Position numbers and translations under genes: made by a program
The notes under the pieces: generated by a model
Told to the model about the DNA's origin: nothing
Databases searched by the model: none
Seen by the model: the letters and a program-made list of their open reading frames with translations, nothing else
Assembly: GCF_900890425.1 (NCBI RefSeq)
Contig: NZ_CAAHFG010000001.1
Span: forward strand, 2,170,001-2,234,000
Length of the DNA: 64,000 bases
Source of the DNA: Pontiella desulfatans
GTDB lineage: Bacteria > Verrucomicrobiota > Kiritimatiellia > Kiritimatiellales > Pontiellaceae
Reading direction: 5' to 3'
Shown: piece after piece, positions 1 to 64,000 of the stretch
How the letters are laid out: each line of letters opens with the position of its first letter
How positions within the stretch are numbered: position 1 is the stretch's first letter

Positions 1-750
1 GGAGGCAACGACCGTTGCGGCGCCGGGGTCTGCCGCATCGGCATCGAAGTCGTAGCCAACGGCCACCGTGCTCTCGGTCGCCAGGCCATGCACCACCACC
101 TTATCGAACGCAGTGGCGGAATTCGTCGTCTCGCCGCCACCGTAGAGGTAGAAGCGGAAGGTGACCCCGCCCAAACCCTGGAATTTGCCTGCGGACAAAT
201 CGACCACCACCTTATTGGATCCGCCGTTCCACGTTCCCGCATCGCTCGTCTGCCCCTCCGCGATTTGGGTGCCTCCCAAAAAACCGTCCACGGAAGTGAA
301 CAGCGCCCAGCGCTCGGCCGAACCGGTCAACTCCTCCGCGAACGCCCGGAACGTTAAACGCGTTAAATGCAGTTTATGGTTCGCATCCGGCGTAACGCTG
401 AATTCGAAATAGTCGTTTGCGACGATCGCGGCGATCAGATGGTTGGAGTTGCCCATGTCTGCAAACCCCAGATCGGCTTTCGAGCCCCCGAACGCAAACC
501 GGTTGGTTGTGCCAAAGGCATTGCCTTCCGCATCCAGGCCGTCATCGGGCGCAAAGAAGGTTTCGATCTGATTCGCCAAACCGGGCCCCGTATTAAAAGC
601 CGAAGCGGATACATGGGTTCCCTCGGCCGTTGCAGCCAAGGTGCCCACTCCGGCGCCCGTATCAAAATCATATCCCGCCAGCATCTCCGCCTGCGCAACG
701 CAACCCAGCCCCAGCAAACAAGCACTTAAAACGATGGACTTCCTGTTCAC
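1..750 (-). CDS. Exported protein of unknown function, C-terminus outside window
   Basis: This open frame runs off the left edge, so only the first 250 codons are seen. I chose a GTG start at 750 because an AAAGAGGTG ribosome-binding site lies just upstream and the next residues form a clean Sec signal peptide (MNRKSIVLSACLLGLG, then VAQA as a likely cleavage site). The mature part is rich in Gly, Thr, Ala and Asp. A segment beginning GYDFD and ending in SAS follows the signal peptide and recurs near residue 235, so the protein probably has tandem copies of one beta-rich domain. No catalytic motif is visible. Many PVC-group surface proteins look like this and end in a sorting tail, but the tail is not in view. 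The function is unknown. Confidence 0.75.
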   Translation of the reverse strand, partial: MNRKSIVLSACLLGLGCVAQAEMLAGYDFDTGAGVGTLAATAEGTHVSASAFNTGPGLANQIETFFAPDDGLDAEGNAFGTTNRFAFGGSKADLGFADMGNSNHLIAAIVANDYFEFSVTPDANHKLHLTRLTFRAFAEELTGSAERWALFTSVDGFLGGTQIAEGQTSDAGTWNGGSNKVVVDLSAGKFQGLGGVTFRFYLYGGGETTNSATAFDKVVVHGLATESTVAVGYDFDADAADPGAATVVAS

Positions 751-851
751 CGGCACACCTCTTTCAATATTAAAAAAAAACCAGGTTTTTATACCATTGG
801 CCGCCCAACACCCACTATCGCCGGAAAAGGGTATTTTGCCCAACCCCCTCT

Positions 852-1994
852 TTATTTCCAGAGCACCTCGCCCGTTTCATTTTCAATATCGAGCTTAACC
901 GAAGCATGGGCGAACTGGCGGGTGTACGTGTAGCCTTTCCGAACCGCCGGCCCTTTGGGCGGGCCCAATGGACGGTCGTAGTCGGCCGGATGCGTCATCC
1001 AGGTCTTGCTGCTTTTCGCATCATAGCTGTCTTTCAAATCAAAATAGCTATACTTCTCGGCGCAGATCAGGAACATCGCCAACTGGTAGTTGAAACGGTT
1101 CCTGGCGTCGCCGCTCCCCTTGCCGGGTTTGCTCTTCTTTCCGGGAGCCCCCGGGGTTTCATCCGCATCCTGCCGGTTGTCGCCCAGGCCACACGTGAAG
1201 GCAACAATGGCCCCCTGCCGGGCGGCGGTCTGGAAGGCCTCCATGCCCTTGGCAACATAGTCCTTCTTCGACATCCCCCCCACGGCGCCCTCGAAGCCCT
1301 CGATATAGGAACCATCCAGCGCCTTCATGTAAGCGAGCCCCGAATCCGGAAAACGCGCCCTCAGGATATTGGCCAGCATGAGCTTCTTCGGCCCGAGCAT
1401 TTTGCGCGTATCCTCCATCATCGCCACATACCCGCCCAACACGTCGGCCTTCTTCTCCGCGCCGATCGGGCCTTTCAGGAAGCCCGGCTCCAGCACCTTG
1501 ACGACACCGTCCAGGAAGATTCCATCAACCGACGGATCGGAACAAACATCCTTTGCGGCATCGACCCACCAGCTGCGCAGCGCCTTATCCGAGAGATCGT
1601 AGGCCTGCACACGGTTGCGGATGAGTTTCGTATTGCCATCGCGCCCCTTCAGGAAGGCGCCCGGAATATCCTTCAACCCGTCATCGGCGGCATAGCCTCC
1701 GTAATGCACAATCACGTTGCGGTAATAGAGGATCTTCGTGTCCGGATTAATCTTCTTAACGGCCCGCGCGGCCTTCAGCGTTCCCGCCTCCACGGAGCCG
1801 GAATCCTTGTGCCCCGTGGCCTTCTCAAACGTAATGAGCGGAAAGGTTGCGAGATACTTGATCTCATCGTTGGTGAACGCGGTATCCTTCCGGATATGCA
1901 CATACAACGGCACGCGGTCCCAACTAAAATCGGGCATCCTATCCGCGCCCGCCACGCAAGCCACCATCAACATCGAATAAAAAACAATCTTCAT
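852..1994 (-). CDS. Putative exported glycoside hydrolase (GHL15-like TIM barrel)
   Basis: The protein has 380 residues and a short signal peptide (cleavage near VACVAG). The ATG at 1994 is preceded by AAGGAGA at good spacing and is preferred to an in-frame TTG-like extension upstream. The body alternates strands and helices as in a TIM barrel. It contains acidic motifs at strand ends: PLITFEK near residue 52, VDGIFLDG at 156-163 and SYIEGFEG near 230. These fit the hypothetical glycosyl hydrolase family 15 (GHL15), whose substrates are largely unknown. It lies 45 bp downstream of the GH29 fucosidase gene on the same strand, so the two are probably co-transcribed and act on the same glycan. 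The family assignment is from memory of the motif pattern. Confidence 0.6.
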   Translation of the reverse strand: MKIVFYSMLMVACVAGADRMPDFSWDRVPLYVHIRKDTAFTNDEIKYLATFPLITFEKATGHKDSGSVEAGTLKAARAVKKINPDTKILYYRNVIVHYGGYAADDGLKDIPGAFLKGRDGNTKLIRNRVQAYDLSDKALRSWWVDAAKDVCSDPSVDGIFLDGVVKVLEPGFLKGPIGAEKKADVLGGYVAMMEDTRKMLGPKKLMLANILRARFPDSGLAYMKALDGSYIEGFEGAVGGMSKKDYVAKGMEAFQTAARQGAIVAFTCGLGDNRQDADETPGAPGKKSKPGKGSGDARNRFNYQLAMFLICAEKYSYFDLKDSYDAKSSKTWMTHPADYDRPLGPPKGPAVRKGYTYTRQFAHASVKLDIENETGEVLWK

Positions 1995-2039
1995 ATTTCT
2001 CCTTAACAAACGGCCTGAACCCTCTTCATGCCAATACCC

Positions 2040-3539
2040 TTAATCAATCCGGAATCCAACCACGCAGAGCCCTTCGGGCAGGCTCTTCGGAAGCGAAATC
2101 ACCAGCGCATCGGATGCTTGCTTCCACTTCAGCTTCTCCGAACTCCCCAGCATTGAAATGCTGGAAATCCTCTTCCCGTACAGTCCGCCGTCGGCCAGTG
2201 CCTTGATCACAATATCCTTTTCCGGTTTCGCCAGCACGAAGGCATAGAGGACGCCGTCCTTGGTGGTGAAGCGGATGTCCGCCTGGGTGAAGTCCGCCTT
2301 GTTTTCGCCCTGGCGGCCATCCTTGATCCTGGTGGGTCCTTCGCCGTATATGTTCCACGGACGACTGCCATAGATTCCCTCGCCGCAGGTTTTCAGGAAG
2401 ATGCCGAACGCGTCGAGATAGGCCGCCTGGTTCGCCGGAATCGTGCCGTCCCCCTTGAGCGCGATGTTCATCATCACCACCCCGTTTTTACTGATGGCAT
2501 CCACGGCATTGCCGATCATCACCGGCACGCTCATTTTATTAACGGCGCCCTTGCGGTAGTACCAGCCGCCGGAAAGGTCGGTCGCCCACATCCACGGTTC
2601 GGGCTGGATATCGGCCGAAGCCCCGCGCTCCAGATTATAGGTGAAGGCCTTCCGATCCAGGTTTCCGCTTTTGCAGGAAAAGACCACGGTCTGCTTGCCG
2701 TTGTTTTCCTTCAGGTCCCGGTTGATGTAGGAAGAGAACAATTGAACCCCAAGGCTCTTGCCGGTCTTCTCGCTCGGGAACGGACAATCGTTGTTGAACA
2801 GGTCGGGATCGTATTTCTCGATGATCTCCCAGCACCGCGCATACCAGTGCTCGTTCCAGCTGTCCTGTCTCGAATACTCCTTCGGATCGAACTCCATGTT
2901 GAACAGCTTCGCCTCCAGCGTGCCCGGTTTCTGGTATTGCCGCGCGGTGTTGAAGAACCGGGGCGACCAGTAGAGATGCGTCGAAACCCCAAACTTCAAC
3001 CCGTGTTTTTGCGCCGCGGCCTTCCACTCCTTCAGCGTGTCGCGCTTCGGCCCCATGGCCGCCGAGTTCCACGGATGGAACGAATCATACATATCAAAAT
3101 TGTCGTGGTGGCAGGCCACCGGCATAACGAAACGGGCCCCGTTGCCTTTAACATAGTCCACCAGCGCATCCGGATCCCATTTTTCCGCCGTGAAAAGCGG
3201 AACAAGATCCTCATACCCAAACTCGGAGGGCGGCCCGTACCGCTTGGTATGGAAGGCCGTAAGCTCCTCGGTCATTTTTAACTGTGCGCCGCTTTCGCCG
3301 TCGTTCGGCCCATACATGCGGCGGCCATAATGCGAGCCGTCGTTCGGCCGGTCCTCGTCCGTCGCCGAGGGAATCCCCCAGTGCATCCAGACGCCGATCT
3401 TTCCATCCACAAACCACTCCGGAACCGTGTAATGTTCCGCCATCGACTCCCACGTCGGTTTGATCTGCGCCCCCGCCTGCAAGCAAAACAATAAAACGCA
3501 GGCCATGCCGCAGCCTTGCTTAAACTTCGATTGATTCAT
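2040..3539 (-). CDS. Exported alpha-L-fucosidase, GH29
   Basis: The 499-residue protein starts with a signal peptide (cleavage near QAGAQ). GH29 retaining fucosidases remove L-fucose from glycans. Visible family features are the N-terminal WFVDGKIGVWMHWGIPS segment, the HHDNF motif near residue 144 (usually KHHDGF), and the nucleophile region PDLFNNDCPFP, in which Asp251 sits where the family has the nucleophile of WFDG. The change from WFD to NND is unusual but keeps the acid. A C-terminal beta domain follows. AGGATGGTGGA lies directly before the ATG. The gene is the first of a likely two-gene unit with the GHL15-like protein. Fucose is common in sulfated marine polysaccharides, which fits the sulfatases downstream. 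Confidence 0.88.
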   Translation of the reverse strand: MNQSKFKQGCGMACVLLFCLQAGAQIKPTWESMAEHYTVPEWFVDGKIGVWMHWGIPSATDEDRPNDGSHYGRRMYGPNDGESGAQLKMTEELTAFHTKRYGPPSEFGYEDLVPLFTAEKWDPDALVDYVKGNGARFVMPVACHHDNFDMYDSFHPWNSAAMGPKRDTLKEWKAAAQKHGLKFGVSTHLYWSPRFFNTARQYQKPGTLEAKLFNMEFDPKEYSRQDSWNEHWYARCWEIIEKYDPDLFNNDCPFPSEKTGKSLGVQLFSSYINRDLKENNGKQTVVFSCKSGNLDRKAFTYNLERGASADIQPEPWMWATDLSGGWYYRKGAVNKMSVPVMIGNAVDAISKNGVVMMNIALKGDGTIPANQAAYLDAFGIFLKTCGEGIYGSRPWNIYGEGPTRIKDGRQGENKADFTQADIRFTTKDGVLYAFVLAKPEKDIVIKALADGGLYGKRISSISMLGSSEKLKWKQASDALVISLPKSLPEGLCVVGFRID

Positions 3540-3666
3540 TCCACCATCCTGTTTTCACTGCATTCCGTAGCCTCGGACCCATATCCGATGCAATAACCTA
3601 CCACGAATCCCCCCCCCCGCCATCGCACGTATTAGGGATGCCGGAAAGAAAGCCTCTTTATGGAAC

Positions 3667-3980
3667 GAGGTTCCATCCGAGCCGTTCGTGGAGGGGCGGA
3701 AATAAATTCTGGAGTGCGGCAGGGACGGAAAGGCCACGCCGCTTTAAAAACCGGTTCGGATGGTATTTCTACAGGACAATTGAACGACAAGACTATTTCG
3801 GTGCGGAGGGATTTTTCGAACCGCTCCGTCCGCACCGGAAATTGTCCTGTCGTTAATCGTCTTGTGAAAAAAACGGGTTGGAGGGCGAGGTTCCATCCGA
3901 GCCGTTCGTGGAGGGGCGGAAAGAAATCTTGGAGTGCGGCGGGAACTGAAAGGCCACGCCGCTTTAAAAACCGGTGCGGG
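3667..3980. repeat. Pair of about 94-bp direct repeats, third partial copy at 4482-4525
   Basis: The copies at 3667-3760 and 3887-3980 share GAGGTTCCATCCGAGCCGTT, GTGGAGGGGCGGAA, GGAGTGCGGC and AAGGCCACGCCGCTTTAAAA in the same order with few differences. The first part recurs at 4482-4525. A diverged relative is at 23647-23710. The unit is noncoding. Confidence 0.8.
3771..3865. repeat. Large imperfect inverted repeat
   Basis: The left arm begins ACAGGACAATT and ends GGTGCGGA. The right arm begins TCCGCACCGGAAATTGTCC and ends GTCTTGT. Each arm is about 37 bp and the arms can fold into a long hairpin with a loop of about 21 bases. Fragments of the same words (GCACCGGAAATAGTCCTGT) recur at 4353-4390. 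Confidence 0.7.
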
Positions 3981-4080
3981 CGGTTCTAGTTGACCACACA
4001 ATTGAGAAGCAATTGCGCGCATAGCACAAAGACCACCGCCAGGCTCTTCATCCCTATATGAACTTTACTTGAATGGTCTC

Positions 4081-4151
4081 ACCACAGAGGACACGAAGGC
4101 GCAGAGGAGCGGGAATGTTCAATTGCTCTGTGTCTCGGTGACCTCTGTGGT
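4081..4151. repeat. CACAGAGG-type palindromic intergenic repeat
   Basis: ACCACAGAGGACACGAAGG and CTCTGTGTCTCGG, followed by ACCTCTGTGGT, form the two ends of an inverted repeat. Repeats with these words are known from intergenic regions of many environmental bacteria and are often mis-annotated as small peptides (TTEDTKAQR / LCVSVTSVVK here). A companion repeat (AACCGCGAATGAACACC) is at 4309-4338. Confidence 0.75.
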
Positions 4152-4643
4152 AAAAAAACAAACCTGTTTAATTGGGTATGATTCACACCAAAGCGGCTTC
4201 GCAGCAGAAAAAATGACAGAACAATTAGGACAGAATGATTTCCTTTATGCCGTAACCATGAATTATTTTGTACTAATTATTCTGTTAAAAAAAATGCACG
4301 ATTTGCTTAACCGCGAATGAACACCAATGAACACGAATTTCCCCTGCGCCCGCACCGGAAATAGTCCTGTTATAAATAGTCCTGTAAAATCTCTCTTTGT
4401 CCGCACCGAGAATCATTTTGCCAAAATCCTGTCCAGCCCAGCCATGAGCAGGCAAGAAAGCCCGCTCCACATTTGGAGGGCGAGGTTCCATCCGAGCCGT
4501 TCGTGGAGGGGCGGACGCCGTCCGCCCGGGCGCACGGCGTGCGTCCCTCCAGCAACGATTCCACCCGATCCGCCCGCCGCACCGGATCGTTATTCGCCGC
4601 AAAAACACGCAGGGAAACGCAAGGACGGTGCGGGCGGATTATT

Positions 4644-4673
4644 TGACAGAATGATTTGGTGGCAGAATAATTT
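4644..4673. repeat. ACAGAATGATT-type repeat unit
   Basis: Two adjacent imperfect copies, ACAGAATGATTTGG and GCAGAATAATTTT, lie just left of the IS110 target repeat. Related units are at 4213-4243 (ACAGAACAATTAGG, ACAGAATGATTTCC) and 4259-4290. Confidence 0.55.
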
Positions 4674-4714
4674 TGCGGCGCAGCCGCCCTGGAGCAACAG
4701 TGCTTAACAGCAAC

Positions 4715-5629
4715 CTAAATTTCAGCATTTTTAACGGCGGAGTTGGCGGCGATGAGCAACTTTCTCATGACCGCCGTAAGCGCGACCATTTTGGGGCGGT
4801 GGTTTTCATTTACCAGACGCTGGTAGAACTCGCGCAGAACGGGGTTGTATGTCCTGGCGTTCATGGCAGCCATGTACAGACAGGAGCGCAGCCTGCGCCT
4901 TCCTCCGCAGACATGCCGTCTGCCGGACTTGCCCCCGCTGTCCCGGTTGAAGGGAGCGAGTCCCGCCAGCGACGCGATCTCCCTGCGCGAAAGCGTGCCG
5001 ATCTCGGGGAGATGGGCGAGCAGTGTCACCGCATTGACGATGCCCAGACCTTTGATGGACTGGATGCACTTGGCCTTCTTCGTCATGGTTGCGTCTTCGG
5101 CAAGGGTGTCAGTGATTTTCGCTTCGATTTTCTCGAGCTGCTTTTCAAGCCATTTGAGGTGCTGTTTGATCAGTCTGATCATCTCCGGCTCGTCGGCGGT
5201 TCCCAAGCGGTTCTTCTCGGCCGTATGCATGTCGCTCAGGTGCACCCTTCGGTCAACGAGAGCGGTGAGCCTACGCTGCGCAGAGGAAGGCTTCTTGGAC
5301 GGCTTGGGCTCGGTGTGCGACGCAAAGTCGCAAATCATCCGCGCGTCGATCGGGTCGGTCTTGGCGATCTGCCCCATGCCCAGCGCGAAGTGCCGGACAC
5401 GCGACGGGTTCACGATGCTCGCGGTGCCGTCGGCGGCCATCACCATCCAGGCGGCCATGCGTTCGTAGCCTCCCGTGGACTCGAAGACATAGTGGGCGTT
5501 GCCCGCCCAGTTCATAAGCGCCGTGGCACCCTCGCAGGTGTTGTCGAAGCGCCGCGCTGTTTTTCCATTGAAGGCGTCCAGATGCTTCTTGGAAACATCG
5601 ACGCCGCAGTATACTTTTTCCATGTTCAT
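4715..5629 (-). CDS. IS110-family DEDD transposase (recombinase), copy A
   Basis: The 304-residue protein has an N-terminal RuvC-like DEDD domain with Asp11 (GVDVSK), Glu50 (YVFESTGG) and Asp92/Asp95 (KTDPIDARM). A coiled-coil linker follows at about residues 130-175. The C-terminal domain contains GLGIVNAVTLLAHLPEIG and the NRDSGGKSGRR segment with the conserved serine. These are the hallmarks of IS110 recombinases, which act together with an element-encoded bridge RNA. The start ATG at 5629 (MNMEKVYCG) is preceded by AGTAGGAGCAAAT. Only about 20 bp separate the stop codon from the element end, so the long noncoding part lies entirely upstream. An almost identical copy is at 32376-33290. Confidence 0.95.
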   Translation of the reverse strand: MNMEKVYCGVDVSKKHLDAFNGKTARRFDNTCEGATALMNWAGNAHYVFESTGGYERMAAWMVMAADGTASIVNPSRVRHFALGMGQIAKTDPIDARMICDFASHTEPKPSKKPSSAQRRLTALVDRRVHLSDMHTAEKNRLGTADEPEMIRLIKQHLKWLEKQLEKIEAKITDTLAEDATMTKKAKCIQSIKGLGIVNAVTLLAHLPEIGTLSRREIASLAGLAPFNRDSGGKSGRRHVCGGRRRLRSCLYMAAMNARTYNPVLREFYQRLVNENHRPKMVALTAVMRKLLIAANSAVKNAEI

Positions 5630-5639
5630 ATTTGCTCCT

Positions 5640-5900
5640 ACTTGCTAATGCGAGCTCGCTCGTACGGCTCATGCAACAGTTCGAGTTCAATATGGCAACC
5701 ATCCGGCGGATCCGGGCTCCAGGACGTTCGCCCAAGGCGAACCAGTGCGCGACGATCTCACCGGACGGGAACCTCTCCCGGCTGGCCGGCCGGGGGAGGC
5801 ACTCCTCTACGAGGATTGCACAACCCCTTTCACGGGAAAAAGGATTTCTCCGACGCTATAGAAATTCATTCTCAAAATCCTTTTTCCCTACCTGTTTTGA
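5640..5900 (-). ncRNA. Candidate IS110 bridge RNA, copy A
   Basis: In transcription order (high to low coordinates) the noncoding 5' region shows, first, a 14-bp hairpin (5875-5888 with 5834-5847). Next comes GCGCACU (5750-5744), identical to the left target plus the CT core. A 7-bp hairpin follows (GUUCGCC/GGCGAAC, 5742-5726). Then GUCCUGGAG (5725-5717) pairs over nine positions with CTCCAGGGC of the right target. CUGUUGC (5679-5673) is identical to the end of the element. Finally CGUACGAG (5666-5659) pairs with CTTGTATG at the element start using two G-U pairs. The order target loop then donor loop is that of IS621 bridge RNA. Exact RNA ends are not known. Confidence 0.75.
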
Positions 5901-6104
5901 GTTGGTTGGAAAACATACAAGTGCGCCGACGGCGTCGGCGCTTTCCGTTGTGCGGGCGGTTGAGGAGTCAAAAGACGGCCTGCCATGGGAGTTGAAAGCC
6001 GAAATGACGAATTAGGCGGCCTGATAATCATAAAGAGGTTCTTTGAAATAAGCCTTGGTCGAGCGCAGAATATCCTTTGTTAACTACTAACAAAAGGAGC
6101 AGTC

Positions 6105-6888
6105 ATGCAAACGACCAAAGCAGACGCATTATACGCAGGTGCCGACCTGCATGGAAATAATGTTTTTCTCTCACTATGTGATGTGGAGGGGAACAACGTT
6201 TTCCGAAGAAGGGTGAAGGCAAATCTTGGTGCAGTGAACGCTGCACTGGAGCCGTTCTGGAAGCGCATTGTGGCCTTCGGAGTCGAATCGACTTTTAACT
6301 GGTACTGGCTCGTTGATGGATTGCGCGAACAGGGGCGCAATGTGAAGTTAGGGAATCCGGCGAAAATGGAACAGTACGAAGGGATCAAGATAACAAACGA
6401 CCTGACGGATGCGGGCTGGCTGGCCGAGCAACTACGATTGGGGATCTTTCCGGAAAGCTACATTTATCCGAAACAGACTCGGCCTGTTCGCGATGCATTA
6501 CGTAGAAGGCAGTTATTTGTTCGGCGTCGTACGCAGGTGCTACTGAGTTTTGGCGGGTTGCTCGAACGCTATGGACTCGATGCGCCGGGGGCGCGCAAAA
6601 TGGAGCAGTGGACATTAAAGGACATCCAGGCCACCGGGCTTGATGGTTTCGTCCAACTACAACTTGAAACACTGCTTGACGCCATTCATGAATCAGATCG
6701 GCTAGCGAAAAAAATCGAGAAACAGGTGCTCGCATTTACGAAGCCAACGGAGCAGTACCAGCGAACGCAATTGGTGCCGGGGATTGGTATTTCACTCGGC
6801 ATGCTTATTGTGCTTGAGAGTGGCGATTTCAAACGCTTTGCGAGCGCGGGCGACTATGCTTCGTATTGCCGCGCAGTCAAAAGGAGAT
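6105..6888 (+). pseudogene. IS110-family transposase, 3' truncated
   Basis: An ATG after a strong AAAGGAGCAG site opens an IS110-type protein: GADLHGNN for the first Asp, GVESTFNWYW for the Glu, and TNDLTDAGWLAEQ for the paired Asp residues. Homology continues through QLVPGIGISLGMLIVLESGD and stops after DYASYCRAVK at about residue 260. The reading frame then runs into the end of a RAYT gene on the other strand, so the C-terminal catalytic-serine domain is gone. This type is not the same as the complete IS110 copies in the window. It should be unable to move. Confidence 0.85.
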
Positions 6889-6895
6889 ATAGGGG

Positions 6896-7744
6896 TCAGC
6901 CCGCACATTGCGTCATCTTCTGCTTTAGTTCTTTTCGCACTTCATCAACCTCATTGCTTAGAGCAGATAAGGCGCGGGATAAATTGGCCCGGGAACCCAT
7001 TTTCAGACGATCTGCAATCCAGACTCCTGTAACCGTTGTAGATTTTTTCATCAACCAAGCCACGGCCTGCTTTTCCGGCCGGTTGTTTTTCATTCCCAAC
7101 AGGTCCGACTCACTCAATCGTAATTCGGACAACGCCCGCTGCAACAACCGTTCTGCCTCCGCCTCATCATGCGCCTTCCTCTGCTCTCCACGCAGATTAT
7201 CCGTTCGATCCGGCAACTGAAGAGCCAACCTTTTTCGGAAATCCTCACCCCCAACAAACCATCCCCGCTTCAATTGCTTTTCAACGAGTTCTTCGATGGC
7301 CCCCTGGCCAGCTTCACCCTTCATTCGGCTTTCCAAAAATGCGCGATAGGCTGCCCGGCTTTCCGGTTGTCCGGAATCAAATCCGCAGGCATTGATCAAC
7401 CTCGTCAGTTCCAACCAGTCCGGAACCTTTCGACTACGACCCAGATAGGCCGGATAACTGCTGAATGGATAAGACTCCAATGGATTATCCAGCCCCATCC
7501 CGGCAATCCCCGCACGAAACGGGTTCAGGTGAATATAGTTTCCAACGGCACTGAAATACGATGCTTCCCCTTCGATCGGCAATGCTTTGTAGCGCCCTTG
7601 GAAGAGATGTCCTCGGCAGCGAAACATCGCATTGAACCGTTGCGTATAGGTGCCCTGAAGCCACTTCATTCCGGCCACCAAATTGGCCTCCGGTGTTTCG
7701 GTTCTGTAAAATTTTCGATGAAAGAGCCGATGGCAGAGAAGCAA
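6896..7744 (-). pseudogene. REP-associated tyrosine transposase (RAYT/Y1), 5' truncated
   Basis: The conserved middle of a RAYT is clear: NLVAGMKWLQGTYTQRFN, then RGHLFQGRYKAL, then YIHLNPFRAG. It is followed by a C-terminal helical extension with a probable DNA-binding part (TTVTGVWIADRLKMGSRANL). The N-terminal third with the HUH metal-binding motif is missing and the start codon region (a TTG near 7744) does not look native. The stop codon overlaps TGACCCCTA, matching the GGGGTCAG word typically found at RAYT element ends. The gene is probably inactive. It abuts the truncated IS110 gene, so one event may have damaged both. Confidence 0.8.
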
Positions 7745-7814
7745 GGTGAGATGGGTCCCCTTACTGGGCCGAAAGAAGGCTTTTGATGGGGATGGTTTCT
7801 GTGTCGGCGATGAT

Positions 7815-7892
7815 TTGATTGTTGTTTTTTAGCCCTGATGAGGGCGGCGACGCACAGCGGGGCTGTGGGTAGCTGAGGCGAAAGCCTCGTGT
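7815..7892. repeat. Hairpin-rich intergenic repeat
   Basis: The segment contains small palindromes: CACAGC/GCTGTG around GGG, and GAGGC GAAA GCCTC. It carries words such as GCCCTGATGAGGGCGGCGACGC that resemble RAYT-associated repeats of planctomycetes and verrucomicrobia. It lies between the RAYT remnant and the next insertion sequence. Confidence 0.5.
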
Positions 7893-7898
7893 TCTTTG

Positions 7899-9467
7899 AC
7901 ATCCGAGTTTTGATTGTTCATGCGGCTTGCCGGAGGAGCTCGACCCACATGTCGGGGTAGAGCCTCTTGCCTTTGAGGCAGGCGATCGCGACGGGCGGAT
8001 GCCCGCCGAGGCTGCCGTGCGGGCGCATGAAGTTGTAGTAGGCGACGAAGAGCGTGGTGAGTGCCGTGGCTCCGTCGAAGCTCTTGAAGCCGGCGCGGGG
8101 TCGCGTGTGGTATTTATAGGTGCGGTTGAGCCGCTCGATGAGCTGCTTGTAGACGCGGTAGGTCTCGCTTTCGGGATCGAGGTTCTTGAGTCCGATGACG
8201 GTACGTTTATTCAGGACTGCTTCGCCTCCGGCCACCACGGCGGCGGTGTTGTAGGCGACGGTGGCGCTGTCGTAGGACGGCAGGCCGTCGGTGACGAGTT
8301 CGAAGGCTTCGGCCCGGGGCGCGTCCGGCGGGCCGCACATGCTTTGGATGAGTCCGAGCGCCGGTTCGGCCCCACGGGTTTCGGAGAGGTTGTAGCCGCA
8401 GATGGCCCGCCGTGTTTCGGTGATGACGAGCCAGGTGTAGCGGGTTTTCCCGCCGATCTTGATGTAGGTTTCGTCCGCCGCGCAGGTTCCTTCGGGAACG
8501 GGACTGTTTTCATCGGTGAAGTCGGCGAGCTGGCAGGCTGCGGCCTTGATGTAGTTGACGACGGTCTGGTGCGAGATGCGGATCCCGAAGACGCGTTCGA
8601 GCGCCTGGGCGGTGAGCCTTGCGCTGAGTCCGAGGCTGATGGAGAAGGTGAGGCAGAGTCCGAGGGTATGCAGGCTGTGGTGGATGCGGTTGAGATCGAC
8701 CGGGGCGTCTTCGGGGCGTTTGAGCGGAAGGTCTTGCGAGGCGAAGTGGTATTCGCGGAAGAGGTAGCGCAGCTTGAACTGGCTGGTGTTTCCGGCTTTG
8801 CGCATGGCGTGCTCTTCGGGCGTGAGCTGGGCGAGGTTCCGTACGTAGACGGGGCAGTGGTCGTTCGGGCACTTGAAGGCGGTGCACAGGCCATCCTCCT
8901 TCCATCGAAAGAGTGCATAGCCGCAATGCGGGCACCAGTAGCGCGCCTTGCTTTCGCGCCGGGGCTTGTCGGTTGGCGAAGTCCTTTTGCAGATCTTGCA
9001 CTGAACCTGCGACCCAAGCTTTCCGTTGTTGAGGTAGAGATAGCGCACGGGGGCATGGCAGTGCCGGCATCGGCATTTTTCAGGCGGCATGGGCGAACCC
9101 GTCCGACGCGCTACCTTGGCGATTGTTTTTCCCGTGGCGCGCAAATGGTCGGCCTGAAGCTCCTCCCAGTCCTTTTGCGGTGCGTGCGGCAGCAATGGTT
9201 CGCATAGCGGCGGTTGAGGATCGACCCGGAACTGGCGATAGTGCGGAGGCCGCACTTCCTGCGGCTTGAGTTCGATATCCTGCCTTGAACCGTTGAGTAC
9301 TTCGAGCAGCACCGGCACCACCGAAGCCAGATCGTTGTAGGTAAGCTTGCGACATACCCAGCGAAGCAGTTTCCTTAGATCATTTTTCATGGGGTCTTCC
9401 CTGTTTTTTTTGCGTGCGGCAAAAGGGCTTGGAACGACCCCATCTTATCCAATCAAAACTCGGGATA
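7899..9467 (-). mobile_element. DDE insertion sequence with short inverted repeats
   Basis: One transposase gene is bounded by ATCCGAGTTTTGATTG on the left (from 7899) and the inverted CAATCAAAACTCGGGAT on the right (to about 9467). These matching ends mark an insertion sequence of about 1.57 kb. I could not find a target duplication, so the exact outer limits are uncertain. Confidence 0.65.
7918..9390 (-). CDS. DDE transposase with zinc-ribbon N-terminus (rve-like, near IS6/IS240)
   Basis: The 490-residue protein has a basic N-terminal region, then two clusters of CxxC motifs (CRCRHCH with CKICKR, and YWCPHCG with KCPNDHC) that should bind zinc and DNA. A helix-turn-helix-like stretch follows (SARLTAQALERVFGIRISHQ). 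The catalytic domain shows a first Asp in CAADETYIKIGG, a second in VTDGLPSYDSA, and a Glu in the QLIERLNRTYK region. The C-terminal YNFMRPHGSLGG is typical of the rve fold. The frame is intact and enclosed by inverted repeats, so it may be functional. The exact IS family name is uncertain. Confidence 0.8.
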   Translation of the reverse strand: MKNDLRKLLRWVCRKLTYNDLASVVPVLLEVLNGSRQDIELKPQEVRPPHYRQFRVDPQPPLCEPLLPHAPQKDWEELQADHLRATGKTIAKVARRTGSPMPPEKCRCRHCHAPVRYLYLNNGKLGSQVQCKICKRTSPTDKPRRESKARYWCPHCGYALFRWKEDGLCTAFKCPNDHCPVYVRNLAQLTPEEHAMRKAGNTSQFKLRYLFREYHFASQDLPLKRPEDAPVDLNRIHHSLHTLGLCLTFSISLGLSARLTAQALERVFGIRISHQTVVNYIKAAACQLADFTDENSPVPEGTCAADETYIKIGGKTRYTWLVITETRRAICGYNLSETRGAEPALGLIQSMCGPPDAPRAEAFELVTDGLPSYDSATVAYNTAAVVAGGEAVLNKRTVIGLKNLDPESETYRVYKQLIERLNRTYKYHTRPRAGFKSFDGATALTTLFVAYYNFMRPHGSLGGHPPVAIACLKGKRLYPDMWVELLRQAA

Positions 9468-9577
9468 AAACAGGGGAGAAGACGCCGAAGGCATCAACCC
9501 CCAATCAAGAGAAGTAGTTTAGAGATGAAAACGAAGAGAAAACTGACCAGAAACAGATAAATAAAAAGGAGAGAAAG

Positions 9578-10189
9578 ATGAAACAATACATTCTGGCAGC
9601 TATTACGATGGCTGCTTTGGCCGGCTCTGCAACAGCGGGGCTGATTTGGTCAGAAAACTGGAATGATGTTACCACGGGGGCAGGCCCCACTCTGGATGCA
9701 GAATGGAGCTACAACGGCACCGCGACGGCGTATGCCGGCACATCCGGGCCGGATGAATCTGTGGCCGTCTGGGGACGAAAAACTTCGACGCTGGATCGCT
9801 TTACAGATGTCACATCCTTTGTAGATGCCACGAACAACAAGTTACAAATCAAAGCAGCAGTTCAGGCTACCGGACTGGAGTCAGCAGAGGGAGATACCGG
9901 CTGGATTAAGTACACCAAAGATTCGGGATCCAACTGGTCTACGCTTGCCACCTACACCGACAACCATGCAGACTGGATCAATGAGTCGTTTGATCTCAAT
10001 GTTTCCACATGGACTGCCGGTGAGCTTGCCGGGTTCGGCATTCGCTTTGAACAGGTTGGGTCTCAATTTAACGACAACCTTCGCACAGATGACATCAGCA
10101 TCAGCTCTGTTCCGGAACCGGCCACCATTGGGATGGTTTCTCTTGCAGGCGCAGCGCTGCTGTTTATTCGCCGGCGCATCATAAAATAA
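9578..10189 (+). CDS. PEP-CTERM sorting domain protein
   Basis: The 203-residue exported protein has a signal peptide (MKQYILAAITMAALAGSATA) and ends with VPEPATIGMVSLAGAALL plus a basic FIRRRIIK tail. This is a textbook PEP-CTERM signal, recognised by an exosortase for surface sorting. No exosortase is in the window. The middle is a beta-rich, Ser/Thr/Asp-rich segment that looks like a jelly-roll lectin-type domain (GFGIRFEQVGS, LRTDDISIS). AAAAAGGAGAG lies before the ATG and an intrinsic terminator follows directly. It stands alone on the plus strand, just right of the insertion-sequence cluster. Confidence 0.88.
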   Translation: MKQYILAAITMAALAGSATAGLIWSENWNDVTTGAGPTLDAEWSYNGTATAYAGTSGPDESVAVWGRKTSTLDRFTDVTSFVDATNNKLQIKAAVQATGLESAEGDTGWIKYTKDSGSNWSTLATYTDNHADWINESFDLNVSTWTAGELAGFGIRFEQVGSQFNDNLRTDDISISSVPEPATIGMVSLAGAALLFIRRRIIK

Positions 10190-10209
10190 AAGAGTGAGCA
10201 CATCTGCTT

Positions 10210-10236
10210 AAAGGCCGCCAACCGGCAGCCTTTTTT
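10210..10236 (+). terminator. Intrinsic terminator of the PEP-CTERM gene
   Basis: AAGGCCGCC and GGCAGCCTT form a stem around AACC with one mismatch, followed by six T residues. It is 20 bp after the stop codon. Confidence 0.8.
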
Positions 10237-10271
10237 ATGCCCCTATCTCCAAGCTTTGCGAGAAATGGATT

Positions 10272-10372
10272 TTCCAATGCCTGGAAGAAAATCTTCCAAG
10301 GGTTGGAAACGCGACCAGGACGTCGCGTCTACAGGTTCCAATGATTGGAAAAAATGATTCCAGACATTGGAA
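10272..10372. repeat. Cluster of four TTCCAA-N3-TTGGAA palindromes
   Basis: The 15-bp units are TTCCAATGCCTGGAA (10272), TTCCAAGGGTTGGAA (10294), TTCCAATGATTGGAA (10336) and TTCCAGACATTGGAA (10358). Between the second and third lies a GCGAC/GTCGC hairpin. Single copies occur elsewhere, even inside genes (15969, 17466, 40296, 41370). The rest of this 370-bp intergenic stretch holds the terminator and the hairpins at 10484-10558. Confidence 0.85.
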
Positions 10373-10483
10373 GCCGACTGGAGAAGAATGTGCCACAAGA
10401 GATCTCAAAGAAAACAAAGCGGGGCCGCAATTTTCCTTTGCGTTCTATGCGCTCTTTCGCGGCTATCCATTGTTCCAAGGCTC

Positions 10484-10558
10484 CGGCAGGCGGGACGCCT
10501 GCGGTACAGATTTTTCCGATACGTATCGCAGGCGGCGCGCCCGGCGGTCACGCCCTAC
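10484..10558. repeat. Hairpin-type intergenic repeat
   Basis: GCAGGCGGGACGCCTGC and a second GCAGGCGGCGCGCCCGGCGG segment give strong GC-rich hairpins just beyond the stop codon of the sulfatase. They may act as its transcription end or RNA stabiliser. Confidence 0.5.
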
Positions 10559-13426
10559 CTACTCAAACCGCAGGCGGAGGTAGGCGAGAGAATTGGTGGC
10601 GATGATGCGGAATGTTTCCTGAACGGTGTTGCTGCTGGCGGGGTTCGGCCCGTCGATCAAAGTGGCCGAGGCGTTGCTCCACAACCCGGTCGTCAGCGAC
10701 CCGGTTTCTTCCATGGCCGCCGCGGGGAACGTCAGGTTATTTTCCCCGACGGTTCCGGTGCGACGGTTGAAGGTCAGGTCGAGATGGCCGGAAGTAATTT
10801 CATTCATGTTCCAATTGAGTGCATTCGTGAGGGCAGACGATTCATCGGGCGGCAGGCCGAGCATGAATTCGTTGTAGTTATCAATGCCGTCGTTGTCGGC
10901 GTCGGTTCCGGGAAACTCCGCCTCGACCCACTCGGCCAGATTGGTCGACTCATTGATGACGTGCTGCGCCGGGTCGGTAATATTGATATAATACGTTGCG
11001 TTTGAGCTCCACTTAGAAGCATCGGTGACCAGATCAAATTCGGCGACCGTATTGGTGTAGAAATCATATAAACGCGCTGCCTCGGCGGGGTGGCTTCCGT
11101 AAAGATCGGTGGTTTCGCTGATGTCGGAGAGAATGTGATAAAGCTCCGGCGGAGTGGGCTCGTTTTTATCGAGGTCAATCAGCTTCCACTCGTTGTCGCG
11201 CGCGACCCATTTATCGTTGTGCCACCAAAGCACAATGTCATTCGGAGGAGTTCCTGTCTGCCCGGTCACGGCAGCCATCAGGTTGTTGCCATCGACAATG
11301 TCGTTGGTTGTGAAACTGCCTCCGGCCAGTTCGACCGCGGTCGGCATCAGATCAAGGCCGGACACGACAAAATCATAGCTGATTCCGGCCGGCACCTGCC
11401 CTTTCCACTGCATGCAGAATGGAACGCGAATGCCGCCGTCCCACAACTCGCCCTTCTCTCCCCGCAACGGGGTGTTCTCCGAGCCGTTTCCGGATGGAAT
11501 ACCTCCGTTATCGCTATAGAAAACAATCAGTGTTTTTTCCATCAGCCCATTAGTGCGGACTGCGTCAAGAATGTCGCCGACGGCCAGATCCATTGAGTAG
11601 ACCATGCTCACCAGTTTCTCGCGCAGGGTCAGCTCCGATGCATTCTTTCCGAACAGGATCTGCGAGTGTTCATCGGACGCGGTCATCGGGCCGTGCGGCG
11701 CGTTGAACGGAACGTAAAGGAAGAATGGCTTCGCCTGCCCTGAGCCAGCCGAAGGGTGCGCGTGGCGGTTGATGAATGAGACGGCCTCGCGGCCGAAGGC
11801 ATCGGTGATATACTCGTCTTCGCGCTCCACCGGAAACATGCCGCGCATGATGCGGCGGTTCAGGTTTTCGTTGTCATTTTCGCCGGGATAGTAACTGGTG
11901 GCGCCGTTGTTGAAGCCGAAGAATTCGTCGAAGCCGCGGTGCGGCGGATAGTGCTCGCGCGATTCGCCGCCGTGCCATTTGCCGATCATGCAGGTGGCGT
12001 AGCCGAGATCCTGCATTCGGTGGCCGAAGCAGGTCATGCCGACCGGAATGCCGTCGTGCAGGACCTCGCCGGGGTTTTCCGGATCTTCCATGTGCCAGGT
12101 GGCGGGTGTGTCGTGCAACGCAAAGCGGTTCTGGTACTGCCCGGTCATCAGTCCGCCGCGCGACGGCGAGCAGACCGGCCCGTTGGCGTACCCAGCGGTG
12201 AAGACGGCCCCGTTGTTTGCAATCGAGTCGATATGCGGTGTGACGATGTCGGCCGAACCCAGCGGCTGGAACCCGGCATCTGCGTAACCGAGGTCATCGG
12301 CGAACAGGATGATCACGTTCGGCTTGGCCACAGCCACCGTGTTGGTTTCGCGAACCCAAATGAATCCCTGTGTATAAAGCGTGTTGGTTGTCCATTCCAG
12401 ACCGGCCGATAGGGTCGGCAGGTTGACTGCTGAAAACATTCCGGTAATGGCGCCGTTGATGTTGCCTTCGAACAGATCAAACGCATCGCCCGCCGCCAGC
12501 GGATCGCTCCCCGGAACGAGCACGACATTGAGCGTTCCATCGCAGACAACGGCAGCGTCGGTTTTCAGTTGGTCGGCGCTGCGCAGGGCTCCGGACTTGC
12601 TGATTTCCATATACGAATCGGATGACGCGCCAAAGACCGCATTGGAGCCGGCGGGCAGCTGTATCAGATCCGTCGCCGCACCGTTCGTCAGCGCAAGACC
12701 AACAGAAAGATCGTAAGTCGGAGCAGTATAGACCGTTTCTGCCGTATAGTTGATGGGCATGCTTTTTAGAGTGCACCACGATGTATTCGATGCACCGCTG
12801 TTGGGAACGATCGTGTTAACCGAATAAGTAACTTCAATGGACGAAATACTGTCGTAGGTCAGTCCACCAGCGGCAAACGGATCCGTATCCCACGAAAGAG
12901 CGGTGTTGAATGAGGCAACCGCATCGGCGATCACGGCATTGTTCATCGCCGAGCTCCCCTTGCGGCTTCCATCCAGGATGGTGGCCGTTCCACTGGTGGC
13001 GCTGAATGTGGCTCCCGTGGTTGTAATGGTGATAGTGTAGAACGCGTCAATCTGTGTTAAGGGATCAAGGTTTGCAGTACTGGCAAGAACAATACTGCCA
13101 CTGACAAAGTCAGGGGTAATCGCCGTTAGTTTCGTGGTGGCGGGATTATAGTCAGGATCGGAAGTAACGGCAGTGTCGTTAAGGAGGTTGGGTTTGATCA
13201 ACGACACGCTGAAATCATCTCCAGCCACACTTGCAGCAGTAGATGCCCACTGCAGTCCATCATTATTGTATTTGATCAGATTAATACCGGATGTCGGCAA
13301 TGCGGGATCACAGGGATCACTGCTAAAAATAGAAACCTCCAATAGACTGGACACATTGATCTCTCCGGCGAACACAGTCGCTGCGAAACCAAAAATTAAA
13401 ACTGACAACGCTTTTCTCATTCCCAT
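10559..13426 (-). CDS. Large exported S1 sulfatase with N-terminal beta domain and C-terminal repeat module
   Basis: The ATG at 13426 (an alternative is at 13420) gives 955 residues starting with a signal peptide (KALSVLIFGFAATVFAG). Residues 22-400 are beta-rich and carry no motif I recognise; the last part resembles the tails of autotransporter-like adhesins. The sulfatase domain starts at KPNVIILFADDLGYAD. Its formylglycine motif is CSPSR with Cys419, and it contains GKWHGG and YSDNGG. The C-terminus has a calcium-loop-like DADNDGIDNYNEF and a final beta module. An eight-residue in-frame insert (HPSAGSGQA, DNA 11733-11758) comes from a dispersed repeat. S1 sulfatases hydrolyse sulfate esters after Cys is converted to formylglycine. 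The substrate is unknown. Confidence 0.87.
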   Translation of the reverse strand: MGMRKALSVLIFGFAATVFAGEINVSSLLEVSIFSSDPCDPALPTSGINLIKYNNDGLQWASTAASVAGDDFSVSLIKPNLLNDTAVTSDPDYNPATTKLTAITPDFVSGSIVLASTANLDPLTQIDAFYTITITTTGATFSATSGTATILDGSRKGSSAMNNAVIADAVASFNTALSWDTDPFAAGGLTYDSISSIEVTYSVNTIVPNSGASNTSWCTLKSMPINYTAETVYTAPTYDLSVGLALTNGAATDLIQLPAGSNAVFGASSDSYMEISKSGALRSADQLKTDAAVVCDGTLNVVLVPGSDPLAAGDAFDLFEGNINGAITGMFSAVNLPTLSAGLEWTTNTLYTQGFIWVRETNTVAVAKPNVIILFADDLGYADAGFQPLGSADIVTPHIDSIANNGAVFTAGYANGPVCSPSRGGLMTGQYQNRFALHDTPATWHMEDPENPGEVLHDGIPVGMTCFGHRMQDLGYATCMIGKWHGGESREHYPPHRGFDEFFGFNNGATSYYPGENDNENLNRRIMRGMFPVEREDEYITDAFGREAVSFINRHAHPSAGSGQAKPFFLYVPFNAPHGPMTASDEHSQILFGKNASELTLREKLVSMVYSMDLAVGDILDAVRTNGLMEKTLIVFYSDNGGIPSGNGSENTPLRGEKGELWDGGIRVPFCMQWKGQVPAGISYDFVVSGLDLMPTAVELAGGSFTTNDIVDGNNLMAAVTGQTGTPPNDIVLWWHNDKWVARDNEWKLIDLDKNEPTPPELYHILSDISETTDLYGSHPAEAARLYDFYTNTVAEFDLVTDASKWSSNATYYINITDPAQHVINESTNLAEWVEAEFPGTDADNDGIDNYNEFMLGLPPDESSALTNALNWNMNEITSGHLDLTFNRRTGTVGENNLTFPAAAMEETGSLTTGLWSNASATLIDGPNPASSNTVQETFRIIATNSLAYLRLRFE

Positions 13427-13488
13427 TTTCCCATCAACGACCCACCCCGGCCTGCGCCCCCCTCCACTGGAGGGGAATTTACAGTTGT

Positions 13489-13545
13489 TTGTGGCGCAGA
13501 CACTCCTGTCTGTGCAAACGGGCAGACAAGAGTGTCTGCCCCACA
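13489..13545. repeat. Palindromic intergenic repeat (CAGACACTC type)
   Basis: GGCGCAGACACTCCTGTCTG and GGGCAGACAAGAGTGTCTGCC form nested hairpins between two sulfatase genes. It may serve as an RNA stabiliser or terminator for the upstream operon. Confidence 0.55.
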
Positions 13546-13550
13546 GTTGC

Positions 13551-15293
13551 CTATTTAATCTTCGCCTTCTTCTCCGCGTCACTCATCACGCCGTCGTTGT
13601 TGGTGTCTTTTTTATGGAACCACTGGGTGGAGTGTTCGCGATTGAATGCATTGCCTTTTGTCTTGGCGCGTTTTTCGGCCTGAATCAGGTGCTCTTCCAA
13701 AGTCACTCCTACGGCAGACGACACAACGGGTGCCGCCGGTTTTTTCGGCGCGGCTTTCGGTTTTGCCTTTGCCGCTTTTTTAGCATGACCGCGTTTGTAG
13801 ATCTCAGGCTGGGATTTGCGCACCTTCACGTCGGCATCGAGCTTAGCAAGGTATTCGCCCACGGCGGCCTTGTTGTCGCGATCTCCATAGATCTCCAGCA
13901 TAGGATCGTTACAGGACTTCATGGTGGCGACCATCTGCGCCTGGTGCTTCTGAACCAGCGATTTGTATTCGGGATGATCAATCAGGTTGTTGAGCCCATC
14001 AGCATCTTTGTTCACGTCAAAGAACTGCTCCGGCACACTGTAGGTGAACAGGTCGGCACGCTGCTGCATATACGCGTCGCCTTCTTTGGCCAGACGGAAC
14101 ATTTCGGCCGTAGTGGCCATACCCTTGGTGGCAGTGGCGAACTTGCGCTCGCCATCCGACCAGAGGTTGCAGATGTAGGTGTGATCCTTCGACGTGATGC
14201 CGCGCATCGGCTGGCGGTTACCGCCGACGTTTTCTTCGTACATCACATAAACAAACTCACGGTTGTCCTGCTTTCCGCCGTTCAAGATGGAGGCCAGCGA
14301 ACGTCCGTCCAGTCCGGAGGGTTCTTCGATGCCGACGGCCTCGAGCAGTGTCGGCTGAATATCGACCGTGCCGACCACGTGCTCGTCATCGGCGGTTCCG
14401 CCCTTCGTGACGCCCGGCCAGCGAACCATCAGCGGAGTGTGCGTGCTGTGGTAGTACATCGCGGTCTTGGCAAAAGGGAACGGCATGCCGTGGTCGGAGA
14501 AAAAGACGACCAGCGTGTTATCCCAGACTCCGGTGTCTTTTAACGCCTTCATGATCATTCCAAACGAATCATCGGCGCGGCGGACGCTGTTGTAGTAGGC
14601 GGTCACTTCCTGGCGCGAAAGCGGTGTGTCCGGGAGGAACGCAGGCATGGTGATTTCGTCATCCTTGAAAATGCGGCTCGGCGGGTTGCCTCTGTCCGCT
14701 CCGAGTTCGGTAACCACTTTTCCGCGTTTGTGACTGAACCGATAGAGCGCGGTGTGCGGGTCGTGAATATCAATGGAGTAGAAAAACGGTTTGCCCGCTT
14801 TCTGCGCAGCCTCAACACCTTTCTTCGTGTATTCATAGAAGCTGTCGGGATGGCGGATATTAATCCGCTTTTCTTTCAACTCGTCATCCCAGTTGATGTC
14901 CCATGCGGGGTACGGGAAATACGGCATCGAGTGCGACGACTTACCGCGAATCATGGTGAAATATCCGTTATCGCGAAGTATTTCCGGTGTGGTTTTGTAG
15001 GTAACACTTTCGCGAGGAACAGCGTAGAACCCTTCGACGCCGCTGTTGAACATATAGCGCCCGGTCATCACGGTATTGCGCGAAGGAATACAACTCGTTG
15101 CATGCACATGAGCATGCTTAAACCGAAAACCGTCCCTGGCAAATGAATCCATGTTCGGCGTCGTGTCCGGCATCGTGCAGCCGTACACCCCGACCGAATC
15201 ACAGTTCATGTCATCTACCGTCAGAACCAGAATATTCATTTTGGCCTGCGCGCAGAATGCAACAGCCACCATCATCAGTATCATTTTTTTCAT
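13551..15293 (-). CDS. Exported S1 sulfatase with calcium-loop tail
   Basis: The 580-residue protein has a signal peptide ending near FCAQA and a sulfatase domain opening with MNILVLTVDDMNCDSVG. The formylglycine motif is CIPSR, Cys68, and the metal motif FFSDHGMPF is present. The overall pattern resembles sulfamidase/heparan-type members, which is a guess at substrate class. After residue 485 comes an Ala/Lys/Pro-rich linker and a tail TQWFHKKDTNNDGVMSDAE with a DxNxDGxxxxxE loop, like those of two neighbours. The start ATG overlaps the stop codon of the upstream sulfatase by one base (TGATG), so the two are translationally coupled. This is the last gene of a four-sulfatase run. Confidence 0.9.
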   Translation of the reverse strand: MKKMILMMVAVAFCAQAKMNILVLTVDDMNCDSVGVYGCTMPDTTPNMDSFARDGFRFKHAHVHATSCIPSRNTVMTGRYMFNSGVEGFYAVPRESVTYKTTPEILRDNGYFTMIRGKSSHSMPYFPYPAWDINWDDELKEKRINIRHPDSFYEYTKKGVEAAQKAGKPFFYSIDIHDPHTALYRFSHKRGKVVTELGADRGNPPSRIFKDDEITMPAFLPDTPLSRQEVTAYYNSVRRADDSFGMIMKALKDTGVWDNTLVVFFSDHGMPFPFAKTAMYYHSTHTPLMVRWPGVTKGGTADDEHVVGTVDIQPTLLEAVGIEEPSGLDGRSLASILNGGKQDNREFVYVMYEENVGGNRQPMRGITSKDHTYICNLWSDGERKFATATKGMATTAEMFRLAKEGDAYMQQRADLFTYSVPEQFFDVNKDADGLNNLIDHPEYKSLVQKHQAQMVATMKSCNDPMLEIYGDRDNKAAVGEYLAKLDADVKVRKSQPEIYKRGHAKKAAKAKPKAAPKKPAAPVVSSAVGVTLEEHLIQAEKRAKTKGNAFNREHSTQWFHKKDTNNDGVMSDAEKKAKIK

Positions 15294-16771
15294 CAATTCA
15301 CCTTTCCATTACATTCTATCACACTCTCCCGGTGGCCGTTTCCAAACTCCCGGTTGCGGTTGCGCGGACCGCCGTGCCCCGCCATCGATTCCGGCTGGGC
15401 GCTATCCCACTCGTCAAACAGATTTTTGAGCATTTGCGCGCGCTCCGGCAGAGCATTCGATAGATCCTTCCATTCGCCGGGATCATCTTTCAGATTAAAC
15501 AGCTCGATGCGTTCTGTGCCCGTGCCGTCTTTTGAGTCATTCCAAAGCAGCTTCCAGTCTCCCTTGCGGATGCCGTAGTCATCGCCGCGCCGCCAATACA
15601 GCACCTCATGCGGACGCCCGACGTTTTTTCCGGTGAGATAAGGAATCAGATTCACACCGTCCAAATGAAGGCTCTGCGTCAGATCCGAACCGGAACTGAT
15701 GCCGATGGCCGTGGCAGCAATATCCAGGCTGCTGACCGGATGCGGATATTTTTTACCGGCCGGAATGGTGCCGGGCCAGCTCATTAGAAACGGCACACGC
15801 ACACCGCCTTCGTAGACATCGCCCTTGAAGCCGTTAAACGGCCCGGGGCTCGACATGGTGGTGGTTCCCCGCTTCCGGTGCGGCTGCGGCTTTGCAATCC
15901 CGTGCCCGCGCGGCGTACCATTATCGGTCAGGAAGACAAAAAGCGTATTTTCGGTCAGATTATTTTTTTCCAAACATTGGAAAACCTGCCCGACGCTGTC
16001 GTCGAGCGCCAAAACCATTGCAGCAAAGTATCGACGGTCCTCGTGGTGGACCTTCAGCTTTTTCAGCCGCTTGATGTCCTCTTCAGAAGCCTGCCACGGG
16101 TAATGCACAGCGTTGTGCGAGAGATAGAGGAAAAACGGCTTGTCTTTATTGCGCTCAATGAAGCCGGCCGCCTCTTCGCCATAGATGCGCGTGAGGTTTT
16201 CGCCGCGCTCCTGGATGGGCGGTTCAATTTCGCCGTTGCGCCGGATCGGCATCAGCGCCCGCTTCTTTTCGTTCGGGTTGGTGGACGACTTGAAATAGTC
16301 GTGCGAGCCCGTCACCGCGCCATAATAAAAATCGAATCCACGCGCGATGGGCAGTTCGTCCTTTTCGTGGCCGACGTGCCACTTGCCCAGCATGCCCGTT
16401 GTATAACCACGCGCCTTCAGCCGCTCCGCGATCGTCGGCTGATCGAGCGGAACGATAAATTTTTCTCCGTTGCCGTAGAACCCGAAGCGCTGCTGATAGA
16501 CCCCGGAAATAATCCCGGCGCGCGACGGCCCGCAAACCGACGCCGTCACATAGCCCTGTTCAAACCAGGTGCCCGACTTTGCCAGCCGGTCAATGTTCGG
16601 GGTGTGGATATCGTCAAACCCGTGATAGCCGACATCGCCCCAGCCCATATCATCGGCAAGGATGACCACGATGTTGGGCATTTCCGATTGCTGATTGGCG
16701 ATTGCCGATTGCTGATTAAAAAGCAAACAACAACTGCAAACCAGGCCGCCAAGAATGACATTCTTCACCAT
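15293..16771 (-). CDS. Exported S1 sulfatase
   Basis: The 492-residue enzyme opens the catalytic domain with MPNIVVILADDMGWGDVGYH. It has the formylglycine motif CGPSR (Cys80), GKWHVG, and FLTDNGTPRG for metal binding. AGGA lies eight bases before the ATG at 16771, and the gene begins 12 bp after its upstream neighbour, so it belongs to the same operon. The signal peptide is odd: its end (NQQSAIANQQSE) is encoded by degenerate GATTGCC/GATTGCT heptad repeats at about 16684-16725. A TTCCAAACATTGGAA palindrome lies inside the coding sequence at 15969. It is close in sequence to the genes at 16784, 20399 and 21890, so they probably arose by duplication. Confidence 0.92.
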   Translation of the reverse strand: MVKNVILGGLVCSCCLLFNQQSAIANQQSEMPNIVVILADDMGWGDVGYHGFDDIHTPNIDRLAKSGTWFEQGYVTASVCGPSRAGIISGVYQQRFGFYGNGEKFIVPLDQPTIAERLKARGYTTGMLGKWHVGHEKDELPIARGFDFYYGAVTGSHDYFKSSTNPNEKKRALMPIRRNGEIEPPIQERGENLTRIYGEEAAGFIERNKDKPFFLYLSHNAVHYPWQASEEDIKRLKKLKVHHEDRRYFAAMVLALDDSVGQVFQCLEKNNLTENTLFVFLTDNGTPRGHGIAKPQPHRKRGTTTMSSPGPFNGFKGDVYEGGVRVPFLMSWPGTIPAGKKYPHPVSSLDIAATAIGISSGSDLTQSLHLDGVNLIPYLTGKNVGRPHEVLYWRRGDDYGIRKGDWKLLWNDSKDGTGTERIELFNLKDDPGEWKDLSNALPERAQMLKNLFDEWDSAQPESMAGHGGPRNRNREFGNGHRESVIECNGKVN

Positions 16772-16783
16772 TTAAAAATCCTG

Positions 16784-18529
16784 TTAATCGTACTGTTCCG
16801 AGTTCCAGTTGGTCGGCGCCTTGGCCTTCTGTTCCTCTTCACTAAGCAACCCGTCATTGTTCGTGTCCTTGGCGTTAAACCAGCGGGTGGTTCGCTCCTC
16901 AACAAACGGCTTACCCTTTTTCTTCGCGTTTTCTTTGGCAATTTTCAGCTGCTCTTCGAGGGTGCGCCCCTCGGTGGTTTGTAGGGCTGGAATGGTCGCA
17001 GACCTTCCAGCCGCGGCGGGACGCGAAGCGAGGTCGGCGGAACGCGACCCAACGCTTTCAGCCATTCCACTGGCTGTAACGCCAGCTAAGCTACAATTCG
17101 CGTTGTACCCGGCCACATTCACGCGGCGGCCTTTGGCAAAGCCGCTGTTGCGGTTTTTCGGGTTTTTGCCGGTCTGGTTGTCAGCGAGCTGGCTGTCCCA
17201 CTCGTCGAACAGATCCTGCAGCGCCTGTGCGCGCTCCGGGTTGGCGGCGGCAACATTGTTCCACTCGCCCGAATCGTTGGCCATATCGAACAGCTCAATC
17301 ATCTCGGTGCCGGAGCCGTCCTTGCTGTCGCACCACAGCAGCTTCCAGTCGCCCTTGCGGATGGCATAGTCATCGCCGCGGCGGAAATAGAGCACGTTGT
17401 GCGGACGTTCCGTTTTCTGACCGGTAATGTATGGCATCAGATCGACACCATCGAAGTTGAGACCTTTCCAAGGATTGGAAACCCCGTTAATCGAAAGGAA
17501 GGTGGCCACCCAGTCGAGGCCGATCATCGGCGGTTCATATTCCCGGCCCGCCGGAATTTTTCCCGGCCAGCGCACGACAGTCGGCACGCGGATGCCGCCT
17601 TCGTAGGTATCGCCCTTGAAGCCATTGAACGGCCCGGGATTGGACATGGTGCACTCTCCGCGTTTTTTCTGCTTGGGGGCAATCAGCCCCTGCCCGCGCG
17701 GTGTTCCATTGTCGCCCATGAAAACAACCAGTGTGTTGTCGTCTACGCCTTTTTTCTTCAAGGCATCCATCACCGCACCGACGCCGTCGTCCATGCAAAG
17801 CGTCATGCCGGCGAACAGCTTGCGCTCATCGTGCGTATCGAGGCCCTGTACGCGGTCAATATACGGTTGCGGCACATCCCACGGATGGTGCACCGCATTG
17901 TAGGCGAGGTAGACAAAGAAGGGTTTGTTTTTGTCGGCCCGCTCAATAAAGCCGACCGCTTCATCAGTAAACATTTCGGTCAGGTATCCATTGGAGTCCT
18001 GAACCGGCGGCTCAATGTCCGTATTGCGCCAAATCGGCCGTTCGCCTTTTTTCTTCGTGTTCGGATCCGTGTTCGACTTGTAATAGTCGTGCGCACCCCA
18101 GAGAAAGCCATAAAAGAAATCCACATCGCGGCTGTTCGGCCGTAGCGATTCACGTGCCGCACCGACGTGCCACTTGCCGATGGCCGCCGTCTGATAACCC
18201 GCCTTTTTTAGCATCTCAAATACCGTCGGTTGGCTTTCCGGTATACCGCCCTGATCCCAGTTTCCGTAGACTCCCATGCGCTGCTGGTAGACACCGGTCA
18301 GCAATCCGGCGCGCGACGGCCCGCAGACCGATGCACTGGCATAGCCCTGCGAAAACCAGGTGCCTTCTTTCGCCAGTCGATCAATGTTCGGCGTCATGAT
18401 GTCGTCATAGCCGTGGTAACCCACATCGCCCCAGCCGTGGTCGTCCGATAGAATCAAAACAATATTGGGTTGGGCGGCGAGTGCGCTAACACCCAGGAAC
18501 ATTAATAATGCATAAATTAATTTTTTCAT
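16784..18529 (-). CDS. Exported S1 sulfatase with in-frame repeat insert and calcium-loop tail
   Basis: I take the ATG at 18529 (AGGTGAAAATG) rather than the GTG two codons earlier. The signal peptide is MKKLIYALLMFLGVSALA. The catalytic domain opens PNIVLILSDDHGWGDVGYHG, with CGPSR at Cys69, GKWHVG and FMGDNGTPRG. At residues about 478-515 the DNA (16983-17094) is a GC-rich palindromic repeat read in frame, giving ANCSLAGVTASGMAESVG and further Ala/Ser/Arg-rich sequence. The last 55 residues contain TTRWFNAKDTNNDGLLSEEE, a calcium-loop tail shared with two neighbours. It lies 12 bp before the next sulfatase gene. The insert sits in a linker, so activity is probably kept. Confidence 0.9.
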   Translation of the reverse strand: MKKLIYALLMFLGVSALAAQPNIVLILSDDHGWGDVGYHGYDDIMTPNIDRLAKEGTWFSQGYASASVCGPSRAGLLTGVYQQRMGVYGNWDQGGIPESQPTVFEMLKKAGYQTAAIGKWHVGAARESLRPNSRDVDFFYGFLWGAHDYYKSNTDPNTKKKGERPIWRNTDIEPPVQDSNGYLTEMFTDEAVGFIERADKNKPFFVYLAYNAVHHPWDVPQPYIDRVQGLDTHDERKLFAGMTLCMDDGVGAVMDALKKKGVDDNTLVVFMGDNGTPRGQGLIAPKQKKRGECTMSNPGPFNGFKGDTYEGGIRVPTVVRWPGKIPAGREYEPPMIGLDWVATFLSINGVSNPWKGLNFDGVDLMPYITGQKTERPHNVLYFRRGDDYAIRKGDWKLLWCDSKDGSGTEMIELFDMANDSGEWNNVAAANPERAQALQDLFDEWDSQLADNQTGKNPKNRNSGFAKGRRVNVAGYNANCSLAGVTASGMAESVGSRSADLASRPAAAGRSATIPALQTTEGRTLEEQLKIAKENAKKKGKPFVEERTTRWFNAKDTNNDGLLSEEEQKAKAPTNWNSEQYD

Positions 18530-18540
18530 TTTCACCTACT

Positions 18541-18625
18541 TGCGGCGCAGCCGCTCTGGAGTGCGCCGACGGTGTCGGCGCTTTTAGAGCGGAGACATCG
18601 TCTCCGCACTCCAAAGCGCTTCGCG
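18541..18625. repeat. Uninterrupted REP-like hairpin repeat (empty IS110 target)
   Basis: The order of modules is GCGGCGCAGCCGC, then CTCTGGAGTGC, then the hairpin GCGCCGAC/GTCGGCGC, the hairpin GCGGAGAC/GTCTCCGC, and CACTCCAAAGCGCTTCGCGC. Both IS110 copies are inserted at the GGAG-TGC point of sister repeats. Here the site is unoccupied. It lies between two sulfatase genes of one operon. Confidence 0.8.
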
Positions 18626-20278
18626 CTACTTTTTATTCCAATCCTTAGGCGGCTTAATCTTCGCCTCTTTCGCATCAATCACGTTGTCGTTATTCAAATC
18701 CTTGGCGTTAAACCAGCGGGTGGTTCGGCCTTCGTCAAAGTTTTTCTTTTTACGAGCCTTGGCCATATGTTCCTCGCGGGAGAGCCCCTCGGCCACGGGT
18801 GCGGAGGGATCATACAGCTTTGACGGCGCCACAGCGACATCCGGCGCAAAGCCGCGAACGGTTTCATACTGCGCCCACAATTGTTTATGGGCGGCGATTG
18901 CTTTTTCAGGGGCATTTTTCAAATCAACCGGTTGCAGTTCATCGGAATCAGTCTGCAGATCATAAAAGGTGCCGTCGTTGTACAGCTTGTAGTTGCCGTC
19001 ATGAATTGCATCCCGCGCCCCCTTTGGATCGCGGCCGACGCGCCAATAGTGACAAAAAACAAACTTCCTTTTTTTGGCCCCTTCACCCCTCAAACGGGAC
19101 GCAAATGAAACACCGTCGGTTGGATAATCAACCGAAGTTTCGGCCACTTCCATAATCGTCGCAAAGAAATCAGAAAAATCGATCAGGTCGTCGCGGCGAT
19201 GCCCGATCTTCGCATACTCATCACGATACTTCGGCCAGTCCATTACGCACGGCACACCGGTTCCGTCGCGCAGCATGCGGTTTTTACGCCCCGGCACATC
19301 GCCGTATGTTGTTTTTGTGAGCGGTCCTTCCTGAACCGTTTCTCTACCCTTCTTCATCGTCGTCGGGCTCTTGTCGCCCGGTTCGAGGAGAATCTCTTCA
19401 TAGTCTCCCCAGCCAGATACAGATCCCACACGACGCAAGTCCGGATTCGATGCAGTAACCGGAACGGGATAACCCGAGCCATTATCGCCGGTGAACATAA
19501 TAATCGTATTCTCGCGAATACCGGCCTCTTCCAAGGCCTGGACAACGCGCCCCACCAATACATCAATGTATTCAATGTTATCCTTGAAATACTGCACCTC
19601 ACAAATCTTCGCCCCGCTTTTGTCGCCGCCCTTCGAGTGCGGTGTCGGTGCCCAGGGAGAATGCGGAAGGATCATTGGATAATAGAGAAAGAAAGGCTTG
19701 TCGCGTTCGCGTTTAATATAGTGGGTCACATATTCACTGATCATATCCGGGCCATAGGTCTGCTCTGTCTTATAATAGGCTCCGTCGGCAATAACCTTGC
19801 TGTTGAACCAATACCGCTCCTTTCCCTGCCACAAAGGCTTCGATTTAGGATCAACAGGCTTAACCCCGTTACATAAAATATATTCATCCCAGCCAAATGC
19901 TTTAATCTGCTCATGATCCCCGCCCAGTTGCCATTTTCCGGCAATACAGGTTGCATACCCCGCGTTCTGTAATGCATTGCCGAATGTTTTTTCGGAAGGA
20001 TCCAGCTGTCCAAAAGCAACATAGTTCCGGAAACTGTATTTTCCCGTCATCAACTTCACTCGTGACGGCGTACAGATCGGCAACGAATAGCAGTGATCAA
20101 ACGTCAGTCCCTCGGCCCCGATCTGATCCAGCACCGGGGTTTTATAGTCGAGTCCGCCGTGAGCACCTAAGGTCTCGCGCCCCATATCATCGGTCATGAT
20201 CAGGACAATATTCGGACGTTCAGCGGCCAACGACCCCATAGCCGCACTGCAAATTAAAATAATGGTTACTAATTTCAC
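18626..20278 (-). CDS. Exported S1 sulfatase with calcium-loop tail
   Basis: The 550-residue protein has a signal peptide (MKLVTIILICSAAMGSLAA) and starts the enzyme domain with RPNIVLIMTDDMGRETLGAHG. The formylglycine motif is CTPSR (Cys69). GKWQLGG and MFTGDNGSGY provide further active-site residues. It is more distant from its neighbours than they are from each other, so a different substrate position is likely. The tail TTRWFNAKDLNNDNVIDAKE repeats the calcium-loop module of the next two genes. It is the first gene of the run down to 13551. The gene carries its own upstream region, with a LacI-type palindrome at 20304-20319, because a terminator separates it from the sulfatase at 20399. 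Confidence 0.9.
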   Translation of the reverse strand: MKLVTIILICSAAMGSLAAERPNIVLIMTDDMGRETLGAHGGLDYKTPVLDQIGAEGLTFDHCYSLPICTPSRVKLMTGKYSFRNYVAFGQLDPSEKTFGNALQNAGYATCIAGKWQLGGDHEQIKAFGWDEYILCNGVKPVDPKSKPLWQGKERYWFNSKVIADGAYYKTEQTYGPDMISEYVTHYIKRERDKPFFLYYPMILPHSPWAPTPHSKGGDKSGAKICEVQYFKDNIEYIDVLVGRVVQALEEAGIRENTIIMFTGDNGSGYPVPVTASNPDLRRVGSVSGWGDYEEILLEPGDKSPTTMKKGRETVQEGPLTKTTYGDVPGRKNRMLRDGTGVPCVMDWPKYRDEYAKIGHRRDDLIDFSDFFATIMEVAETSVDYPTDGVSFASRLRGEGAKKRKFVFCHYWRVGRDPKGARDAIHDGNYKLYNDGTFYDLQTDSDELQPVDLKNAPEKAIAAHKQLWAQYETVRGFAPDVAVAPSKLYDPSAPVAEGLSREEHMAKARKKKNFDEGRTTRWFNAKDLNNDNVIDAKEAKIKPPKDWNKK

Positions 20279-20303
20279 GTGTTTTCTCCATTCATCGCTC
20301 TAA

Positions 20304-20319
20304 ATGTAACGGCTTACAT
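20304..20319. promoter_or_regulatory. LacI-type operator-like palindrome
   Basis: ATGTAACGGCTTACAT is an almost perfect inverted repeat (ATGTAA/TTACAT around CGGC) located 26-41 bp before the start codon of the sulfatase operon. It resembles operators of LacI/GalR-type regulators. A similar site is at 47902-47917. Confidence 0.5.
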
Positions 20320-20343
20320 CCCATAATTTAGGACACATTATAC

Positions 20344-20372
20344 AAAAAAAGAAGAAGCATCGATACTTCTTC
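20344..20372 (-). terminator. Intrinsic terminator after the sulfatase gene at 20399
   Basis: On the minus strand GAAGAAG, an eight-base loop and CTTCTTC are followed by seven T residues. It is 26 bp downstream of the stop codon and separates this gene from the operon to its left. Confidence 0.85.
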
Positions 20373-20398
20373 AGTGATGAGGCCCTGATTCAGTTCAG

Positions 20399-21769
20399 CT
20401 ATTTAGCAGAAACCGTATTGGGACGCTTGCGGTTATGCGGTCCCCCCCACCATTCATTATCGGGTTGCTTTGAATCCCAGGCATCAAACTGTTTTTGGAG
20501 CTGCCTGGCTTTTTCAGGATGCTGCTTGATTAAATTCACGCTTTCATACGGATCTTCGGCCAGATTGAACAGCTCCATCTGCCGGGAACCGTTGGGGTTT
20601 CCATCGTTCCATGAAAGCTTCCAGTCGCCCGTTCTAATGGCGTAGTCACTATCGCGACGGAAAAACATTATTTCATGCGGACGGCCTTTTTCCTTTCCTT
20701 TCAGGTAAGGCATCAGATCGACGCCGTCAAATCCGTTTTTCGCGTCCACCGCCACGGCGAGCTTCGTGAAGGTGGGCGCCAGATCGAGTGCGCTTACGGG
20801 ATAGTCGTAGACCGTGCCCGCGGGCAATTTGTTCGGCCAGCTGAGCACGAACGGCACACGGGTCCCCCCCTCGTAGGTATCGCCCTTGTTGCCGCGCAAC
20901 GGATCACTACCCGCCGCGGAATTTTTCGGCGCACCGTTATCACTCAGAAATACAACAACGGTGTTTTCCCGGACCCCGCAATCTTCCAATGCCTGAACCA
21001 CGCGCCCGATACCATCATCCATCGAAACCAGCATGCCGGCATAGGTACGCCGATAATCGTCCTTTATATGGGTGACTTTATGAGCCACATTATCCGGTGC
21101 CTGCCAGGGTGCGTGCACCGCGTTGTAGGATAGGTAGAGGAAAAAGGGAGCTGCCTTGTTCCGTTCAATGAACGCAATGCTTTCATCGGTGAAGGTATCC
21201 GTTAAATAGCCCTCATAATCCAACGGTTCATTATTCCTGAAAACCGGCCAGAACCCGGGATTAGGCTGCCATTTCTTTTCTGCTTCAGTAAACGAGTGTG
21301 CACCATTCAGAAAGCCGTAAAAATAGTCGAATCCCCGCTGGTTCGGGCGCAGGTTATGCGCCATCCCCATATGCCACTTCCCGATCACACCAGTGCGATA
21401 GCCAGCCGGCTTCAGCAATTCGCCCAGCATTTGTTCTGTTAATGGAACCCCGGCATCCGGGCAGCGCGGATGTTCCGGCCAGCCTTCCTCCGGCGGGTTT
21501 TCCCCGCAACCGAACCGTTGCTGATAGCGTCCCGTCAATAAACCGGCGCGCGACGGCCCGCAAACTGAAGCGGAAACATACCCCTGTTCAAAACGAACGC
21601 CCGACGCCGCCAACGCATCGAGATTTGGCGTTGGAATATCGGTGCATCCATTGAAGCCAACATCCGAATACCCCATATCGTCTGCAAGAATTAAAATGAT
21701 GTTCGGTTGCTGAACGGCCATAGCACGAAAGCCGAATAAAATTATTCCTGCTAGTAAAAGTTTTTTCAT
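20399..21769 (-). CDS. Exported S1 sulfatase
   Basis: The 456-residue enzyme has a signal peptide (MKKLLLAGIILFGFRAMA) and the domain start QPNIILILADDMGYSDVGFNG. The formylglycine motif is CGPSR (Cys70), with GKWHMG and FLSDNGAPKN. It is a single-domain arylsulfatase A-like enzyme with no extra tail. It is very similar in layout to the gene at 21890 (both have GCGENP after the signature region and end in the WWGGP-x-NRKR pattern), so the two are probably paralogues. A terminator follows. Just upstream of the start codon lies a run of GCGTAGT heptads (21783-21830) that could vary expression. Confidence 0.92.
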   Translation of the reverse strand: MKKLLLAGIILFGFRAMAVQQPNIILILADDMGYSDVGFNGCTDIPTPNLDALAASGVRFEQGYVSASVCGPSRAGLLTGRYQQRFGCGENPPEEGWPEHPRCPDAGVPLTEQMLGELLKPAGYRTGVIGKWHMGMAHNLRPNQRGFDYFYGFLNGAHSFTEAEKKWQPNPGFWPVFRNNEPLDYEGYLTDTFTDESIAFIERNKAAPFFLYLSYNAVHAPWQAPDNVAHKVTHIKDDYRRTYAGMLVSMDDGIGRVVQALEDCGVRENTVVVFLSDNGAPKNSAAGSDPLRGNKGDTYEGGTRVPFVLSWPNKLPAGTVYDYPVSALDLAPTFTKLAVAVDAKNGFDGVDLMPYLKGKEKGRPHEIMFFRRDSDYAIRTGDWKLSWNDGNPNGSRQMELFNLAEDPYESVNLIKQHPEKARQLQKQFDAWDSKQPDNEWWGGPHNRKRPNTVSAK

Positions 21770-21782
21770 AAGGCATCCAGTT

Positions 21783-21830
21783 GCGTAGTGCGTAGTGCGT
21801 AGTGCGTAGTGCGTAGTGCGTAGTGCGTAG
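21783..21830. repeat. Tandem heptanucleotide repeat (GCGTAGT), about 6.9 copies
   Basis: Six full units and one partial unit of GCGTAGT lie 14 bp upstream of the start codon of the sulfatase at 20399-21769. A second heptad run (ATACGGA units, one diverged) is at 21862-21884, between the two sulfatase genes. Confidence 0.95.
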
Positions 21831-21889
21831 AATCATCCGATCAGATCCATATGCCGAGTCAATACGAAATACGGAATACGGAATAAATT

Positions 21890-23416
21890 CTATTTCCTTA
21901 TTTTCTTTCTAAGCTGATTAGCAGCAGGAAGGTTTTGGTTAAACTCGGCAACATCAATTGCTCCGCTGTGGCGCTTGCGGTTCCAGGGACCGCCCCACCA
22001 TTCATTGTCTGGCAGTTCATTGTCCCACTCCTCAAACAGGCGCTGCAAAATCTGCGCGCGTTCCGGCTGGCTCTTTGCCAGGTTAACGCGCTCTTCCGGA
22101 TCTTCCGCCAGATTAAACAACTTTATACTCGGGGTACCGCTCTTGGTGTTCCAGGTCAGCTTCCAATCGCCCTTGCGAATGGCGTATTCGGTATCCCGCC
22201 GCCAATACATCATATCGTGCGGACGCCCTTTCTTGCTGCCCTGGATGTAGGGAAGCAGATCCACGCCATCGGACTTCGCACCTTTTACAAAGGTTGGAAC
22301 CAGATCAAGTGCACTCACTGGAAATTCATATTTTGTGCCCGGATTAATCTGTCCCGGCCAGCGCATACAGAACGGCACACGGATGCCGCCTTCATAGGTG
22401 TCGCCTTTAAAACCGCGGTACGGTGTAAGGGACATGTAGTCCATACCATCCATACGTTCCAGCAGGTTATCCTTCGGCGCATGCTTCAGTCCCTGCCCGC
22501 GCGGCGATCCGTTGTCCGTCAGAAATACAATGACGGTATTATCGAGAATCTTGTGTTTTTCGAGTTCGTCATACACCCGGCCGACCCCGTCATCCATCGC
22601 CAGGATCATCGCCGCAATAAAGTTACGATTTTCGCTGTTGGTCAGATCTTTGGTCCGTTCTGCATATTCCGCCGGCACTTCCCAGGGATGATGGATTGCA
22701 TTATAGGCCATATAGAGAAAGAACGGCTTATCGTGGTTGCGGTCAATAAAACCCACCGCCTCGTCCGAAAACAGATCAGTCAGGTAAATGTCTTTTTGCG
22801 GCGGCTCCATTTCGTTGTTTCGGAAGATCGGCCACTTGCTCTTGTTCTTCGCAAACTCGTTCGTCCATTCCTCATAGGAGTGAGAGCCATTGAGGAAACC
22901 ATAATAAAAATCAAACCCGCGCGAATGGGGGCGAAGGTCTTCATGCACTCCAAGGTGCCACTTCCCCACCATGCCGGTGGTATATCCCTGCTCCTTCAGC
23001 AGTTCAGAAATCATCGGTTGACTCGTCGGCACCCCCGCCATCGGATATTTGCAGTTATCCGGCCACCCGGAAGAACTTGGATTTTCCCCGCAGCCGAACT
23101 TTTGCTGATAAACGCCCGTCAACAGGCCCGCCCGCGACGGACCGCATACCGAGGCCGTCACATAGCCCTGTGTAAACTGGACGCCTTCTTTGGCGATTCG
23201 GTCAATATTAGGGGTCATGACATCATCATATCCATGATACCCCACATCGCCCCACCCCATATCATCGGCCATTACCAACACAATATTCGGCCTGTCCTGA
23301 GCCTGTCGAAGGGGTTGCTGAGCGGCCAAAGCCGATCCGGCTACCCATACTGCACCGATACCAAGAACCCATTGCTTGAGTTTTATCATTCCTGTTTTAT
23401 CCATCTTAAAATTCAT
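21890..23416 (-). CDS. Exported S1 sulfatase with repeat-derived insert near the N-terminus
   Basis: The 508-residue protein starts at 23416, supported by AGAAGGTG upstream; an inner ATG at 23389 is possible. A signal peptide ends near GSALA. The next residues, QQPLRQAQDRP, are partly encoded by a widespread repeat (23291-23314, CCTGTCCTGAGCC word) read in frame. The enzyme domain then starts NIVLVMADDMGWGDVGYHG with CGPSR (Cys91), GKWHLG and FLTDNGSPRG. The insert sits between the signal peptide and the folded domain, where it should be tolerated. The paralogue at 20399 lacks it, which shows it is an addition. Confidence 0.92.
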   Translation of the reverse strand: MNFKMDKTGMIKLKQWVLGIGAVWVAGSALAAQQPLRQAQDRPNIVLVMADDMGWGDVGYHGYDDVMTPNIDRIAKEGVQFTQGYVTASVCGPSRAGLLTGVYQQKFGCGENPSSSGWPDNCKYPMAGVPTSQPMISELLKEQGYTTGMVGKWHLGVHEDLRPHSRGFDFYYGFLNGSHSYEEWTNEFAKNKSKWPIFRNNEMEPPQKDIYLTDLFSDEAVGFIDRNHDKPFFLYMAYNAIHHPWEVPAEYAERTKDLTNSENRNFIAAMILAMDDGVGRVYDELEKHKILDNTVIVFLTDNGSPRGQGLKHAPKDNLLERMDGMDYMSLTPYRGFKGDTYEGGIRVPFCMRWPGQINPGTKYEFPVSALDLVPTFVKGAKSDGVDLLPYIQGSKKGRPHDMMYWRRDTEYAIRKGDWKLTWNTKSGTPSIKLFNLAEDPEERVNLAKSQPERAQILQRLFEEWDNELPDNEWWGGPWNRKRHSGAIDVAEFNQNLPAANQLRKKIRK

Positions 23417-23921
23417 TAATCACCTTCTAGATTATTACTCTGAATACGGGCAGGAAGCTCTCATTCAGGACAACAAAAGAAAACTATTCCTCGAGCAACT
23501 CCCAAAAAGTGCCGCCTGACCTCAGCGAGACCATTGAGAAGTTATTACGCTTGGGCCCGCACCAATATGGGGTGGAGGTTTAGGTATTTTTCCTCTTCCG
23601 CAGAATCGGTGGGTGCAGTTCGAGAACTAAATGCCACAAGACAAATGGAGGGTCGAGTTCCACCTCGGCTGATCCGCACAGCCGGAAGACCGGGTGGAAC
23701 CGGTCCCTCCACTCCGCTAATTGCTTCAATCACCCACTGATTCAGCGGAACACCCGATTTTTTGGAGAATTAAAACCTCATTTTCCCTAAGGAAAACCCT
23801 CAGCGCGGCATGTCCAATGAAGCCTCGGATCATAAATAAAATGTTTTTCAAGAAAACTGTCTATATGCCGTCATCTGGAAGCGTGATTAGTTATGCACGT
23901 GTTTTTTATAAGGAGAAAAAT
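23417..23921. other. Gene-free interval with one inverted repeat
   Basis: The only feature I see is an inverted repeat at 23647-23710: GGAGGGTCGAGTTCCACC on the left and GGTGGAACCGGTCCCTCC on the right. It is related to the repeats at 3667 and 4482. The rest is A/T-rich upstream sequence shared by two divergent genes and should hold their promoters. Confidence 0.6.
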
Positions 23922-25040
23922 ATGAAATCAGTAAAAATTATACTCATGGCATTAACCGCAATGGGACTGGCCAACGGCACATTTGCACAGGTTGACCAGA
24001 CCTGGTCGGAAATAACCGGATCGGGGGGATGGGATACCACAACCGCCGAATGGAACACCTCCGAGTACTGGGAGAACGGTAATAACGCCATTATCGACGT
24101 TAATGCCCAAACCAAGCTTCTTAACGAAAACATTACTGTAAACAACCTTACCGTGTCATCAACCCGCTTCACGATTGCCACAACCAACACCGCCGCCCGC
24201 ACCCTAACCGCAAACGGCACTCTGGCTTATACCGGCACATCAGAATCAAATGGGGATAACATTACAATCAGCAGCGGAAATACGCTGGACGGAACCTTCA
24301 CCTACACCTCGAGCCAGGACGGCTCATCCAACCGGGGGCGCCTCGTGATGAATGCCGGATCCGCCATGACCGGAAACCTTACTCTCAGCGGTTCTGGAGC
24401 ACGTCTTCAGCTTAACCGCGACTCCGCCCTGAGCGCCTCCGGAAGTATAACCCTGAACGGCGGCGGTCTGGGACTGCGCTGGGAAGCAGGCGCAAACGGA
24501 ACCCTTGGAACCCTTTCAGGAAACGGCTACATAAACGCCAATGCGGGAAGCGGGCACGCCGACTATGATACACGCCTGAATTTAAACAAACTGGAACTGG
24601 GGACCGACGGCACCATCGGACTCATCAGCAGTGTAGACGGCGGAAATGACAATAAGTATATCATCGACCTCAAGAACGGCTTCACCCACCAGTTCGATCT
24701 CAATGCAGACGGCCTGACCCTCACCAGCGATTTCCTCGATATGGACGATGGCCTGATGGAGGTCAATATCCACAACGCCATCATCGCACTGAATACCATT
24801 ACCGGAAGCGATGCCCTCGAACTTGGCGATGCCTTCACCCTCGTCTCCGGTTCTAGAATCCGCGGAACCGCTACTTTTGACGACACAGGCGTTAACTTTT
24901 CCAATGCTGGATATTCATTTGATACCAGTACATTCAATACCGACGGCACCATTACCGTCATTCCGGAACCGGCCACGCTGGGACTGATTACTGTCATGGG
25001 TGGCGGGATGTTATTTATCCGCCGCCGTTTCATGATCTAA
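23922..25040 (+). CDS. PEP-CTERM autotransporter-like beta-helix protein
   Basis: The ATG at 23922 follows AAGGAGAAAAAT, giving 372 residues. The signal peptide is MKSVKIILMALTAMGLANGTFA. The passenger is a run of short Asn/Gly/Thr-rich strands (LNENITVNNLTVSSTRFTI, GSITLNGGGLGLRW), as in pectate-lyase-like or autotransporter-type beta helices. The end is VIPEPATLGLITVMGGGM followed by FIRRRFMI, a PEP-CTERM sorting signal. The protein is probably an exopolysaccharide-associated surface or matrix protein. No catalytic residues stand out. A terminator follows, and IS1595 inserted right behind it. Confidence 0.87.
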   Translation: MKSVKIILMALTAMGLANGTFAQVDQTWSEITGSGGWDTTTAEWNTSEYWENGNNAIIDVNAQTKLLNENITVNNLTVSSTRFTIATTNTAARTLTANGTLAYTGTSESNGDNITISSGNTLDGTFTYTSSQDGSSNRGRLVMNAGSAMTGNLTLSGSGARLQLNRDSALSASGSITLNGGGLGLRWEAGANGTLGTLSGNGYINANAGSGHADYDTRLNLNKLELGTDGTIGLISSVDGGNDNKYIIDLKNGFTHQFDLNADGLTLTSDFLDMDDGLMEVNIHNAIIALNTITGSDALELGDAFTLVSGSRIRGTATFDDTGVNFSNAGYSFDTSTFNTDGTITVIPEPATLGLITVMGGGMLFIRRRFMI

Positions 25041-25063
25041 CTGCTTTTCTTTGGACGTTGAGG

Positions 25064-25089
25064 AGCCGTCCCGTTTCGGGCGGCTTTTA
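25064..25089 (+). terminator. Intrinsic terminator of the PEP-CTERM gene
   Basis: AGCCGTCCCG and CGGGCGGCT pair around TTT and are followed by TTTTATTTTA. The T tract is partly the duplicated target of the IS1595 insertion. Confidence 0.8.
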
Positions 25090-25094
25090 TTTTA

Positions 25095-26108
25095 TAGGGG
25101 TATTCACTTCGCTGGACTAGACCCACATGTTGTGGTACACACGTTTCATGGAAGCGTATCCAAAGGATCTGGAAGAATTGGAACTGAACTTTTCAAGTGA
25201 AGAAGCATGTCGCGACTATCTTGCATCATTGCGATGGCCGAACGGCTTCCTTTGCCCGGCCTGTGGCCATGGGGAGTCGTGGCGACTGGCAGACGGCCTT
25301 TTCAAGTGCAAGAAGTGCAGTCGTAAAACATCTGTAACCTCGGGTACGATCTTTGAGGGCACCCGCAAACCGCTGGCGTCCTGGTTCAGGGCGATCTGGT
25401 GGGTGACAAGCCAGAAGAACGGAGCCAGCGCCCTGGGACTGATGCGCGTTCTCGGCCTCGGAAGCTACAAGACCGCATGGACGTGGCTGCACAAGCTCCG
25501 CCGGGCGATGGTACGTCCGGGACGGGAAAGACTGACCGGAACCGTGCAGGTGGATGAAACCTTCATAGGCGGCACAAGGCCCGGGAAACGGGGGCGCGGA
25601 GCCGAAGGTAAGACCCTTGTGCTGATCGTGGCGCAGGAGAATGGTAAGGCCGTCGGTCGCATTCGCCTTGTAAAAATACCCGATGCCTCATCCAAAAGTC
25701 TTGAAGGGGCCATCCGAGAAACAGTTGATCCGGGTACGCAGGTGAAGACGGACGGGTGGAAGGGGTACAATGGTTTGGGAGCTTTGGGCTACGACCATAA
25801 AGTCGTTCGGAAATCCGAGGATGTTGGCGCGAACCTGCTCCCCCTTTGCCATCGAGTCGCCAGTTTGCTTAAGCGGTGGCTTGGCGGAACACATCAGGGC
25901 GCAGTAAGTCACGAGCATTTGGCATACTATCTCGACGAATACACGTTCCGCTTCAACCGGCGCACTTCCCGCTCGCGGGGAATGCTGTTTTACCGTCTGC
26001 TACAAAATGCAGTCGCTATGGAACCCGTTCGGTTCAAGGAAATATCCCTGTCGGTCAGGGGAAGAAACCACAAGATACAGACTTAGTCCAGCGAAGTGAA
26101 TACCCCTA
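25095..26108 (+). mobile_element. IS1595-family insertion sequence with perfect ends
   Basis: The ends are TAGGGGTATTCACTTCGCTG on the left and its inverse CAGCGAAGTGAATACCCCTA on the right. An 8-bp target duplication, TTATTTTA, lies at 25087-25094 and 26109-26116. The element is 1014 bp long and contains one gene. Intact ends, an intact gene and a perfect duplication mean a recent insertion. Confidence 0.95.
25127..26086 (+). CDS. IS1595-family (ISXO2-like) transposase
   Basis: The 319-residue protein has a zinc ribbon (CPACGHGESW with CKKCSRKTS) at residues 44-66 and a helical DNA-binding region. The ISXO2-like DDE domain starts at VQVDETFIGG, with the second Asp in VKTDGWKGYNGL. The C-terminal YTFRFNRRTSRSRG is the usual YxxRFNRR motif of the family. 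An alternative start is the ATG at 25148. The frame is complete and lies between perfect inverted repeats, so it is probably active. Confidence 0.93.
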   Translation: MLWYTRFMEAYPKDLEELELNFSSEEACRDYLASLRWPNGFLCPACGHGESWRLADGLFKCKKCSRKTSVTSGTIFEGTRKPLASWFRAIWWVTSQKNGASALGLMRVLGLGSYKTAWTWLHKLRRAMVRPGRERLTGTVQVDETFIGGTRPGKRGRGAEGKTLVLIVAQENGKAVGRIRLVKIPDASSKSLEGAIRETVDPGTQVKTDGWKGYNGLGALGYDHKVVRKSEDVGANLLPLCHRVASLLKRWLGGTHQGAVSHEHLAYYLDEYTFRFNRRTSRSRGMLFYRLLQNAVAMEPVRFKEISLSVRGRNHKIQT

Positions 26109-26176
26109 TTATTTTATTATTGTCCTGAACGGATCCAAACGATTCGTGTCCATGAATGTATTCTAAAAGGAAATTC

Positions 26177-29100
26177 ATGAAAAATACCCTGTTTATATGC
26201 TTATTATCCGTCATTGCCCTCCAGTCCAAAGCGGCCACCTTGTCCTACGAAACCGTTATTCCGACGGCCAATACCGTGACCGGCAGCAACCGGACTCCGG
26301 AAGCGGATAAGTTTGTCAGCCTCGGTGCCGCTCGGAATGGCGGCCAAACCTTCACGGCCCCCGTCGCCCACTCGACGATCACCGAAGTATGGTTCGAAGT
26401 CGGGCAGGATCTCGGCGCGACCGTGACGGGTACGGAACGTGTTGAACTGATGTTTTGGAACAATACGGGATCCGATTCCTGGATCGGTCTGCCGGACTCA
26501 TCTACCGCCCCAACGCTGAATGCGACCACCTACGCCACCTCGCTCGGAACGGTTGACTATCCCGTAACAAACGACATCACCGCAGGTACCTGGCTCAAAT
26601 TTACACTGGATGCATCGGATCAGGCCGCGGTCGGCGCGCTGGCCGCCGGGAGAGAATATGGTTTCACCCTTTATGCATCGGATCTCACACTCAGCCTCTC
26701 GCGCCATACCGACACCTCCGTTTCCGGCTATAACATCGGTGCGGTGGTTTCTTCCAACGGGAGTATTGACCCTAAACTTGCCGGCAGCCGCGACTGTAAC
26801 TTTTTCGTCGTTCACGCCCCGATATCGGCATCCTACGAAACCCATATCCCGACCACCGGAATAATTGCGTCAGAAAATGCCGTTCACCAAAATAACTATG
26901 CCCTCGACGGCAACAACTTTGCCGGACAAACCTTCACCACCACCAACGACTATTCCGCCGTCACTGAAATCTGGTTCCAATCCGCCACCACAACTTCTCT
27001 GGTCGGCTCTGCTTCGGTAGATCTCTCTTTCTGGAATAATACCGATGAAGCCGGCAACGACTGGAGCAGCGCCACCTCCCTTCCCTCTGCTAATTCCACC
27101 TCGCTCGGCAGCTATTCCCTGCCATCCGGAGATCTCACAGCTTTCAGTTCGTGGATTCGAATCCCGCTGTCCGCCGCCGACCAAGCAACCATCGGGCGAC
27201 TGGTGACCGGCCAACAGTATGGATTTTCTATCTCGCTTGGCGATGACGGAAACCTTTTCAGAATCGCCCGTTCGGGTAATACGAGCGGGACACCCGCAGG
27301 CTATGCCGGCGGCGCGGGATTCATCGATAGCGGTTCCGATGGAAACTCAGGAACGCGCGATGCCAATTTCTTCATTACAGGCATGCTGGACCCACAGACT
27401 CCATACGCTCCGGTTGCCGTAAACGATGCCTACCTCGCCACCACCAACCGAACCCTCTCCATTCCTGCCCCTGGCGTGCTACGCAACGATTCCGACGCCA
27501 ACGGCAATCACACCATGAATGCCGTCGTGGCTTCTGAACCGGCACATGGAATCCTTTCGCTTCCCCCCGATGGATCTTTCGATTACACCCCCGACACCGA
27601 ATATACCGGAACGGATTCGTTTACCTATGCAGTCACCGATGGCATTTTCACCAGCGCAACGACCACGGTATCGATCCAGGTCGGAAGCCAACCCAACTTC
27701 ATCATCATTTATGCCGATGACATGGGTTTTGGCGACGCAGGCTTCAACGGCTTCTCAGACATCTACACCCCTAGTATGGATACGTTTGCCAGCAACGGCG
27801 TTCAATTCACGCAAGGCTATGCCTGCGACTCCGTTTGCGGCCCCTCGCGAGCCGGACTCATGACCGGTGTCTATCCCGCCCGCATGGGCGTCCTCTCCAA
27901 CCCCGCTGCAGGGAACGGCCTGACCATCACCCAGCCGATGATCTCTGAAATGCTCAAACCCAAAGGATATAGCACCGCCGTCTACGGTAAATGGCACCTG
28001 GGAGAAGAGGAAGGCCTGATTCAACCCCTCGACCGCGGATTCGATGAATTTTTCGGGTTCCTCGGCGGAGCCCATAAATTTGCCGAAAATACCGATCCGG
28101 ATAATCTCTTCATGGAAGGTCGCGAACCGGCCGTCATGCCAGCCGAATATTACCTGACCGACCTAATTTCCGACCGCTCAGTGGAGTTCATCGAACAAAA
28201 TACCAACACCCCGTTCTTCCTGTACGTGGCCTACAACGCCGTCCATTCCCCATGGGATGAAGTTCCCTCCAACTATATAGATCGCGTGGAAGCCGCCACC
28301 ACAACCATTCCGACCAACTGGCCGCACCGCACCCTGTTCGCAGCCAACCTACTGGCTATGGACGATGGGGTCGGGCAGATTATGGAGGCCCTTGAAGCCA
28401 ACGGACTGAGCGAAAATACGCTCGTCTTCTTTATTTCCGACAACGGCACCCCCGAAGGACAGAACGATCCGATCAACGGCACCCCCGTGGCTCCCGACCA
28501 CAAATCATCCACAGGCGGCTTTCGTGGCTGGAAAGGCGACACCTATGAAGGCGGTATCCGCGTTCCTTTCACGATGCAGTGGAAAGGGCGGATTCCTGCC
28601 GGACTCGTGTATGAAAACCCCGTCATCAACCTGGATGCCGCCGCCACCATCTTCGAACTCGCGCAGGCCGGCAGTCCGCAGCAGCACCGATATGAAATTC
28701 CGAGCGGACAGGAAGCACGCTTCCCCTATCCCACCTTTGAGCCGGACGGCGTGAACCTCATGCCCTACCTCACCGGCCAAAATCCGAACAACCCGCATAA
28801 TAGACTCTATTTCCGCCATGGGGAAAAACATGCCGTCATTGTGGATGGCCTGAAGCTCACCTGGAACACCCGCAAACTTGAGGATCGCGGTGATGAAATC
28901 ATCGAAGTGGATCGCGTATTTGACCTTGCCGTCGACCCGTTCGAAACCTACGATCTGGCCCCCGCCAATCCCCAACTGACCGAAAGGCTCAAGCGCGAAT
29001 TCGCCATGTGGGACTGCGCCATGGATCCGGTGGTCTGGGGTTCCGAACCAAATAACCGCGTCTGCCTCATCCCATCCGACGGCTACCTCACCTGGGCCGG

Positions 29101-29485
29101 CGAAAAAACCAACGACACCCGAACCAGCGTTTCCGGTGCCTATGCCGACCTCGACGGCGACGGAACCATCAACTATTTAGAATATGCCTTTGATGGACCG
29201 CCGCTCAGCGTAACCACGGGCCAACCCTTCCAGGTCCAGACCCCCATGCGCCATAACGATCCGTCTATTAGTTATGTTATCCAGATCAGTTCCGACCTTA
29301 AAACATGGGAGACCTTTTCCCTTTCGTATAGTGATGGCTCATGGATCAGCTCGGATCCCGCCGGAATCCAGCAGGCGGCCTACATGGATAACGGGAATGG
29401 AACCGGAACGCTCGCCCTGCAGACCGGATCAGCCTTTGCAGGGGAATCCCCGTTGTTTTTCCGCGTCGGCGTACATATGCAATAA
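26177..29485 (+). CDS. Giant multidomain exported S1 sulfatase
   Basis: The ATG at 26177 (after AAAAGGAAA) gives 1102 residues with a signal peptide ending SKA. Residues 21-205 and 215-410 are two copies of a beta-sandwich domain. The copies begin SYETVIPT and SYETHIPT, share GGQTFT/AGQTFT and TEVWFE/TEIWFQ, and are likely carbohydrate-binding. Residues about 415-505 are a cadherin-like or Big domain (DGSFDYTPDTEYTGTDSFTY). The sulfatase domain starts near 510 (NFIIIYADDMGFGDAGFNG) and has CGPSR at Cys554, GKWHLG and ISDNGTPEG. The C-terminus has DLDGDGTINYLEYAFDG and a beta module, as in the sulfatases at 10559 and 59846. It probably acts at the cell surface on bound polymer. Confidence 0.9.
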   Translation: MKNTLFICLLSVIALQSKAATLSYETVIPTANTVTGSNRTPEADKFVSLGAARNGGQTFTAPVAHSTITEVWFEVGQDLGATVTGTERVELMFWNNTGSDSWIGLPDSSTAPTLNATTYATSLGTVDYPVTNDITAGTWLKFTLDASDQAAVGALAAGREYGFTLYASDLTLSLSRHTDTSVSGYNIGAVVSSNGSIDPKLAGSRDCNFFVVHAPISASYETHIPTTGIIASENAVHQNNYALDGNNFAGQTFTTTNDYSAVTEIWFQSATTTSLVGSASVDLSFWNNTDEAGNDWSSATSLPSANSTSLGSYSLPSGDLTAFSSWIRIPLSAADQATIGRLVTGQQYGFSISLGDDGNLFRIARSGNTSGTPAGYAGGAGFIDSGSDGNSGTRDANFFITGMLDPQTPYAPVAVNDAYLATTNRTLSIPAPGVLRNDSDANGNHTMNAVVASEPAHGILSLPPDGSFDYTPDTEYTGTDSFTYAVTDGIFTSATTTVSIQVGSQPNFIIIYADDMGFGDAGFNGFSDIYTPSMDTFASNGVQFTQGYACDSVCGPSRAGLMTGVYPARMGVLSNPAAGNGLTITQPMISEMLKPKGYSTAVYGKWHLGEEEGLIQPLDRGFDEFFGFLGGAHKFAENTDPDNLFMEGREPAVMPAEYYLTDLISDRSVEFIEQNTNTPFFLYVAYNAVHSPWDEVPSNYIDRVEAATTTIPTNWPHRTLFAANLLAMDDGVGQIMEALEANGLSENTLVFFISDNGTPEGQNDPINGTPVAPDHKSSTGGFRGWKGDTYEGGIRVPFTMQWKGRIPAGLVYENPVINLDAAATIFELAQAGSPQQHRYEIPSGQEARFPYPTFEPDGVNLMPYLTGQNPNNPHNRLYFRHGEKHAVIVDGLKLTWNTRKLEDRGDEIIEVDRVFDLAVDPFETYDLAPANPQLTERLKREFAMWDCAMDPVVWGSEPNNRVCLIPSDGYLTWAGEKTNDTRTSVSGAYADLDGDGTINYLEYAFDGPPLSVTTGQPFQVQTPMRHNDPSISYVIQISSDLKTWETFSLSYSDGSWISSDPAGIQQAAYMDNGNGTGTLALQTGSAFAGESPLFFRVGVHMQ

Positions 29486-29635
29486 CGCAGTATCATCTAT
29501 CCGGGATTCCATACACTGCATGCAACGGCTTCACCGCCTTGGATTTTATCTTCTTTCCTGTCCTGATCCCGGAACCTCCAGACGTGTTGAGTATATAAAC
29601 CTGATGAACAATGAGATAAACGGAGGAACGGGATC

Positions 29636-31639
29636 GTGAAAAAACGGCTGATCGGTGTAGTTTTACTGGCATTCATTACGGGAAGTCTAAACGCAGCCGG
29701 CCCGGCGAACCTATCGGTCGGCTGGGGGCGCGCAATGACCCCCGGCGATCCGGTTGAGGATCTGCCGGCCGCCTGGGGGGCCTACCTCGTCGAAACCTCT
29801 AACGTACCCGGCTTTGCCCAGGATATCACAGTAACCGGCTACGACATCACCTTTACACTCTCCATCGAAGCCGCCAATGCGTCCCTGATTAACGGCGACG
29901 GCACAACCGGACTGATTAACTCCCGTGTAACCGGAGAGGATATCTGCATTCTCGGCGGAAGCTCGGACATCCGGACGGATGCCCGGGATCCGGGCGAAAG
30001 CGATGACGAAGGTCTTCGACTGATCCTTTCCGCGAGTGGATCCGGCGTCACCAACCTGACCGACCTTTCCCTGGATTTTCTTCGGGTCAGACGCTTTTCA
30101 ACAGAAAACGGACCAAATGGCCAAATCACCTTTTATGACGGAACAAACCGGACCGGAAACAGCTTTATCGGCACCAACACACATGATGAATTCCTTGGTG
30201 ATTTTGTGTATACCGACCACCCCGTATTGACCAATGAATATACGCTGACCGAGCTGACACCGCTTTCCACCAACAATATCGGCGGAATCGGTGATGGATC
30301 CTGGGTTATGGAACTGTATGCAACAGATGCGTTAACCAACAGTACGTTCTCGTTGGGGGATATCAAAGTAAACTTTTCTCTGGCTCACTATGAGAATACG
30401 GCACCGGAAGCCGATGACCTGGATTTGGAAACCCCAATCGACACGGCACTCGATATCACACTCCGTGCATATGATTTTGAACAGGGTCCGTTGACCTACG
30501 TCATCCTGGATCAACCGACATCCGGCATCGTTACCGGAACAACGCCAAACGTAACCTATGTTCCCGATACCGGATTCACGGGTAATGACAGCTTCACCTT
30601 TACGGCTTCTGACGGCGGGCTGTCCAGCACTGGTACGGTATCCATTACCGTCACACCGGAGTACCATTATATGGCATTCGGAGAGGATTACTATTCAGAA
30701 GGCGGTATTCCATGGAACTTTGAAACGGCGGCCACCAATTCAACATCCCACACCACAAACGGGATTACGTTTACCGTCACCTTAGTGAGTGCGAATGAAT
30801 CCGGGTCATACAAGGTCTATAACCGCAATACCGGTAACGACATCAGTATCACGGAAGGAAACCGTTCCGACCGCATTGATCCGCGCTCCGCGGGACCGGC
30901 CGATGACGAAGGCTTGCGGATGACCGTTTCCGTCGCGGGTGAAGGCGTCTCAAACCTGACCGAGATCGCATTGGATGAAATTGTTCTACGCCGTTTTTCC
31001 ACCGGCACCGAAATCGTCCATTATTATGATGGACCGAACGGAACGGGTACCCCCTATCCCACCACCCATGCTGCCGCCGCGGTTTCCGGGAACGAACTGT
31101 TTTCCGCCGGAGGCCTTACTCCACTGAGCCTTGCGAATGCAGGCGGAGCTGGCAATGGCAGTTGGCTGTTGGAAATGTGGTGCCGCACCGACGGTCAGGA
31201 CTTCAACCTCGGGGATGTCAAGCTGCGCTATGCATTGAAAAGTACATCCGGAACCACGTTTGCGGACTGGGCCGCCGGATGGGGCGTCAATATCGGCACT
31301 CAAACAAATGACTATGAGCCGGATGGCATGGATAACCTGATGGAATATGCCCTCGGCGGCAACCCCACCAATGAGGATGCGGCAACGGTTCTACCGGCGT
31401 ACGGGATCCTTGATGACGGATCGAACTGGTTCTATCATATTCATACTGAACGCACGGATGACAGTACGTTGAGCTTTACCGTTGATATGAAAACTGATCT
31501 GGTTGCTGACTCAGGCTGGACCACCAATGGCCTTATCTTCACAGGGGAATCTCCAGTAGTGGACCACTTTAAGTCTGTCACCAACCGCACCGATATCGAT
31601 TCGGCCGAATTCATTCGCATGAAAGTCGAACAGAACTGA
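29636..31639 (+). CDS. Exported protein with duplicated beta domain and cadherin-like middle
   Basis: A GTG start at 29636 follows CGGAGGAACGG. The 667-residue protein has a signal peptide (RLIGVVLLAFITGSLNA). Two similar domains of about 200 residues flank a cadherin-like domain. The first contains DIRTDARDPGESDDEGLRL and VRRFS, the second DRIDPRSAGPADDEGLRM and LRRFS. The central domain has TYVPDTGFTGNDSFTFTASD. The C-terminus shows EPDGMDNLMEYALGGNPTN and ends in a beta module found on several sulfatases here. There is no catalytic signature, so it may be a binding or adhesion protein partnered with the giant sulfatase 150 bp upstream. A strong terminator follows. Confidence 0.8.
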   Translation: MKKRLIGVVLLAFITGSLNAAGPANLSVGWGRAMTPGDPVEDLPAAWGAYLVETSNVPGFAQDITVTGYDITFTLSIEAANASLINGDGTTGLINSRVTGEDICILGGSSDIRTDARDPGESDDEGLRLILSASGSGVTNLTDLSLDFLRVRRFSTENGPNGQITFYDGTNRTGNSFIGTNTHDEFLGDFVYTDHPVLTNEYTLTELTPLSTNNIGGIGDGSWVMELYATDALTNSTFSLGDIKVNFSLAHYENTAPEADDLDLETPIDTALDITLRAYDFEQGPLTYVILDQPTSGIVTGTTPNVTYVPDTGFTGNDSFTFTASDGGLSSTGTVSITVTPEYHYMAFGEDYYSEGGIPWNFETAATNSTSHTTNGITFTVTLVSANESGSYKVYNRNTGNDISITEGNRSDRIDPRSAGPADDEGLRMTVSVAGEGVSNLTEIALDEIVLRRFSTGTEIVHYYDGPNGTGTPYPTTHAAAAVSGNELFSAGGLTPLSLANAGGAGNGSWLLEMWCRTDGQDFNLGDVKLRYALKSTSGTTFADWAAGWGVNIGTQTNDYEPDGMDNLMEYALGGNPTNEDAATVLPAYGILDDGSNWFYHIHTERTDDSTLSFTVDMKTDLVADSGWTTNGLIFTGESPVVDHFKSVTNRTDIDSAEFIRMKVEQN

Positions 31640-31660
31640 TTTCCCTGGCAGCTGAAATAC

Positions 31661-31688
31661 AAAGCCCCGGTCCAATGCCGGGGCTTTT
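31661..31688 (+). terminator. Strong intrinsic terminator
   Basis: AAAGCCCCGG, a seven-base loop and CCGGGGCTTTT form a 10-bp perfect stem with a T tract, 20 bp after the stop codon of the repeat protein. Confidence 0.92.
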
Positions 31689-31730
31689 CATATTTTTTGC
31701 ACATGCATAATGAACGTAATAAGGGTATAC

Positions 31731-32336
31731 ATGCAGCTATTCATGGATACATACAATACAAGACAAACCCTGATTATGCGGGTCAAAAACCAGCATGACG
31801 ACCCGTCGTGGGAGGAGTTTGCCAATATTTACCGTGGCTATATCTACGCCGTTATCCGGAACATGGGCATCGCCGAATCCGATCGCGAAGAGCTCGTGCA
31901 GCAAACCCTGATCAAACTCTGGAAAAAACTGCCCGATATCGATGTGGAACACTCCGGAAAATTCCGCAGCTGGCTCAGCACCCTGACCAAAAACTGTGTC
32001 ATTGATTTTATCCGTAAACGGAAGCGCGAAATCAACCTCCGGGAAAAAGCCGCCGACCAGGAAGACCAGCAACAGGTGAACACCGTTCTTCCCGACATTG
32101 ACCGGATTTCGGAAGCGGCCTGGAAGCAGCATCTGGCCGCCCTCGCTCTCGACAATATTGAGCCCCACTTTTCCGGCAAGGCAGTCAATGTATTCCGGCT
32201 CAGCCTGCAGGGGTTGGATGTTCCGGCAATCGCCGAAAAACTTGAAATTAAAGAGGAATCGGTCTACCGACTCAAAACCCGCGTTAAAGCCCGCCTCATC
32301 GAAGAAATCCAACGCCTGCGCTCCGAGCTGGAATAG
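31731..32336 (+). CDS. ECF-type RNA polymerase sigma factor
   Basis: I choose the ATG at 31731 (MQLFMDTYN), which has AAGGG at good spacing, giving 201 residues. Region 2 is clear: WEEFANIYRGYIYAVIRNMG, then SDREELVQQTLIKLWKKLP and FRSWLSTLTKNCVIDFIRKRKRE. Region 4 is at the end: FRLSLQGLDVPAIAEKL followed by ESVYRLKTRVKARL. This is the layout of sigma factors that PVC bacteria encode next to a Ser/Thr kinase. Here a kinase-like gene lies convergently at 33661-35691, with an IS110 insertion between the two. The pair probably regulates an envelope or polysaccharide response. No anti-sigma factor is seen. Confidence 0.88.
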   Translation: MQLFMDTYNTRQTLIMRVKNQHDDPSWEEFANIYRGYIYAVIRNMGIAESDREELVQQTLIKLWKKLPDIDVEHSGKFRSWLSTLTKNCVIDFIRKRKREINLREKAADQEDQQQVNTVLPDIDRISEAAWKQHLAALALDNIEPHFSGKAVNVFRLSLQGLDVPAIAEKLEIKEESVYRLKTRVKARLIEEIQRLRSELE

Positions 32337-32375
32337 TGGCGTAGCCGCCCTGGAGCAACAGTGCTTAACAGCAAC

Positions 32376-33290
32376 CTAAATTTCAGCATTTTTAACGGCG
32401 GAGTTGGCGGCGATGAGCAACTTTCTCATGACCGCCGTAAGCGCGACCATTTTGGGGCGGTGGTTTTCATTTACCAGACGCTGGTAGAACTCGCGCAGAA
32501 CGGGGTTGTATGTCCTGGCGTTCATGGCAGCCATGTACAGACAGGAGCGCAGCCTGCGCCTTCCTCCGCAGACATGCCGTCTGCCGGACTTGCCCCCGCT
32601 GTCCCGGTTGAAGGGAGCGAGTCCCGCCAGCGACGCGATCTCCCTGCGCGAAAGCGTGCCGATCTCGGGGAGATGGGCGAGCAGTGTCACCGCATTGACG
32701 ATGCCCAGACCTTTGATGGACTGGATGCACTTGGCCTTCTTCGTCATGGTTGCGTCTTCGGCAAGGGTGTCAGTGATTTTCGCTTCGATTTTCTCGAGCT
32801 GCTTTTCAAGCCATTTGAGGTGCTGTTTGATCAGTCTGATCATCTCCGGCTCGTCGGCGGTTCCCAAGCGGTTCTTCTCGGCCGGATGCATGTCGCTCAG
32901 GTGCACCCTTCGGTCAACGAGAGCGGTGAGCCTACGCTGCGCAGAGGAAGGCTTCTTGGACGGCTTGGGCTCGGTGTGCGACGCAAAGTCGCAAATCATC
33001 CGCGCGTCGATCGGGTCGGTCTTGGCGATCTGCCCCATGCCCAGCGCGAAGTGCCGGACACGCGACGGGTTCACGATGCTCGCGGTGCCGTCGGCGGCCA
33101 TCACCATCCAGGCGGCCATGCGTTCGTAGCCTCCCGTGGACTCGAAGACATAGTGGGCGTTGCCCGCCCAGTTCATAAGCGCCGTGGCACCCTCGCAGGT
33201 GTTGTCGAAGCGCCGCGCTGTTTTTCCATTGAAGGCGTCCAGATGCTTCTTGGAAACATCGACGCCGCAGTATACTTTTTCCATGTTCAT
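32376..33290 (-). CDS. IS110-family DEDD transposase (recombinase), copy B
   Basis: The 304-residue protein is the same as that at 4715-5629 except for Pro instead of Thr in the DMHPAEKN segment. All DEDD residues and the C-terminal serine region are intact. The proline is probably the ancestral or a neutral state; nothing indicates loss of function. The upstream noncoding region is also conserved, so both copies should make the same bridge RNA. Confidence 0.95.
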   Translation of the reverse strand: MNMEKVYCGVDVSKKHLDAFNGKTARRFDNTCEGATALMNWAGNAHYVFESTGGYERMAAWMVMAADGTASIVNPSRVRHFALGMGQIAKTDPIDARMICDFASHTEPKPSKKPSSAQRRLTALVDRRVHLSDMHPAEKNRLGTADEPEMIRLIKQHLKWLEKQLEKIEAKITDTLAEDATMTKKAKCIQSIKGLGIVNAVTLLAHLPEIGTLSRREIASLAGLAPFNRDSGGKSGRRHVCGGRRRLRSCLYMAAMNARTYNPVLREFYQRLVNENHRPKMVALTAVMRKLLIAANSAVKNAEI

Positions 33291-33300
33291 ATTTGCTCCT

Positions 33301-33561
33301 ACTTGCTAATGCGAGCTCGCTCGTACGGCTCATGCAACAGTTCGAGTTCAATATGGCAACCATCCGGCGGATCCGGGCTCCAGGACGTTCGCCCAAGGCG
33401 AACCAGTGCGCGACGATCTCACCGGACGGGAACCTCTCCCGGCTGGCCGGCCGGGGGAGGCACTCCTCTACGAGGATTGCACAACCCCTTTCACGGGAAA
33501 AAGGATTTCTCCGACGCTATAGAAATTCATTCTCAAAATCCTTTTTCCCTACCTGTTTTGA
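33301..33561 (-). ncRNA. Candidate IS110 bridge RNA, copy B
   Basis: The guide segments seen in copy A are unchanged here: GCGCACU at 33411-33405, GUCCUGGAG at 33386-33378, CUGUUGC at 33340-33334 and CGUACGAG at 33327-33320. At this insertion site the left target is CCGCACT, so the left guide matches six of seven bases, and the right guide matches fully with one G-U pair. Confidence 0.72.
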
Positions 33562-33660
33562 GTTGGTTGGAAAACATACAAGTGCGGAGACCCCGTCTCC
33601 GCTCTTGATCTACGGAAAGCGGCATCGCTGATGCCGCACTCCAAAGCGCTTCGCGCAATC

Positions 33661-35691
33661 TTATTCTTCAACCAGGGTGAGGTTCCGCTCCAGCTGCTTC
33701 TTCAGGTTTCCTGTAAACCTGCCCTGTTCGACAATAAGCGTCTCCACCCCCATGCGTTTCAGTCGGGGTATAATGTGGAGGGTGGACGTCATCCATTTCA
33801 GGTTGACCATCCGCAGGGTTTTTACCTTGAGATCCTCCAGTTCCACCAGGTCAGTCAACGGCGTATCACTGACATCCAGCCGTTCAAACGAATACGGTTC
33901 CAATACATTGGCATACAACACCCCGGGAATAAGCAGTTTATATCGGCTGTAAGGTTTTCCGGACAGATCGAGAACAGATCCGGATTTCCCGGTTGAAATG
34001 TCCAGGGGAACAACGGAATGCGGACGGGGGCCATTCATCTCTTCCAGCATGGTACCGGCCAGAACTGCATACCCATCCAGGGCGGGGTTCGGCCGCCGCC
34101 GCATGTGGTGCAGATAGGTGTAATAGGTGAACTGCTTGAAAATCGGTTGGGAAGTACCGAACATGATAGCCAGTTCTTCTTCTTTCAGCAATGCGATGTC
34201 ATCCGGTTTAAGGGTTGCAAAATCGCGGGCGACCGGCAGCATGCGTTCGGCATAGCCTACCCCCGATGCCTCGAAACAGCGGGCAGCCGCATTGAATTCC
34301 TCTACAATAAAATGAAGAACCCCCTTCTGGGTCAGCATTTCCTTTCGCCGAGCCGGATCAAGATCCCCCTCCAGTTTTTTATCCAGTAGCTCAATATTAA
34401 AAAACGGATGCCGCATGTCCGGTTGACGCGCCAGGTATTCCAGCATCTGCAGGACATCCGCGTTCAGCTGCTGCGAAACCACCAGTTCCTGACGGTATAA
34501 CTCAAAGTTTTCCTCCGCCACCCCTCGCGCTTTCACCGCCACATTCCGTTCAATGTCCACACGGATAATCGCCGCAGCCGCCATCCCCACCAGAATGATC
34601 AACGACAATACAGACAGTAAAGCCAACAGGGCATGCCGTTGCGTGAGCAGCACAATCCGACGCATCATACCGGCCTGCTCAGCCTGTGTTGGAAATCCGC
34701 TCATGTAATATGAAATATCGACCTGCAGTTCCTTGACCGTTTTATATCGTTCAGCCGGTTTCAACGAAAGCGCCCTCATCGCCACCGCCTCAAGGCTGAC
34801 TGAACATCCTGTGTGGCCGGTCCTGCGCCGGGGAGGAATCACACCGCCATGAAGCGTTTGTTCAATAACTTCATGGGCGGATTCTCCCGGCACCGGAATT
34901 TCATACACCAGCAGCATATACAGAATCGCCCCTAAGGCATAAACATCCGTCTGCACCGTCTTGGAGGACGAACCATCGGCCTGCTCCGGGGCCATAAAAC
35001 CGGGCGTTCCTTTCAGTGTTCCCGACAGGGTAAAATCATTCAGCTCATCGCCGTCCAGTTCCCCGGGCTCCAGCTCACCGGAATCTTCGGAATACACAAT
35101 CCGTGCAAGCCCCCAATCGCAGACAAATACATCTCCGAACGGACCGACGCGAATATTCGACGGTTTCAGATCCAGATGAAGTACACCACGGGAATGGGCG
35201 TAGGCCATGGCATCACAAATCTTCAGGTAAATATTCAGCAATACATCCAGCGGATACTTCGCAACATAATCTGGACCCCGCTTTTTCAGCCCGTTAACAA
35301 TATCTTTCAGGCTGTCCCCCGGTAACAGCTCCATCGTGAAAAACGGCTTACCTTCAGGATTAATCCCCATGTTGTGAATCGGAAGAATATTCGGATGCGC
35401 CAGATTGGCCGTCAGGCGGGCCTCACGAAGAAACTGTTCCTGATCTTCATTCGATCCGCATTTAACCGGATAGGCCAGTGCCACCCGCCGGCCCAACCGC
35501 CGATCGTACACCCGGAAAATTTCCTTTTCCGCCCCTTTACCGATCTGCTCCGGAATTTCATACCGCTCCCCGAAATCCTTCAGCGAATTCAGGATCGGCG
35601 TCAGCTGTTCCCGTTCAGCAGCAGAAAGGCTTTCTTCATCCGCATCATACAGGTCGGCTAATACATCAGGCTTAATCTCATCGTATTTCAT
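33661..35691 (-). CDS. Membrane-anchored Ser/Thr kinase-like protein lacking the VAIK lysine
   Basis: The ATG at 35691 (MKYDEIK) gives 676 residues. The kinase domain spans about 45-325. It has a poor glycine loop (IGKGAEKEIF), RRVALAYPVK with Ala73 where the ATP-binding lysine is expected (a lysine is at 77), HLDLKPSN with catalytic Asp164, DWG at 182-184, and GFMAPEQ. A single membrane helix lies at about 343-367. A 310-residue outer part follows, with leucine-rich spacing near the end (LDVSDTPLTDLVELEDLKVK). Related PVC kinases share the VALA-type substitution, so it may still be active or may be a signalling pseudokinase. It converges with an ECF sigma gene. The stop is right next to a hairpin repeat. 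Confidence 0.85.
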   Translation of the reverse strand: MKYDEIKPDVLADLYDADEESLSAAEREQLTPILNSLKDFGERYEIPEQIGKGAEKEIFRVYDRRLGRRVALAYPVKCGSNEDQEQFLREARLTANLAHPNILPIHNMGINPEGKPFFTMELLPGDSLKDIVNGLKKRGPDYVAKYPLDVLLNIYLKICDAMAYAHSRGVLHLDLKPSNIRVGPFGDVFVCDWGLARIVYSEDSGELEPGELDGDELNDFTLSGTLKGTPGFMAPEQADGSSSKTVQTDVYALGAILYMLLVYEIPVPGESAHEVIEQTLHGGVIPPRRRTGHTGCSVSLEAVAMRALSLKPAERYKTVKELQVDISYYMSGFPTQAEQAGMMRRIVLLTQRHALLALLSVLSLIILVGMAAAAIIRVDIERNVAVKARGVAEENFELYRQELVVSQQLNADVLQMLEYLARQPDMRHPFFNIELLDKKLEGDLDPARRKEMLTQKGVLHFIVEEFNAAARCFEASGVGYAERMLPVARDFATLKPDDIALLKEEELAIMFGTSQPIFKQFTYYTYLHHMRRRPNPALDGYAVLAGTMLEEMNGPRPHSVVPLDISTGKSGSVLDLSGKPYSRYKLLIPGVLYANVLEPYSFERLDVSDTPLTDLVELEDLKVKTLRMVNLKWMTSTLHIIPRLKRMGVETLIVEQGRFTGNLKKQLERNLTLVEE

Positions 35692-36550
35692 GGTAAACAG
35701 AATAGCGGATCCCCCCTGAAAAGAAAAAGAGGAACGCCGGCCGATTGTGCCCCTGAAAGGCCGCGGCGAATCAACGCATGTTCCGGTTCCATAAGATAAC
35801 GGGCACAGCAGATGAACAAAACAAGCGCATCGCCAGCTGGAGTGAATCACCGGTCCAGTGAAGGCCTCGACCTTAACAACTGAATGTAGGCCGGACTGCC
35901 GGCCCTGAGACGTTCAGCAAGGCCGCCCGATAGAAAAACTCCCGCATCCGGGCCGTGAATATAAAAATGGGGAGCCTTCACCCGAAGGCTCCCCGAGGAG
36001 TGGAGTATAAAAAACGGCAGTATCAAACAAACCCAACATTTGAAATCAATAACCTATTTCCCATACTCCTGATGATGAAAATGGTGTGTTGCTTTATATA
36101 TAATACGTCTCTCATGCACATGATCTGACACTTTTTATTAGAAGTGAGTCCCAAAATAACCATATCCCATTACAGCAAAGCAGATTAACACCGTAAAAAA
36201 AAATTCAAAACCCCTCTACCCAGCTCTTTAACCTCGATATTATGAAACTGAACCGCGTGGTTTTCAGCCGCCCCCCGCTTAAGTACATTATATTCAACAT
36301 CATTGCCTCTGCTTTCAATATTCGGCGCCATACTCCCACCCATTTCGGGCAGGAGCGCGGAGCAGCTGATTCAATGATGACTCATTGATCATTCCTTTAA
36401 TACTTTTTTATATACTGACATCCGGATCACAGATACCGGCATGACCCATTTATAAAGTGTTCATTTCATTGATGGACTAGACCAAATGAAGCCCCCTGCG
36501 CATCCCGGCTGCTGGTTCCGATCAGTTGGTCATAACGGTCTATATTCAGG
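35692..36550. other. Long gene-free A/T-rich interval
   Basis: I find no credible gene in these 860 bp. The interval holds the kinase-gene promoter region, a strong minus-strand hairpin terminator at 35961-35994, and at 36460-36490 a short stretch (TTCATTTCATTGATGGACTAGACC) resembling the left end of the IS1595 element in this window. A minus-strand small RNA ending at the terminator is possible. Confidence 0.5.
35961..35994 (-). terminator. Intrinsic terminator about 560 bp beyond the nearest minus-strand gene
   Basis: GGGGAGCCTTC and GAAGGCTCCCC form an 11-bp perfect stem. Read on the minus strand it is followed by ATTTTTAT. It would end transcription from the 36551-47849 cassette or from an unseen short RNA gene. 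Confidence 0.7.
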
Positions 36551-38620
36551 TTAATCAACCGGGATAAATTCAAATCCGGTAATCGTCAGATCCACAGGAG
36601 CAACAACATGGTCATCTCCGTAAACAAGAATCAGTTCCTTGATATTAACCAGCCCCGGCGTACCAGGCATTGGGATTTCAATCGTATTTTCATGCCCAAC
36701 CGCAACATCAAAACGAATATAGATTTCATTTTCGAAGACCATCGGTTTGATTGGAAGCCCCGGCGCACGCTTTAGCGTAATCACACCTTCTATCGGATCC
36801 GCCGCACGGTATTTAATTTCAAGCATACCATTCGAAAGGCTGATTCCCTTTTCCTCGAGTACAACAATAGTAATTCCGCCCGTACGCACTTTTTCACCGC
36901 GCACCTGAAAACGGTCTGTTGTTCGCTGCGGAACCAGTTCATCGCCGGCCGACGTCCATGACAACCATTGAACATCCTCCTTCAACAGATTCATTTCAGC
37001 CCCCGGCTTGTTAAATTCAGCCAGTTTGGTTTCGAGATCATGTGCCGCCAGGTACCGCTGCATATTTTCATGGCCCGACCCGATGCCGCCCAGCACCAGC
37101 GACAACGTATGCGCAGACGTCTGAAATTCAATAACCGCATTGGAGCTCGTGTTATACCCTTCCCACGGACCGTGATCCGTAAAGAGGCCGCTGAAGGTCT
37201 CCCAGTGTTCAGCAAGAAAAGCTTCCATCTTTTCAGGAGCAATCATGTAGGAAACGCCCAGCGTGTAAAGCGATGGTGCATCCGTAATGCGATGATGCGA
37301 TGCCACAGCAATATCAGGAATACCTACATCACCGGTATACTCAACGCCTTTACCACTGTAGGACTCCGTCAGAAAACCGGGATTGCCCAGACGCCGTGCA
37401 AAATCGAGTTCAATATCCACGGTATTTTCAAGGTTCTTCTGCCATCCTGCAAACTGAGACTCCTGCATGAATGAAGTCAGCCCCAGCGACTGGAATGCCG
37501 ATCCATGCCACGTAGCCAGGGTATAGATATCCTTTCCATCCTTCATGCGATACGGCTTAATCTGGAAACCTGAATTTTTCACCGAGTTAACCGGAAAATC
37601 ATACTTCAAAAGACAGAACATAAACGGTGCGCGGAATTCGTTGATAAAATAGTTCTGATGTCCGACAACCCAGCCGCCTTTCCCGTCAGGCCACCCGACA
37701 AACTGATCGGTTGATGCATTCCAGCCGAAAATAAAGGTATCGGTTTCCGGATCAAACAGGTGATTGTATCCCTCTTCCTGCGCCAGGATAAACGCTTCCA
37801 TCTTTTCGCGCAGTTCAACTGCTTTAGGATCCTCTTTCACATTCGGATGCAGTAACGCTCCGATGGTCTTGGCAATCGAAGAGGTCAGGTTTACATTATC
37901 CCCGAAAATAATCTTAACCACACGCTCATCAAGCAGCTCCATAATTTTATATTTTGTCGCATCATCCGCAAAGGGTTCGAGCGCTCCGGTAAAATATTCT
38001 GATCCATATTCACCAACGCGTTTAATCTTTCCTTCAACATCCTCACGCTGCGGAACAATCCACCCGCGTTCCGTCAGAGCCTGCCAGATTTTTTCAGCTT
38101 TCGCGTCGCCGAATGCGTCAACAAAATCGACCTTTTCAACCTCTTCTCCCAGGGGCCCTAAGCGTCGCCCCCCTTCCAGCCCCAGAAAATTACCAAGCAG
38201 CCCTTTGGCACTGACCGTCGGATCCTGCTGATCGGCCACAAGTGAATGTACCGCCTGCTCCAGTTTTACCAATGCGTCATCACGGGTAACATATGGATTG
38301 TCCGCATAGCCGGCCGCAATATTAGCCAATAATTCAACCCATTCGCCAATAGAGGTCAGCTGTGTAAAAGACCGTAAATATAACCCTTTAGACGGATCAT
38401 GATTCCAGCCCTCAACCGGATAACCGGATTGCTCATCAATCAGTCCGTGCGTGGGATTGATGTACCCCATCGAGTTCATCAACAGCTGCTGCATATGCGT
38501 ATGATCCGGTCCTACCATCGGAAAGTGAAAGTCGCCCTTCAACTCCGCTGGATTCCGACTGCTCGATCCAAATGCAAAACCCGCAGCCATCAATACGGTA
38601 GCAAACAGTTTCTTTTTCAT
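36551..38620 (-). CDS. Large exported protein, probable (alpha/alpha)6 glycan-active enzyme, family not identified
   Basis: The ATG at 38620 gives 689 residues with a signal peptide (KKLFATVLMAAGFAFG). Helical, aromatic-rich segments dominate: LYLRSFTQLTSIGEWVELLA near 85, GWVVGHQNYFINEFRAPFMF near 325, YTLATWHGSAFQSLGLTSFM near 375 and LFTDHGPWEGYN near 490. A beta-rich end of about 110 residues follows (PIKPMVFENEIYIRFDV). The pattern of WHGSAFQ, DIELDFARR and GPWEGYN resembles glucoamylase-like toroid enzymes such as GH144, but I cannot assign a family. It is the last gene of a cassette with a GH144-type enzyme and a GH94 fusion, so a role in degrading or trimming the same glucan is a reasonable inference. 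Confidence 0.65.
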   Translation of the reverse strand: MKKKLFATVLMAAGFAFGSSSRNPAELKGDFHFPMVGPDHTHMQQLLMNSMGYINPTHGLIDEQSGYPVEGWNHDPSKGLYLRSFTQLTSIGEWVELLANIAAGYADNPYVTRDDALVKLEQAVHSLVADQQDPTVSAKGLLGNFLGLEGGRRLGPLGEEVEKVDFVDAFGDAKAEKIWQALTERGWIVPQREDVEGKIKRVGEYGSEYFTGALEPFADDATKYKIMELLDERVVKIIFGDNVNLTSSIAKTIGALLHPNVKEDPKAVELREKMEAFILAQEEGYNHLFDPETDTFIFGWNASTDQFVGWPDGKGGWVVGHQNYFINEFRAPFMFCLLKYDFPVNSVKNSGFQIKPYRMKDGKDIYTLATWHGSAFQSLGLTSFMQESQFAGWQKNLENTVDIELDFARRLGNPGFLTESYSGKGVEYTGDVGIPDIAVASHHRITDAPSLYTLGVSYMIAPEKMEAFLAEHWETFSGLFTDHGPWEGYNTSSNAVIEFQTSAHTLSLVLGGIGSGHENMQRYLAAHDLETKLAEFNKPGAEMNLLKEDVQWLSWTSAGDELVPQRTTDRFQVRGEKVRTGGITIVVLEEKGISLSNGMLEIKYRAADPIEGVITLKRAPGLPIKPMVFENEIYIRFDVAVGHENTIEIPMPGTPGLVNIKELILVYGDDHVVAPVDLTITGFEFIPVD

Positions 38621-38822
38621 TGCTCTCTCCTTCACGTTCAAATTCATAATACATATTCCGTCTTAATTCCTCTGATTCTGATCTGCCGACCTATTTTCAC
38701 CGTTACACCATCCCACCCGTGTATGGCGGAGTCCTAAATAAAATACTGTATCTATACCCCGAAAAGTGGGACGATCACCGATCCATCCCGATTTTCAACG
38801 TTTCGGGCACGCCTGTGTCGTC

Positions 38823-41800
38823 CTACAGTTCCAGAGGACTCTTCGTAACATCCCGTTTCAGCTTCTTAAACTTCAGTTCACCTCGTTCAACATCCAGATC
38901 GTTCGGCATAATCACCTCATTATTAATCAATGTCGCACCGATCACCGATTCACAGGCTTGACGGAGCATCCACGCCGCCGCACCGGTATAGCCGTTCCAG
39001 ATCATACGACCCTGGTCATATTTAGTCAGGTAGTCCGCACACTGTTTATTGGGCTGACCGCCATAGATCTCGATCTCTTCTTTCGTTACATGGGAAATAG
39101 CCGAAACCTTGTACCAGATCCGTGCACAGGCATCGCGATAGTGTTGCGCCGTTTCCTGATCGCCCTGCTCCGCAAAGCGCTCCGCCAACAGACGGCAGGC
39201 CCGCGTCAACCACTGCACGCCGTGGGAATACATTCCGTTTTCACGCACTCCTTCCGGATAGCGGCTCGAACGGCCGAGATACGGTTTGGTATCTTCCCGC
39301 AATGGCGGAAAGCCGAGGCTGACCACATTATGGCGTTCGAGCACCTTGATCGCGGTATCGACCGCAATACGGCTTCGCTCCGTATTCACATCGGCATAGA
39401 CTGCCCACGCCGCGCCCAGTGCATCGGTTTCCCAATAGCCTGCGCCTTCAACGCCGATCTCGGTTCCGTCATCATGAATCGCACGCAGGTAGCGGTCACC
39501 ACGCCAAACCTTCTCAATATTTTCTTCAAGTTTCTTCATACGCCCTTCATAGAGCGCCCGGCGCTTGGCCCCGCTGCGCTCTTCAATGATGTGCAGGAAG
39601 TTTTTAAGAATATACGTCAGGAAGAATCCAAGCCATACGGATTCACCGCGACCTTCGGACCCGATTTCATCCAATCCGTCATTCCAGTCCCCCGCTCCGA
39701 TCAGCGGCAGACCATTCGGTCCAAGACGTTTTTCGAATACACAGTCGAATGCTTTCAGCACATGTTCAAAGATCGGATCACCCTTTGGAGACCGCAACGG
39801 ATAGAAGCCCATTCCATGTTTACCTTCCGGCAGCCCCAGCAACGGTGTTTCCGCTTTCAGATAGGTTACCTTTTCATCCAACAGGGTTTGATCACCGGTC
39901 ATACGGGTATATTCAGCAATCCCCCAGCCCAGCCAGAGCAGATTGTCATAGGCATGCGAACGGCAGAGGAAGCCGGAACGCCCGTCCTGTTGACGGAAGA
40001 ACCAGTGCACGACGTCCCCTTCCGAGAACTGCTGTGAAGCATGCAGCTTCAGCTGTGCACGGGCCAGTTTCGGGTCCACCCAGATCATATTGACCGTATC
40101 CTGCAGCTGGTCGCGGAATCCAAAGGCGCCGGACGCCTGATAGAATCCTTTACGGGCCCAGATGCGTTCAGCCAGCGCCTGGTACTTCATCCATTTAACA
40201 TAGGCATCAAATGTTGCATCGGAGGTTTCCAGTTCCAGCGTGGACTGCAGGGCCAGCCACCATTCCTTCGTGGCTTCCAAGGTCTGGACGGCGACTTCCA
40301 ATGATTGGAAGGTTGCAACGACGGCTTCGGCCTGCTTGCGGTTGTCGCCCTGGCCGAGCACGACCGAGATGGTCTGCTCGCCGCCCGCCGGAACCTCGAC
40401 GGTGGTAGTCATGGCAGCCACGGCAAAGTCGTCGGAGGTTCCTGCAACCGGGCTTCCTCCTTCGACCATCGCCGGATGGGCGAAGGTGCGACCCTTGCCA
40501 AAAAACTCTCCGCGCTTGGTGGTGTAGGTTTCCACCGGCGCACTCATCGCCACAAAGCAGACCCCCTCGCGGAAGCTGTTGCGCGGGTTTTCGAAATACA
40601 GCGCACCCGTTGCATCGTCGCGGCTGATTTTGAGTTTACCGGCCATTTCCGGACTGTGCGCCAGCGCAATCTGGAAATACGGCGCCACGCGCAGCTTGCG
40701 CGCCTTGGAACCGTTGTTCTTGATCTTGAGGATATAGACGCCGGTCGGCTCGTCGAGCGGAACGTGTACGCTCAGCTCGGTGGCGAGATTGCCCTTCTCC
40801 ATTTTAAAGGTGGCGGTGCCGTCGAGGCCGAAGAGCACATCCTGCTTGGCTTCGTCATCCTTGAGCGGATCGTAGGTCGGCGCAAACCATTCCTTCGAGG
40901 CTTCGTCGTAAAGGTAGATTGCTTCGGCAGGCATTTGCTGCCCGGTCACGTCCGCCCAGTCGGTGGTCAGGCGGTTTTGCTGCGCATTGCCGTTGGTGGT
41001 GCAATGCAGGCCGCGGTTGGTGACCGAAACCACGTGGCCGAGCGAATTCGACATTTCGTGGTCGAACGGACGCGGCGTGAACGGCGTTTTCACCCGCAGC
41101 GTATTGCCATCGTCGAGATATTCCGTGTATTCATCCGGCGTGCCCGGCAGGATTTCGCCATGACCGATCAGCGGGAAACGCTCCGGCTGCTTGGTATTCG
41201 CCAGACTGGTATCGACCGACGGCTTCAAATGCGTACCGATCCAATCCGCCGCAGTCTGTTTGGTTTCACAGCATCCCACCAGAATCTTCAGCGGTTGGTT
41301 CGCATCGATCAGCATGGCACCGATCGGGTCAAAGGACGGATAGGCATCCATATTGAGCGCGGGTTGGAATTCCAAGGTTTGGAAAACGCGCGGATTCCAG
41401 ACGCTGCCCGCACGACCGATGAAGTCGATACGGCCGGAGAGGATGCCTTCGGGCTTTACGCTCGATGCGAGGATTCCGTGCACCTTTGTATATCGGTGCA
41501 GCGCGAGAATTGCATTCATATCAGTGTGGTACGACATTTCCGGATAGAGGCGGTTATACTGCGAATGGTTGCGGTCGGTGCCCGCATTCTGGATCATCCA
41601 TTCGAGGTAGGGCACAACCTTGAGGTTGCGCTTCTTGCCGGAGAGATCTTCGATATTGATGTCCCAAAGCTCAACCGCATCTTCTTTGTTTGGAAGTGTG
41701 ATCTTAACCGTGGAGCGGACGTCATTTGATTCGTTGACGACGGTGATCACGTCGCCTTCCTGCGTATAGACGGACGGCGTGAATAGCTCTTCCGGGAAGT

Positions 41801-44642
41801 TGCCCAGGATCGGCCAGCCCTGCTTCGCGTCGGCATCGACCACGTAGAGGATGCGCCCGGCGGGTTCGACATTTTCGAAGGCCGGGCGGGTCAGACCGTA
41901 GCCCTTGGTGGTGAGGATCGAGTTGAGTTCGCCGCTCTTCTTGAGTTCAACGCTATAGGTGTTGTTGGAGAGGCGCAGGGTCTTTTCCAGTTGTTCCTCG
42001 CCACGCTTGCGCTTCGAACTGCGGAACACGAAGACGATGGTTGCCCCGATAAAGATAACAAAAATCGAGAGCCAACCAAACGGGAATTGACCGGCAGAAT
42101 CCTGGAGCGCCAATCCGTTTTCAAAAACCTGGTTCCATTCATCGCCCTCGGGCAGGTAGAAGGGAATCAGCAGCGGTGCCCAGGTGGTGAAACGCTTGAC
42201 GCCTTCCGGAATAAAGCGCGCGGTGGCGTCTTTGCCGACAAAGGTGGCGCAGCGTTCGTCGAGCTTGTCCATGCCGAGGAACGACAGGTTGACGAGCGTT
42301 GCGACGCGCAGCCCCATGTGGTCGATCCAGATCAAGACCTGGAACCAGGCAAAACCAATGATCCAGCTGAAGACCGTCAGACTCCATGCGGTAAATCCTT
42401 CCGCATCCATTAGAATACTGTTAACCGATGCAAAAACTGTACGGATCAGTCCGTCCTGATTATACCAGGTGGCTTCCGCCATCGGGCGCAGGAAGGTAAA
42501 GATGATCGGCGCCATCCATAGGCCCCATCGCAGCACGTGTACGGTTCCGTCAACCAGCTCCGCAACACCGTCGCGGGTTGCAATCCGTTTAATGGTTGAT
42601 GCGTCCTTGTTAAGGATCGCGGCCAGGAAGGCTTTATTGATGGCAAACAACGGAGCTGCAATTCCCCAGCCGATTACGCCCATCAGCGCTTCGTTAAACA
42701 AAATTTTAGCCCCGCCTGCTGCAGGAGAAAGACTGATGTGCCCCCAGCGGCTGATCAATGCCGTAAATTCATTCGGTGCGGTTGTACGCAGTTCATGACA
42801 GCGGCGAACAATTTCGCCGGGTTCCATCCCGAAAGAGGTATACAGCTCAAACTTGGTTCCGATGATCGGCAGTTGCGATGCATCAAAATAAAAACCCAGT
42901 CCGGCGCCGATGAAAGCCCCGAGCCCCCCTTCTACCAGATAATAACGTGGCGATTTAAAGCCGTAGACGATATCGCGCGCCAGACTGACTCCGCCAAAGG
43001 CGGCAAATCCAAACAGGGCTCCCAAACCGATCCGTGTTGCGGTCGGGAGTGATGCAAAATCAATCTGTAATCCGACAGCAAAGGCCAGACCAACAACCAC
43101 ACCACGGATATAAAGAACCGGATCCTTATAGGCATTCAATGCACGCCCGAAGAAAGACTGCGATCCGTCAAAGGTTTCAACAATGGTTTTAGCTAAAGGA
43201 AAAATGATGGCACCCACGAGCACAAAACTAATGGAGGTTCCAATAAGGCCCAGGGAGCCGACAAAAGCAATTAACTGCAGCAGGCCCATCAGGACACCAC
43301 TGAAAACAGCTCCTTTAACCACGCCGCTTTTTGCGGTTGGCAAGGCGGATTCAAATGCCGGAGCACCGCCGCGTATCGCATCGAGAATCATACCGGTCAA
43401 TAAAAATACAATCCCCCACAGCGGTGCCTGAGAAAGCATCGTGGCCGCAACCGCGGCAAACGGAGCAACCGCTTCCGGCATCGAAAGCGAACCCAGATCG
43501 GCTACCTTCGGAGCAAGCGTTACCGCCACAGACAAAACCGCCAGCAATCCATGAACCCGGATATCCGACAGCGACTTCTGACGCGTAATCAGCTGCGCGG
43601 CATTTGCAATGAATTCAGCAAAAGCAAATATCAATAACGCCTTCATCCAAATTGAGCCGGCCGTCTGAACAGCCAGCAACAGACCGAATGCAAATGGAGT
43701 GACTGTGATGACACATGCCCCGATCATACCAAGGTGTTTACCGAAGGCCGACAGGCGGTATGCATTGGCGATGAAGTACACCGCCGAAAATAACGCCGCG
43801 CCGAATGCACTAAGCTGGAAAAACGACAACAAAGAGGAAGGCGCCTGCCACACCGATCCGGAGCTGGCCATGGCAGCCAATAGACCGGAGAACAGGGCAT
43901 TCCGAAATGCTTCGCCTTTGGTCAGCGATTTGCCGACCTGGGCGGCTTTAAGCAGTGCGCCAATGGCAACTCCCGCTACGGAGAAGCAGAGGGGAACGCA
44001 AACCTGACGGAAGATGCCAAGGACGACCGCAAAAATGAGCGTGGTTGCCAGACCCAGTGCGACATCGCGCACGAATCCCCGCAACGGTTTAACCGGAATA
44101 AAGGCCACAGCGATGGCGAGCAACGAGACCAGAAGGACGCCCGCCATTTTTCCAAGCAAAGAGGAATTGAGTTTTTCGAAGGACGACATGGTTGTGAAAC
44201 CGATCTCGACATCCAGCGTGCCCAGTGCCGGATCAGCACCGCCGACACGCTGCACCAACAACACAACTTCCGAGAGTTCACCGACCACCGACCAGTCGAT
44301 CTGCACTTTGCTGGTTTCATTCAAAGGAATGTCCAGAGTCTGGATACCGGCGCTCCCTTTCAACTCAATACGAGTTGCTACATTTCCGGATTCGCCGGAA
44401 ATCAAACATTCAATCTGGTCGGCCCCACCGGCAGCCAGCTCCGCCGGATAGTCCTTGGTCCAGATACCGGCCATATCGTTTCCGGCAATGCGGTATTCCA
44501 AAACGGAGCCCTGCGCTTCAACCGAAGCATCGCCCATATTGAACGCACCGCACTCGGCGGCATCATTCCATGTAAACGGCGCCGCCAGCGCCGACCCGGC
44601 CATCATAAAACTCAACAGTACAATCTGTTTAACCCAATTCAT
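38823..44642 (-). CDS. 1939-residue fusion: signal peptide, beta domain, polytopic membrane domain, GH94 phosphorylase-like module
   Basis: Residues 1-20 are a signal peptide and 21-160 a beta-sandwich. From about 165 to 875 there are many hydrophobic segments separated by short loops (MAGVLLVSLLAIAVAFIPV to LSIFVIFIGATIVFVF), then a basic stop (RSSKRKRGEEQ). Residues about 885-1939 look like a GH94 protein: an N-terminal beta-sandwich, GAFGFRDQLQD, HASQQFSEGDVVHWF, GDWNDG at 1651-1656 with the expected catalytic Asp1655, and RENGMYSHGVQWL. GH94 enzymes phosphorolyse beta-glucosidic bonds, and the same module ends cyclic beta-1,2-glucan synthases. No GT84 glycosyltransferase signature is seen in the membrane part, so it is not an ordinary NdvB. 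RBS GGGTGAG precedes the ATG. Confidence 0.82.
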   Translation of the reverse strand: MNWVKQIVLLSFMMAGSALAAPFTWNDAAECGAFNMGDASVEAQGSVLEYRIAGNDMAGIWTKDYPAELAAGGADQIECLISGESGNVATRIELKGSAGIQTLDIPLNETSKVQIDWSVVGELSEVVLLVQRVGGADPALGTLDVEIGFTTMSSFEKLNSSLLGKMAGVLLVSLLAIAVAFIPVKPLRGFVRDVALGLATTLIFAVVLGIFRQVCVPLCFSVAGVAIGALLKAAQVGKSLTKGEAFRNALFSGLLAAMASSGSVWQAPSSLLSFFQLSAFGAALFSAVYFIANAYRLSAFGKHLGMIGACVITVTPFAFGLLLAVQTAGSIWMKALLIFAFAEFIANAAQLITRQKSLSDIRVHGLLAVLSVAVTLAPKVADLGSLSMPEAVAPFAAVAATMLSQAPLWGIVFLLTGMILDAIRGGAPAFESALPTAKSGVVKGAVFSGVLMGLLQLIAFVGSLGLIGTSISFVLVGAIIFPLAKTIVETFDGSQSFFGRALNAYKDPVLYIRGVVVGLAFAVGLQIDFASLPTATRIGLGALFGFAAFGGVSLARDIVYGFKSPRYYLVEGGLGAFIGAGLGFYFDASQLPIIGTKFELYTSFGMEPGEIVRRCHELRTTAPNEFTALISRWGHISLSPAAGGAKILFNEALMGVIGWGIAAPLFAINKAFLAAILNKDASTIKRIATRDGVAELVDGTVHVLRWGLWMAPIIFTFLRPMAEATWYNQDGLIRTVFASVNSILMDAEGFTAWSLTVFSWIIGFAWFQVLIWIDHMGLRVATLVNLSFLGMDKLDERCATFVGKDATARFIPEGVKRFTTWAPLLIPFYLPEGDEWNQVFENGLALQDSAGQFPFGWLSIFVIFIGATIVFVFRSSKRKRGEEQLEKTLRLSNNTYSVELKKSGELNSILTTKGYGLTRPAFENVEPAGRILYVVDADAKQGWPILGNFPEELFTPSVYTQEGDVITVVNESNDVRSTVKITLPNKEDAVELWDINIEDLSGKKRNLKVVPYLEWMIQNAGTDRNHSQYNRLYPEMSYHTDMNAILALHRYTKVHGILASSVKPEGILSGRIDFIGRAGSVWNPRVFQTLEFQPALNMDAYPSFDPIGAMLIDANQPLKILVGCCETKQTAADWIGTHLKPSVDTSLANTKQPERFPLIGHGEILPGTPDEYTEYLDDGNTLRVKTPFTPRPFDHEMSNSLGHVVSVTNRGLHCTTNGNAQQNRLTTDWADVTGQQMPAEAIYLYDEASKEWFAPTYDPLKDDEAKQDVLFGLDGTATFKMEKGNLATELSVHVPLDEPTGVYILKIKNNGSKARKLRVAPYFQIALAHSPEMAGKLKISRDDATGALYFENPRNSFREGVCFVAMSAPVETYTTKRGEFFGKGRTFAHPAMVEGGSPVAGTSDDFAVAAMTTTVEVPAGGEQTISVVLGQGDNRKQAEAVVATFQSLEVAVQTLEATKEWWLALQSTLELETSDATFDAYVKWMKYQALAERIWARKGFYQASGAFGFRDQLQDTVNMIWVDPKLARAQLKLHASQQFSEGDVVHWFFRQQDGRSGFLCRSHAYDNLLWLGWGIAEYTRMTGDQTLLDEKVTYLKAETPLLGLPEGKHGMGFYPLRSPKGDPIFEHVLKAFDCVFEKRLGPNGLPLIGAGDWNDGLDEIGSEGRGESVWLGFFLTYILKNFLHIIEERSGAKRRALYEGRMKKLEENIEKVWRGDRYLRAIHDDGTEIGVEGAGYWETDALGAAWAVYADVNTERSRIAVDTAIKVLERHNVVSLGFPPLREDTKPYLGRSSRYPEGVRENGMYSHGVQWLTRACRLLAERFAEQGDQETAQHYRDACARIWYKVSAISHVTKEEIEIYGGQPNKQCADYLTKYDQGRMIWNGYTGAAAWMLRQACESVIGATLINNEVIMPNDLDVERGELKFKKLKRDVTKSPLEL

Positions 44643-44710
44643 TTATTCTCACCCAAAGTTAAGCCCTTACATTCTTCCCCGAAAAAAGTTCCAATGTTTG
44701 GCAGCTGTTT

Positions 44711-46243
44711 TTATTCATCCCGCTCAAACCCGATCGCCTTCAGGGTCGGGACAATTTCAGGATTCTTCATAAAGTTTTTCCAGCACAGACCGGTGCGTGC
44801 ATTTTCAATCATCACAATGATCGGCCCCTGGTCGATGGCGAGGTAACCATCGGCAAACCAGTCGCGATCCGGGTTGAACGAATCGTAGAAGCCGAAAGGC
44901 CCCCACAGTCTGTCCCCCAGCTCGTGGTAGAAATATTTCATGGTCGCCAGTGATTCTTTCGGCGTATAGGGCATCGAGCCCAGGGCCGCGGTCGGCGCAA
45001 TCGTTCCGTTGTCGTGTTTGCCGCCGGGTTCACACGCCCGGTAGCCGTCCGGCGTGTAGCAGGCGGTCAACCCCCAGACCAGTCCGTTATATCCCTTGAA
45101 GTCGCCCGGGTTGTCCTTGCAGTAGGCGCGGTGAATTTTGGTGATGGCCTGCGCATTTTTAAAATAGTTGGTGAACTTGTCGCGGATGCCGCGCGGATCG
45201 AAGCAACAGAAGGAATAGTGCGAGAGGAACAAAGGACCGCCCATGTGGCGTCCGACGTCCAGCGTGATTCCATAGTGCTTTTTCCCGTTCGCATAGTTGG
45301 GCTGTCCGGCCCAGCCTTCGTAGTAGGCCTCGGCCGGGATGGGGTGCGTCGGCGAGGCAATGGCGAGCAGGTAGACGATCATGCATTCGTTGTAGCCGCG
45401 CACTTTCAGGTTTTTCTCAAAACCATAATTAGGCGACCAGTGCCAGACCATGTAGGGCTCTTTATAGAACCAGTCCCACTCGACGGTTTCCCAAAGGCGG
45501 GTGATCGTTTCGCGCAGCTCCTTTTCAACCGGGTTGTCCTGATCGAAATATTGCCGCACGGTCAACAGCCCCTGCATCAGCAACGCGGTTTCGACGATGT
45601 CGGCACCGTCGTCGGTCTTGGAAAAACGGATGGTCTTCCCGGTGGAGCCGTTGATCCAGTGCGCCCATGCACCATGGTAGCGATCGGCCTTTTCCAGAAA
45701 TTTTGCGATGGTCAGCAGGCGTTCGGCGGCTTCAGTACGGGTGACGAATCCGCGCTCGGCTCCAATCATGACAGCCAGAACACCAAAGCCGGTTCCGCCG
45801 GATGCGCAGCCGTCGAAATTGCCGAAATAACGCTCGCGCGTCATGCCGCTTACGGGGTGGGCGTAGTCCCAGAAATATCGGAACGTCGCCTCCTGAATCG
45901 AGGTAACCAGCTCGGCATCCTCCATCTGGCGGGTGCGAGCGGAAACGGGTTTCGGCGCAATGAATCGTTCCTTCCCCTCGCCCACAATTTCCGAAACCTT
46001 GTAATAATAAACGCGCCCGTTTTTTCCGGTAAAGTCGGAATAGACGCCGACCGGATGCGGGTTCTTATTAATCTTCTCAAAAGAGCCGCGCGCTGCGTCG
46101 TTGCGATAGACGTTATACAGCACATCACGCTTCGCTTCCCAGGAGAGGTCAACCCGGCTGTCCGCCCCGGTGGCCGTTAACGCGGAGGCATTGCCGACAA
46201 AAAGCAAAACAAGAAAAGCTGACGCAGACCAATAATTCATCAT
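44711..46243 (-). CDS. Exported glucoamylase-like enzyme, GH144 type (PF10091)
   Basis: The 510-residue protein has a signal peptide (SAFLVLLFVGNASA) and a short fibronectin-like segment (LSWEAKRDVLYNVYRNDAAR). The PF10091 domain then starts near 115: TFRYFWDYAHPVSGMTRERY, GGTGFGVLAVMIGAERGF, VRGYNECMIVYLLAIASPTH, GPLFLSHYSF, GLVWGLTACYTPDGY, DGTIAPTAALGSMPYTP and IDQGPIIVMIENARTG. Characterised relatives in GH144 are endo-beta-1,2-glucanases, so this substrate is plausible. The gene starts 16 bp after a sulfatase and ends 68 bp before the GH94 fusion, forming one transcription unit. The first of two adjacent ATG codons is used; the ribosome-binding site is weak, and coupling to the upstream gene is likely. 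Confidence 0.86.
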   Translation of the reverse strand: MMNYWSASAFLVLLFVGNASALTATGADSRVDLSWEAKRDVLYNVYRNDAARGSFEKINKNPHPVGVYSDFTGKNGRVYYYKVSEIVGEGKERFIAPKPVSARTRQMEDAELVTSIQEATFRYFWDYAHPVSGMTRERYFGNFDGCASGGTGFGVLAVMIGAERGFVTRTEAAERLLTIAKFLEKADRYHGAWAHWINGSTGKTIRFSKTDDGADIVETALLMQGLLTVRQYFDQDNPVEKELRETITRLWETVEWDWFYKEPYMVWHWSPNYGFEKNLKVRGYNECMIVYLLAIASPTHPIPAEAYYEGWAGQPNYANGKKHYGITLDVGRHMGGPLFLSHYSFCCFDPRGIRDKFTNYFKNAQAITKIHRAYCKDNPGDFKGYNGLVWGLTACYTPDGYRACEPGGKHDNGTIAPTAALGSMPYTPKESLATMKYFYHELGDRLWGPFGFYDSFNPDRDWFADGYLAIDQGPIIVMIENARTGLCWKNFMKNPEIVPTLKAIGFERDE

Positions 46244-46259
46244 TCTACATTCTTCATTT

Positions 46260-47849
46260 TCATAAATACGGTGTCTCAAAGGCTTTCTCTGGAACATCGT
46301 AATGCTTGCGCAAACGGTTCAGTTCCTTTTCCAGTTTCATCCGAACCGATTTGTATTCGGGATCATTAATCAAATTCTTCACCTCATTAGGATCTTCCTT
46401 GAGGTCATAGAGTTCAAAGACGTCGTCGGTATAAAAATGCATCAGTTTAAACCGACCCGTGCGCACTCCGTCGTGGCGCGGCACATTGTGCTTTCCGTGA
46501 GCATAGTAGTGATAATAGACCGACTTGCGCCAATCCTTCGGGGTCTTCCCCGCCAACACCGGCAGCAGGGAACGTCCCTGCATTTCGCGCGGAGGAACCA
46601 ATCCGGCTGCTTCAAGGAAGGTCGGAGCATAGTCGATATTCTGGATCATGGCTTCCGGCTGTGAACCCGGTTTGATGACGCCCGGCCAGCGGATGACAAA
46701 CGGCATGCGGAGCCCCTGCTCATACATCCAGCGCTTTTCGGCCATATAGTGCTCGCCCGTAAAATAGTCCTGGTCGGAGCTGTAGACCACGATGGTGTTT
46801 TCGGCCAACCCATTATCGTCGAGCCATTGCAACAGGCGGCCGACGTTGTCGTCGACGCCTTCGACGATGCGGAGATAATCCTTAATGAAGCGCTGGTAGC
46901 GATACTTTTTATCAGCAACCGTTTTCTTGCGGCCGTTTTTCGAAAGCTCGCCCTTCTTGACGCGCTGATAGTAGTCGCGGTTTTCGTCTTCGTAGGCCGC
47001 AAAATAGGCCTCGCTCTCTTCCTTGGTCATGCGCTGGAAATATTTTTTCTGCGCCTTGTTCAGGCTACCCATCGGATCGTCGGGATCGAATATATTCAAT
47101 GCGGAGTCCATGCCACCGACAGGCATCCAATGCTTGGCGAGGTGCGGACGGCCTTCATAATCGTCGAGCAGGGTTTCCGGCTCGGGAAACTCAACATCCT
47201 TGTAGCGGTCAAGGTAGCGGACGTGCGGCATGCGCGGTACGTGCGGCGCCTTGTACTGGCACATCATCAGGAACGGTTTGTTCGGGTCGCGGTCCCTTTC
47301 CATCCATTCAATGGCGCGGTCGGTGATGACATCCGTGGAATAGCCGTCTTTTTCAAACTCACCGTCTTCACCCAGGAAGATCGGTTTGTAGTAACAACCC
47401 TGATGACCAAAACCATCCAGAATTTCCCACGAGTCAAATTCGCCTTTGCTCGGCGCCGGCACCATATGCCATTTACCGCGTAGCGCCGTCTGATACCCGG
47501 CCTTTTTCAATTCACGCGTGAAAACCTTCTGCGTGCCGTCCCAGGCATTGCCGTTATCCATCATCCCGTTCAGGTGACTGTGTTTTCCCGTCAGGATCGC
47601 CGCGCGGCTCGGCTGGCAGATGGAATTGCAGCAGAAGCTGTTTTTAAACACAGCACCCTCTTCTGCAATCCGGTCAATATTCGGGGTGTTGTGCAAACCC
47701 GACCCATAAGCACCGATGGTGCGCTGCGCATGATCATCACTGAAAATAAACAAAATGTTAGGCTTTTTCGCCCGAACCGCATGCGCGCTCAGCCCCGCCA
47801 TTCCGGCGGCCATGGCTCCAATTCGTATAAAACTGCGTCTTTGCATCAT
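46260..47849 (-). CDS. Tat-exported S1 sulfatase heading the glucan cassette
   Basis: The ATG at 47849 follows GGGAGAGAG and gives 529 residues. The N-terminus MMQRRSFIRIGAMAAGMAG is a twin-arginine signal, so the enzyme is exported folded. The domain opens KPNILFIFSDDHAQRTIGAYG, with CQPSR (Cys78), RGKWHMV and YSSDQDYFTGEH. The pattern is that of N-acetylglucosamine-6-sulfatase or mucin-desulfating members, a subgroup guess only. It is the first gene of a unit with GH144 and the GH94 fusion. A LacI-type operator-like palindrome lies at 47902-47917, about 60 bp upstream. Confidence 0.9.
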   Translation of the reverse strand: MMQRRSFIRIGAMAAGMAGLSAHAVRAKKPNILFIFSDDHAQRTIGAYGSGLHNTPNIDRIAEEGAVFKNSFCCNSICQPSRAAILTGKHSHLNGMMDNGNAWDGTQKVFTRELKKAGYQTALRGKWHMVPAPSKGEFDSWEILDGFGHQGCYYKPIFLGEDGEFEKDGYSTDVITDRAIEWMERDRDPNKPFLMMCQYKAPHVPRMPHVRYLDRYKDVEFPEPETLLDDYEGRPHLAKHWMPVGGMDSALNIFDPDDPMGSLNKAQKKYFQRMTKEESEAYFAAYEDENRDYYQRVKKGELSKNGRKKTVADKKYRYQRFIKDYLRIVEGVDDNVGRLLQWLDDNGLAENTIVVYSSDQDYFTGEHYMAEKRWMYEQGLRMPFVIRWPGVIKPGSQPEAMIQNIDYAPTFLEAAGLVPPREMQGRSLLPVLAGKTPKDWRKSVYYHYYAHGKHNVPRHDGVRTGRFKLMHFYTDDVFELYDLKEDPNEVKNLINDPEYKSVRMKLEKELNRLRKHYDVPEKAFETPYL

Positions 47850-47901
47850 CACTCTCTCCCGGCACCAGAACAATCTAGCATGCCTCGATTTCCCAAACTA
47901 T

Positions 47902-47917
47902 ATGTAAGCGCTTTCAT
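47902..47917. promoter_or_regulatory. LacI-type (cre-like) operator
   Basis: ATGTAAGCGCTTTCAT is a near-perfect palindrome with the central GCGC typical of LacI/GalR-family operators. It lies in the 5' region of the sulfatase-GH144-GH94 unit. No LacI-type gene is in the window. Confidence 0.6.
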
Positions 47918-48400
47918 TTGTAAAGATAAAAGAATAGTTTTTTTGTAATCTGCCGAATTTCTCTTACTGGTCGACCCGGTTGGACAGTTATGTTGCGTGG
48001 TTTATTATGTTGCGAAGCATGCGTTTGAATAGCCTTCTGTTGATGTTGGTACGGGAAGTTCGCAACATAATTTCCGATTGAGCGACAGGCTTGTCAGGAA
48101 CTCGAGGATTGGTCATTCCGGAATACCAGAGGCATGAGACCACTGTCCATTTTCTGGATATGGATCTCGCCGTATTCATCATCGGCGTTTCCCGCGAACG
48201 AATTCTCAGAAACTCTCAATTCATCAAAAATGGCTCTGTAAAACTTCGGGGGAAACTTCGGGTTTTGCCCAGCAAAACTCACCGTTTTTCAGATAGTAGC
48301 ACCGCCCATTGACACCCAGACATATTCATGTATCATACTGACTACAAGGTTGATAAAGAAACAATCTGCAACGTGATTCATGGTTTAAATACCGCTTAAA
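47918..48400. other. Gene-poor interval before the IS110/IS1111-like element
   Basis: The interval contains the inverted repeat described at 47988-48071. It also has a minus-strand 62-codon open frame (48094-48282, FYRAIFDELRVSENSFAGNA) that may be a relic of a larger gene, but I could not assign it. An ATG at 48328 opens a 23-codon frame that stops before the transposase frame begins. Confidence 0.4.
47988..48071. repeat. TTATGTTGCG repeats with a 13-bp perfect inverted pair
   Basis: TTATGTTGCG occurs at 47988 and 48005 in direct orientation and inverted at 48061. The last two extend to ATTATGTTGCGAA (48004-48016) and TTCGCAACATAAT (48059-48071), 42 bp apart. This looks like a recombinase binding site or the scar of a lost element. 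Confidence 0.6.
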
Positions 48401-49450
48401 GTGGATGGCAATTCCAACGGCGAGAAGATCCGCAGAAAATCGATAGACGCCCGGGACCGCTCCCGCTTTATGCAGGAGCTCAAGCTGGCGAAGGAAAAGC
48501 TGGGCATGGATCCCGGCGTGCCGGCGCTTTGCTGCTACGAGGCTGGACGCGACGGCTTCTGGATCTGTCGGTGGTTGAAGCAGGTCGGACTCGAATGCCT
48601 GGTGATAGATCCGGCCAGTATCGAGGTCAACCGTCGCAAGCGCCGGGCCAAGACCGACCGGCTGGATGCGGAGGCGATGGTGAGGCTGCTGGGCCGGTAT
48701 GCGGGCGGGGACACGAAAATATGGGCTGTGGTGCGTGTTCCCTCGGAAAAGCAGGAAGATGAGTTGCGCCTTCATCGTGAAATGGAGCGTCTTAAAAAGG
48801 AACGAACGGGACATCTAAACCGGATTAAGGCGCTGTTTATTCTGCATGGAGTGAAACTCTCTGGAACGCTGACGAAGCTGTCGAAAACCTTGGATGGTTT
48901 ACAGTGCTGGAACAAGAAGCCACTTGCGGAAGAATTGAAAGAAGAGGTTCGCCGGGAACTCGAACGGCTGCGCCTGGTTGGCGAGCAGATAAAACTGCTG
49001 GAGAAAAACAAGGCGGAAGCGCTGAAGAACCCACGGACGAACGCGGAGCATCAGGCCCAGGACCTGATGCGCCTGCATGGAGTCGGAGAGGTCAGTGCAT
49101 GGGTGCTGAGCAAAGAGTTTTTTGGCTGGCGGGAATTCAAGAACCGCCGGGAGGTCGCCGCGCTGGCGGGGCTAACGCCGACGCCCTACAACAGCGGCGG
49201 GTCGAGTGTTGAACAAGGCATCAGCAAAGCCGGCAACCGGAGGATCAGGCGGGTTATGATCGAGCTGGCATGGTCATGGCTTCGCTTCCAGCCTGATAGT
49301 GCGCTGACGAACTGGTTTGTTGACCGCTACGCCAAAGGTGGGAAAAGGGCGCGCCGGATCGGAATCGTTGCCGTTGCGAGGAAACTGCTTGTGGCGCTTT
49401 GGAAATATGTCGAGTTCGGGGAAGTGCCCGAAGGAGCCATCGTTAGATAA
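48401..49450 (+). CDS. IS110/IS1111-like transposase, N-terminus possibly missing
   Basis: A GTG start gives 349 residues. Visible parts are YEAGRDGFWICRWLKQVGLE (second acidic residue region), AKTDRLDAEAMVRLL with the Asp pair, a helical linker, GVGEVSAWVLSKEFFGWREF, and the C-terminal YNSGGSSVEQGISKAGNRR with the catalytic-serine region. The expected first Asp motif (GxDxSK type) is absent. An in-frame TAA lies at 48386-48388, and a candidate upstream peptide (DYKVDKETIC, from ATG 48328) is in another frame. The gene is therefore a decayed copy, or a frameshift joins the two parts. Unlike the other IS110 copies, its long noncoding part lies downstream, as in the IS1111 subgroup. Confidence 0.8.
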   Translation: MDGNSNGEKIRRKSIDARDRSRFMQELKLAKEKLGMDPGVPALCCYEAGRDGFWICRWLKQVGLECLVIDPASIEVNRRKRRAKTDRLDAEAMVRLLGRYAGGDTKIWAVVRVPSEKQEDELRLHREMERLKKERTGHLNRIKALFILHGVKLSGTLTKLSKTLDGLQCWNKKPLAEELKEEVRRELERLRLVGEQIKLLEKNKAEALKNPRTNAEHQAQDLMRLHGVGEVSAWVLSKEFFGWREFKNRREVAALAGLTPTPYNSGGSSVEQGISKAGNRRIRRVMIELAWSWLRFQPDSALTNWFVDRYAKGGKRARRIGIVAVARKLLVALWKYVEFGEVPEGAIVR

Positions 49451-49492
49451 CCGGAAAAACGAGGGCATTGAATTTTATAATAAAGACTGGTG

Positions 49493-49747
49493 AAGGACCG
49501 TGTCAGTCCTTGGTTAATTACCGTTTCAATAGATTGGATTCTTCACCAAGTCGGTTGACTGAGCTTGAAAAAGCGTACGCAGCATTAGGTGGCCAGGGGT
49601 GTGAAACCTCGCACGGATAGAAGGTTGTCCGTTCAGTCGTTCTGAACGAACTTTCAAATCAACCGAGCAGTCTTTAGAGCAACAGAAAGGAAAAGATTAT
49701 AGGCCAGCTAGGTTGACAGTCCCCATAGAAGGACTGACACCTTTTTT
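49493..49747 (+). ncRNA. Candidate structured RNA (bridge RNA region) 3' of IS1111-like transposase
   Basis: The 250-bp noncoding stretch after the transposase is bounded by GTGTCAGTCCTT (49500-49511) and AAGGACTGACAC (49729-49740), which can pair as a 12-bp closing stem, and is followed by six T residues. Inside, TCGGTTGA (49551-49558) can pair with TCAACCGA (49659-49666), and GTTCAG/CTGAAC forms a hairpin. IS1111-type elements encode their bridge RNA on this side of the gene. I could not read guides because the element ends are not defined. Confidence 0.5.
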
Positions 49748-49993
49748 AAATCGTTTCCACTCTTCAAAAATGCTCCCAAAAACTCTCTTCATCCACTAAC
49801 ATCTATACTGATTCAGCTCGTGCATTCATTTCCGCATAGAACAACCCTCTACCAACAACCTACTACATGTCTGATTCTCCTCGCAGGATTTCATCGAAAC
49901 CTCTATTTTCCCCCTTATTGTTTAACGAGAAATCATATTAACACAAATATTCATGTCCAAATCACAAGCGAAAATAACCAAGGGTCTCGGAAA

Positions 49994-50875
49994 ATGGCGA
50001 AGACAAAACCACGGATTATAAAAACGGATACGGAATATATCTATATTCCGGGCGCGAGCCGTGAACGATTCCTGACGCCGCCCTTTCCTTCCATCAAGTA
50101 TCTGGCCACCAACAATATCATGATGGCAGGGCTGAGTACGTGGACGGATGGATATCGAATTGATCGCTATAAAATATACCACCATCTGCTGCTGTACACG
50201 CTGGGGGGGGCCGGTTCGCTCAAAATCAATGATGGAAAAACCGTTAAACTGAAGAAGGGTGACCTGTTCATTGCGCCTTACGATTCGAATTATTCCTATT
50301 GGACCGATTCGCATTGGGACGCGGCATGGCTGCATTTGTCGGCCGACTCAAAATGGGACACGTTATTCGGCACAACAGCACATGTACGAAAATCGGCCTG
50401 GGGTAAAGAAATGGATCGCGTGATGCAGGGCTATATTGAAGAGTCCGACCGACGCCGTGTGGATTCGGGCGCAGCGCTGCACTCATATGTCGACCTCATT
50501 CTGCTTTATATTCAGCGAGAGATCGGAGGCGATGACCCCTTATTGGCCGATGCCCGCCGCACGCTCGAAGGGCTGTGGAGTACGGTTCAGCAGGATCTCA
50601 AAAAGACATGGTCGGTCGATTCGCTGGCGCAGTTTGCCGGCATGTCGCGTTCCTGTTTTCACCGAACCGTGGTTGACCTGACCGGTTCAAGTCCGATGCA
50701 GGTGATCAACACCATGCGCATGGAGCGCGCCGGGGAAATGCTGCTCTACACCAACTACACCCTTTCAATGATTGCGGAGGAAATCGGCTACGAAACTCAG
50801 TTTTCCTTCTCCAAGGCATTCAAGCGCTATTCAGGAAAAAGCCCCAAGGAATTCCGCGAGGAAATGTCGAAGTAG
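49994..50875 (+). CDS. AraC-family transcriptional regulator
   Basis: I take the ATG at 49994 (MAKTKPRIIKT), giving 293 residues; a longer frame upstream has no ribosome-binding site. The N-terminal cupin-like sensor domain (about 30-130) includes YHHLLLYTLGGAGSLKIND and LKKGDLFIAPYDSNYSYW. It probably binds a sugar. The C-terminal 100 residues hold two helix-turn-helix motifs: SVDSLAQFAGMSRSCFHR and the family signature MIAEEIGYETQFSFSKAF, then KRYSGKSPKEFR. The gene converges with the GH5-galM-GH43-sulfatase operon and ends 8 bp from it, so it is the likely local regulator. Confidence 0.9.
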   Translation: MAKTKPRIIKTDTEYIYIPGASRERFLTPPFPSIKYLATNNIMMAGLSTWTDGYRIDRYKIYHHLLLYTLGGAGSLKINDGKTVKLKKGDLFIAPYDSNYSYWTDSHWDAAWLHLSADSKWDTLFGTTAHVRKSAWGKEMDRVMQGYIEESDRRRVDSGAALHSYVDLILLYIQREIGGDDPLLADARRTLEGLWSTVQQDLKKTWSVDSLAQFAGMSRSCFHRTVVDLTGSSPMQVINTMRMERAGEMLLYTNYTLSMIAEEIGYETQFSFSKAFKRYSGKSPKEFREEMSK

Positions 50876-50883
50876 CCTCCCAC

Positions 50884-52293
50884 TTAATAGTGCTTCCATT
50901 CCCTTACACCAGCCGCTTTACGATTGTCCTTGTGACTGCGAAGGGTGTCAACCTCGGCTCCGGGGTCGCCCTGCTCCGCCATCCACGTATCCAGCTGGCC
51001 ACGCAGTCGTTTTTTGATCAAATCATACTCCGGGTTGTCGGCCAGATTGTTCATTTCATACAGATCGTCCATCGTTTTATAGAGTTCTTCTTCCGGGCGC
51101 TTGCGGAAGCGCGTCAGGACTTTAGCAGCCTGAGGGTCGCCAGCGCGTTCGGCTTCTTCCAATGATTGGTACCAGGCCGACGGGAACGTATAGTTGATAT
51201 AGCGCCCCATATACTCGGCTTCGGGAGTCAGATTAAGAACATAGCGATGGGTACCGTCAAATACCGTGCGGATGGGATATGGCTTCCCCTCGGGAATATT
51301 ATTATGCATACCGAAAACAAGCTTGCGGTGCTCCGTAGCCTTGCCATCCAAAACATGGAGAAAACTGCGACCGTCAAAGTGACTGTTGTCCGGTTTTCCC
51401 CCGGCAGCCTCAATCAGCGTCGGGAGCACATCTCAGATCTGCACCATGGCCTTTGTCTCGGTTCCTGGCTCAATTCGCCCCGGCCACCGAGCAATCAAAC
51501 CGGTGTGCAGACTCAGATTCCAGCAGTTCCACTTTCCGCCGGCAAACTGCCAGCCCTGCTCCGAGCTGAACATCACAAGGGTGTTATCAGCCAAGCCATG
51601 GTCTTCAAGTAGTTGGAGCACATCGCCCACCTGCCGATCCAGCTCGGCAACTTCGGCGAGGTAGTGCGTCATTTCCTCGCGGATGACCGGCGTATCAGCC
51701 AGCGCGGGCGGAATCTTCAACTTAGCAGGGTCGAAGCGGGAAGCATCGCCCATCGTCCAGGGTCGGTGCGGATTGGGGGAGTTGATGAACAAGGCAAAGG
51801 GCTCCTTGGAATCGCGTGTTAGAAACGGAACGATCTCCTGCGGTTCATACCGATCCTTCTGCACCACACAGTTCACCTCGAATCCTGAAATAATCTCGAA
51901 TGGAAAATTCTGCTCCGGGAATACATGGCGTTTACCGGTGATACCCACGCGATAGCCGAGTGCGCCCAAATAATGCGGCGTTCCTTTCGTGCCGGGTTTG
52001 CTGGCCGAATGGTTCCAGAGCGCACCGCTACCCATCGGGAAGAGTCCGGTGTGGAGTTCGTGGCGGAACGGCACGCACATTGACGTGCTGGCATAAGCCT
52101 GAGTGAAGCGCAATCCCTCCTGCGCCAGCCGGTCAATGTTCGGGGTTTGCACGTTTGTTCCGCCGTAGCAACCCAACGTGGTGTAGGCGCAGTCATCGGC
52201 TAAGATAAAAACCAGATTGGGACGGGCGGACAGGCAGGAGCAAGCCCCCACCAGCACGACCGCTAACATGGATCGGCTGAAGTTGATATTCAC
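50884..52293 (-). pseudogene. S1 sulfatase interrupted by an in-frame TGA, with altered signature
   Basis: Residues 1-286 (52293-51436) include a signal peptide, RPNLVFILADDCAYTTLGCYG and FSSEQGWQFAGG. The frame then stops at TGA (51433-51435) after TKAMVQI and continues in the same frame as DVLPTLIEAAGGKPD through a complete C-terminal domain to 50884. The motif AMVQISDVLPTL is typical, so one C-to-G change of a serine TCA codon would create the stop. The formylglycine motif is also changed: CVPFR (Cys73) in place of C-x-P-S/T-R. Both changes suggest loss of function. The gene start overlaps the GH43 stop by 4 bp (ATGA). Confidence 0.88.
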
Positions 52294-53309
52294 CGCACGA
52301 ATTCCTTATTCCCAAAAGCCGGATTGATGACGCGCGGCCCGTCGTCTGTCCAGTCGATGGGATCGATGCACATGACCCGGGCAGTCCGCGCCGGGTTCCA
52401 CGAATGGTAGACCATGAAATGGGTTTTCCCATCCGGAGCGATGGCCACAGAATTATGCCCCGGGCCGATCAACCCATTGTCCATACCGTTAAGCACCGTG
52501 GCATATTCCGAGTTCCCGCCGTCTTTCCATGGACCCATCGGATGCTCGGCAACAGCAAAGCCAACGCCGTATTGCGGAGTTTGCCAGTTGGAGGCGGAAT
52601 AGAAACAATAGTAGAGACCATCACGCTTAACCATCCACGGTCCTTCGACCGTGTGCCAGTCATAAACGCTGTCGTACATCTTACGGTTGCGCTCATAGAT
52701 CTGCCAGTCGGCAAAGGCGGTGAGTACGGTCTTTACCGGCCCGTCCACCGACATCATATCATCGCCCAGTCGAACCACAGACAGCCCCGTCCCCACCCGC
52801 TCGACATCCAGAAAATCGCGGGCAAAGAACAGATACCATTCGCCGGTATCGGGATCACAGAACGGATGGCCGTCGATGGAAAACTCCCACTCAGGGAAAA
52901 GATAAACGCCGCAATCCTTGAACGGTCCAAGCGGGCTTTCGGCCTTTGCCACCCGCATGCGGCGATTGCCGGCATAGAAGAGATAAAACACGCCGTCGCG
53001 CTCCACCACTTCCGGCGCCCAATATTCCTTAAAGTTCGGCTCCGCTACTGCATCCATTGCATAGCCGGAGGGCTCCCAGTTGGTAAAATCTGTCGAATGC
53101 AACACCGGGAATTGCCGACCGGTTTCCTCTTCCGATCCGGTACCGTAGGCATACCACTCGCCCTTCCACTCCAGCACGGCAGGATCGGCCAGATTGCCGT
53201 CCCAGACCGGATTGGTGTAACTCAGGCTCTGGCTCTTGCAACCGGCCGTCGAAAGCACAGCAGCCAGCGCAGCTCCCCGTGAAAAGCGCTCAATCGTTGT
53301 CTTGTCCAT
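52290..53309 (-). CDS. GH43 glycosidase lipoprotein
   Basis: The ATG at 53309 has AGGA at good spacing; a longer start at 53321 is less likely. The 339-residue protein has a lipobox (LSTAGC, Cys24), so it is membrane-tethered. The five-bladed propeller residues are all visible: Asp42 in NLADPAV as base, Asp146 in SIDGHPF as pKa modulator, and Glu222 in TVEGPWM as acid. GH43 enzymes remove arabinose or xylose units, so the substrate is probably an arabino- or xylo-polysaccharide. The gene is 14 bp after galM and overlaps the sulfatase start by 4 bp, showing strict co-translation. Confidence 0.92.
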   Translation of the reverse strand: MDKTTIERFSRGAALAAVLSTAGCKSQSLSYTNPVWDGNLADPAVLEWKGEWYAYGTGSEEETGRQFPVLHSTDFTNWEPSGYAMDAVAEPNFKEYWAPEVVERDGVFYLFYAGNRRMRVAKAESPLGPFKDCGVYLFPEWEFSIDGHPFCDPDTGEWYLFFARDFLDVERVGTGLSVVRLGDDMMSVDGPVKTVLTAFADWQIYERNRKMYDSVYDWHTVEGPWMVKRDGLYYCFYSASNWQTPQYGVGFAVAEHPMGPWKDGGNSEYATVLNGMDNGLIGPGHNSVAIAPDGKTHFMVYHSWNPARTARVMCIDPIDWTDDGPRVINPAFGNKEFVR

Positions 53310-53323
53310 ATCCTGTTCCATAT

Positions 53324-54427
53324 CTATTTGATGCTGAATTTATACATCGTGCTGGTTTTGTATTCGTCGTCCGGCACCAGAATGGTGGACGGGAAGGCGG
53401 GCTGATTGGGGCTGTCGGGATAGTGCTGTGTTTCGAGACAAAATCCTCCGCGGTGAACGTAGGTCTTCCCTGCCTTGCCTTTCAGGTTTCCGCCCAGGAA
53501 ATTGCCGCAATAAAACTGGATTCCAGGCTCTTCGGTGAAGACCTCCATGAAGCGACCGCTGGTCGGCTCGTAGACAGTTGCCGCAAGCGTCATCTGCCCG
53601 GCCTTGCCTCCTTTATTGAGCACCCAGTTGTGGTCATAACCAAGACCGTTTTTCAACTGCTGATTCTTCGTTGCGATGTCGCGGCCGATCGCCTTGGCAG
53701 TGGTAAAATCGAACGGCGTTCCTTTTACCGGCGCAATCTTGCCCGTCGGAATCAGACCGCTGTCGACCGGCGTCATGCCCGAGGCATTGATCATCAGTTC
53801 ATGATCCAGAATAGTTCCCTCCCCTTCCCCCTTGAGATTGAAGTAGGTGTGGTTGGTCAGATTGACCGGCGTCTTTTTATCCGTTGTGGCCAAATAGTCG
53901 ATCCGCAGTTCGTTCTCCTCCGTCAGCGTGTAGGTGACGGCCATCTGCAGATTGCCGGGATAGCCCTCTTCTCCATCCTTGGCGAGATAGCTGAACTTCA
54001 CGGCATTCTTCTCAACAATCTCGGCATCCCAAACCACCTTATCAAAACCGATCACGCCACCGTGAAGATGGTTTTCACCGTTATTGGTAGCCAGCTCATA
54101 CTCCTCACCATCAATGCTGAATTTACCTTTTGCAATGCGGTTGCCGTAGCGCCCGACAATGGCGCCGAAGTACGGTTTATCCACCGCGTTCATGTAGCCC
54201 GACACATCGTTGTAGCCCAGCGCAATATCGGCCATTGTTCCAGTACGATCAGCCGTAACAATGGAAGTAACCGTCGCGCCATAGTTCGTAATTTTGATCG
54301 TCGTACCCGCTTTATTCTTCAGCGTATAGCATTTGATGTCATCAAAATCAGCGGTCTTTACCGATGCGCATCCGGCCAGCATTCCAGCTGCTCCAAGCAC
54401 CACGGACATGAGTATGAATGATTTCAT
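53324..54427 (-). CDS. galM: Aldose 1-epimerase (mutarotase) lipoprotein
   Basis: The 367-residue protein has a lipoprotein signal (LGAAGMLAGC, Cys20), unusual for this normally cytoplasmic enzyme but common in polysaccharide-degrading loci. Family motifs are ITNYGATVTSIVTADR, NRIAKGKFSIDG, NGENHLHGG with the substrate histidine, PVNLTNHTYFNL with the catalytic histidine, YDHNWVLNK, and CLETQHYPDSPNQ with the catalytic glutamate. It interconverts alpha and beta anomers of sugars released by the neighbouring glycosidases. The ATG overlaps the GH5 stop by 4 bp. Confidence 0.93.
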   Translation of the reverse strand: MKSFILMSVVLGAAGMLAGCASVKTADFDDIKCYTLKNKAGTTIKITNYGATVTSIVTADRTGTMADIALGYNDVSGYMNAVDKPYFGAIVGRYGNRIAKGKFSIDGEEYELATNNGENHLHGGVIGFDKVVWDAEIVEKNAVKFSYLAKDGEEGYPGNLQMAVTYTLTEENELRIDYLATTDKKTPVNLTNHTYFNLKGEGEGTILDHELMINASGMTPVDSGLIPTGKIAPVKGTPFDFTTAKAIGRDIATKNQQLKNGLGYDHNWVLNKGGKAGQMTLAATVYEPTSGRFMEVFTEEPGIQFYCGNFLGGNLKGKAGKTYVHRGGFCLETQHYPDSPNQPAFPSTILVPDDEYKTSTMYKFSIK

Positions 54428-55659
54428 TTCGTTCGCTCCTTGTTTCTTTTCAATTCACTAAAAGCAGCTTTATCCTGCTGTATGATCTGCTTGATAAAAT
54501 CGACCTCCGCCTGCCGATAAGGCGTATGATCCGGATAAAATATTTCATGGAACCAAGTTTCCGGCAGGGGCATTTCCTTAATGGATGTGCAAACAACTCC
54601 CCGCTCACGCAATGCTTCGACATTCTTCCCATCGCGACTGCTCCACGGCCAGACGCAGCCAGTCTTGCCGGCCACAAACCCCCAGTTACATGCGCCCATA
54701 TGATATTGTTTCAAAATCGGCAGACTGCCTTCGAACGTACTGTTCGGCCGCGCCATGTATTCGGTACAGATCGCCGGGCGTCCGGCTTTCGCATATCGTT
54801 TACACAGGCTCTCCAGTTTCTGCGGCGGATCATAGGAATGGAATGAGATCACATCCGAATTGATCTCCCCAATCTCAACATTGCGCTTTCCGACACATCC
54901 TACGGCACAGGAACTGATTGGCTGAGACGGATTAATCTCCCGCGCCCAGCCCCAAGCATCCATCAACAGCTTATTACTTCTGTCGCCAAAACGTTCTCCG
55001 CCGCCGAAAGGACTACCTTTAGCATCAACATTCCGTCCGCGGCCCGGTTCGTTATAGAGTTCCCACATCAAGACGCGCGAATCGTCCTTGAAACGGTGTA
55101 TGGTTTGCTGCACATAGCCCTTCAGTCGGGCAACCGCTTGCTCAGATGCTTTTCCGGCGGCATAGTTGGCGGCCACGTCACGCGCGGGTGAAGTCACCCA
55201 ACCCGAGTTATGATATTCAGGAACAGGTTGCGGCTGCGTCCCAATCGACGGGAAAAAATGGTGACAATCATCAAAAAATACAAACATCGGACGAATCCCA
55301 TGCGCCGCACAGATATCCATAAACTGATCCATCCGCTGATAGAGTCCTTTTTCATCCGCTTCCCAGACGAGATCGTGCAGGTAGACACGTAGCATATTGA
55401 AGCCAAGCTCCTCGGCTAAAGCGAGTTCTCGATCTATGGTTTCCGGATCAAAGGTATCGCCCTGCCACATCTCAAGCTGATTAATGGCCGTGGCCGGAAT
55501 ATAGTTGCACCCCACCAGCCATGGTTGTGCGGCATACCAGGCCGACGCCCTTTCCGCAGACCAGCGCCCGGCCACCTCCTTCACCTCAACAGCGCCGAAT
55601 ACTCCGCCCGCAACCATCACAGCCACCAGCCAAACAAACCATCCTTTTTTCCCGTACAT
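54424..55659 (-). CDS. Exported GH5-like endoglycosidase
   Basis: I start at the ATG at 55659, where GGAG lies six bases upstream and the signal peptide (GWFVWLVAVMVAGGVFG) follows at once; earlier in-frame ATGs lack this. The 411-residue protein is a clan A TIM barrel: GFNMLRVYLHDLVWE near 86, VLMWELYNEPG with acid/base Glu204, SDVISFHSYDPP near 279 and AICTEYMARP with nucleophile Glu300. The subfamily is not clear, and mannanase, xylanase or cellulase activity is possible. It is the first gene of the galM-GH43-sulfatase operon. A transposase gene lies directly upstream and may have replaced its native promoter. Confidence 0.85.
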   Translation of the reverse strand: MYGKKGWFVWLVAVMVAGGVFGAVEVKEVAGRWSAERASAWYAAQPWLVGCNYIPATAINQLEMWQGDTFDPETIDRELALAEELGFNMLRVYLHDLVWEADEKGLYQRMDQFMDICAAHGIRPMFVFFDDCHHFFPSIGTQPQPVPEYHNSGWVTSPARDVAANYAAGKASEQAVARLKGYVQQTIHRFKDDSRVLMWELYNEPGRGRNVDAKGSPFGGGERFGDRSNKLLMDAWGWAREINPSQPISSCAVGCVGKRNVEIGEINSDVISFHSYDPPQKLESLCKRYAKAGRPAICTEYMARPNSTFEGSLPILKQYHMGACNWGFVAGKTGCVWPWSSRDGKNVEALRERGVVCTSIKEMPLPETWFHEIFYPDHTPYRQAEVDFIKQIIQQDKAAFSELKRNKERTK

Positions 55660-55850
55660 CATCATCTCCATGAACCACCCGCTCTCCGTCGAAACTTCCC
55701 ATACAACCACGATAACCATGCCAGCCTGCCCCGCATCGCGGAATGTCCAATCCGGCCAAAACCATGTCCATTCGTATTGGTAGCCACCGACGCGTTGCCT
55801 CAAAAATAAATGACACCGTAGAGGTGCGGATGAGGAGTCGTTTGACTGCA

Positions 55851-57083
55851 TTAATGGGTACCCTCTAATTCGGGGGTTGTCAAGGTGGGGAGGCAGTCGG
55901 GGAACCCGGGTTCCCCGACTGCGGCGGACTCGCCGGTTTTCTTCATTTTTTCGATCTTGCGACGTCGGCGCTGGATGCGATTGCCCAGCTCGAAAGGGTC
56001 GAGCGTTTCGTATTCGCGTTGCAGAGCAGCCTCCTGTTGTTCGCCAAGGATGCCGCTGACCTTCAGGCGGTCAAAGGGCGTGGCGGGGGCATCGTATTTC
56101 TTTTTGTACCGGCTTTTGACGCGAACCTTGCTTTTTAGCTTGAACGAGGGTTTGAAGAAGTTGTTGAGCCGTTCCCAGTCGCGGTAGAGTGCGTTGAGCT
56201 CTCTGATCATGGCCGGGTTGTCGAGCCGGTCGTAGCCGAGCAACTCGCGCACGTGCGTCCAGTTCTTTTGTTCGACATGGGCGTTGTCGTTCTTGTGGTA
56301 CGGTCTGCTGCGTGTAAAACAGACGGGCTGTTTGCGTTGCAGGAAGTAGCGCGTGAGATGGTGGTTGAGGAACTCGCTGCCGTTGTCGCAGTCGAAGCCC
56401 AGGATGGCGAAGGGCAGCTTGTTTTCCACGTCGTGGGTTTGGTGCATCACGCCTTCAGCGCCTTTGTTCCAGACCGCGCGGGTTACCGTCCAGGTGCTTA
56501 TGATGTCCGTATAGGTGATCGACCAGATGAAGTCCCCGCTCATCGATCCGCCACAGTGGGCTACTGTGTCGGCTTCGAGATAGCCGGGCCGGTCGATGTC
56601 CTCGGTGGAGGTGCGGATTGGGATCTGATTCTTGAGCAGCGAGCCGGGCTTGGTACCGGTATTGCGCCTTCGCTGGTACTGCGCTTTGAAGGGTTTGAGC
56701 ACCCGGTCGATGCTTGCCGGGCTGATTCTCAGTAGCTTTTCACGGCATTCGGTCGATAGCGGTTCGTAATGTTTTTCATAGTGCTTCAGCCAATGTGGCA
56801 TAGCAGGCTTGAGGCGCTTCCCGCACAGTTGTCCAGAACGAAGCCACAGAGTTTTGAGGGTCTTGCGCAATTCAGCAGAGTCGTACTCGCCTTTGCGGCC
56901 GCGTTTGCCCCTGGAGGGCGTAAACGAGTCGTTGAGCAGCTTGGTGGCATGCTTGCGATCATAGCCGCATACCGCGCATACTTCATCGAGCAACCGGGTC
57001 TTGTAGGCCTTTTCCGCGCGCCTATAGCGGCGTTTTTGTACCGCGATGTATTCCATTCTGGTTTCGCAACTCATCTCTTTCAT
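55851..57083 (-). CDS. Integrase-type DDE transposase (ISNCY/IS1202-like)
   Basis: The 410-residue protein has an N-terminal helical DNA-binding region (LLDEVCAVCGYDRKHATKLL) and an rve-type catalytic core. The three acids are in GYLEADTVAHCGG, ILGFDCDNGSEFLN and KNDNAHVEQKNW. The C-terminus is basic. This pattern fits the IS1202-like group of ISNCY. The ATG at 57083 is preceded by GGATGAAAG. I could not find convincing terminal repeats or a target duplication. It stands between the GH5 operon and the sulfatase at 57268. Confidence 0.85.
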   Translation of the reverse strand: MKEMSCETRMEYIAVQKRRYRRAEKAYKTRLLDEVCAVCGYDRKHATKLLNDSFTPSRGKRGRKGEYDSAELRKTLKTLWLRSGQLCGKRLKPAMPHWLKHYEKHYEPLSTECREKLLRISPASIDRVLKPFKAQYQRRRNTGTKPGSLLKNQIPIRTSTEDIDRPGYLEADTVAHCGGSMSGDFIWSITYTDIISTWTVTRAVWNKGAEGVMHQTHDVENKLPFAILGFDCDNGSEFLNHHLTRYFLQRKQPVCFTRSRPYHKNDNAHVEQKNWTHVRELLGYDRLDNPAMIRELNALYRDWERLNNFFKPSFKLKSKVRVKSRYKKKYDAPATPFDRLKVSGILGEQQEAALQREYETLDPFELGNRIQRRRRKIEKMKKTGESAAVGEPGFPDCLPTLTTPELEGTH

Positions 57084-57267
57084 CCTCCCTGTATACAGGG
57101 TGTGATTTTTTGTGAGTCAACGAATCCTTTCCGCCCGCATCCTATCGGATGCTTCGGTGTCATTTAATTTGAGGCAACTCGCCGACATGGAATCGGCACA
57201 ATCGGACATTCACATTCCTCCCCCGACAGGTGTATCTTCGATCATTCAATTTAGATGGAGATTTGAC

Positions 57268-58686
57268 ATGACAACCCGACGCAACTTTACCACCTGCTTC
57301 ACGCTCGCCACGCTGACAGGACTTGCCCGCCCCACACAGGCCGCCAAGCCGGAAAAAAAGCCCAATGTACTTTTCATCGTTCTCGACGATATGAACAACG
57401 ACCTGACGTTCCTCGACGGTCAGCCGAAGGCCCGCACCCCCAACCTGCAACGGCTCGCCGGCCGGAGCCATCTGTTTACCCGCGCCTATTGCGCCGCCCC
57501 CGCCTGCAACCCAACGCGCGCGGCCGTATTTTCCGGCGTACCGCCCCATCAGTCGGGGGTTTATGGAAACCCGGATGAATTGATCCGCTCCCAGCCGCTC
57601 GATACATGCACCTATCTGCCCGAACATTTCCGCACCCGAGGCTACTGGACGATGTGGGCTGGCAAAACCTTCCACAAAAAACCTTCTGAGGAACGCCTTG
57701 CCAAACTATGGAACAACATGGAGCACCGCGATGGCGGATATGGCCCCAACGTTCAAAAGGGCAAGGGCGAAATCCCGTTCAAGACCTGGGGAAACTGCCA
57801 GAAATGGACGGGGCCGGACACCGACTTTCCAGACGTACGCAATACCGACGGCGTGATCGCAGCCCTGGCAAATCCACAGGAGCAACCGTTCTTCATCGCT
57901 CTGGGGCTCTACCGCCCGCATGTGCCCTACACTGCACCGAAACGCTTTTTCGATTTATACGAACGCGACCAGATCCCGCTCCCGCCGATTCTTGAGAACG
58001 ATGTCGACGACCTGCCGCCCGCCGCGATGAAATGGATCAATGATTCCAAGGGGCACCGGAAGGATGCCAACAAAGTGATCAAGACCGGAACGCTCAAAAC
58101 GGTGCTGCACGGCTATCTCGCCAGCACCAGTTTTGCCGACTGGAACGTGGGGCGTGTGCTCGATGCGCTGGACCAAAGCGACCATGCCGACAACACCATC
58201 GTTGTGCTGTGGGGCGACCACGGATTCCATCATGGAGAAAAGGAGCGGTTTACCAAATTTGCCCTGTGGGAAAAGACCACTAATATGCCGATGCTCTTCC
58301 GCCTGCCCGGTCAAACCGCGCGGCAGGTCATTGCCAATCCGGTCAGCCAGATGGACCTCTACCCCACCCTCTGCGACCTATGCGGACTCGATACGCCGGA
58401 GCACGTTTTCGGGAAATCGCTTGTCCCCATGTTTGAGGATCCGGAAAAACCACTCGGCCCCGCGCTGACTACTTTCGAGAAAGACAACCATACGTTGCGC
58501 ACCCGCAAGTATCGCTACATCCATTACGCGAACGGAGACGAGGAATTCTACGTGCATGCCGACGATCCGCATGAGTGGCATAACCAGGCTGGAAATCCTG
58601 AATATCGCAACATGATGGACAAGCTAAAAAGCCAACTGCCCAAATCACGCGTTGAGCCGGTCGGCGGCAAAAAGAAGAAGCAGTAG
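57268..58686 (+). CDS. Tat-exported S1 sulfatase, iduronate-2-sulfatase type
   Basis: The ATG at 57268 follows ATGGAG and gives 472 residues. MTTRRNFTTCFTLATLTGLA is a twin-arginine signal. The domain opens KPNVLFIVLDDMNNDLTFLDG. The formylglycine motif is CNPTR (Cys80), the Thr variant of C-x-P-S-R. LGLYRPHVPYTAP and LWGDHGFHHGEKERFTKFAL are typical of iduronate-2-sulfatase-like S1_7 members. It lies alone on the plus strand right of a transposase gene. The Lys-rich end (GGKKKKQ) is odd but harmless. Confidence 0.91.
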   Translation: MTTRRNFTTCFTLATLTGLARPTQAAKPEKKPNVLFIVLDDMNNDLTFLDGQPKARTPNLQRLAGRSHLFTRAYCAAPACNPTRAAVFSGVPPHQSGVYGNPDELIRSQPLDTCTYLPEHFRTRGYWTMWAGKTFHKKPSEERLAKLWNNMEHRDGGYGPNVQKGKGEIPFKTWGNCQKWTGPDTDFPDVRNTDGVIAALANPQEQPFFIALGLYRPHVPYTAPKRFFDLYERDQIPLPPILENDVDDLPPAAMKWINDSKGHRKDANKVIKTGTLKTVLHGYLASTSFADWNVGRVLDALDQSDHADNTIVVLWGDHGFHHGEKERFTKFALWEKTTNMPMLFRLPGQTARQVIANPVSQMDLYPTLCDLCGLDTPEHVFGKSLVPMFEDPEKPLGPALTTFEKDNHTLRTRKYRYIHYANGDEEFYVHADDPHEWHNQAGNPEYRNMMDKLKSQLPKSRVEPVGGKKKKQ

Positions 58687-58895
58687 CCCCGCCCTGTAGC
58701 ACCGCAAAACCCAAAACTATATATATATATTCTATATAATTTTGCCCACAAAAAGACCATATTCACCATTTTGATATAACATACTATATGGACATTTTCA
58801 GCCAGCAGCTTATTTTCCCAGCCGCTCAGCACATAAAAAAAACCTGCCGGAGAATTCTCCGAGCAGGTTCTATGCTTCCTGACAGTAGGATTTTT
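58687..58895. other. Short A/T-rich convergent intergenic region
   Basis: It contains a run of alternating TA (about 58718-58737) after the sulfatase and the minus-strand terminator of the PEP-CTERM gene. I see no other feature. Confidence 0.6.
58834..58869 (-). terminator. Intrinsic terminator of the PEP-CTERM gene at 58896
   Basis: On the minus strand ACCTGCTCGGAGAATTCTCC, with GGCAGGT, forms a long hairpin, followed by eight T residues. It is 26 bp after the stop codon. Confidence 0.88.
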
Positions 58896-59735
58896 CTACA
58901 GGGAAAGCCAACGGCGTACCCCCATGAGCATCCCCCCGGTTCCTGCCAATAATCCGATGGTGGCGGGTTCGGGAATTACGTTATAGGAGGTCGATTCAAT
59001 CCTGTATCCGTTCGACGCTTCCGCTGCGGTGATAATTGAAAAGGTCTGATTGCCAGTCTGGCTGGAGTTGTAAGCGGGCAATGCCTGCCCTGCATCCACC
59101 ACAATATCCAGGCTGGAAACATCGATTGTTGCAACACGAACGCCTTCGCTGGCAACCACCGCCGCATTGATCTGCAGAAAGTCTCCGCTCATGTTGTTGA
59201 GAATATAGACGGACTCGCCGCTGTCATAATCGAAGTTGCTCAGCGTAACCTCTGTCAGTTGCAGCTTGCTTCCAGCGGCCATGCTATCCGTACCCAAACT
59301 GAAAGCCGCGCCTTCCCAGACATTGGAAGCGGCCAATCCTCCGATCCCCGCGCCACTGGGATTCACTCCGCTTTGATCCACGATGCCCAATCCCGAAGCG
59401 GCGGCATCCGTCTTGGCATTACCAATATTATAACCGAAGGTCGCCGACCCCGTATTGTTGTCAAAAATGGCCGTATTGACCCGCACCTGAAATATCCCTG
59501 CATACCCGGCGGAAACCGACCCGCTAACCGGAGCGGCCGTCGTGCCGGTTCCCGGGAAATTCAGTGCCCCGGTTTGGCTCAGGCTTCCGAGTCCGGCAGC
59601 GTCAATATTCACCACGCCAATCAGGCCATTCTTATCGTCATTAATGTTATCGCCCTGCATATTCAGCGTGATATCGGCAGATGCCCATAGAGCAGACAAC
59701 CCCACCACTACTGCAGTCATTACGTTTTTATTCAT
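58896..59735 (-). CDS. PEP-CTERM protein with a domain shared with the adjacent sulfatase fusion
   Basis: The ATG follows AAAAGGAGACGCA. The 279-residue protein has a signal peptide (VMTAVVVGLSALWASA) and ends VIPEPATIGLLAGTGGMLMG plus VRRWLSL, a PEP-CTERM sorting signal. The 200-residue middle matches residues about 980-1200 of the neighbouring 1336-residue protein: LNMQGDNINDDKNG against SLRGDNLATDKNN, GAGIGGLAASNVWEGAAFSL against GAGIGGTTNDGFEGVAFNI, and YILNNMSGDFL against IILNNKTGEYL. It is therefore the same beta domain used alone. Gene order suggests co-expression with the fusion, 110 bp upstream. Confidence 0.87.
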   Translation of the reverse strand: MNKNVMTAVVVGLSALWASADITLNMQGDNINDDKNGLIGVVNIDAAGLGSLSQTGALNFPGTGTTAAPVSGSVSAGYAGIFQVRVNTAIFDNNTGSATFGYNIGNAKTDAAASGLGIVDQSGVNPSGAGIGGLAASNVWEGAAFSLGTDSMAAGSKLQLTEVTLSNFDYDSGESVYILNNMSGDFLQINAAVVASEGVRVATIDVSSLDIVVDAGQALPAYNSSQTGNQTFSIITAAEASNGYRIESTSYNVIPEPATIGLLAGTGGMLMGVRRWLSL

Positions 59736-59845
59736 TGCGTCTCCTTTTCACTCGTTGCGTTCCCTTTCTAACGATGCCTATCAACTTACAGCTGCTTCGA
59801 AATCCGCGCCATGTCCTGAACACCCAAAGACATGTCCGCGAGCCG

Positions 59846-62800
59846 CTATTCGACCCGCTCGATTTCAAGGCGGATAAACTTGGTATTGCTGTCCACGGGG
59901 AACCGGTTGGTTACAAACTCCATCCCCTCGCCCAGATCGGCGGTGCCGGTTTCCACATAGATTCCATTCGTCCATGTACCGTCGACTAAACCCTCCCGCT
60001 GAACCAAACGATATTCAATACCGCTGTCGTCGACCGTTTTACGGGGGTAGAGATATTCCAGCCAGTTACTTCCTCCGCCCGATCCCACAAAAAATCCGGT
60101 CTCGTAGCCGTTCTCCAGCGAATTCGTGGGGTTGCCACCAATCGCATATTCACAGAGGTTGGCCAGCCCGTCGCCATCATCGTCTCCCGCCTCTCCCTGA
60201 ATCAGCAAATGGGATGCCGCCCAGGTATCGTAGGCATGTACCGAAGCCGTACAAACAAGCTCAACCTCAATCGCAGCCAACCGGAATCCGCTGTTCGTTG
60301 GGATTTCGCCGAACATCAGCGTAAAGTCTGCATCGCCCGTTTGGTTAACACCGGCATCGGGAAGCGCCCGACCACCGGGGACTTCAATCCCCAACGAGGA
60401 TACATCCACCGGAATAGTCCCGATATTGTTGGCATCAAACGCAAGATATTCGCCGGTTTTATTATTGAGAATAATGGCCGATTCAACTTCAAAATTAGCG
60501 AGTTCAACCTTGGTGACCTGCAGGACATAATTGGTCAATAATCCGGCATTGGTGGTTCCGATATTGAACGCGACCCCTTCAAACCCGTCATTGGTGGTTC
60601 CACCGATTCCCGCACCGGCCGATCCATAGCGGACTCCCATCCCCTCAGAGGCGGTCGAAGTGGTTTTGTTCAGGGCTCGAACCCCGAACGTTTCCGACGT
60701 CGACACATTGTCAAAAACGCCGGGATCGAACCGAATCTGAAACGCCGCACCATCCAGCGCCGTATCCAGGGCGGCGGTTATGCAGGGATAGTTGGCGTCG
60801 TCCCCCGAATAGTTCGCGCTGGATGCCGCATCGGCCATCCATGTCCCGCCGCCGTTAACCACGCCGGCCACGACATTGTTTTTATCCGTTGCAAGGTTGT
60901 CGCCGCGCAGGCTGATTCTGATGCCGGAGGAAGCCTCGTCCGGGACTTCGCGGTCGACGCCAAAAGAATCGAACAGCACCACATTACTCTCCGACGGATT
61001 GCTGTCGCCTTCGACCCCCGCACCGAGCCCGCACTTCAACACTTTGGTGGCATAAAACTCGTCCGGCACTTCCAGCGGCAGCTGCTCCCATTCACCGCCC
61101 GCCGCTTTTACGCGGAACTGAAAGCGGTCGGTTTCGGTGCGCCGAATAATTTCCAGATGCTCTATACCGGTTGCAAGGGGCTGAACTTCGTACACCTTGA
61201 GCTGGTCATCAACCATCTGCTCAATCTTAACCAGGTCGTCCTCGAACAGCTTCATCTGAATGTAGTTTCTCGGATCCTGCCAGTAGTGGATATAGCCGAA
61301 AATCGGCTTGGCCGCCGTAGGAAGCAGGAGGCGGGTAAAAATGCTATGGCGTTGATATTGCGGCGCATACTGAAGGAAAATATTCTGGGAGGCGTCTTCG
61401 GCACTACCGACGTACAGATCTCCTTTCTTGGGAATGATCTTCAGGAAGCCGCCGAAAAGCCAATATTTGTCGGAATTCACGTTCCAGATATTGATCCAGC
61501 GATCATCAAGCGCCGCAGCGCTGAAATCGTCCTGACCGGTTGCTACCGTTGGAGCCGCAACACCGGAAGGCCATGGCTGGAGATCCAGCGAGGGGCCTGC
61601 CACCACGAGTCGGTCGGGTGCGGCACCGTTGTCCTCATAGGTCACCCGGTCGAGATTCAGCTGGCGCACCCCTTGAGTATCGGTTTTTGAATGGGTAAAA
61701 TAGAGTCCGAAAAGTTCGTTCCCGTCCGGCGACTCCACAAAGGCCATGGCCCCGCTTCCGAGTACTTCGCCTTCCGGAAGGACTGCCCGCGCAAGGATGG
61801 GGTTTTCCGCAGCCTTGGTCCATGGCCCCAGTGGCGACGCGGATGTGGCATAGCCTACCTTGTAATTCGGTCCGCTATATAAATCGGAAGACCAGCTCAT
61901 GTAGTAATAGCCGTTGTGCTGCAGCACGTGAACCGCTTCCTGCCAGCCGTTTTCCCACGCCTGCGAGGGCTGGATGCAAAACGTCGGGCTGCCATCCAGC
62001 TCCTGCATGTTCGGCTTCAGCTTGGAAACATAGACCTTGGCGTTGCCGCCGCTGGCCGGATTGATCTTTTGATATGTGTAGTACATGTAGTATTCGCCGC
62101 CGGCTTCCATGACATAGGGGTCGATATAGCCGTTTCCATTCCACCACATGGGAGCCGCCAGTAGCTCGAAGGTATCCGTGATGTTTGTTGCACTCGCAAC
62201 ACTGATCGTGTGCAAACCACCGCTCGATGCGGTTTCGCTTGAAAAATAGAAATAATAGGTTCCGCCCGCCTTCACCATGTGCGATGCCCACATGCCCGAC
62301 AGCCCCGATCCCGCCAAATCAACCCAGTCCGGCATGGCCTCCCAATGCACCAGATCGGTGGAGCGCTTGCGGTTGTTTCGGTCTAGCAGGTAGTAGGTAT
62401 TGCCCTCTTTGAAGATATTAGGATTTCCGCTGGGGACATCCAGCGGGTTCGCAAATCCATGGATGGTTTCGGCGGGCAGGTTGGTGGCCAAAGCAGACTT
62501 GGCGGCCTGGTAAGCCTGTTCGGCTTCCACATTATTCCATTCGTTGGGGTCTAGATCATGATCGTAGAGTTCTTCCGAGCCATCGGCATATTGGATGTAG
62601 CGGTAGCGGTCGTCCCGCAGCGTGTAGTTCCCCGACTCGTGGCACGACAGCACCGGTACCGAGGATCCGCCGCTTTGCGGATTGGCCAGCAGACCGGAAA
62701 GATCGCGACCGTCAATTTCGTGAACCGGCGGAGTCAGGCCACACAACTCAATCAACGTGGGATATAGATCCTGGAGTGAAACCACTTCCGTGCAGGTGGT

Positions 62801-63856
62801 GTTGGTCGAGGTAATTCCCGGCGCGCGTACCATGAACAAGGTGTTGGCCGATTTTTCCCATAGGGTCTTTTTTCCCCAGTGCTCCTTCTCGCCATTGTGG
62901 AAACCGTTATCCGCGCAAACGACGACGATGGTGTTGGAGGCATAGGGACTGGCGTCGAGCGCCGCCAATGCGCGCCCGAAGTTCCAGTCCGCAAACGAAA
63001 CGCTCGCATAGTATGCCCGCAGCAACTCTTCCCAGTAGCCGCCATCAACCACCTTCTGATGGTTCGCCGCGCTGTTAAGCGCCCATTCCTGCGCAATGGC
63101 CGGGAGATCCGCCAAATCGTCTGCCACAACCGGCGGAAGAACCACTTCGTTCAAGGGGTTTGCATCGAAGAATCGGCGTGGCGCGGTGTAGGGATCGTGC
63201 GGGCGATATAACCCGAGCGAGATAAAAAACGGCTGCCCGTGGGCGGCCTGCAACTCCGACACGATCTTGTCGGTGTTGACGACGTCTGCAAAGTCGGAGT
63301 CGGGGCCGTCCCAAATCTGATAGTTCAGCCAGATGCCGCTATCAATCTCTTCCGCAGGTATGGCCGGAGTGGTAGGAAACGGTCCATACCCGCCGCCTAT
63401 GTTTGTATGATCGTCGAACATCGCGTCGAGCTGCGCAGTGGGATGATACGAATCGTTGTGGAATATTTTCCCAGCCACCACCGTTTTGTATCCATTGTTC
63501 TTGAAGCAATGCGGCAAGGTTTCGGTGTGCTCAAAAACGCCGCCGCTTTCCCATGGATTATCATCATTTGTATAGACGCCCGAACGATGGGGACTCACCC
63601 CGCTCAGAATCGCGCAACGGCTTGGATTGCACAGCGTCGCCGGGCACTGATTATTTGAAAAAAACAGCGCACCTTCGCGGAACGAATCCAGATTCGGCGT
63701 ATTTGGCCGGGAACCGGGCATACCCAGATCGTTCATGTCGTCGAACATGACCAGCAAAACATTCGGCGTTGTCGCCTGAGCCGGAAATCCGCCAAACATA
63801 AAAAGCACGCCCGCCAAAGCGAGGGTTCTTAAAGCCGTAGAAGCCATTCTCTTCAT
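59846..63856 (-). CDS. Sulfatase-GH43-like fusion with beta domain and C-terminal module
   Basis: The 1336-residue protein starts at the ATG at 63856; a TTG just before it is ignored. Domains are a signal peptide (1-28), an iduronate-2-sulfatase-type S1 domain (about 30-465) with CNPSR (Cys76) and CADNGFHNGEKEHWG, and a GH43-like propeller (about 470-765). A concanavalin-like domain follows (about 774-970, DDFSAAALDDRWINIW). Next is the domain shared with the PEP-CTERM neighbour (about 980-1200), then a tail with DDDGDGLANLCEYAIGGNPTN. In the GH43-like part the usual base Asp is Asn478 (SGNPNIF), while IDPYV and WQEAVHV keep the other two acids. One polypeptide may thus remove sulfate and bind or cut the sugar chain. 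Confidence 0.9.
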   Translation of the reverse strand: MKRMASTALRTLALAGVLFMFGGFPAQATTPNVLLVMFDDMNDLGMPGSRPNTPNLDSFREGALFFSNNQCPATLCNPSRCAILSGVSPHRSGVYTNDDNPWESGGVFEHTETLPHCFKNNGYKTVVAGKIFHNDSYHPTAQLDAMFDDHTNIGGGYGPFPTTPAIPAEEIDSGIWLNYQIWDGPDSDFADVVNTDKIVSELQAAHGQPFFISLGLYRPHDPYTAPRRFFDANPLNEVVLPPVVADDLADLPAIAQEWALNSAANHQKVVDGGYWEELLRAYYASVSFADWNFGRALAALDASPYASNTIVVVCADNGFHNGEKEHWGKKTLWEKSANTLFMVRAPGITSTNTTCTEVVSLQDLYPTLIELCGLTPPVHEIDGRDLSGLLANPQSGGSSVPVLSCHESGNYTLRDDRYRYIQYADGSEELYDHDLDPNEWNNVEAEQAYQAAKSALATNLPAETIHGFANPLDVPSGNPNIFKEGNTYYLLDRNNRKRSTDLVHWEAMPDWVDLAGSGLSGMWASHMVKAGGTYYFYFSSETASSGGLHTISVASATNITDTFELLAAPMWWNGNGYIDPYVMEAGGEYYMYYTYQKINPASGGNAKVYVSKLKPNMQELDGSPTFCIQPSQAWENGWQEAVHVLQHNGYYYMSWSSDLYSGPNYKVGYATSASPLGPWTKAAENPILARAVLPEGEVLGSGAMAFVESPDGNELFGLYFTHSKTDTQGVRQLNLDRVTYEDNGAAPDRLVVAGPSLDLQPWPSGVAAPTVATGQDDFSAAALDDRWINIWNVNSDKYWLFGGFLKIIPKKGDLYVGSAEDASQNIFLQYAPQYQRHSIFTRLLLPTAAKPIFGYIHYWQDPRNYIQMKLFEDDLVKIEQMVDDQLKVYEVQPLATGIEHLEIIRRTETDRFQFRVKAAGGEWEQLPLEVPDEFYATKVLKCGLGAGVEGDSNPSESNVVLFDSFGVDREVPDEASSGIRISLRGDNLATDKNNVVAGVVNGGGTWMADAASSANYSGDDANYPCITAALDTALDGAAFQIRFDPGVFDNVSTSETFGVRALNKTTSTASEGMGVRYGSAGAGIGGTTNDGFEGVAFNIGTTNAGLLTNYVLQVTKVELANFEVESAIILNNKTGEYLAFDANNIGTIPVDVSSLGIEVPGGRALPDAGVNQTGDADFTLMFGEIPTNSGFRLAAIEVELVCTASVHAYDTWAASHLLIQGEAGDDDGDGLANLCEYAIGGNPTNSLENGYETGFFVGSGGGSNWLEYLYPRKTVDDSGIEYRLVQREGLVDGTWTNGIYVETGTADLGEGMEFVTNRFPVDSNTKFIRLEIERVE

Positions 63857-63880
63857 CAAAAATATACTCTTTGAAATATG

Positions 63881-63904
63881 AAGGAGCCGCTTTCGCAGCC
63901 CCTT
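63881..63904 (-). terminator. Hairpin terminator of the gene entering from the right
   Basis: AAGGGGCTGC, GAAA and GCGGCTCCTT form a 10-bp stem (with G-U pairs) closed by a GAAA tetraloop, 21 bp after the stop at 63926. The T tract is weak on the minus strand and better on the plus strand. Confidence 0.5.
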
Positions 63905-63925
63905 TGTTTTAAAACCGTCGTTTCG

Positions 63926-64000
63926 CTAGTCGACCCGGTTGACTTCAAGGCTGATAAACTTGGTGTCAACGTCGACCGGAACCCGGTTGGTCACCATTTC
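63926..64000 (-). CDS. C-terminal end of an exported protein, start outside window
   Basis: Only the last 24 residues are seen (VTNRVPVDVDTKFISLEV plus NRVD). They match the last residues of the sulfatase fusion at 59846 (VTNRFPVDSNTKFIRLEI plus ERVE). The gene is therefore probably another multidomain enzyme with the same C-terminal module, perhaps a paralogous sulfatase on the same strand. Confidence 0.75.
   Translation of the reverse strand, partial: EMVTNRVPVDVDTKFISLEVNRVD

Follow-up and report, generated by a model that had tools for sequence, protein, structure and literature searches.

A candidate cassette for use of substituted beta-1,2-glucan in Pontiella desulfatans, with a membrane protein-GH94 fusion and a predicted SGL-clan partner

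In the beta-1,2-glucan utilisation clusters of Chitinophaga, Parabacteroides and Listeria, which are made up of GH144, SOGP and GH3 genes, the glucan undergoes endo-cleavage and then phosphorolysis. Cyclic glucan synthase (Cgs) is laid out as GT84-GH189-GH94, the last two being its cyclization and phosphorylase modules. Proteins of the SGL clan share a conserved Glu, Phe and Tyr, which are E239, F286 and Y367 of XcSGL, and mutants of D149 and E221 of EeSGL1, a GH192 enzyme, are inactive (PMC12102758).

The window analysed here, a stretch of 64,000 nucleotides from the genome of the marine bacterium Pontiella desulfatans, brings proteins of these kinds together in a single row. Four genes lie on the minus strand at 36551-47849 in the order P0004-P0003-P0002-P0001: P0004, an S1 sulfatase predicted to be exported (46260..47849); P0003, a predicted GH144-type (PF10091) beta-1,2-glucanase with a signal peptide-like start (44711..46243, counted from an internal ATG, the longest ORF beginning at 46297); P0002, a membrane-GH94 protein (38823..44642); and P0001, by predicted structure an SGL-clan (alpha/alpha)6-barrel protein with a C-terminal CBM-like sandwich (36551..38647). 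A preliminary description had proposed a cassette of four same-strand genes with gaps of 16, 68 and about 200 bp; all four ORFs are indeed on the minus strand, the P0002-P0001 neighbourhood recurs across phyla, and the first two gaps are as given, the third measuring 175 bp. Chance adjacency of all four genes is ruled out, since the pair is conserved across phyla.

About 50 bp 5' of the sulfatase ATG there is a sigma-70-like promoter, TTTACA-16-TATAGT (10/12; 47897..47924, minus strand), whose spacer is occupied by the palindrome TGAAAGCGCTTACA (47903..47916, minus strand), a putative operator which we take to be of the LacI/cre type. A similar sequence, AATGTAAACGCTTACATTA, stands upstream of the sulfatase gene of locus L093, beside a divergent lacI gene. 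Some 560 bp past P0001 is a terminator-like hairpin of 11 pairs, 8 of them G-C, with a T-rich tail (35969..35994, minus strand). The scans of the region returned 16 promoter-like sites against 10.1 expected by chance, this one being singled out by its position, and 15 terminator-like sites against 15.2, the hairpin having the longest stem; since both totals are close to chance, the single sites are suggestive only. Nothing in Rfam matched between 35000 and 50000. The four genes would form one operon, probably under a LacI-type repressor, with a breakdown product as inducer.

P0004 has the two marks of an S1 sulfatase, the CxPSR formylglycine motif (as CQPSR) and PF00884 (3.6e-52), together with PF16347 (8.7e-58). 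It had been described as Tat-exported; the sulfatase assignment stands, and the Tat part comes down to a weak PF10518 match (E 0.013, under the Pfam cut-off) and a visible RRSFIR. The solved structures closest to it include the GlcNAc-6-O-sulfatase 5g2v, 7p24, and the L-Gal-6-sulfatase 7lha; its best solved relatives are S1_11 enzymes, the subfamily in which PMC10154612 places 5g2v and for which it reports exo action and recognition of D-gluco-configured 6-sulfates. In a tree of 26 sulfatase sequences P0004 falls in a six-member clade (support 100/100) with those of L100 (Planctomycetota), L093, L142 of genome G247 (Verrucomicrobiota), L115 and L126; the L100, L093 and L142 sulfatases come from P0001 clusters, L115 and L126 from other contexts, one of these two belonging to the window's own genome. 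A second, separate S1_11-like clade (L079, L102 and L072) lies beside P0001 or GH144 genes, these three having been picked by context. Where the DKR motif has its D, presumably a residue of the O4-reading triad, the sulfatases of the window, L100 and L142 carry E; 21 of the 23 others have D, the remaining two being L115, which did not match the pattern, and L128, which has X at the position.

P0003 matches PF10091 at 5.5e-79, above the curated cut-off, and is close in sequence to 4gl3 (1.1e-151) and to CpSGL (5gzh, 2.7e-132), whose catalytic acids are D139, E142 and E211; PF10091 and nearness to CpSGL place it, as a predicted enzyme, in GH144. In P0002 the GH94 module (residues 880-1939) is seen in PF06165 (1.8e-57) and PF17167 (4.6e-57), and the C-terminal half of the protein aligns with the Cgs phosphorylase module in both its pieces, GP1 and GP2-3, at E 6.7e-154. 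The PF10091 enzyme and GH94 module of the preliminary description are therefore both present. The catalytic Asp is kept, D1655 of DWND corresponding to D2528 of Cgs when counted along the printed alignment. Residues 18-155 resemble CBM11/29 in the predicted structure (Z 11.6), and between this domain and the GH94 module are about 19 predicted transmembrane helices. Loop charges alternate over the first 14 of these and a KRK-rich basic tail follows the last, so that by the positive-inside rule we infer the CBM-like domain to be outside and the GH94 module inside. The model of the membrane part is of mediocre quality (pLDDT 69), and searches with it by Foldseek and VIA-align matched no transporter fold, the matches being mainly to the N-terminal sandwich; matches so confined do not demonstrate a new membrane fold. 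Pfam found no glycosyltransferase domain in P0002, and a cyclic glucan synthase is out, GT84 being absent. The GH94 part has a standalone relative in genome G052 (L056) and probably another in G323 (L135, cut by the contig end); G231 and G247 encode the membrane and GH94-like parts in separate, neighbouring genes. All this indicates that the fusion is modular.

Neither Pfam nor NCBIfam gave a match to P0001 above cut-off, and the single relevant match found by phmmer was a marginal one to EeSGL1 (8xuj; E 8.5e-4), raised by family profiles to 1.4e-6 and 2.3e-8. An AlphaFold model built from 21 rows (pLDDT 87) places the protein more clearly: structure ranks 1-15 are all of the SGL clan, with Z from 40.5 to 26.3, the best being EeSGL1 (Z 40.5, rmsd 2.2 over 390, 20% identity), and the cyclization domain of cyclic glucan synthase scores 38.0; the C-terminal part resembles CBM sandwiches. 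Beyond the clan Z falls from 26 to 19.8, the value of the next, non-SGL fold, and a plain glucoamylase or epimerase is out. Five residues, D250, E337, F385, E428 and H513, are the same in all 21 rows. Of these, D250 and E337 correspond in the printed alignments to D149 and E221 of EeSGL1 and F385 to the clan Phe, the equivalence of E337 and F385 to E239 and F286 of XcSGL going via the EeSGL1 alignment with a chain offset of 1; Y467 aligns with the clan Tyr (Y367 of XcSGL) and is kept in 19 of 21 rows, Y461 being kept in all 21. E428 aligns gap-free with the GH189 nucleophile, E1442 of TiCGS (the EeSGL1 residue here is Ser), and E337 with the GH189 acid/base, E1356. The HMM match behind this alignment is weak alone (E 0.097); the alignment has an ungapped 48-residue spacing from the Trp, and a second one, to a Cgs from L060, agrees on E428. 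The modelled barrel of P0001 is thus closest to GH144/162/189/192-194 and puts it in the SGL clan. Given E428 at the aligned position of the GH189 nucleophile, P0001 could act by hydrolysis or by retaining transglycosylation. By sequence it is nearer to GH192 than to GH189, and as even to GH192 the identity is just 20% over the structure alignment, P0001 probably founds a new family of the clan, as placed without CAZy's own trees. The link to beta-1,2-glucans proposed from the two glycosidase families is accordingly well supported, the fourth gene too encoding an SGL-clan protein.

Scanning genomes with the P0001 family yielded 25 loci, neighbours being counted within the fetched flank, where some contigs end. 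In 10 of these (L079, L080, L081, L082, L086, L095, L096, L098, L100 and L103) P0002 is the gene immediately upstream of P0001, in the same orientation, L081 having only a C-terminal P0002 fragment and L080 and L082 coming from one bin; in the other 15 it does not adjoin P0001, in some because the contig ends. Within the flank, GH144 was present in two loci (L079 and L093) and a P0004-like sulfatase in five (L079, L093, L094, L100 and L102), none being found in the flanks of the other 20. Among 58 relatives, the window's genome included, P0001 was matched in nine and P0002-type proteins in 31, weak GH94 matches counted. The order GH144-P0002-P0001 is retained in G040, where GH3 and two sulfatase genes come next; L079 has a GH3 gene after P0001; and G247, of a distant family of the phylum, has in a row GH94, the membrane part, P0001, GH144, two other genes, GH144 and a sulfatase gene. 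The pair occurs in Verrucomicrobiota/Kiritimatiellota, Planctomycetota and Acidobacteriota, and on both Isosphaerales plasmids examined (Paludisphaera and Aquisphaera) of three with a P0001 match. Scattering in relatives had been named as what would refute the cassette, and here the outcome is mixed: the membrane-GH94/P0001 pair is the stabler core, whereas GH144 and sulfatase come and go. L077 and L102 each have a gene for a SASA-type acetylesterase close to P0001, and in L100 the two are fused; this speaks for a decorated glucan, and the earlier suggestion of a substituted glucan is well borne out by the recurrence of related sulfatases and acetylesterase in such clusters.

We put at roughly 0.6 the probability that the four genes are a single operon serving the use of a foreign beta-1,2-glucan, one that bears sulfate and, in some relatives, acetyl too. 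Outside the cytoplasm P0004 would take 6-O-sulfate off gluco-configured ends, and P0003 and P0001 would cut, or transglycosylate, the chain; the oligosaccharides would be caught by the N-terminal CBM-like domain of P0002, moved inward by its membrane domain and phosphorolysed by its cytosolic GH94 module to glucose 1-phosphate. Comparison of sequences and structures gives the family of each of the four proteins, the SGL fold of P0001 with its residues, the Cgs-type GH94 and the linkage in relatives; we infer the topology, the substrate, the 6-O position, the inward direction, the transport and the regulation and induction. This operon reading draws on the presence, in one row of genes, of two SGL-clan proteins together with a Cgs-type GH94; on the P0002-P0001 linkage (10/25 loci, two plasmids), the six-sulfatase clade and the GH3 gene of L079; and on the lack of OpgG and GT84 matches in the window genome, the P0002 loop charges and the 6-sulfate exo action given for S1_11 in PMC10154612. 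Counted against it are the 20/25 sulfatase-free loci, the 15/25 without adjoining P0002 and the tracking of OpgG described below, as well as the mediocre membrane model, the lack of a transporter-fold match and the lack of sulfated beta-1,2-glucan in the literature searched. Those searches, with subscription journals mostly outside their coverage, found no sulfated beta-1,2-glucan or sulfated OPG, and one on GH144/GH94 with sulfatase, of the same coverage, found nothing on point.

It had also been suggested that the cell remodels its own periplasmic glucan. A form of this that we consider unlikely is that the core pair makes or remodels own glucan like a cyclic glucan synthase rebuilt without its glycosyltransferase: the cytosolic GH94 would build or trim chains from glucose 1-phosphate, the membrane domain would export them and P0001 would trim or cyclize them outside. 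The GH94 module of P0002 is indeed nearest to Cgs, E428 and E337 of P0001 align with the GH189 nucleophile and acid/base, and synthesis of 1,2-beta-glucan from glucose 1-phosphate by a GH94 SOGP is reported in vitro (PMC3960220). Among 20 genomes with P0001 or P0002, GT84 was matched in six and OpgG in 11, and among 14 genomes of one genus (f2) OpgG is present in 6/6 with P0001 versus 2/8 without (Fisher p 0.009, not corrected for kinship). The pair there tracks OpgG-bearing, presumably glucan-making genomes, and its ancestral role may therefore have been own-glucan turnover. The window genome, however, matched neither the OpgG nor the GT84 query, and its pair is joined by a degradative sulfatase and GH144. 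Neither protein was found in G003, G028, G052, G322, G323 or G327 either, and in five of these seven genomes (G000, the window's own, G003, G028, G322 and G323) a sulfatase lies in the P0001 or GH144 cluster. In a phosphate-rich cell, moreover, a phosphorylase is a poor net synthase. With neither OpgG nor GT84 matched in the window genome, we favour for it the scavenging of a foreign beta-1,2-glucan, sulfated and perhaps acetylated, over remodelling of own glucan; the latter fits the relatives with OpgG.

Less probable still is a functional unit of GH144, P0002 and P0001 alone, acting on plain beta-1,2-glucan, with the sulfatase (and perhaps GH144 as well) beside it by chance. The window genome has 555 first-look PF00884 candidates in 8.66 Mb, so that a sulfatase alone is weak evidence there and support comes from the same linkage in other lineages; most P0001 loci have no sulfatase, and the two clade members from other contexts fit as well. 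Yet G323 has 24 sulfatase matches in 4.5 Mb, two of them within the 8.8-kb contig of L093 with GH144 and P0001, a comparison that disregards sulfatase clustering; S1_11-like sulfatases that are P0004's closest relatives recur in such clusters in four lineages; and the separate second clade is linked in three loci, though picked by context. We favour the scavenging operon over both, and our own reading is of a core pair for beta-1,2-glucan turnover, recruited to scavenging in sulfatase-rich degraders like Pontiella desulfatans. A bolder version is offered tentatively, that P0002 is a group-translocation-like machine, P0001 a new SGL-clan family and the substrate an undescribed sulfated and acetylated beta-1,2-glucan: P0002 would bind beta-1,2-gluco-oligosaccharides outside and pass them through a previously undescribed membrane fold while the attached cytosolic phosphorylase pulled the chain in, turning each glucose into glucose 1-phosphate, and P0001 would possibly be a retaining transglycosylase on the naturally sulfated and acetylated glucan.

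P0001 looks to be a beta-1,2-glucanase-like enzyme not recognised before; it is a candidate for a new family in the clan, and its catalytic residues can be predicted. P0002 looks like a giant membrane protein with a phosphorylase on the inner side, and so built it would link uptake to phosphorolysis, which saves energy. The cluster content suggests that the natural substrate is a sulfated (and acetylated) beta-1,2-glucan. In the public Paludisphaera and Aquisphaera plasmids both core genes are annotated 'hypothetical protein', and the pair is open for annotation.

Set against cyclic glucan synthase, P0002 has the phosphorylase half (GP1, GP2-3), and the cyclization domain shares with P0001 its fold and two catalytic Glu; unlike the synthase, P0002 has no GT84 and no aligned Rossmann-like insert, its membrane domain is different and much larger, with a CBM-like domain predicted to be outside, and the cyclase-like P0001 is a separate protein, predicted to be exported. 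P0001 conserves the equivalents of D149 and E221 of EeSGL1 (8XUJ), from which it differs in having Glu428 for Ser, an extra C-terminal sandwich and only 20% identity. P0004 has the S1_11 carbohydrate sulfatases BT4656 and BT3177, of gluco/6-O specificity (PMC10154612), as its nearest solved relatives, and differs in the D to E change of the DKR motif that it shares with L100 and L142. With the GH144/SOGP/GH3 clusters the cassette shares GH144 and GH94, and GH3 in L079; unlike them, it has its phosphorylase fused to a membrane protein and a sulfatase added, and in relatives an acetylesterase as well.

Between the four-gene operon and an AraC-type regulator (window 49820-50875) lies an IS110-type transposase (window 48401-49450), the regulator being beyond it as seen from the operon. 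Elsewhere in the window, a single 1337-aa ORF (59846-63859) combines sulfatase, SGSH_C and GH43 domains.

A second GH144 gene, its product 57% identical to P0003, the GH144-type protein of the operon, is found in genome G003 (L072, contig C179), where it is preceded by two sulfatases; this sulfatase-sulfatase-GH144 row is possibly a sister cluster. The pair formed by the membrane-GH94 fusion P0002 and the SGL-clan protein P0001 is carried by large non-mobilizable plasmids of Isosphaerales (L145, L146), and in the Planctomycetota locus L100 (8465-11995) the P0001 homologue is fused behind a SASA-type acetylesterase domain. In a Thiocapsa genome (L136; G329, C61, 213000-224000), a 1160-aa GH94 ORF stands immediately ahead of an OpgG match, which is followed by a large membrane-like ORF.

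Follow-up and report, generated by a model that had tools for sequence, protein, structure and literature searches.

The window analyzed here, a stretch of 64,000 nucleotides from Pontiella desulfatans (positions 2170001 to 2234000 of contig 1 in a genome of 8.66 Mb in 6 contigs), encodes a 1939-residue protein in which a polytopic membrane domain, here called MEM, is fused to a complete GH94 phosphorylase module. We propose, with moderate confidence, that MEM-GH94 is an inner-membrane machine for the uptake and phosphorolysis of beta-1,2-glucan of the osmoregulated-periplasmic-glucan type. Computed support for this proposal comes from the domain order, the GH94 catalytic motifs, the predicted topology, the gene neighborhood, and co-occurrence with OpgH.

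The gene is an intact frame of 1939 codons at 38823-44642 on the minus strand, with an ATG start and no internal stops. From the N terminus, the protein consists of a signal peptide, a small beta domain, MEM, and a two-supersandwich GH94 module, as follows.

44580-44642, minus strand: signal peptide, residues 1-21 MNWVKQIVLLSFMMAGSALAA, read from the sequence (hydropathy 1.66 over residues 7-25)
44193-44579, minus strand: N-terminal beta domain (NT), residues 22-150
41979-44192, minus strand: polytopic membrane domain MEM, residues 151-888, about 18 helices
43161-43190, minus strand: KTIVETFDGS, conserved cytoplasm-side motif, residues 485-494 (MEM homologue alignment)
42450-42467, minus strand: WYNQDG, conserved periplasm-side motif, residues 726-731 (MEM homologue alignment)
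42279-42323, minus strand: conserved MEM motif DHMGLRVATLVNLSF, residues 774-788 (MEM homologue alignment)
41097-41972, minus strand: first GH94 supersandwich (GP1-like), residues 891-1182 (profile alignment to cyclic-glucan synthase [CGS])
40353-41030, minus strand: second GH94 beta-supersandwich, PF06165, residues 1205-1430 (Pfam)
38937-40259, minus strand: GH94 catalytic (alpha/alpha)6 domain, PF17167, residues 1462-1902 (Pfam and profile alignment)
39678-39692, minus strand: GDWND, residues 1651-1655, with D1655 on the catalytic D2528 of CGS

A preliminary description of this DNA had recognized the fusion, together with a signal peptide, a beta domain, and a series of membrane helices in its N-terminal part. 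The intact frame, hydropathy, and Pfam agree on the former, and sequence and hydropathy on the latter; hydropathy places many membrane segments across about residues 164 to 874 and one marginal segment further toward the C terminus. The GH94 motifs that it reported in the C-terminal part are present, with GDWND at 1651-1655, and belong to something fuller, a complete module of two supersandwiches and a catalytic barrel.

MEM-GH94 is a conserved family found in several phyla. MEM homologues occur in 8 of 97 relatives, the window genome counted, and in nine loci of named genomes (Verrucomicrobia/Kiritimatiellota-type, Omnitrophota, Elusimicrobia, Deltaproteobacteria metagenome-assembled genomes [MAGs], and one labelled Thiotrichales). 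Matches, some of them weak, were also found in 8 of 295, 6 of 297, and 44 of 384 genomes in three phylum samples, and an uncultured Verrucomicrobia MAG shares 74% identity over MEM. Every complete, non-giant member examined has MEM fused to GH94 in unchanged order. The fusion is not a chance event: full-length homologues with the same domain order occur in at least four lineages and MEM retains 55 to 60 invariant columns in an alignment of 34 sequences. Among homologues, 1 to 4 domains related to NT occur in tandem, and in one case the domain has a gene of its own. In Omnitrophota, a neighboring relative scores as CBM11/CIA30/CBM30-like. The preliminary description had regarded many characterized homologues as evidence against its reading; homologues proved to be many, and none characterized was found in the literature searched.

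Several observations bear on how the family is distributed. In the MAG labelled Thiotrichales (L026, JANTGD010000055.1), both MEM-GH94 and the neighboring U698 protein group with Kiritimatiellota-type sequences, and the contig may be misbinned or its gene transferred. The 27 other sampled genomes of the window's genus have no MEM match, and an IS110-type transposase is encoded just upstream of the operon (48401-49450, plus strand); on these two grounds, the window operon may have been acquired. A diverged MEM core (E 8e-9 to 1e-21) was detected in four giant Omnitrophota frames (L096, L097, L100, and L101; G834:C111, G910:C4, G1046:C75, and G852:C41), with GH94 absent from the fetched stretches, which are free of N runs; the G852 contig (45.9 kb) is one open frame throughout. 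The diverged core is a possible lead to a membrane role for these unexplained giant proteins. A 26,995-residue Omnitrophota frame ending in MEM-GH94 (L076, G760:C5:66001-85500) was rejected as an artifact of reading through a long N run.

The GH94 half is recognized by Pfam as GH94_b-supersand (E 1.8e-57, two stretches) and Glyco_hydro_94 (PF17167, E 4.6e-57), both above curated cutoffs, and by profile it matches the supersandwich and (alpha/alpha)6 catalytic domain of GH94 phosphorylases. Among PDB sequences it is closest to CGS (8rf0/8rf9, E 1e-108), and a profile of 25 homologues scored 640 bits against CGS, 254 against cellobiose phosphorylase, and 27 against LpSOGP. The profile matches both GP1 and GP2-3 of CGS, positions 3-294 aligning with CGS 1544-1835, and it is contiguous from 294 to 295 where CGS jumps from 1835 to 2031, the Rossmann-like insertion of the CGS domain map (1847-2012; PMC10901819) being absent. 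The GDWND, RDQLQD, H, and TG motifs are invariant across the 25 homologues. RDQ, H, and TG are the phosphate-site motifs of GH94. The second Asp of GDWND (D1655) aligns with D2528, the catalytic residue of CGS (PMC11842490). Given this alignment and the invariance of GDWND, the sequence predicts that the GH94 half should be an active phosphorylase. In a quick-search tree, the 25 MEM-GH94 modules stand apart from CGS and other GH94 proteins with support of 100; because SOGP is represented there by a long-branched fragment, the tree does not fix the root.

The preliminary description had left the side of the membrane on which GH94 lies to topology prediction, which places the module in the cytoplasm (positive-inside in 34 of 34 homologues). 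Lys and Arg account for 19.6% of residues in predicted inner loops versus 6.3% in outer loops, with inner exceeding outer in all 34, and the sequence RSSKRKRGEE follows the last MEM helix. Members from Deltaproteobacteria are missing both NT and the first transmembrane helix (TM1) and start on the cytoplasmic side, while in the Omnitrophota locus L078, NT and TM1 form a separate gene (L078:9578-10318) 14 bases upstream of the remainder. The charge bias, the joint loss, and the split gene together predict a periplasmic beta domain and a cytoplasmic GH94 module. The separate L078 protein is possibly lipid anchored (ISGC motif).

In the window, MEM-GH94 is the third of four genes on one strand, separated by gaps of -38, 68, and 175 bases.

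46260-47873, minus strand: sulfatase (PF00884 and SGSH_C), at the start of the apparent operon
44711-46297, minus strand: GH144 (PF10091), secreted, endo-beta-1,2-glucanase type, upstream gene
36551-38647, minus strand: U698, secreted, distant relative of clan GH-S, downstream gene
47897-47924, minus strand: promoter-like TTTACA-16-TATAGT before the sulfatase gene, weak
35969-35994, minus strand: terminator-like hairpin of 11 pairs with a T tail, after U698

The promoter-like and terminator-like sites are weak evidence, because both kinds occur near the chance rate. The three acidic residues D139, E142, and E211 of CpSGL are all conserved in the window GH144 (as D233, E236, and E304); CGS has Ser at the position of the first of these, an Asp in CpSGL (PMC10901819), so the window protein is hydrolase-like. 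U698 matches no named Pfam family; it is a remote relative of 8xuj (E 1.2e-6), from the beta-1,2-glucanase clan GH-S (PMC12102758), and adjoins MEM-GH94 in four relatives. The window operon itself encodes no transporter. Elsewhere in the genome lies a second, conventional beta-1,2-glucan locus (L107-L108, G000:C1:1520000-1548000) where a PF10091 protein and a sulfatase are encoded together with an MFS sugar carrier and a true SOGP. Two further sulfatase features were seen in the window: adjacent PF00884 and SGSH_C-like frames at 50884-52293 (minus strand), which may stem from a gene that is broken or from an error in the sequence, and a 1337-residue protein at 59846-63859 (minus strand) that joins a sulfatase to a GH43 domain.

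Among homologues, the recurring neighbors are GH144, the GH-S-like U698, or OpgG (GH186), which represent three beta-1,2-glucanase families; OpgG/OpgD proteins are beta-1,2-glucanases (PMC10514313). OpgG adjoins MEM-GH94 in three of four deltaproteobacterial neighborhoods (L031, L082, and L084; MdoG/OpgG E 1e-183 to 1e-193), and in L084 OpgH adjoins it as well. Five Omnitrophota loci share the order GH144, TPR protein, MEM-GH94, second PF10091 protein, and two ABC permeases, followed in four of the five by an unknown gene and a ROK protein; in L078 a beta-domain gene is inserted in this order. GH3 is encoded downstream of MEM-GH94 in L018, and an MFS sugar transporter and a PfkB kinase upstream of it in L025. 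Long PF10091 proteins (L018:14993-18034, L104, and L106) with Ig, FG-GAP, malectin, or F5/8C domains are possibly surface beta-1,2-glucanases. The idea that the long proteins of Omnitrophota and Elusimicrobia are hidden synthases was rejected, as the three checked are multidomain, secreted, and hydrolase-like, with surface-type modules and no glycosyltransferase.

Among deltaproteobacterial genomes, OpgH, counted as present above the curated cutoff, was found in 6 of 6 with MEM versus 10 of 291 without it (Fisher P = 9e-9); within the window's order, it was found in 6 of 7 genomes with MEM versus 2 of 36 without it (P = 3e-5). Both P values are per genome and ignore shared ancestry. The window genome, with no detectable OpgH, is the sole exception among the seven. 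OpgH was over the cutoff in none of 20 Omnitrophota and Elusimicrobia MEM members checked, all 20 of which have PF10091 genes. MEM-GH94 thus tracks a partner that makes glucan or one that cuts it, and the co-occurrence implies that it is not needed as a glucan synthase where OpgH exists.

We postulate the following route. The periplasmic beta domain and the secreted endo-glucanases (GH144 and U698; OpgG in Deltaproteobacteria) would bind and shorten the glucan, MEM would provide the path for the chain across the membrane, and cytoplasmic GH94 would use phosphate to release glucose units from the non-reducing end as glucose-1-phosphate. In genomes with OpgH, the periplasmic glucan recycled by MEM-GH94 would be the cell's own product; in the window genome, where OpgH was not detected, MEM-GH94 would scavenge glucan of foreign origin. 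The substrate (likely beta-1,2-glucan, as the neighbors suggest), the direction of flow, and the role of MEM as a conduit are what we infer. In favor of uptake we also count the GH3, MFS and PfkB, and ABC permease and ROK neighbors and a GH94 module nearer to CGS than to cellobiose phosphorylase. Against it, the OpgH link was counted genome by genome with no phylogenetic correction, and the Omnitrophota and Elusimicrobia members show no OpgH above the cutoff. Its main weakness is twofold: another importer is present in some loci (ABC permeases in the Omnitrophota operons, MFS in L025), and MEM has no known transporter among its detectable relatives.

Some of the same evidence could be read in the opposite direction, with GH94 setting the length of beta-1,2-glucan by trimming the nascent chain in the cytoplasm, MEM exporting it, and OpgG or GH144 processing it in the periplasm. 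The GH94 part of CGS controls length (PMC10901819), and CGS is the nearest relative of the module; OpgH co-occurrence, OpgG adjacency, and the adjacency of OpgH in L084 would fit as well. However, OpgH is undetectable in the window genome and below the cutoff in the Omnitrophota and Elusimicrobia members, whose long PF10091 proteins, where checked, are secreted and hydrolase-like and not synthases, and the GH3, PfkB, MFS, and ABC permease neighbors look catabolic. We regard biosynthesis and export as unlikely.

What MEM itself does is the second point at issue. The preliminary description had separated the protein from CGS, seeing neither GT84 nor a cyclization domain, and Pfam, PDB profile, and fold searches of MEM bear this out. 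Pfam found nothing above threshold in residues 150-888, NCBIfam likewise gave no match, and the MEM profile had no match in PDB, although CGS chains were in the library. The assignment of MEM to GT84 or CGS was rejected on sequence grounds; positive controls for GT84 detection were the solved CGS structures and a true CGS of a relative (L105), which shows its GT2 domain. Pfam searches of MEM members gave no match at a meaningful E value to MFS, ABC permease, or other transporter families, and hhalign of sub-alignments detected no internal repeats; both results count against uptake. An AlphaFold model built with 34 homologues is all-helical and fair (pLDDT 83.8, pTM 0.81); an earlier model (pLDDT 75.9) had a best structural match of Z 6.2 that was judged spurious, and Foldseek of the whole-domain models returned nothing at E <= 0.001. 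With no family match, no convincing fold relative, and no repeats, MEM is an unclassified membrane domain, but the missing fold match does not prove its fold to be new.

The alignment of MEM shows clusters of invariant charged and aromatic residues on both faces. Their density would suit an enzyme too, which counts against uptake and in favor of MEM being a membrane enzyme in its own right, fused to an independent phosphorylase; a transferase, GT-C-like or other, that modifies glucan on the periplasmic side would be one example. The top VIA row for the pLDDT 83.8 model is AftA, a GT-C arabinosyltransferase (Z 5.6, rmsd 6.7, 226 aligned), a score within the noise range of the tool, and Foldseek adds nothing at its threshold. 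In GT-C enzymes the first loop holds the catalytic residue, whereas the first periplasmic loops of MEM are very short. An enzymatic MEM seems improbable to us, and like biosynthesis it has a lower probability than uptake. It would be just as surprising if MEM were a mere anchor or scaffold for the phosphorylase, with neighboring carriers doing the uptake: ABC permeases in five Omnitrophota operons, MFS in L025, and the MFS carrier in the separate SOGP locus of the window genome would allow it, but about 18 helices with 55 to 60 invariant columns across diverse sequences exceed what an anchor needs, and the window operon supplies no such carrier.

If uptake with phosphorolysis is correct, we tentatively suggest that MEM represents a new family of polysaccharide conduits. 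The glucan would be imported non-reducing end first, each glucose-1-phosphate released by GH94 ratcheting the chain further inward, and the protein would supply the recycling arm so far missing from periplasmic-glucan metabolism. A synthase in which polymerization is coupled to export would work the opposite way. The phosphorylase kind is already known, as is GH94 fused to membrane glycosyltransferases in CGS. In the literature searched (subscription journals and preprints lay outside it), MEM is an undescribed membrane domain, the fusion of GH94 to a non-GT84 domain of about 18 helices and a periplasmic domain is likewise undescribed, and no phosphorylase or recycling step for periplasmic beta-1,2-glucans has been described. 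A conserved family that unites a periplasmic domain, an undescribed MEM, and a cytoplasmic phosphorylase, and that occurs beside beta-1,2-glucanases from unrelated families and together with OpgH, makes glucan recycling or scavenging directly testable. Because of GH94, these proteins are likely to be annotated as cyclic-glucan synthases, although the synthase domain is absent.

Among known systems, CGS is likewise a membrane protein with a C-terminal two-supersandwich GH94 module that keeps the catalytic Asp; the predicted cytoplasmic GH94 of MEM-GH94 and the GH144-type (cyclase-fold) protein encoded next door add to the likeness. Unlike CGS, MEM-GH94 has no GT84, no cyclization domain, and no Rossmann-like insertion, and it has about 18 helices versus 6 and a periplasmic N-terminal domain; by Pfam, the cyclization-type domain PF10091 is absent from its chain and present in the adjacent gene. 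The GH94 SOGPs (Lin1839/LpSOGP), for which the same reaction class is expected, share complete GP1-GP3 without the CGS insertion and a gene neighborhood with beta-1,2-glucanases and GH3. They differ in having no membrane domain and in sequence (27 bits for LpSOGP), and the SOGP_2nd and SOGP_4th domains that Pfam detects in L108 of the same genome are absent from MEM-GH94. The OpgGH pathway (OpgH, GT2; OpgG, GH186) co-occurs with MEM-GH94, with an OpgG paralogue directly adjacent in Deltaproteobacteria; in contrast to it, MEM-GH94 has no GT2 and mostly lies at a locus apart from opgGH, and the known pathway has no phosphorylase. Finally, the beta-1,2-glucanases of GH144, GH162, and GH192-194 in clan GH-S, to which both secreted flanking genes are related, are partners of MEM-GH94 and distinct from it.
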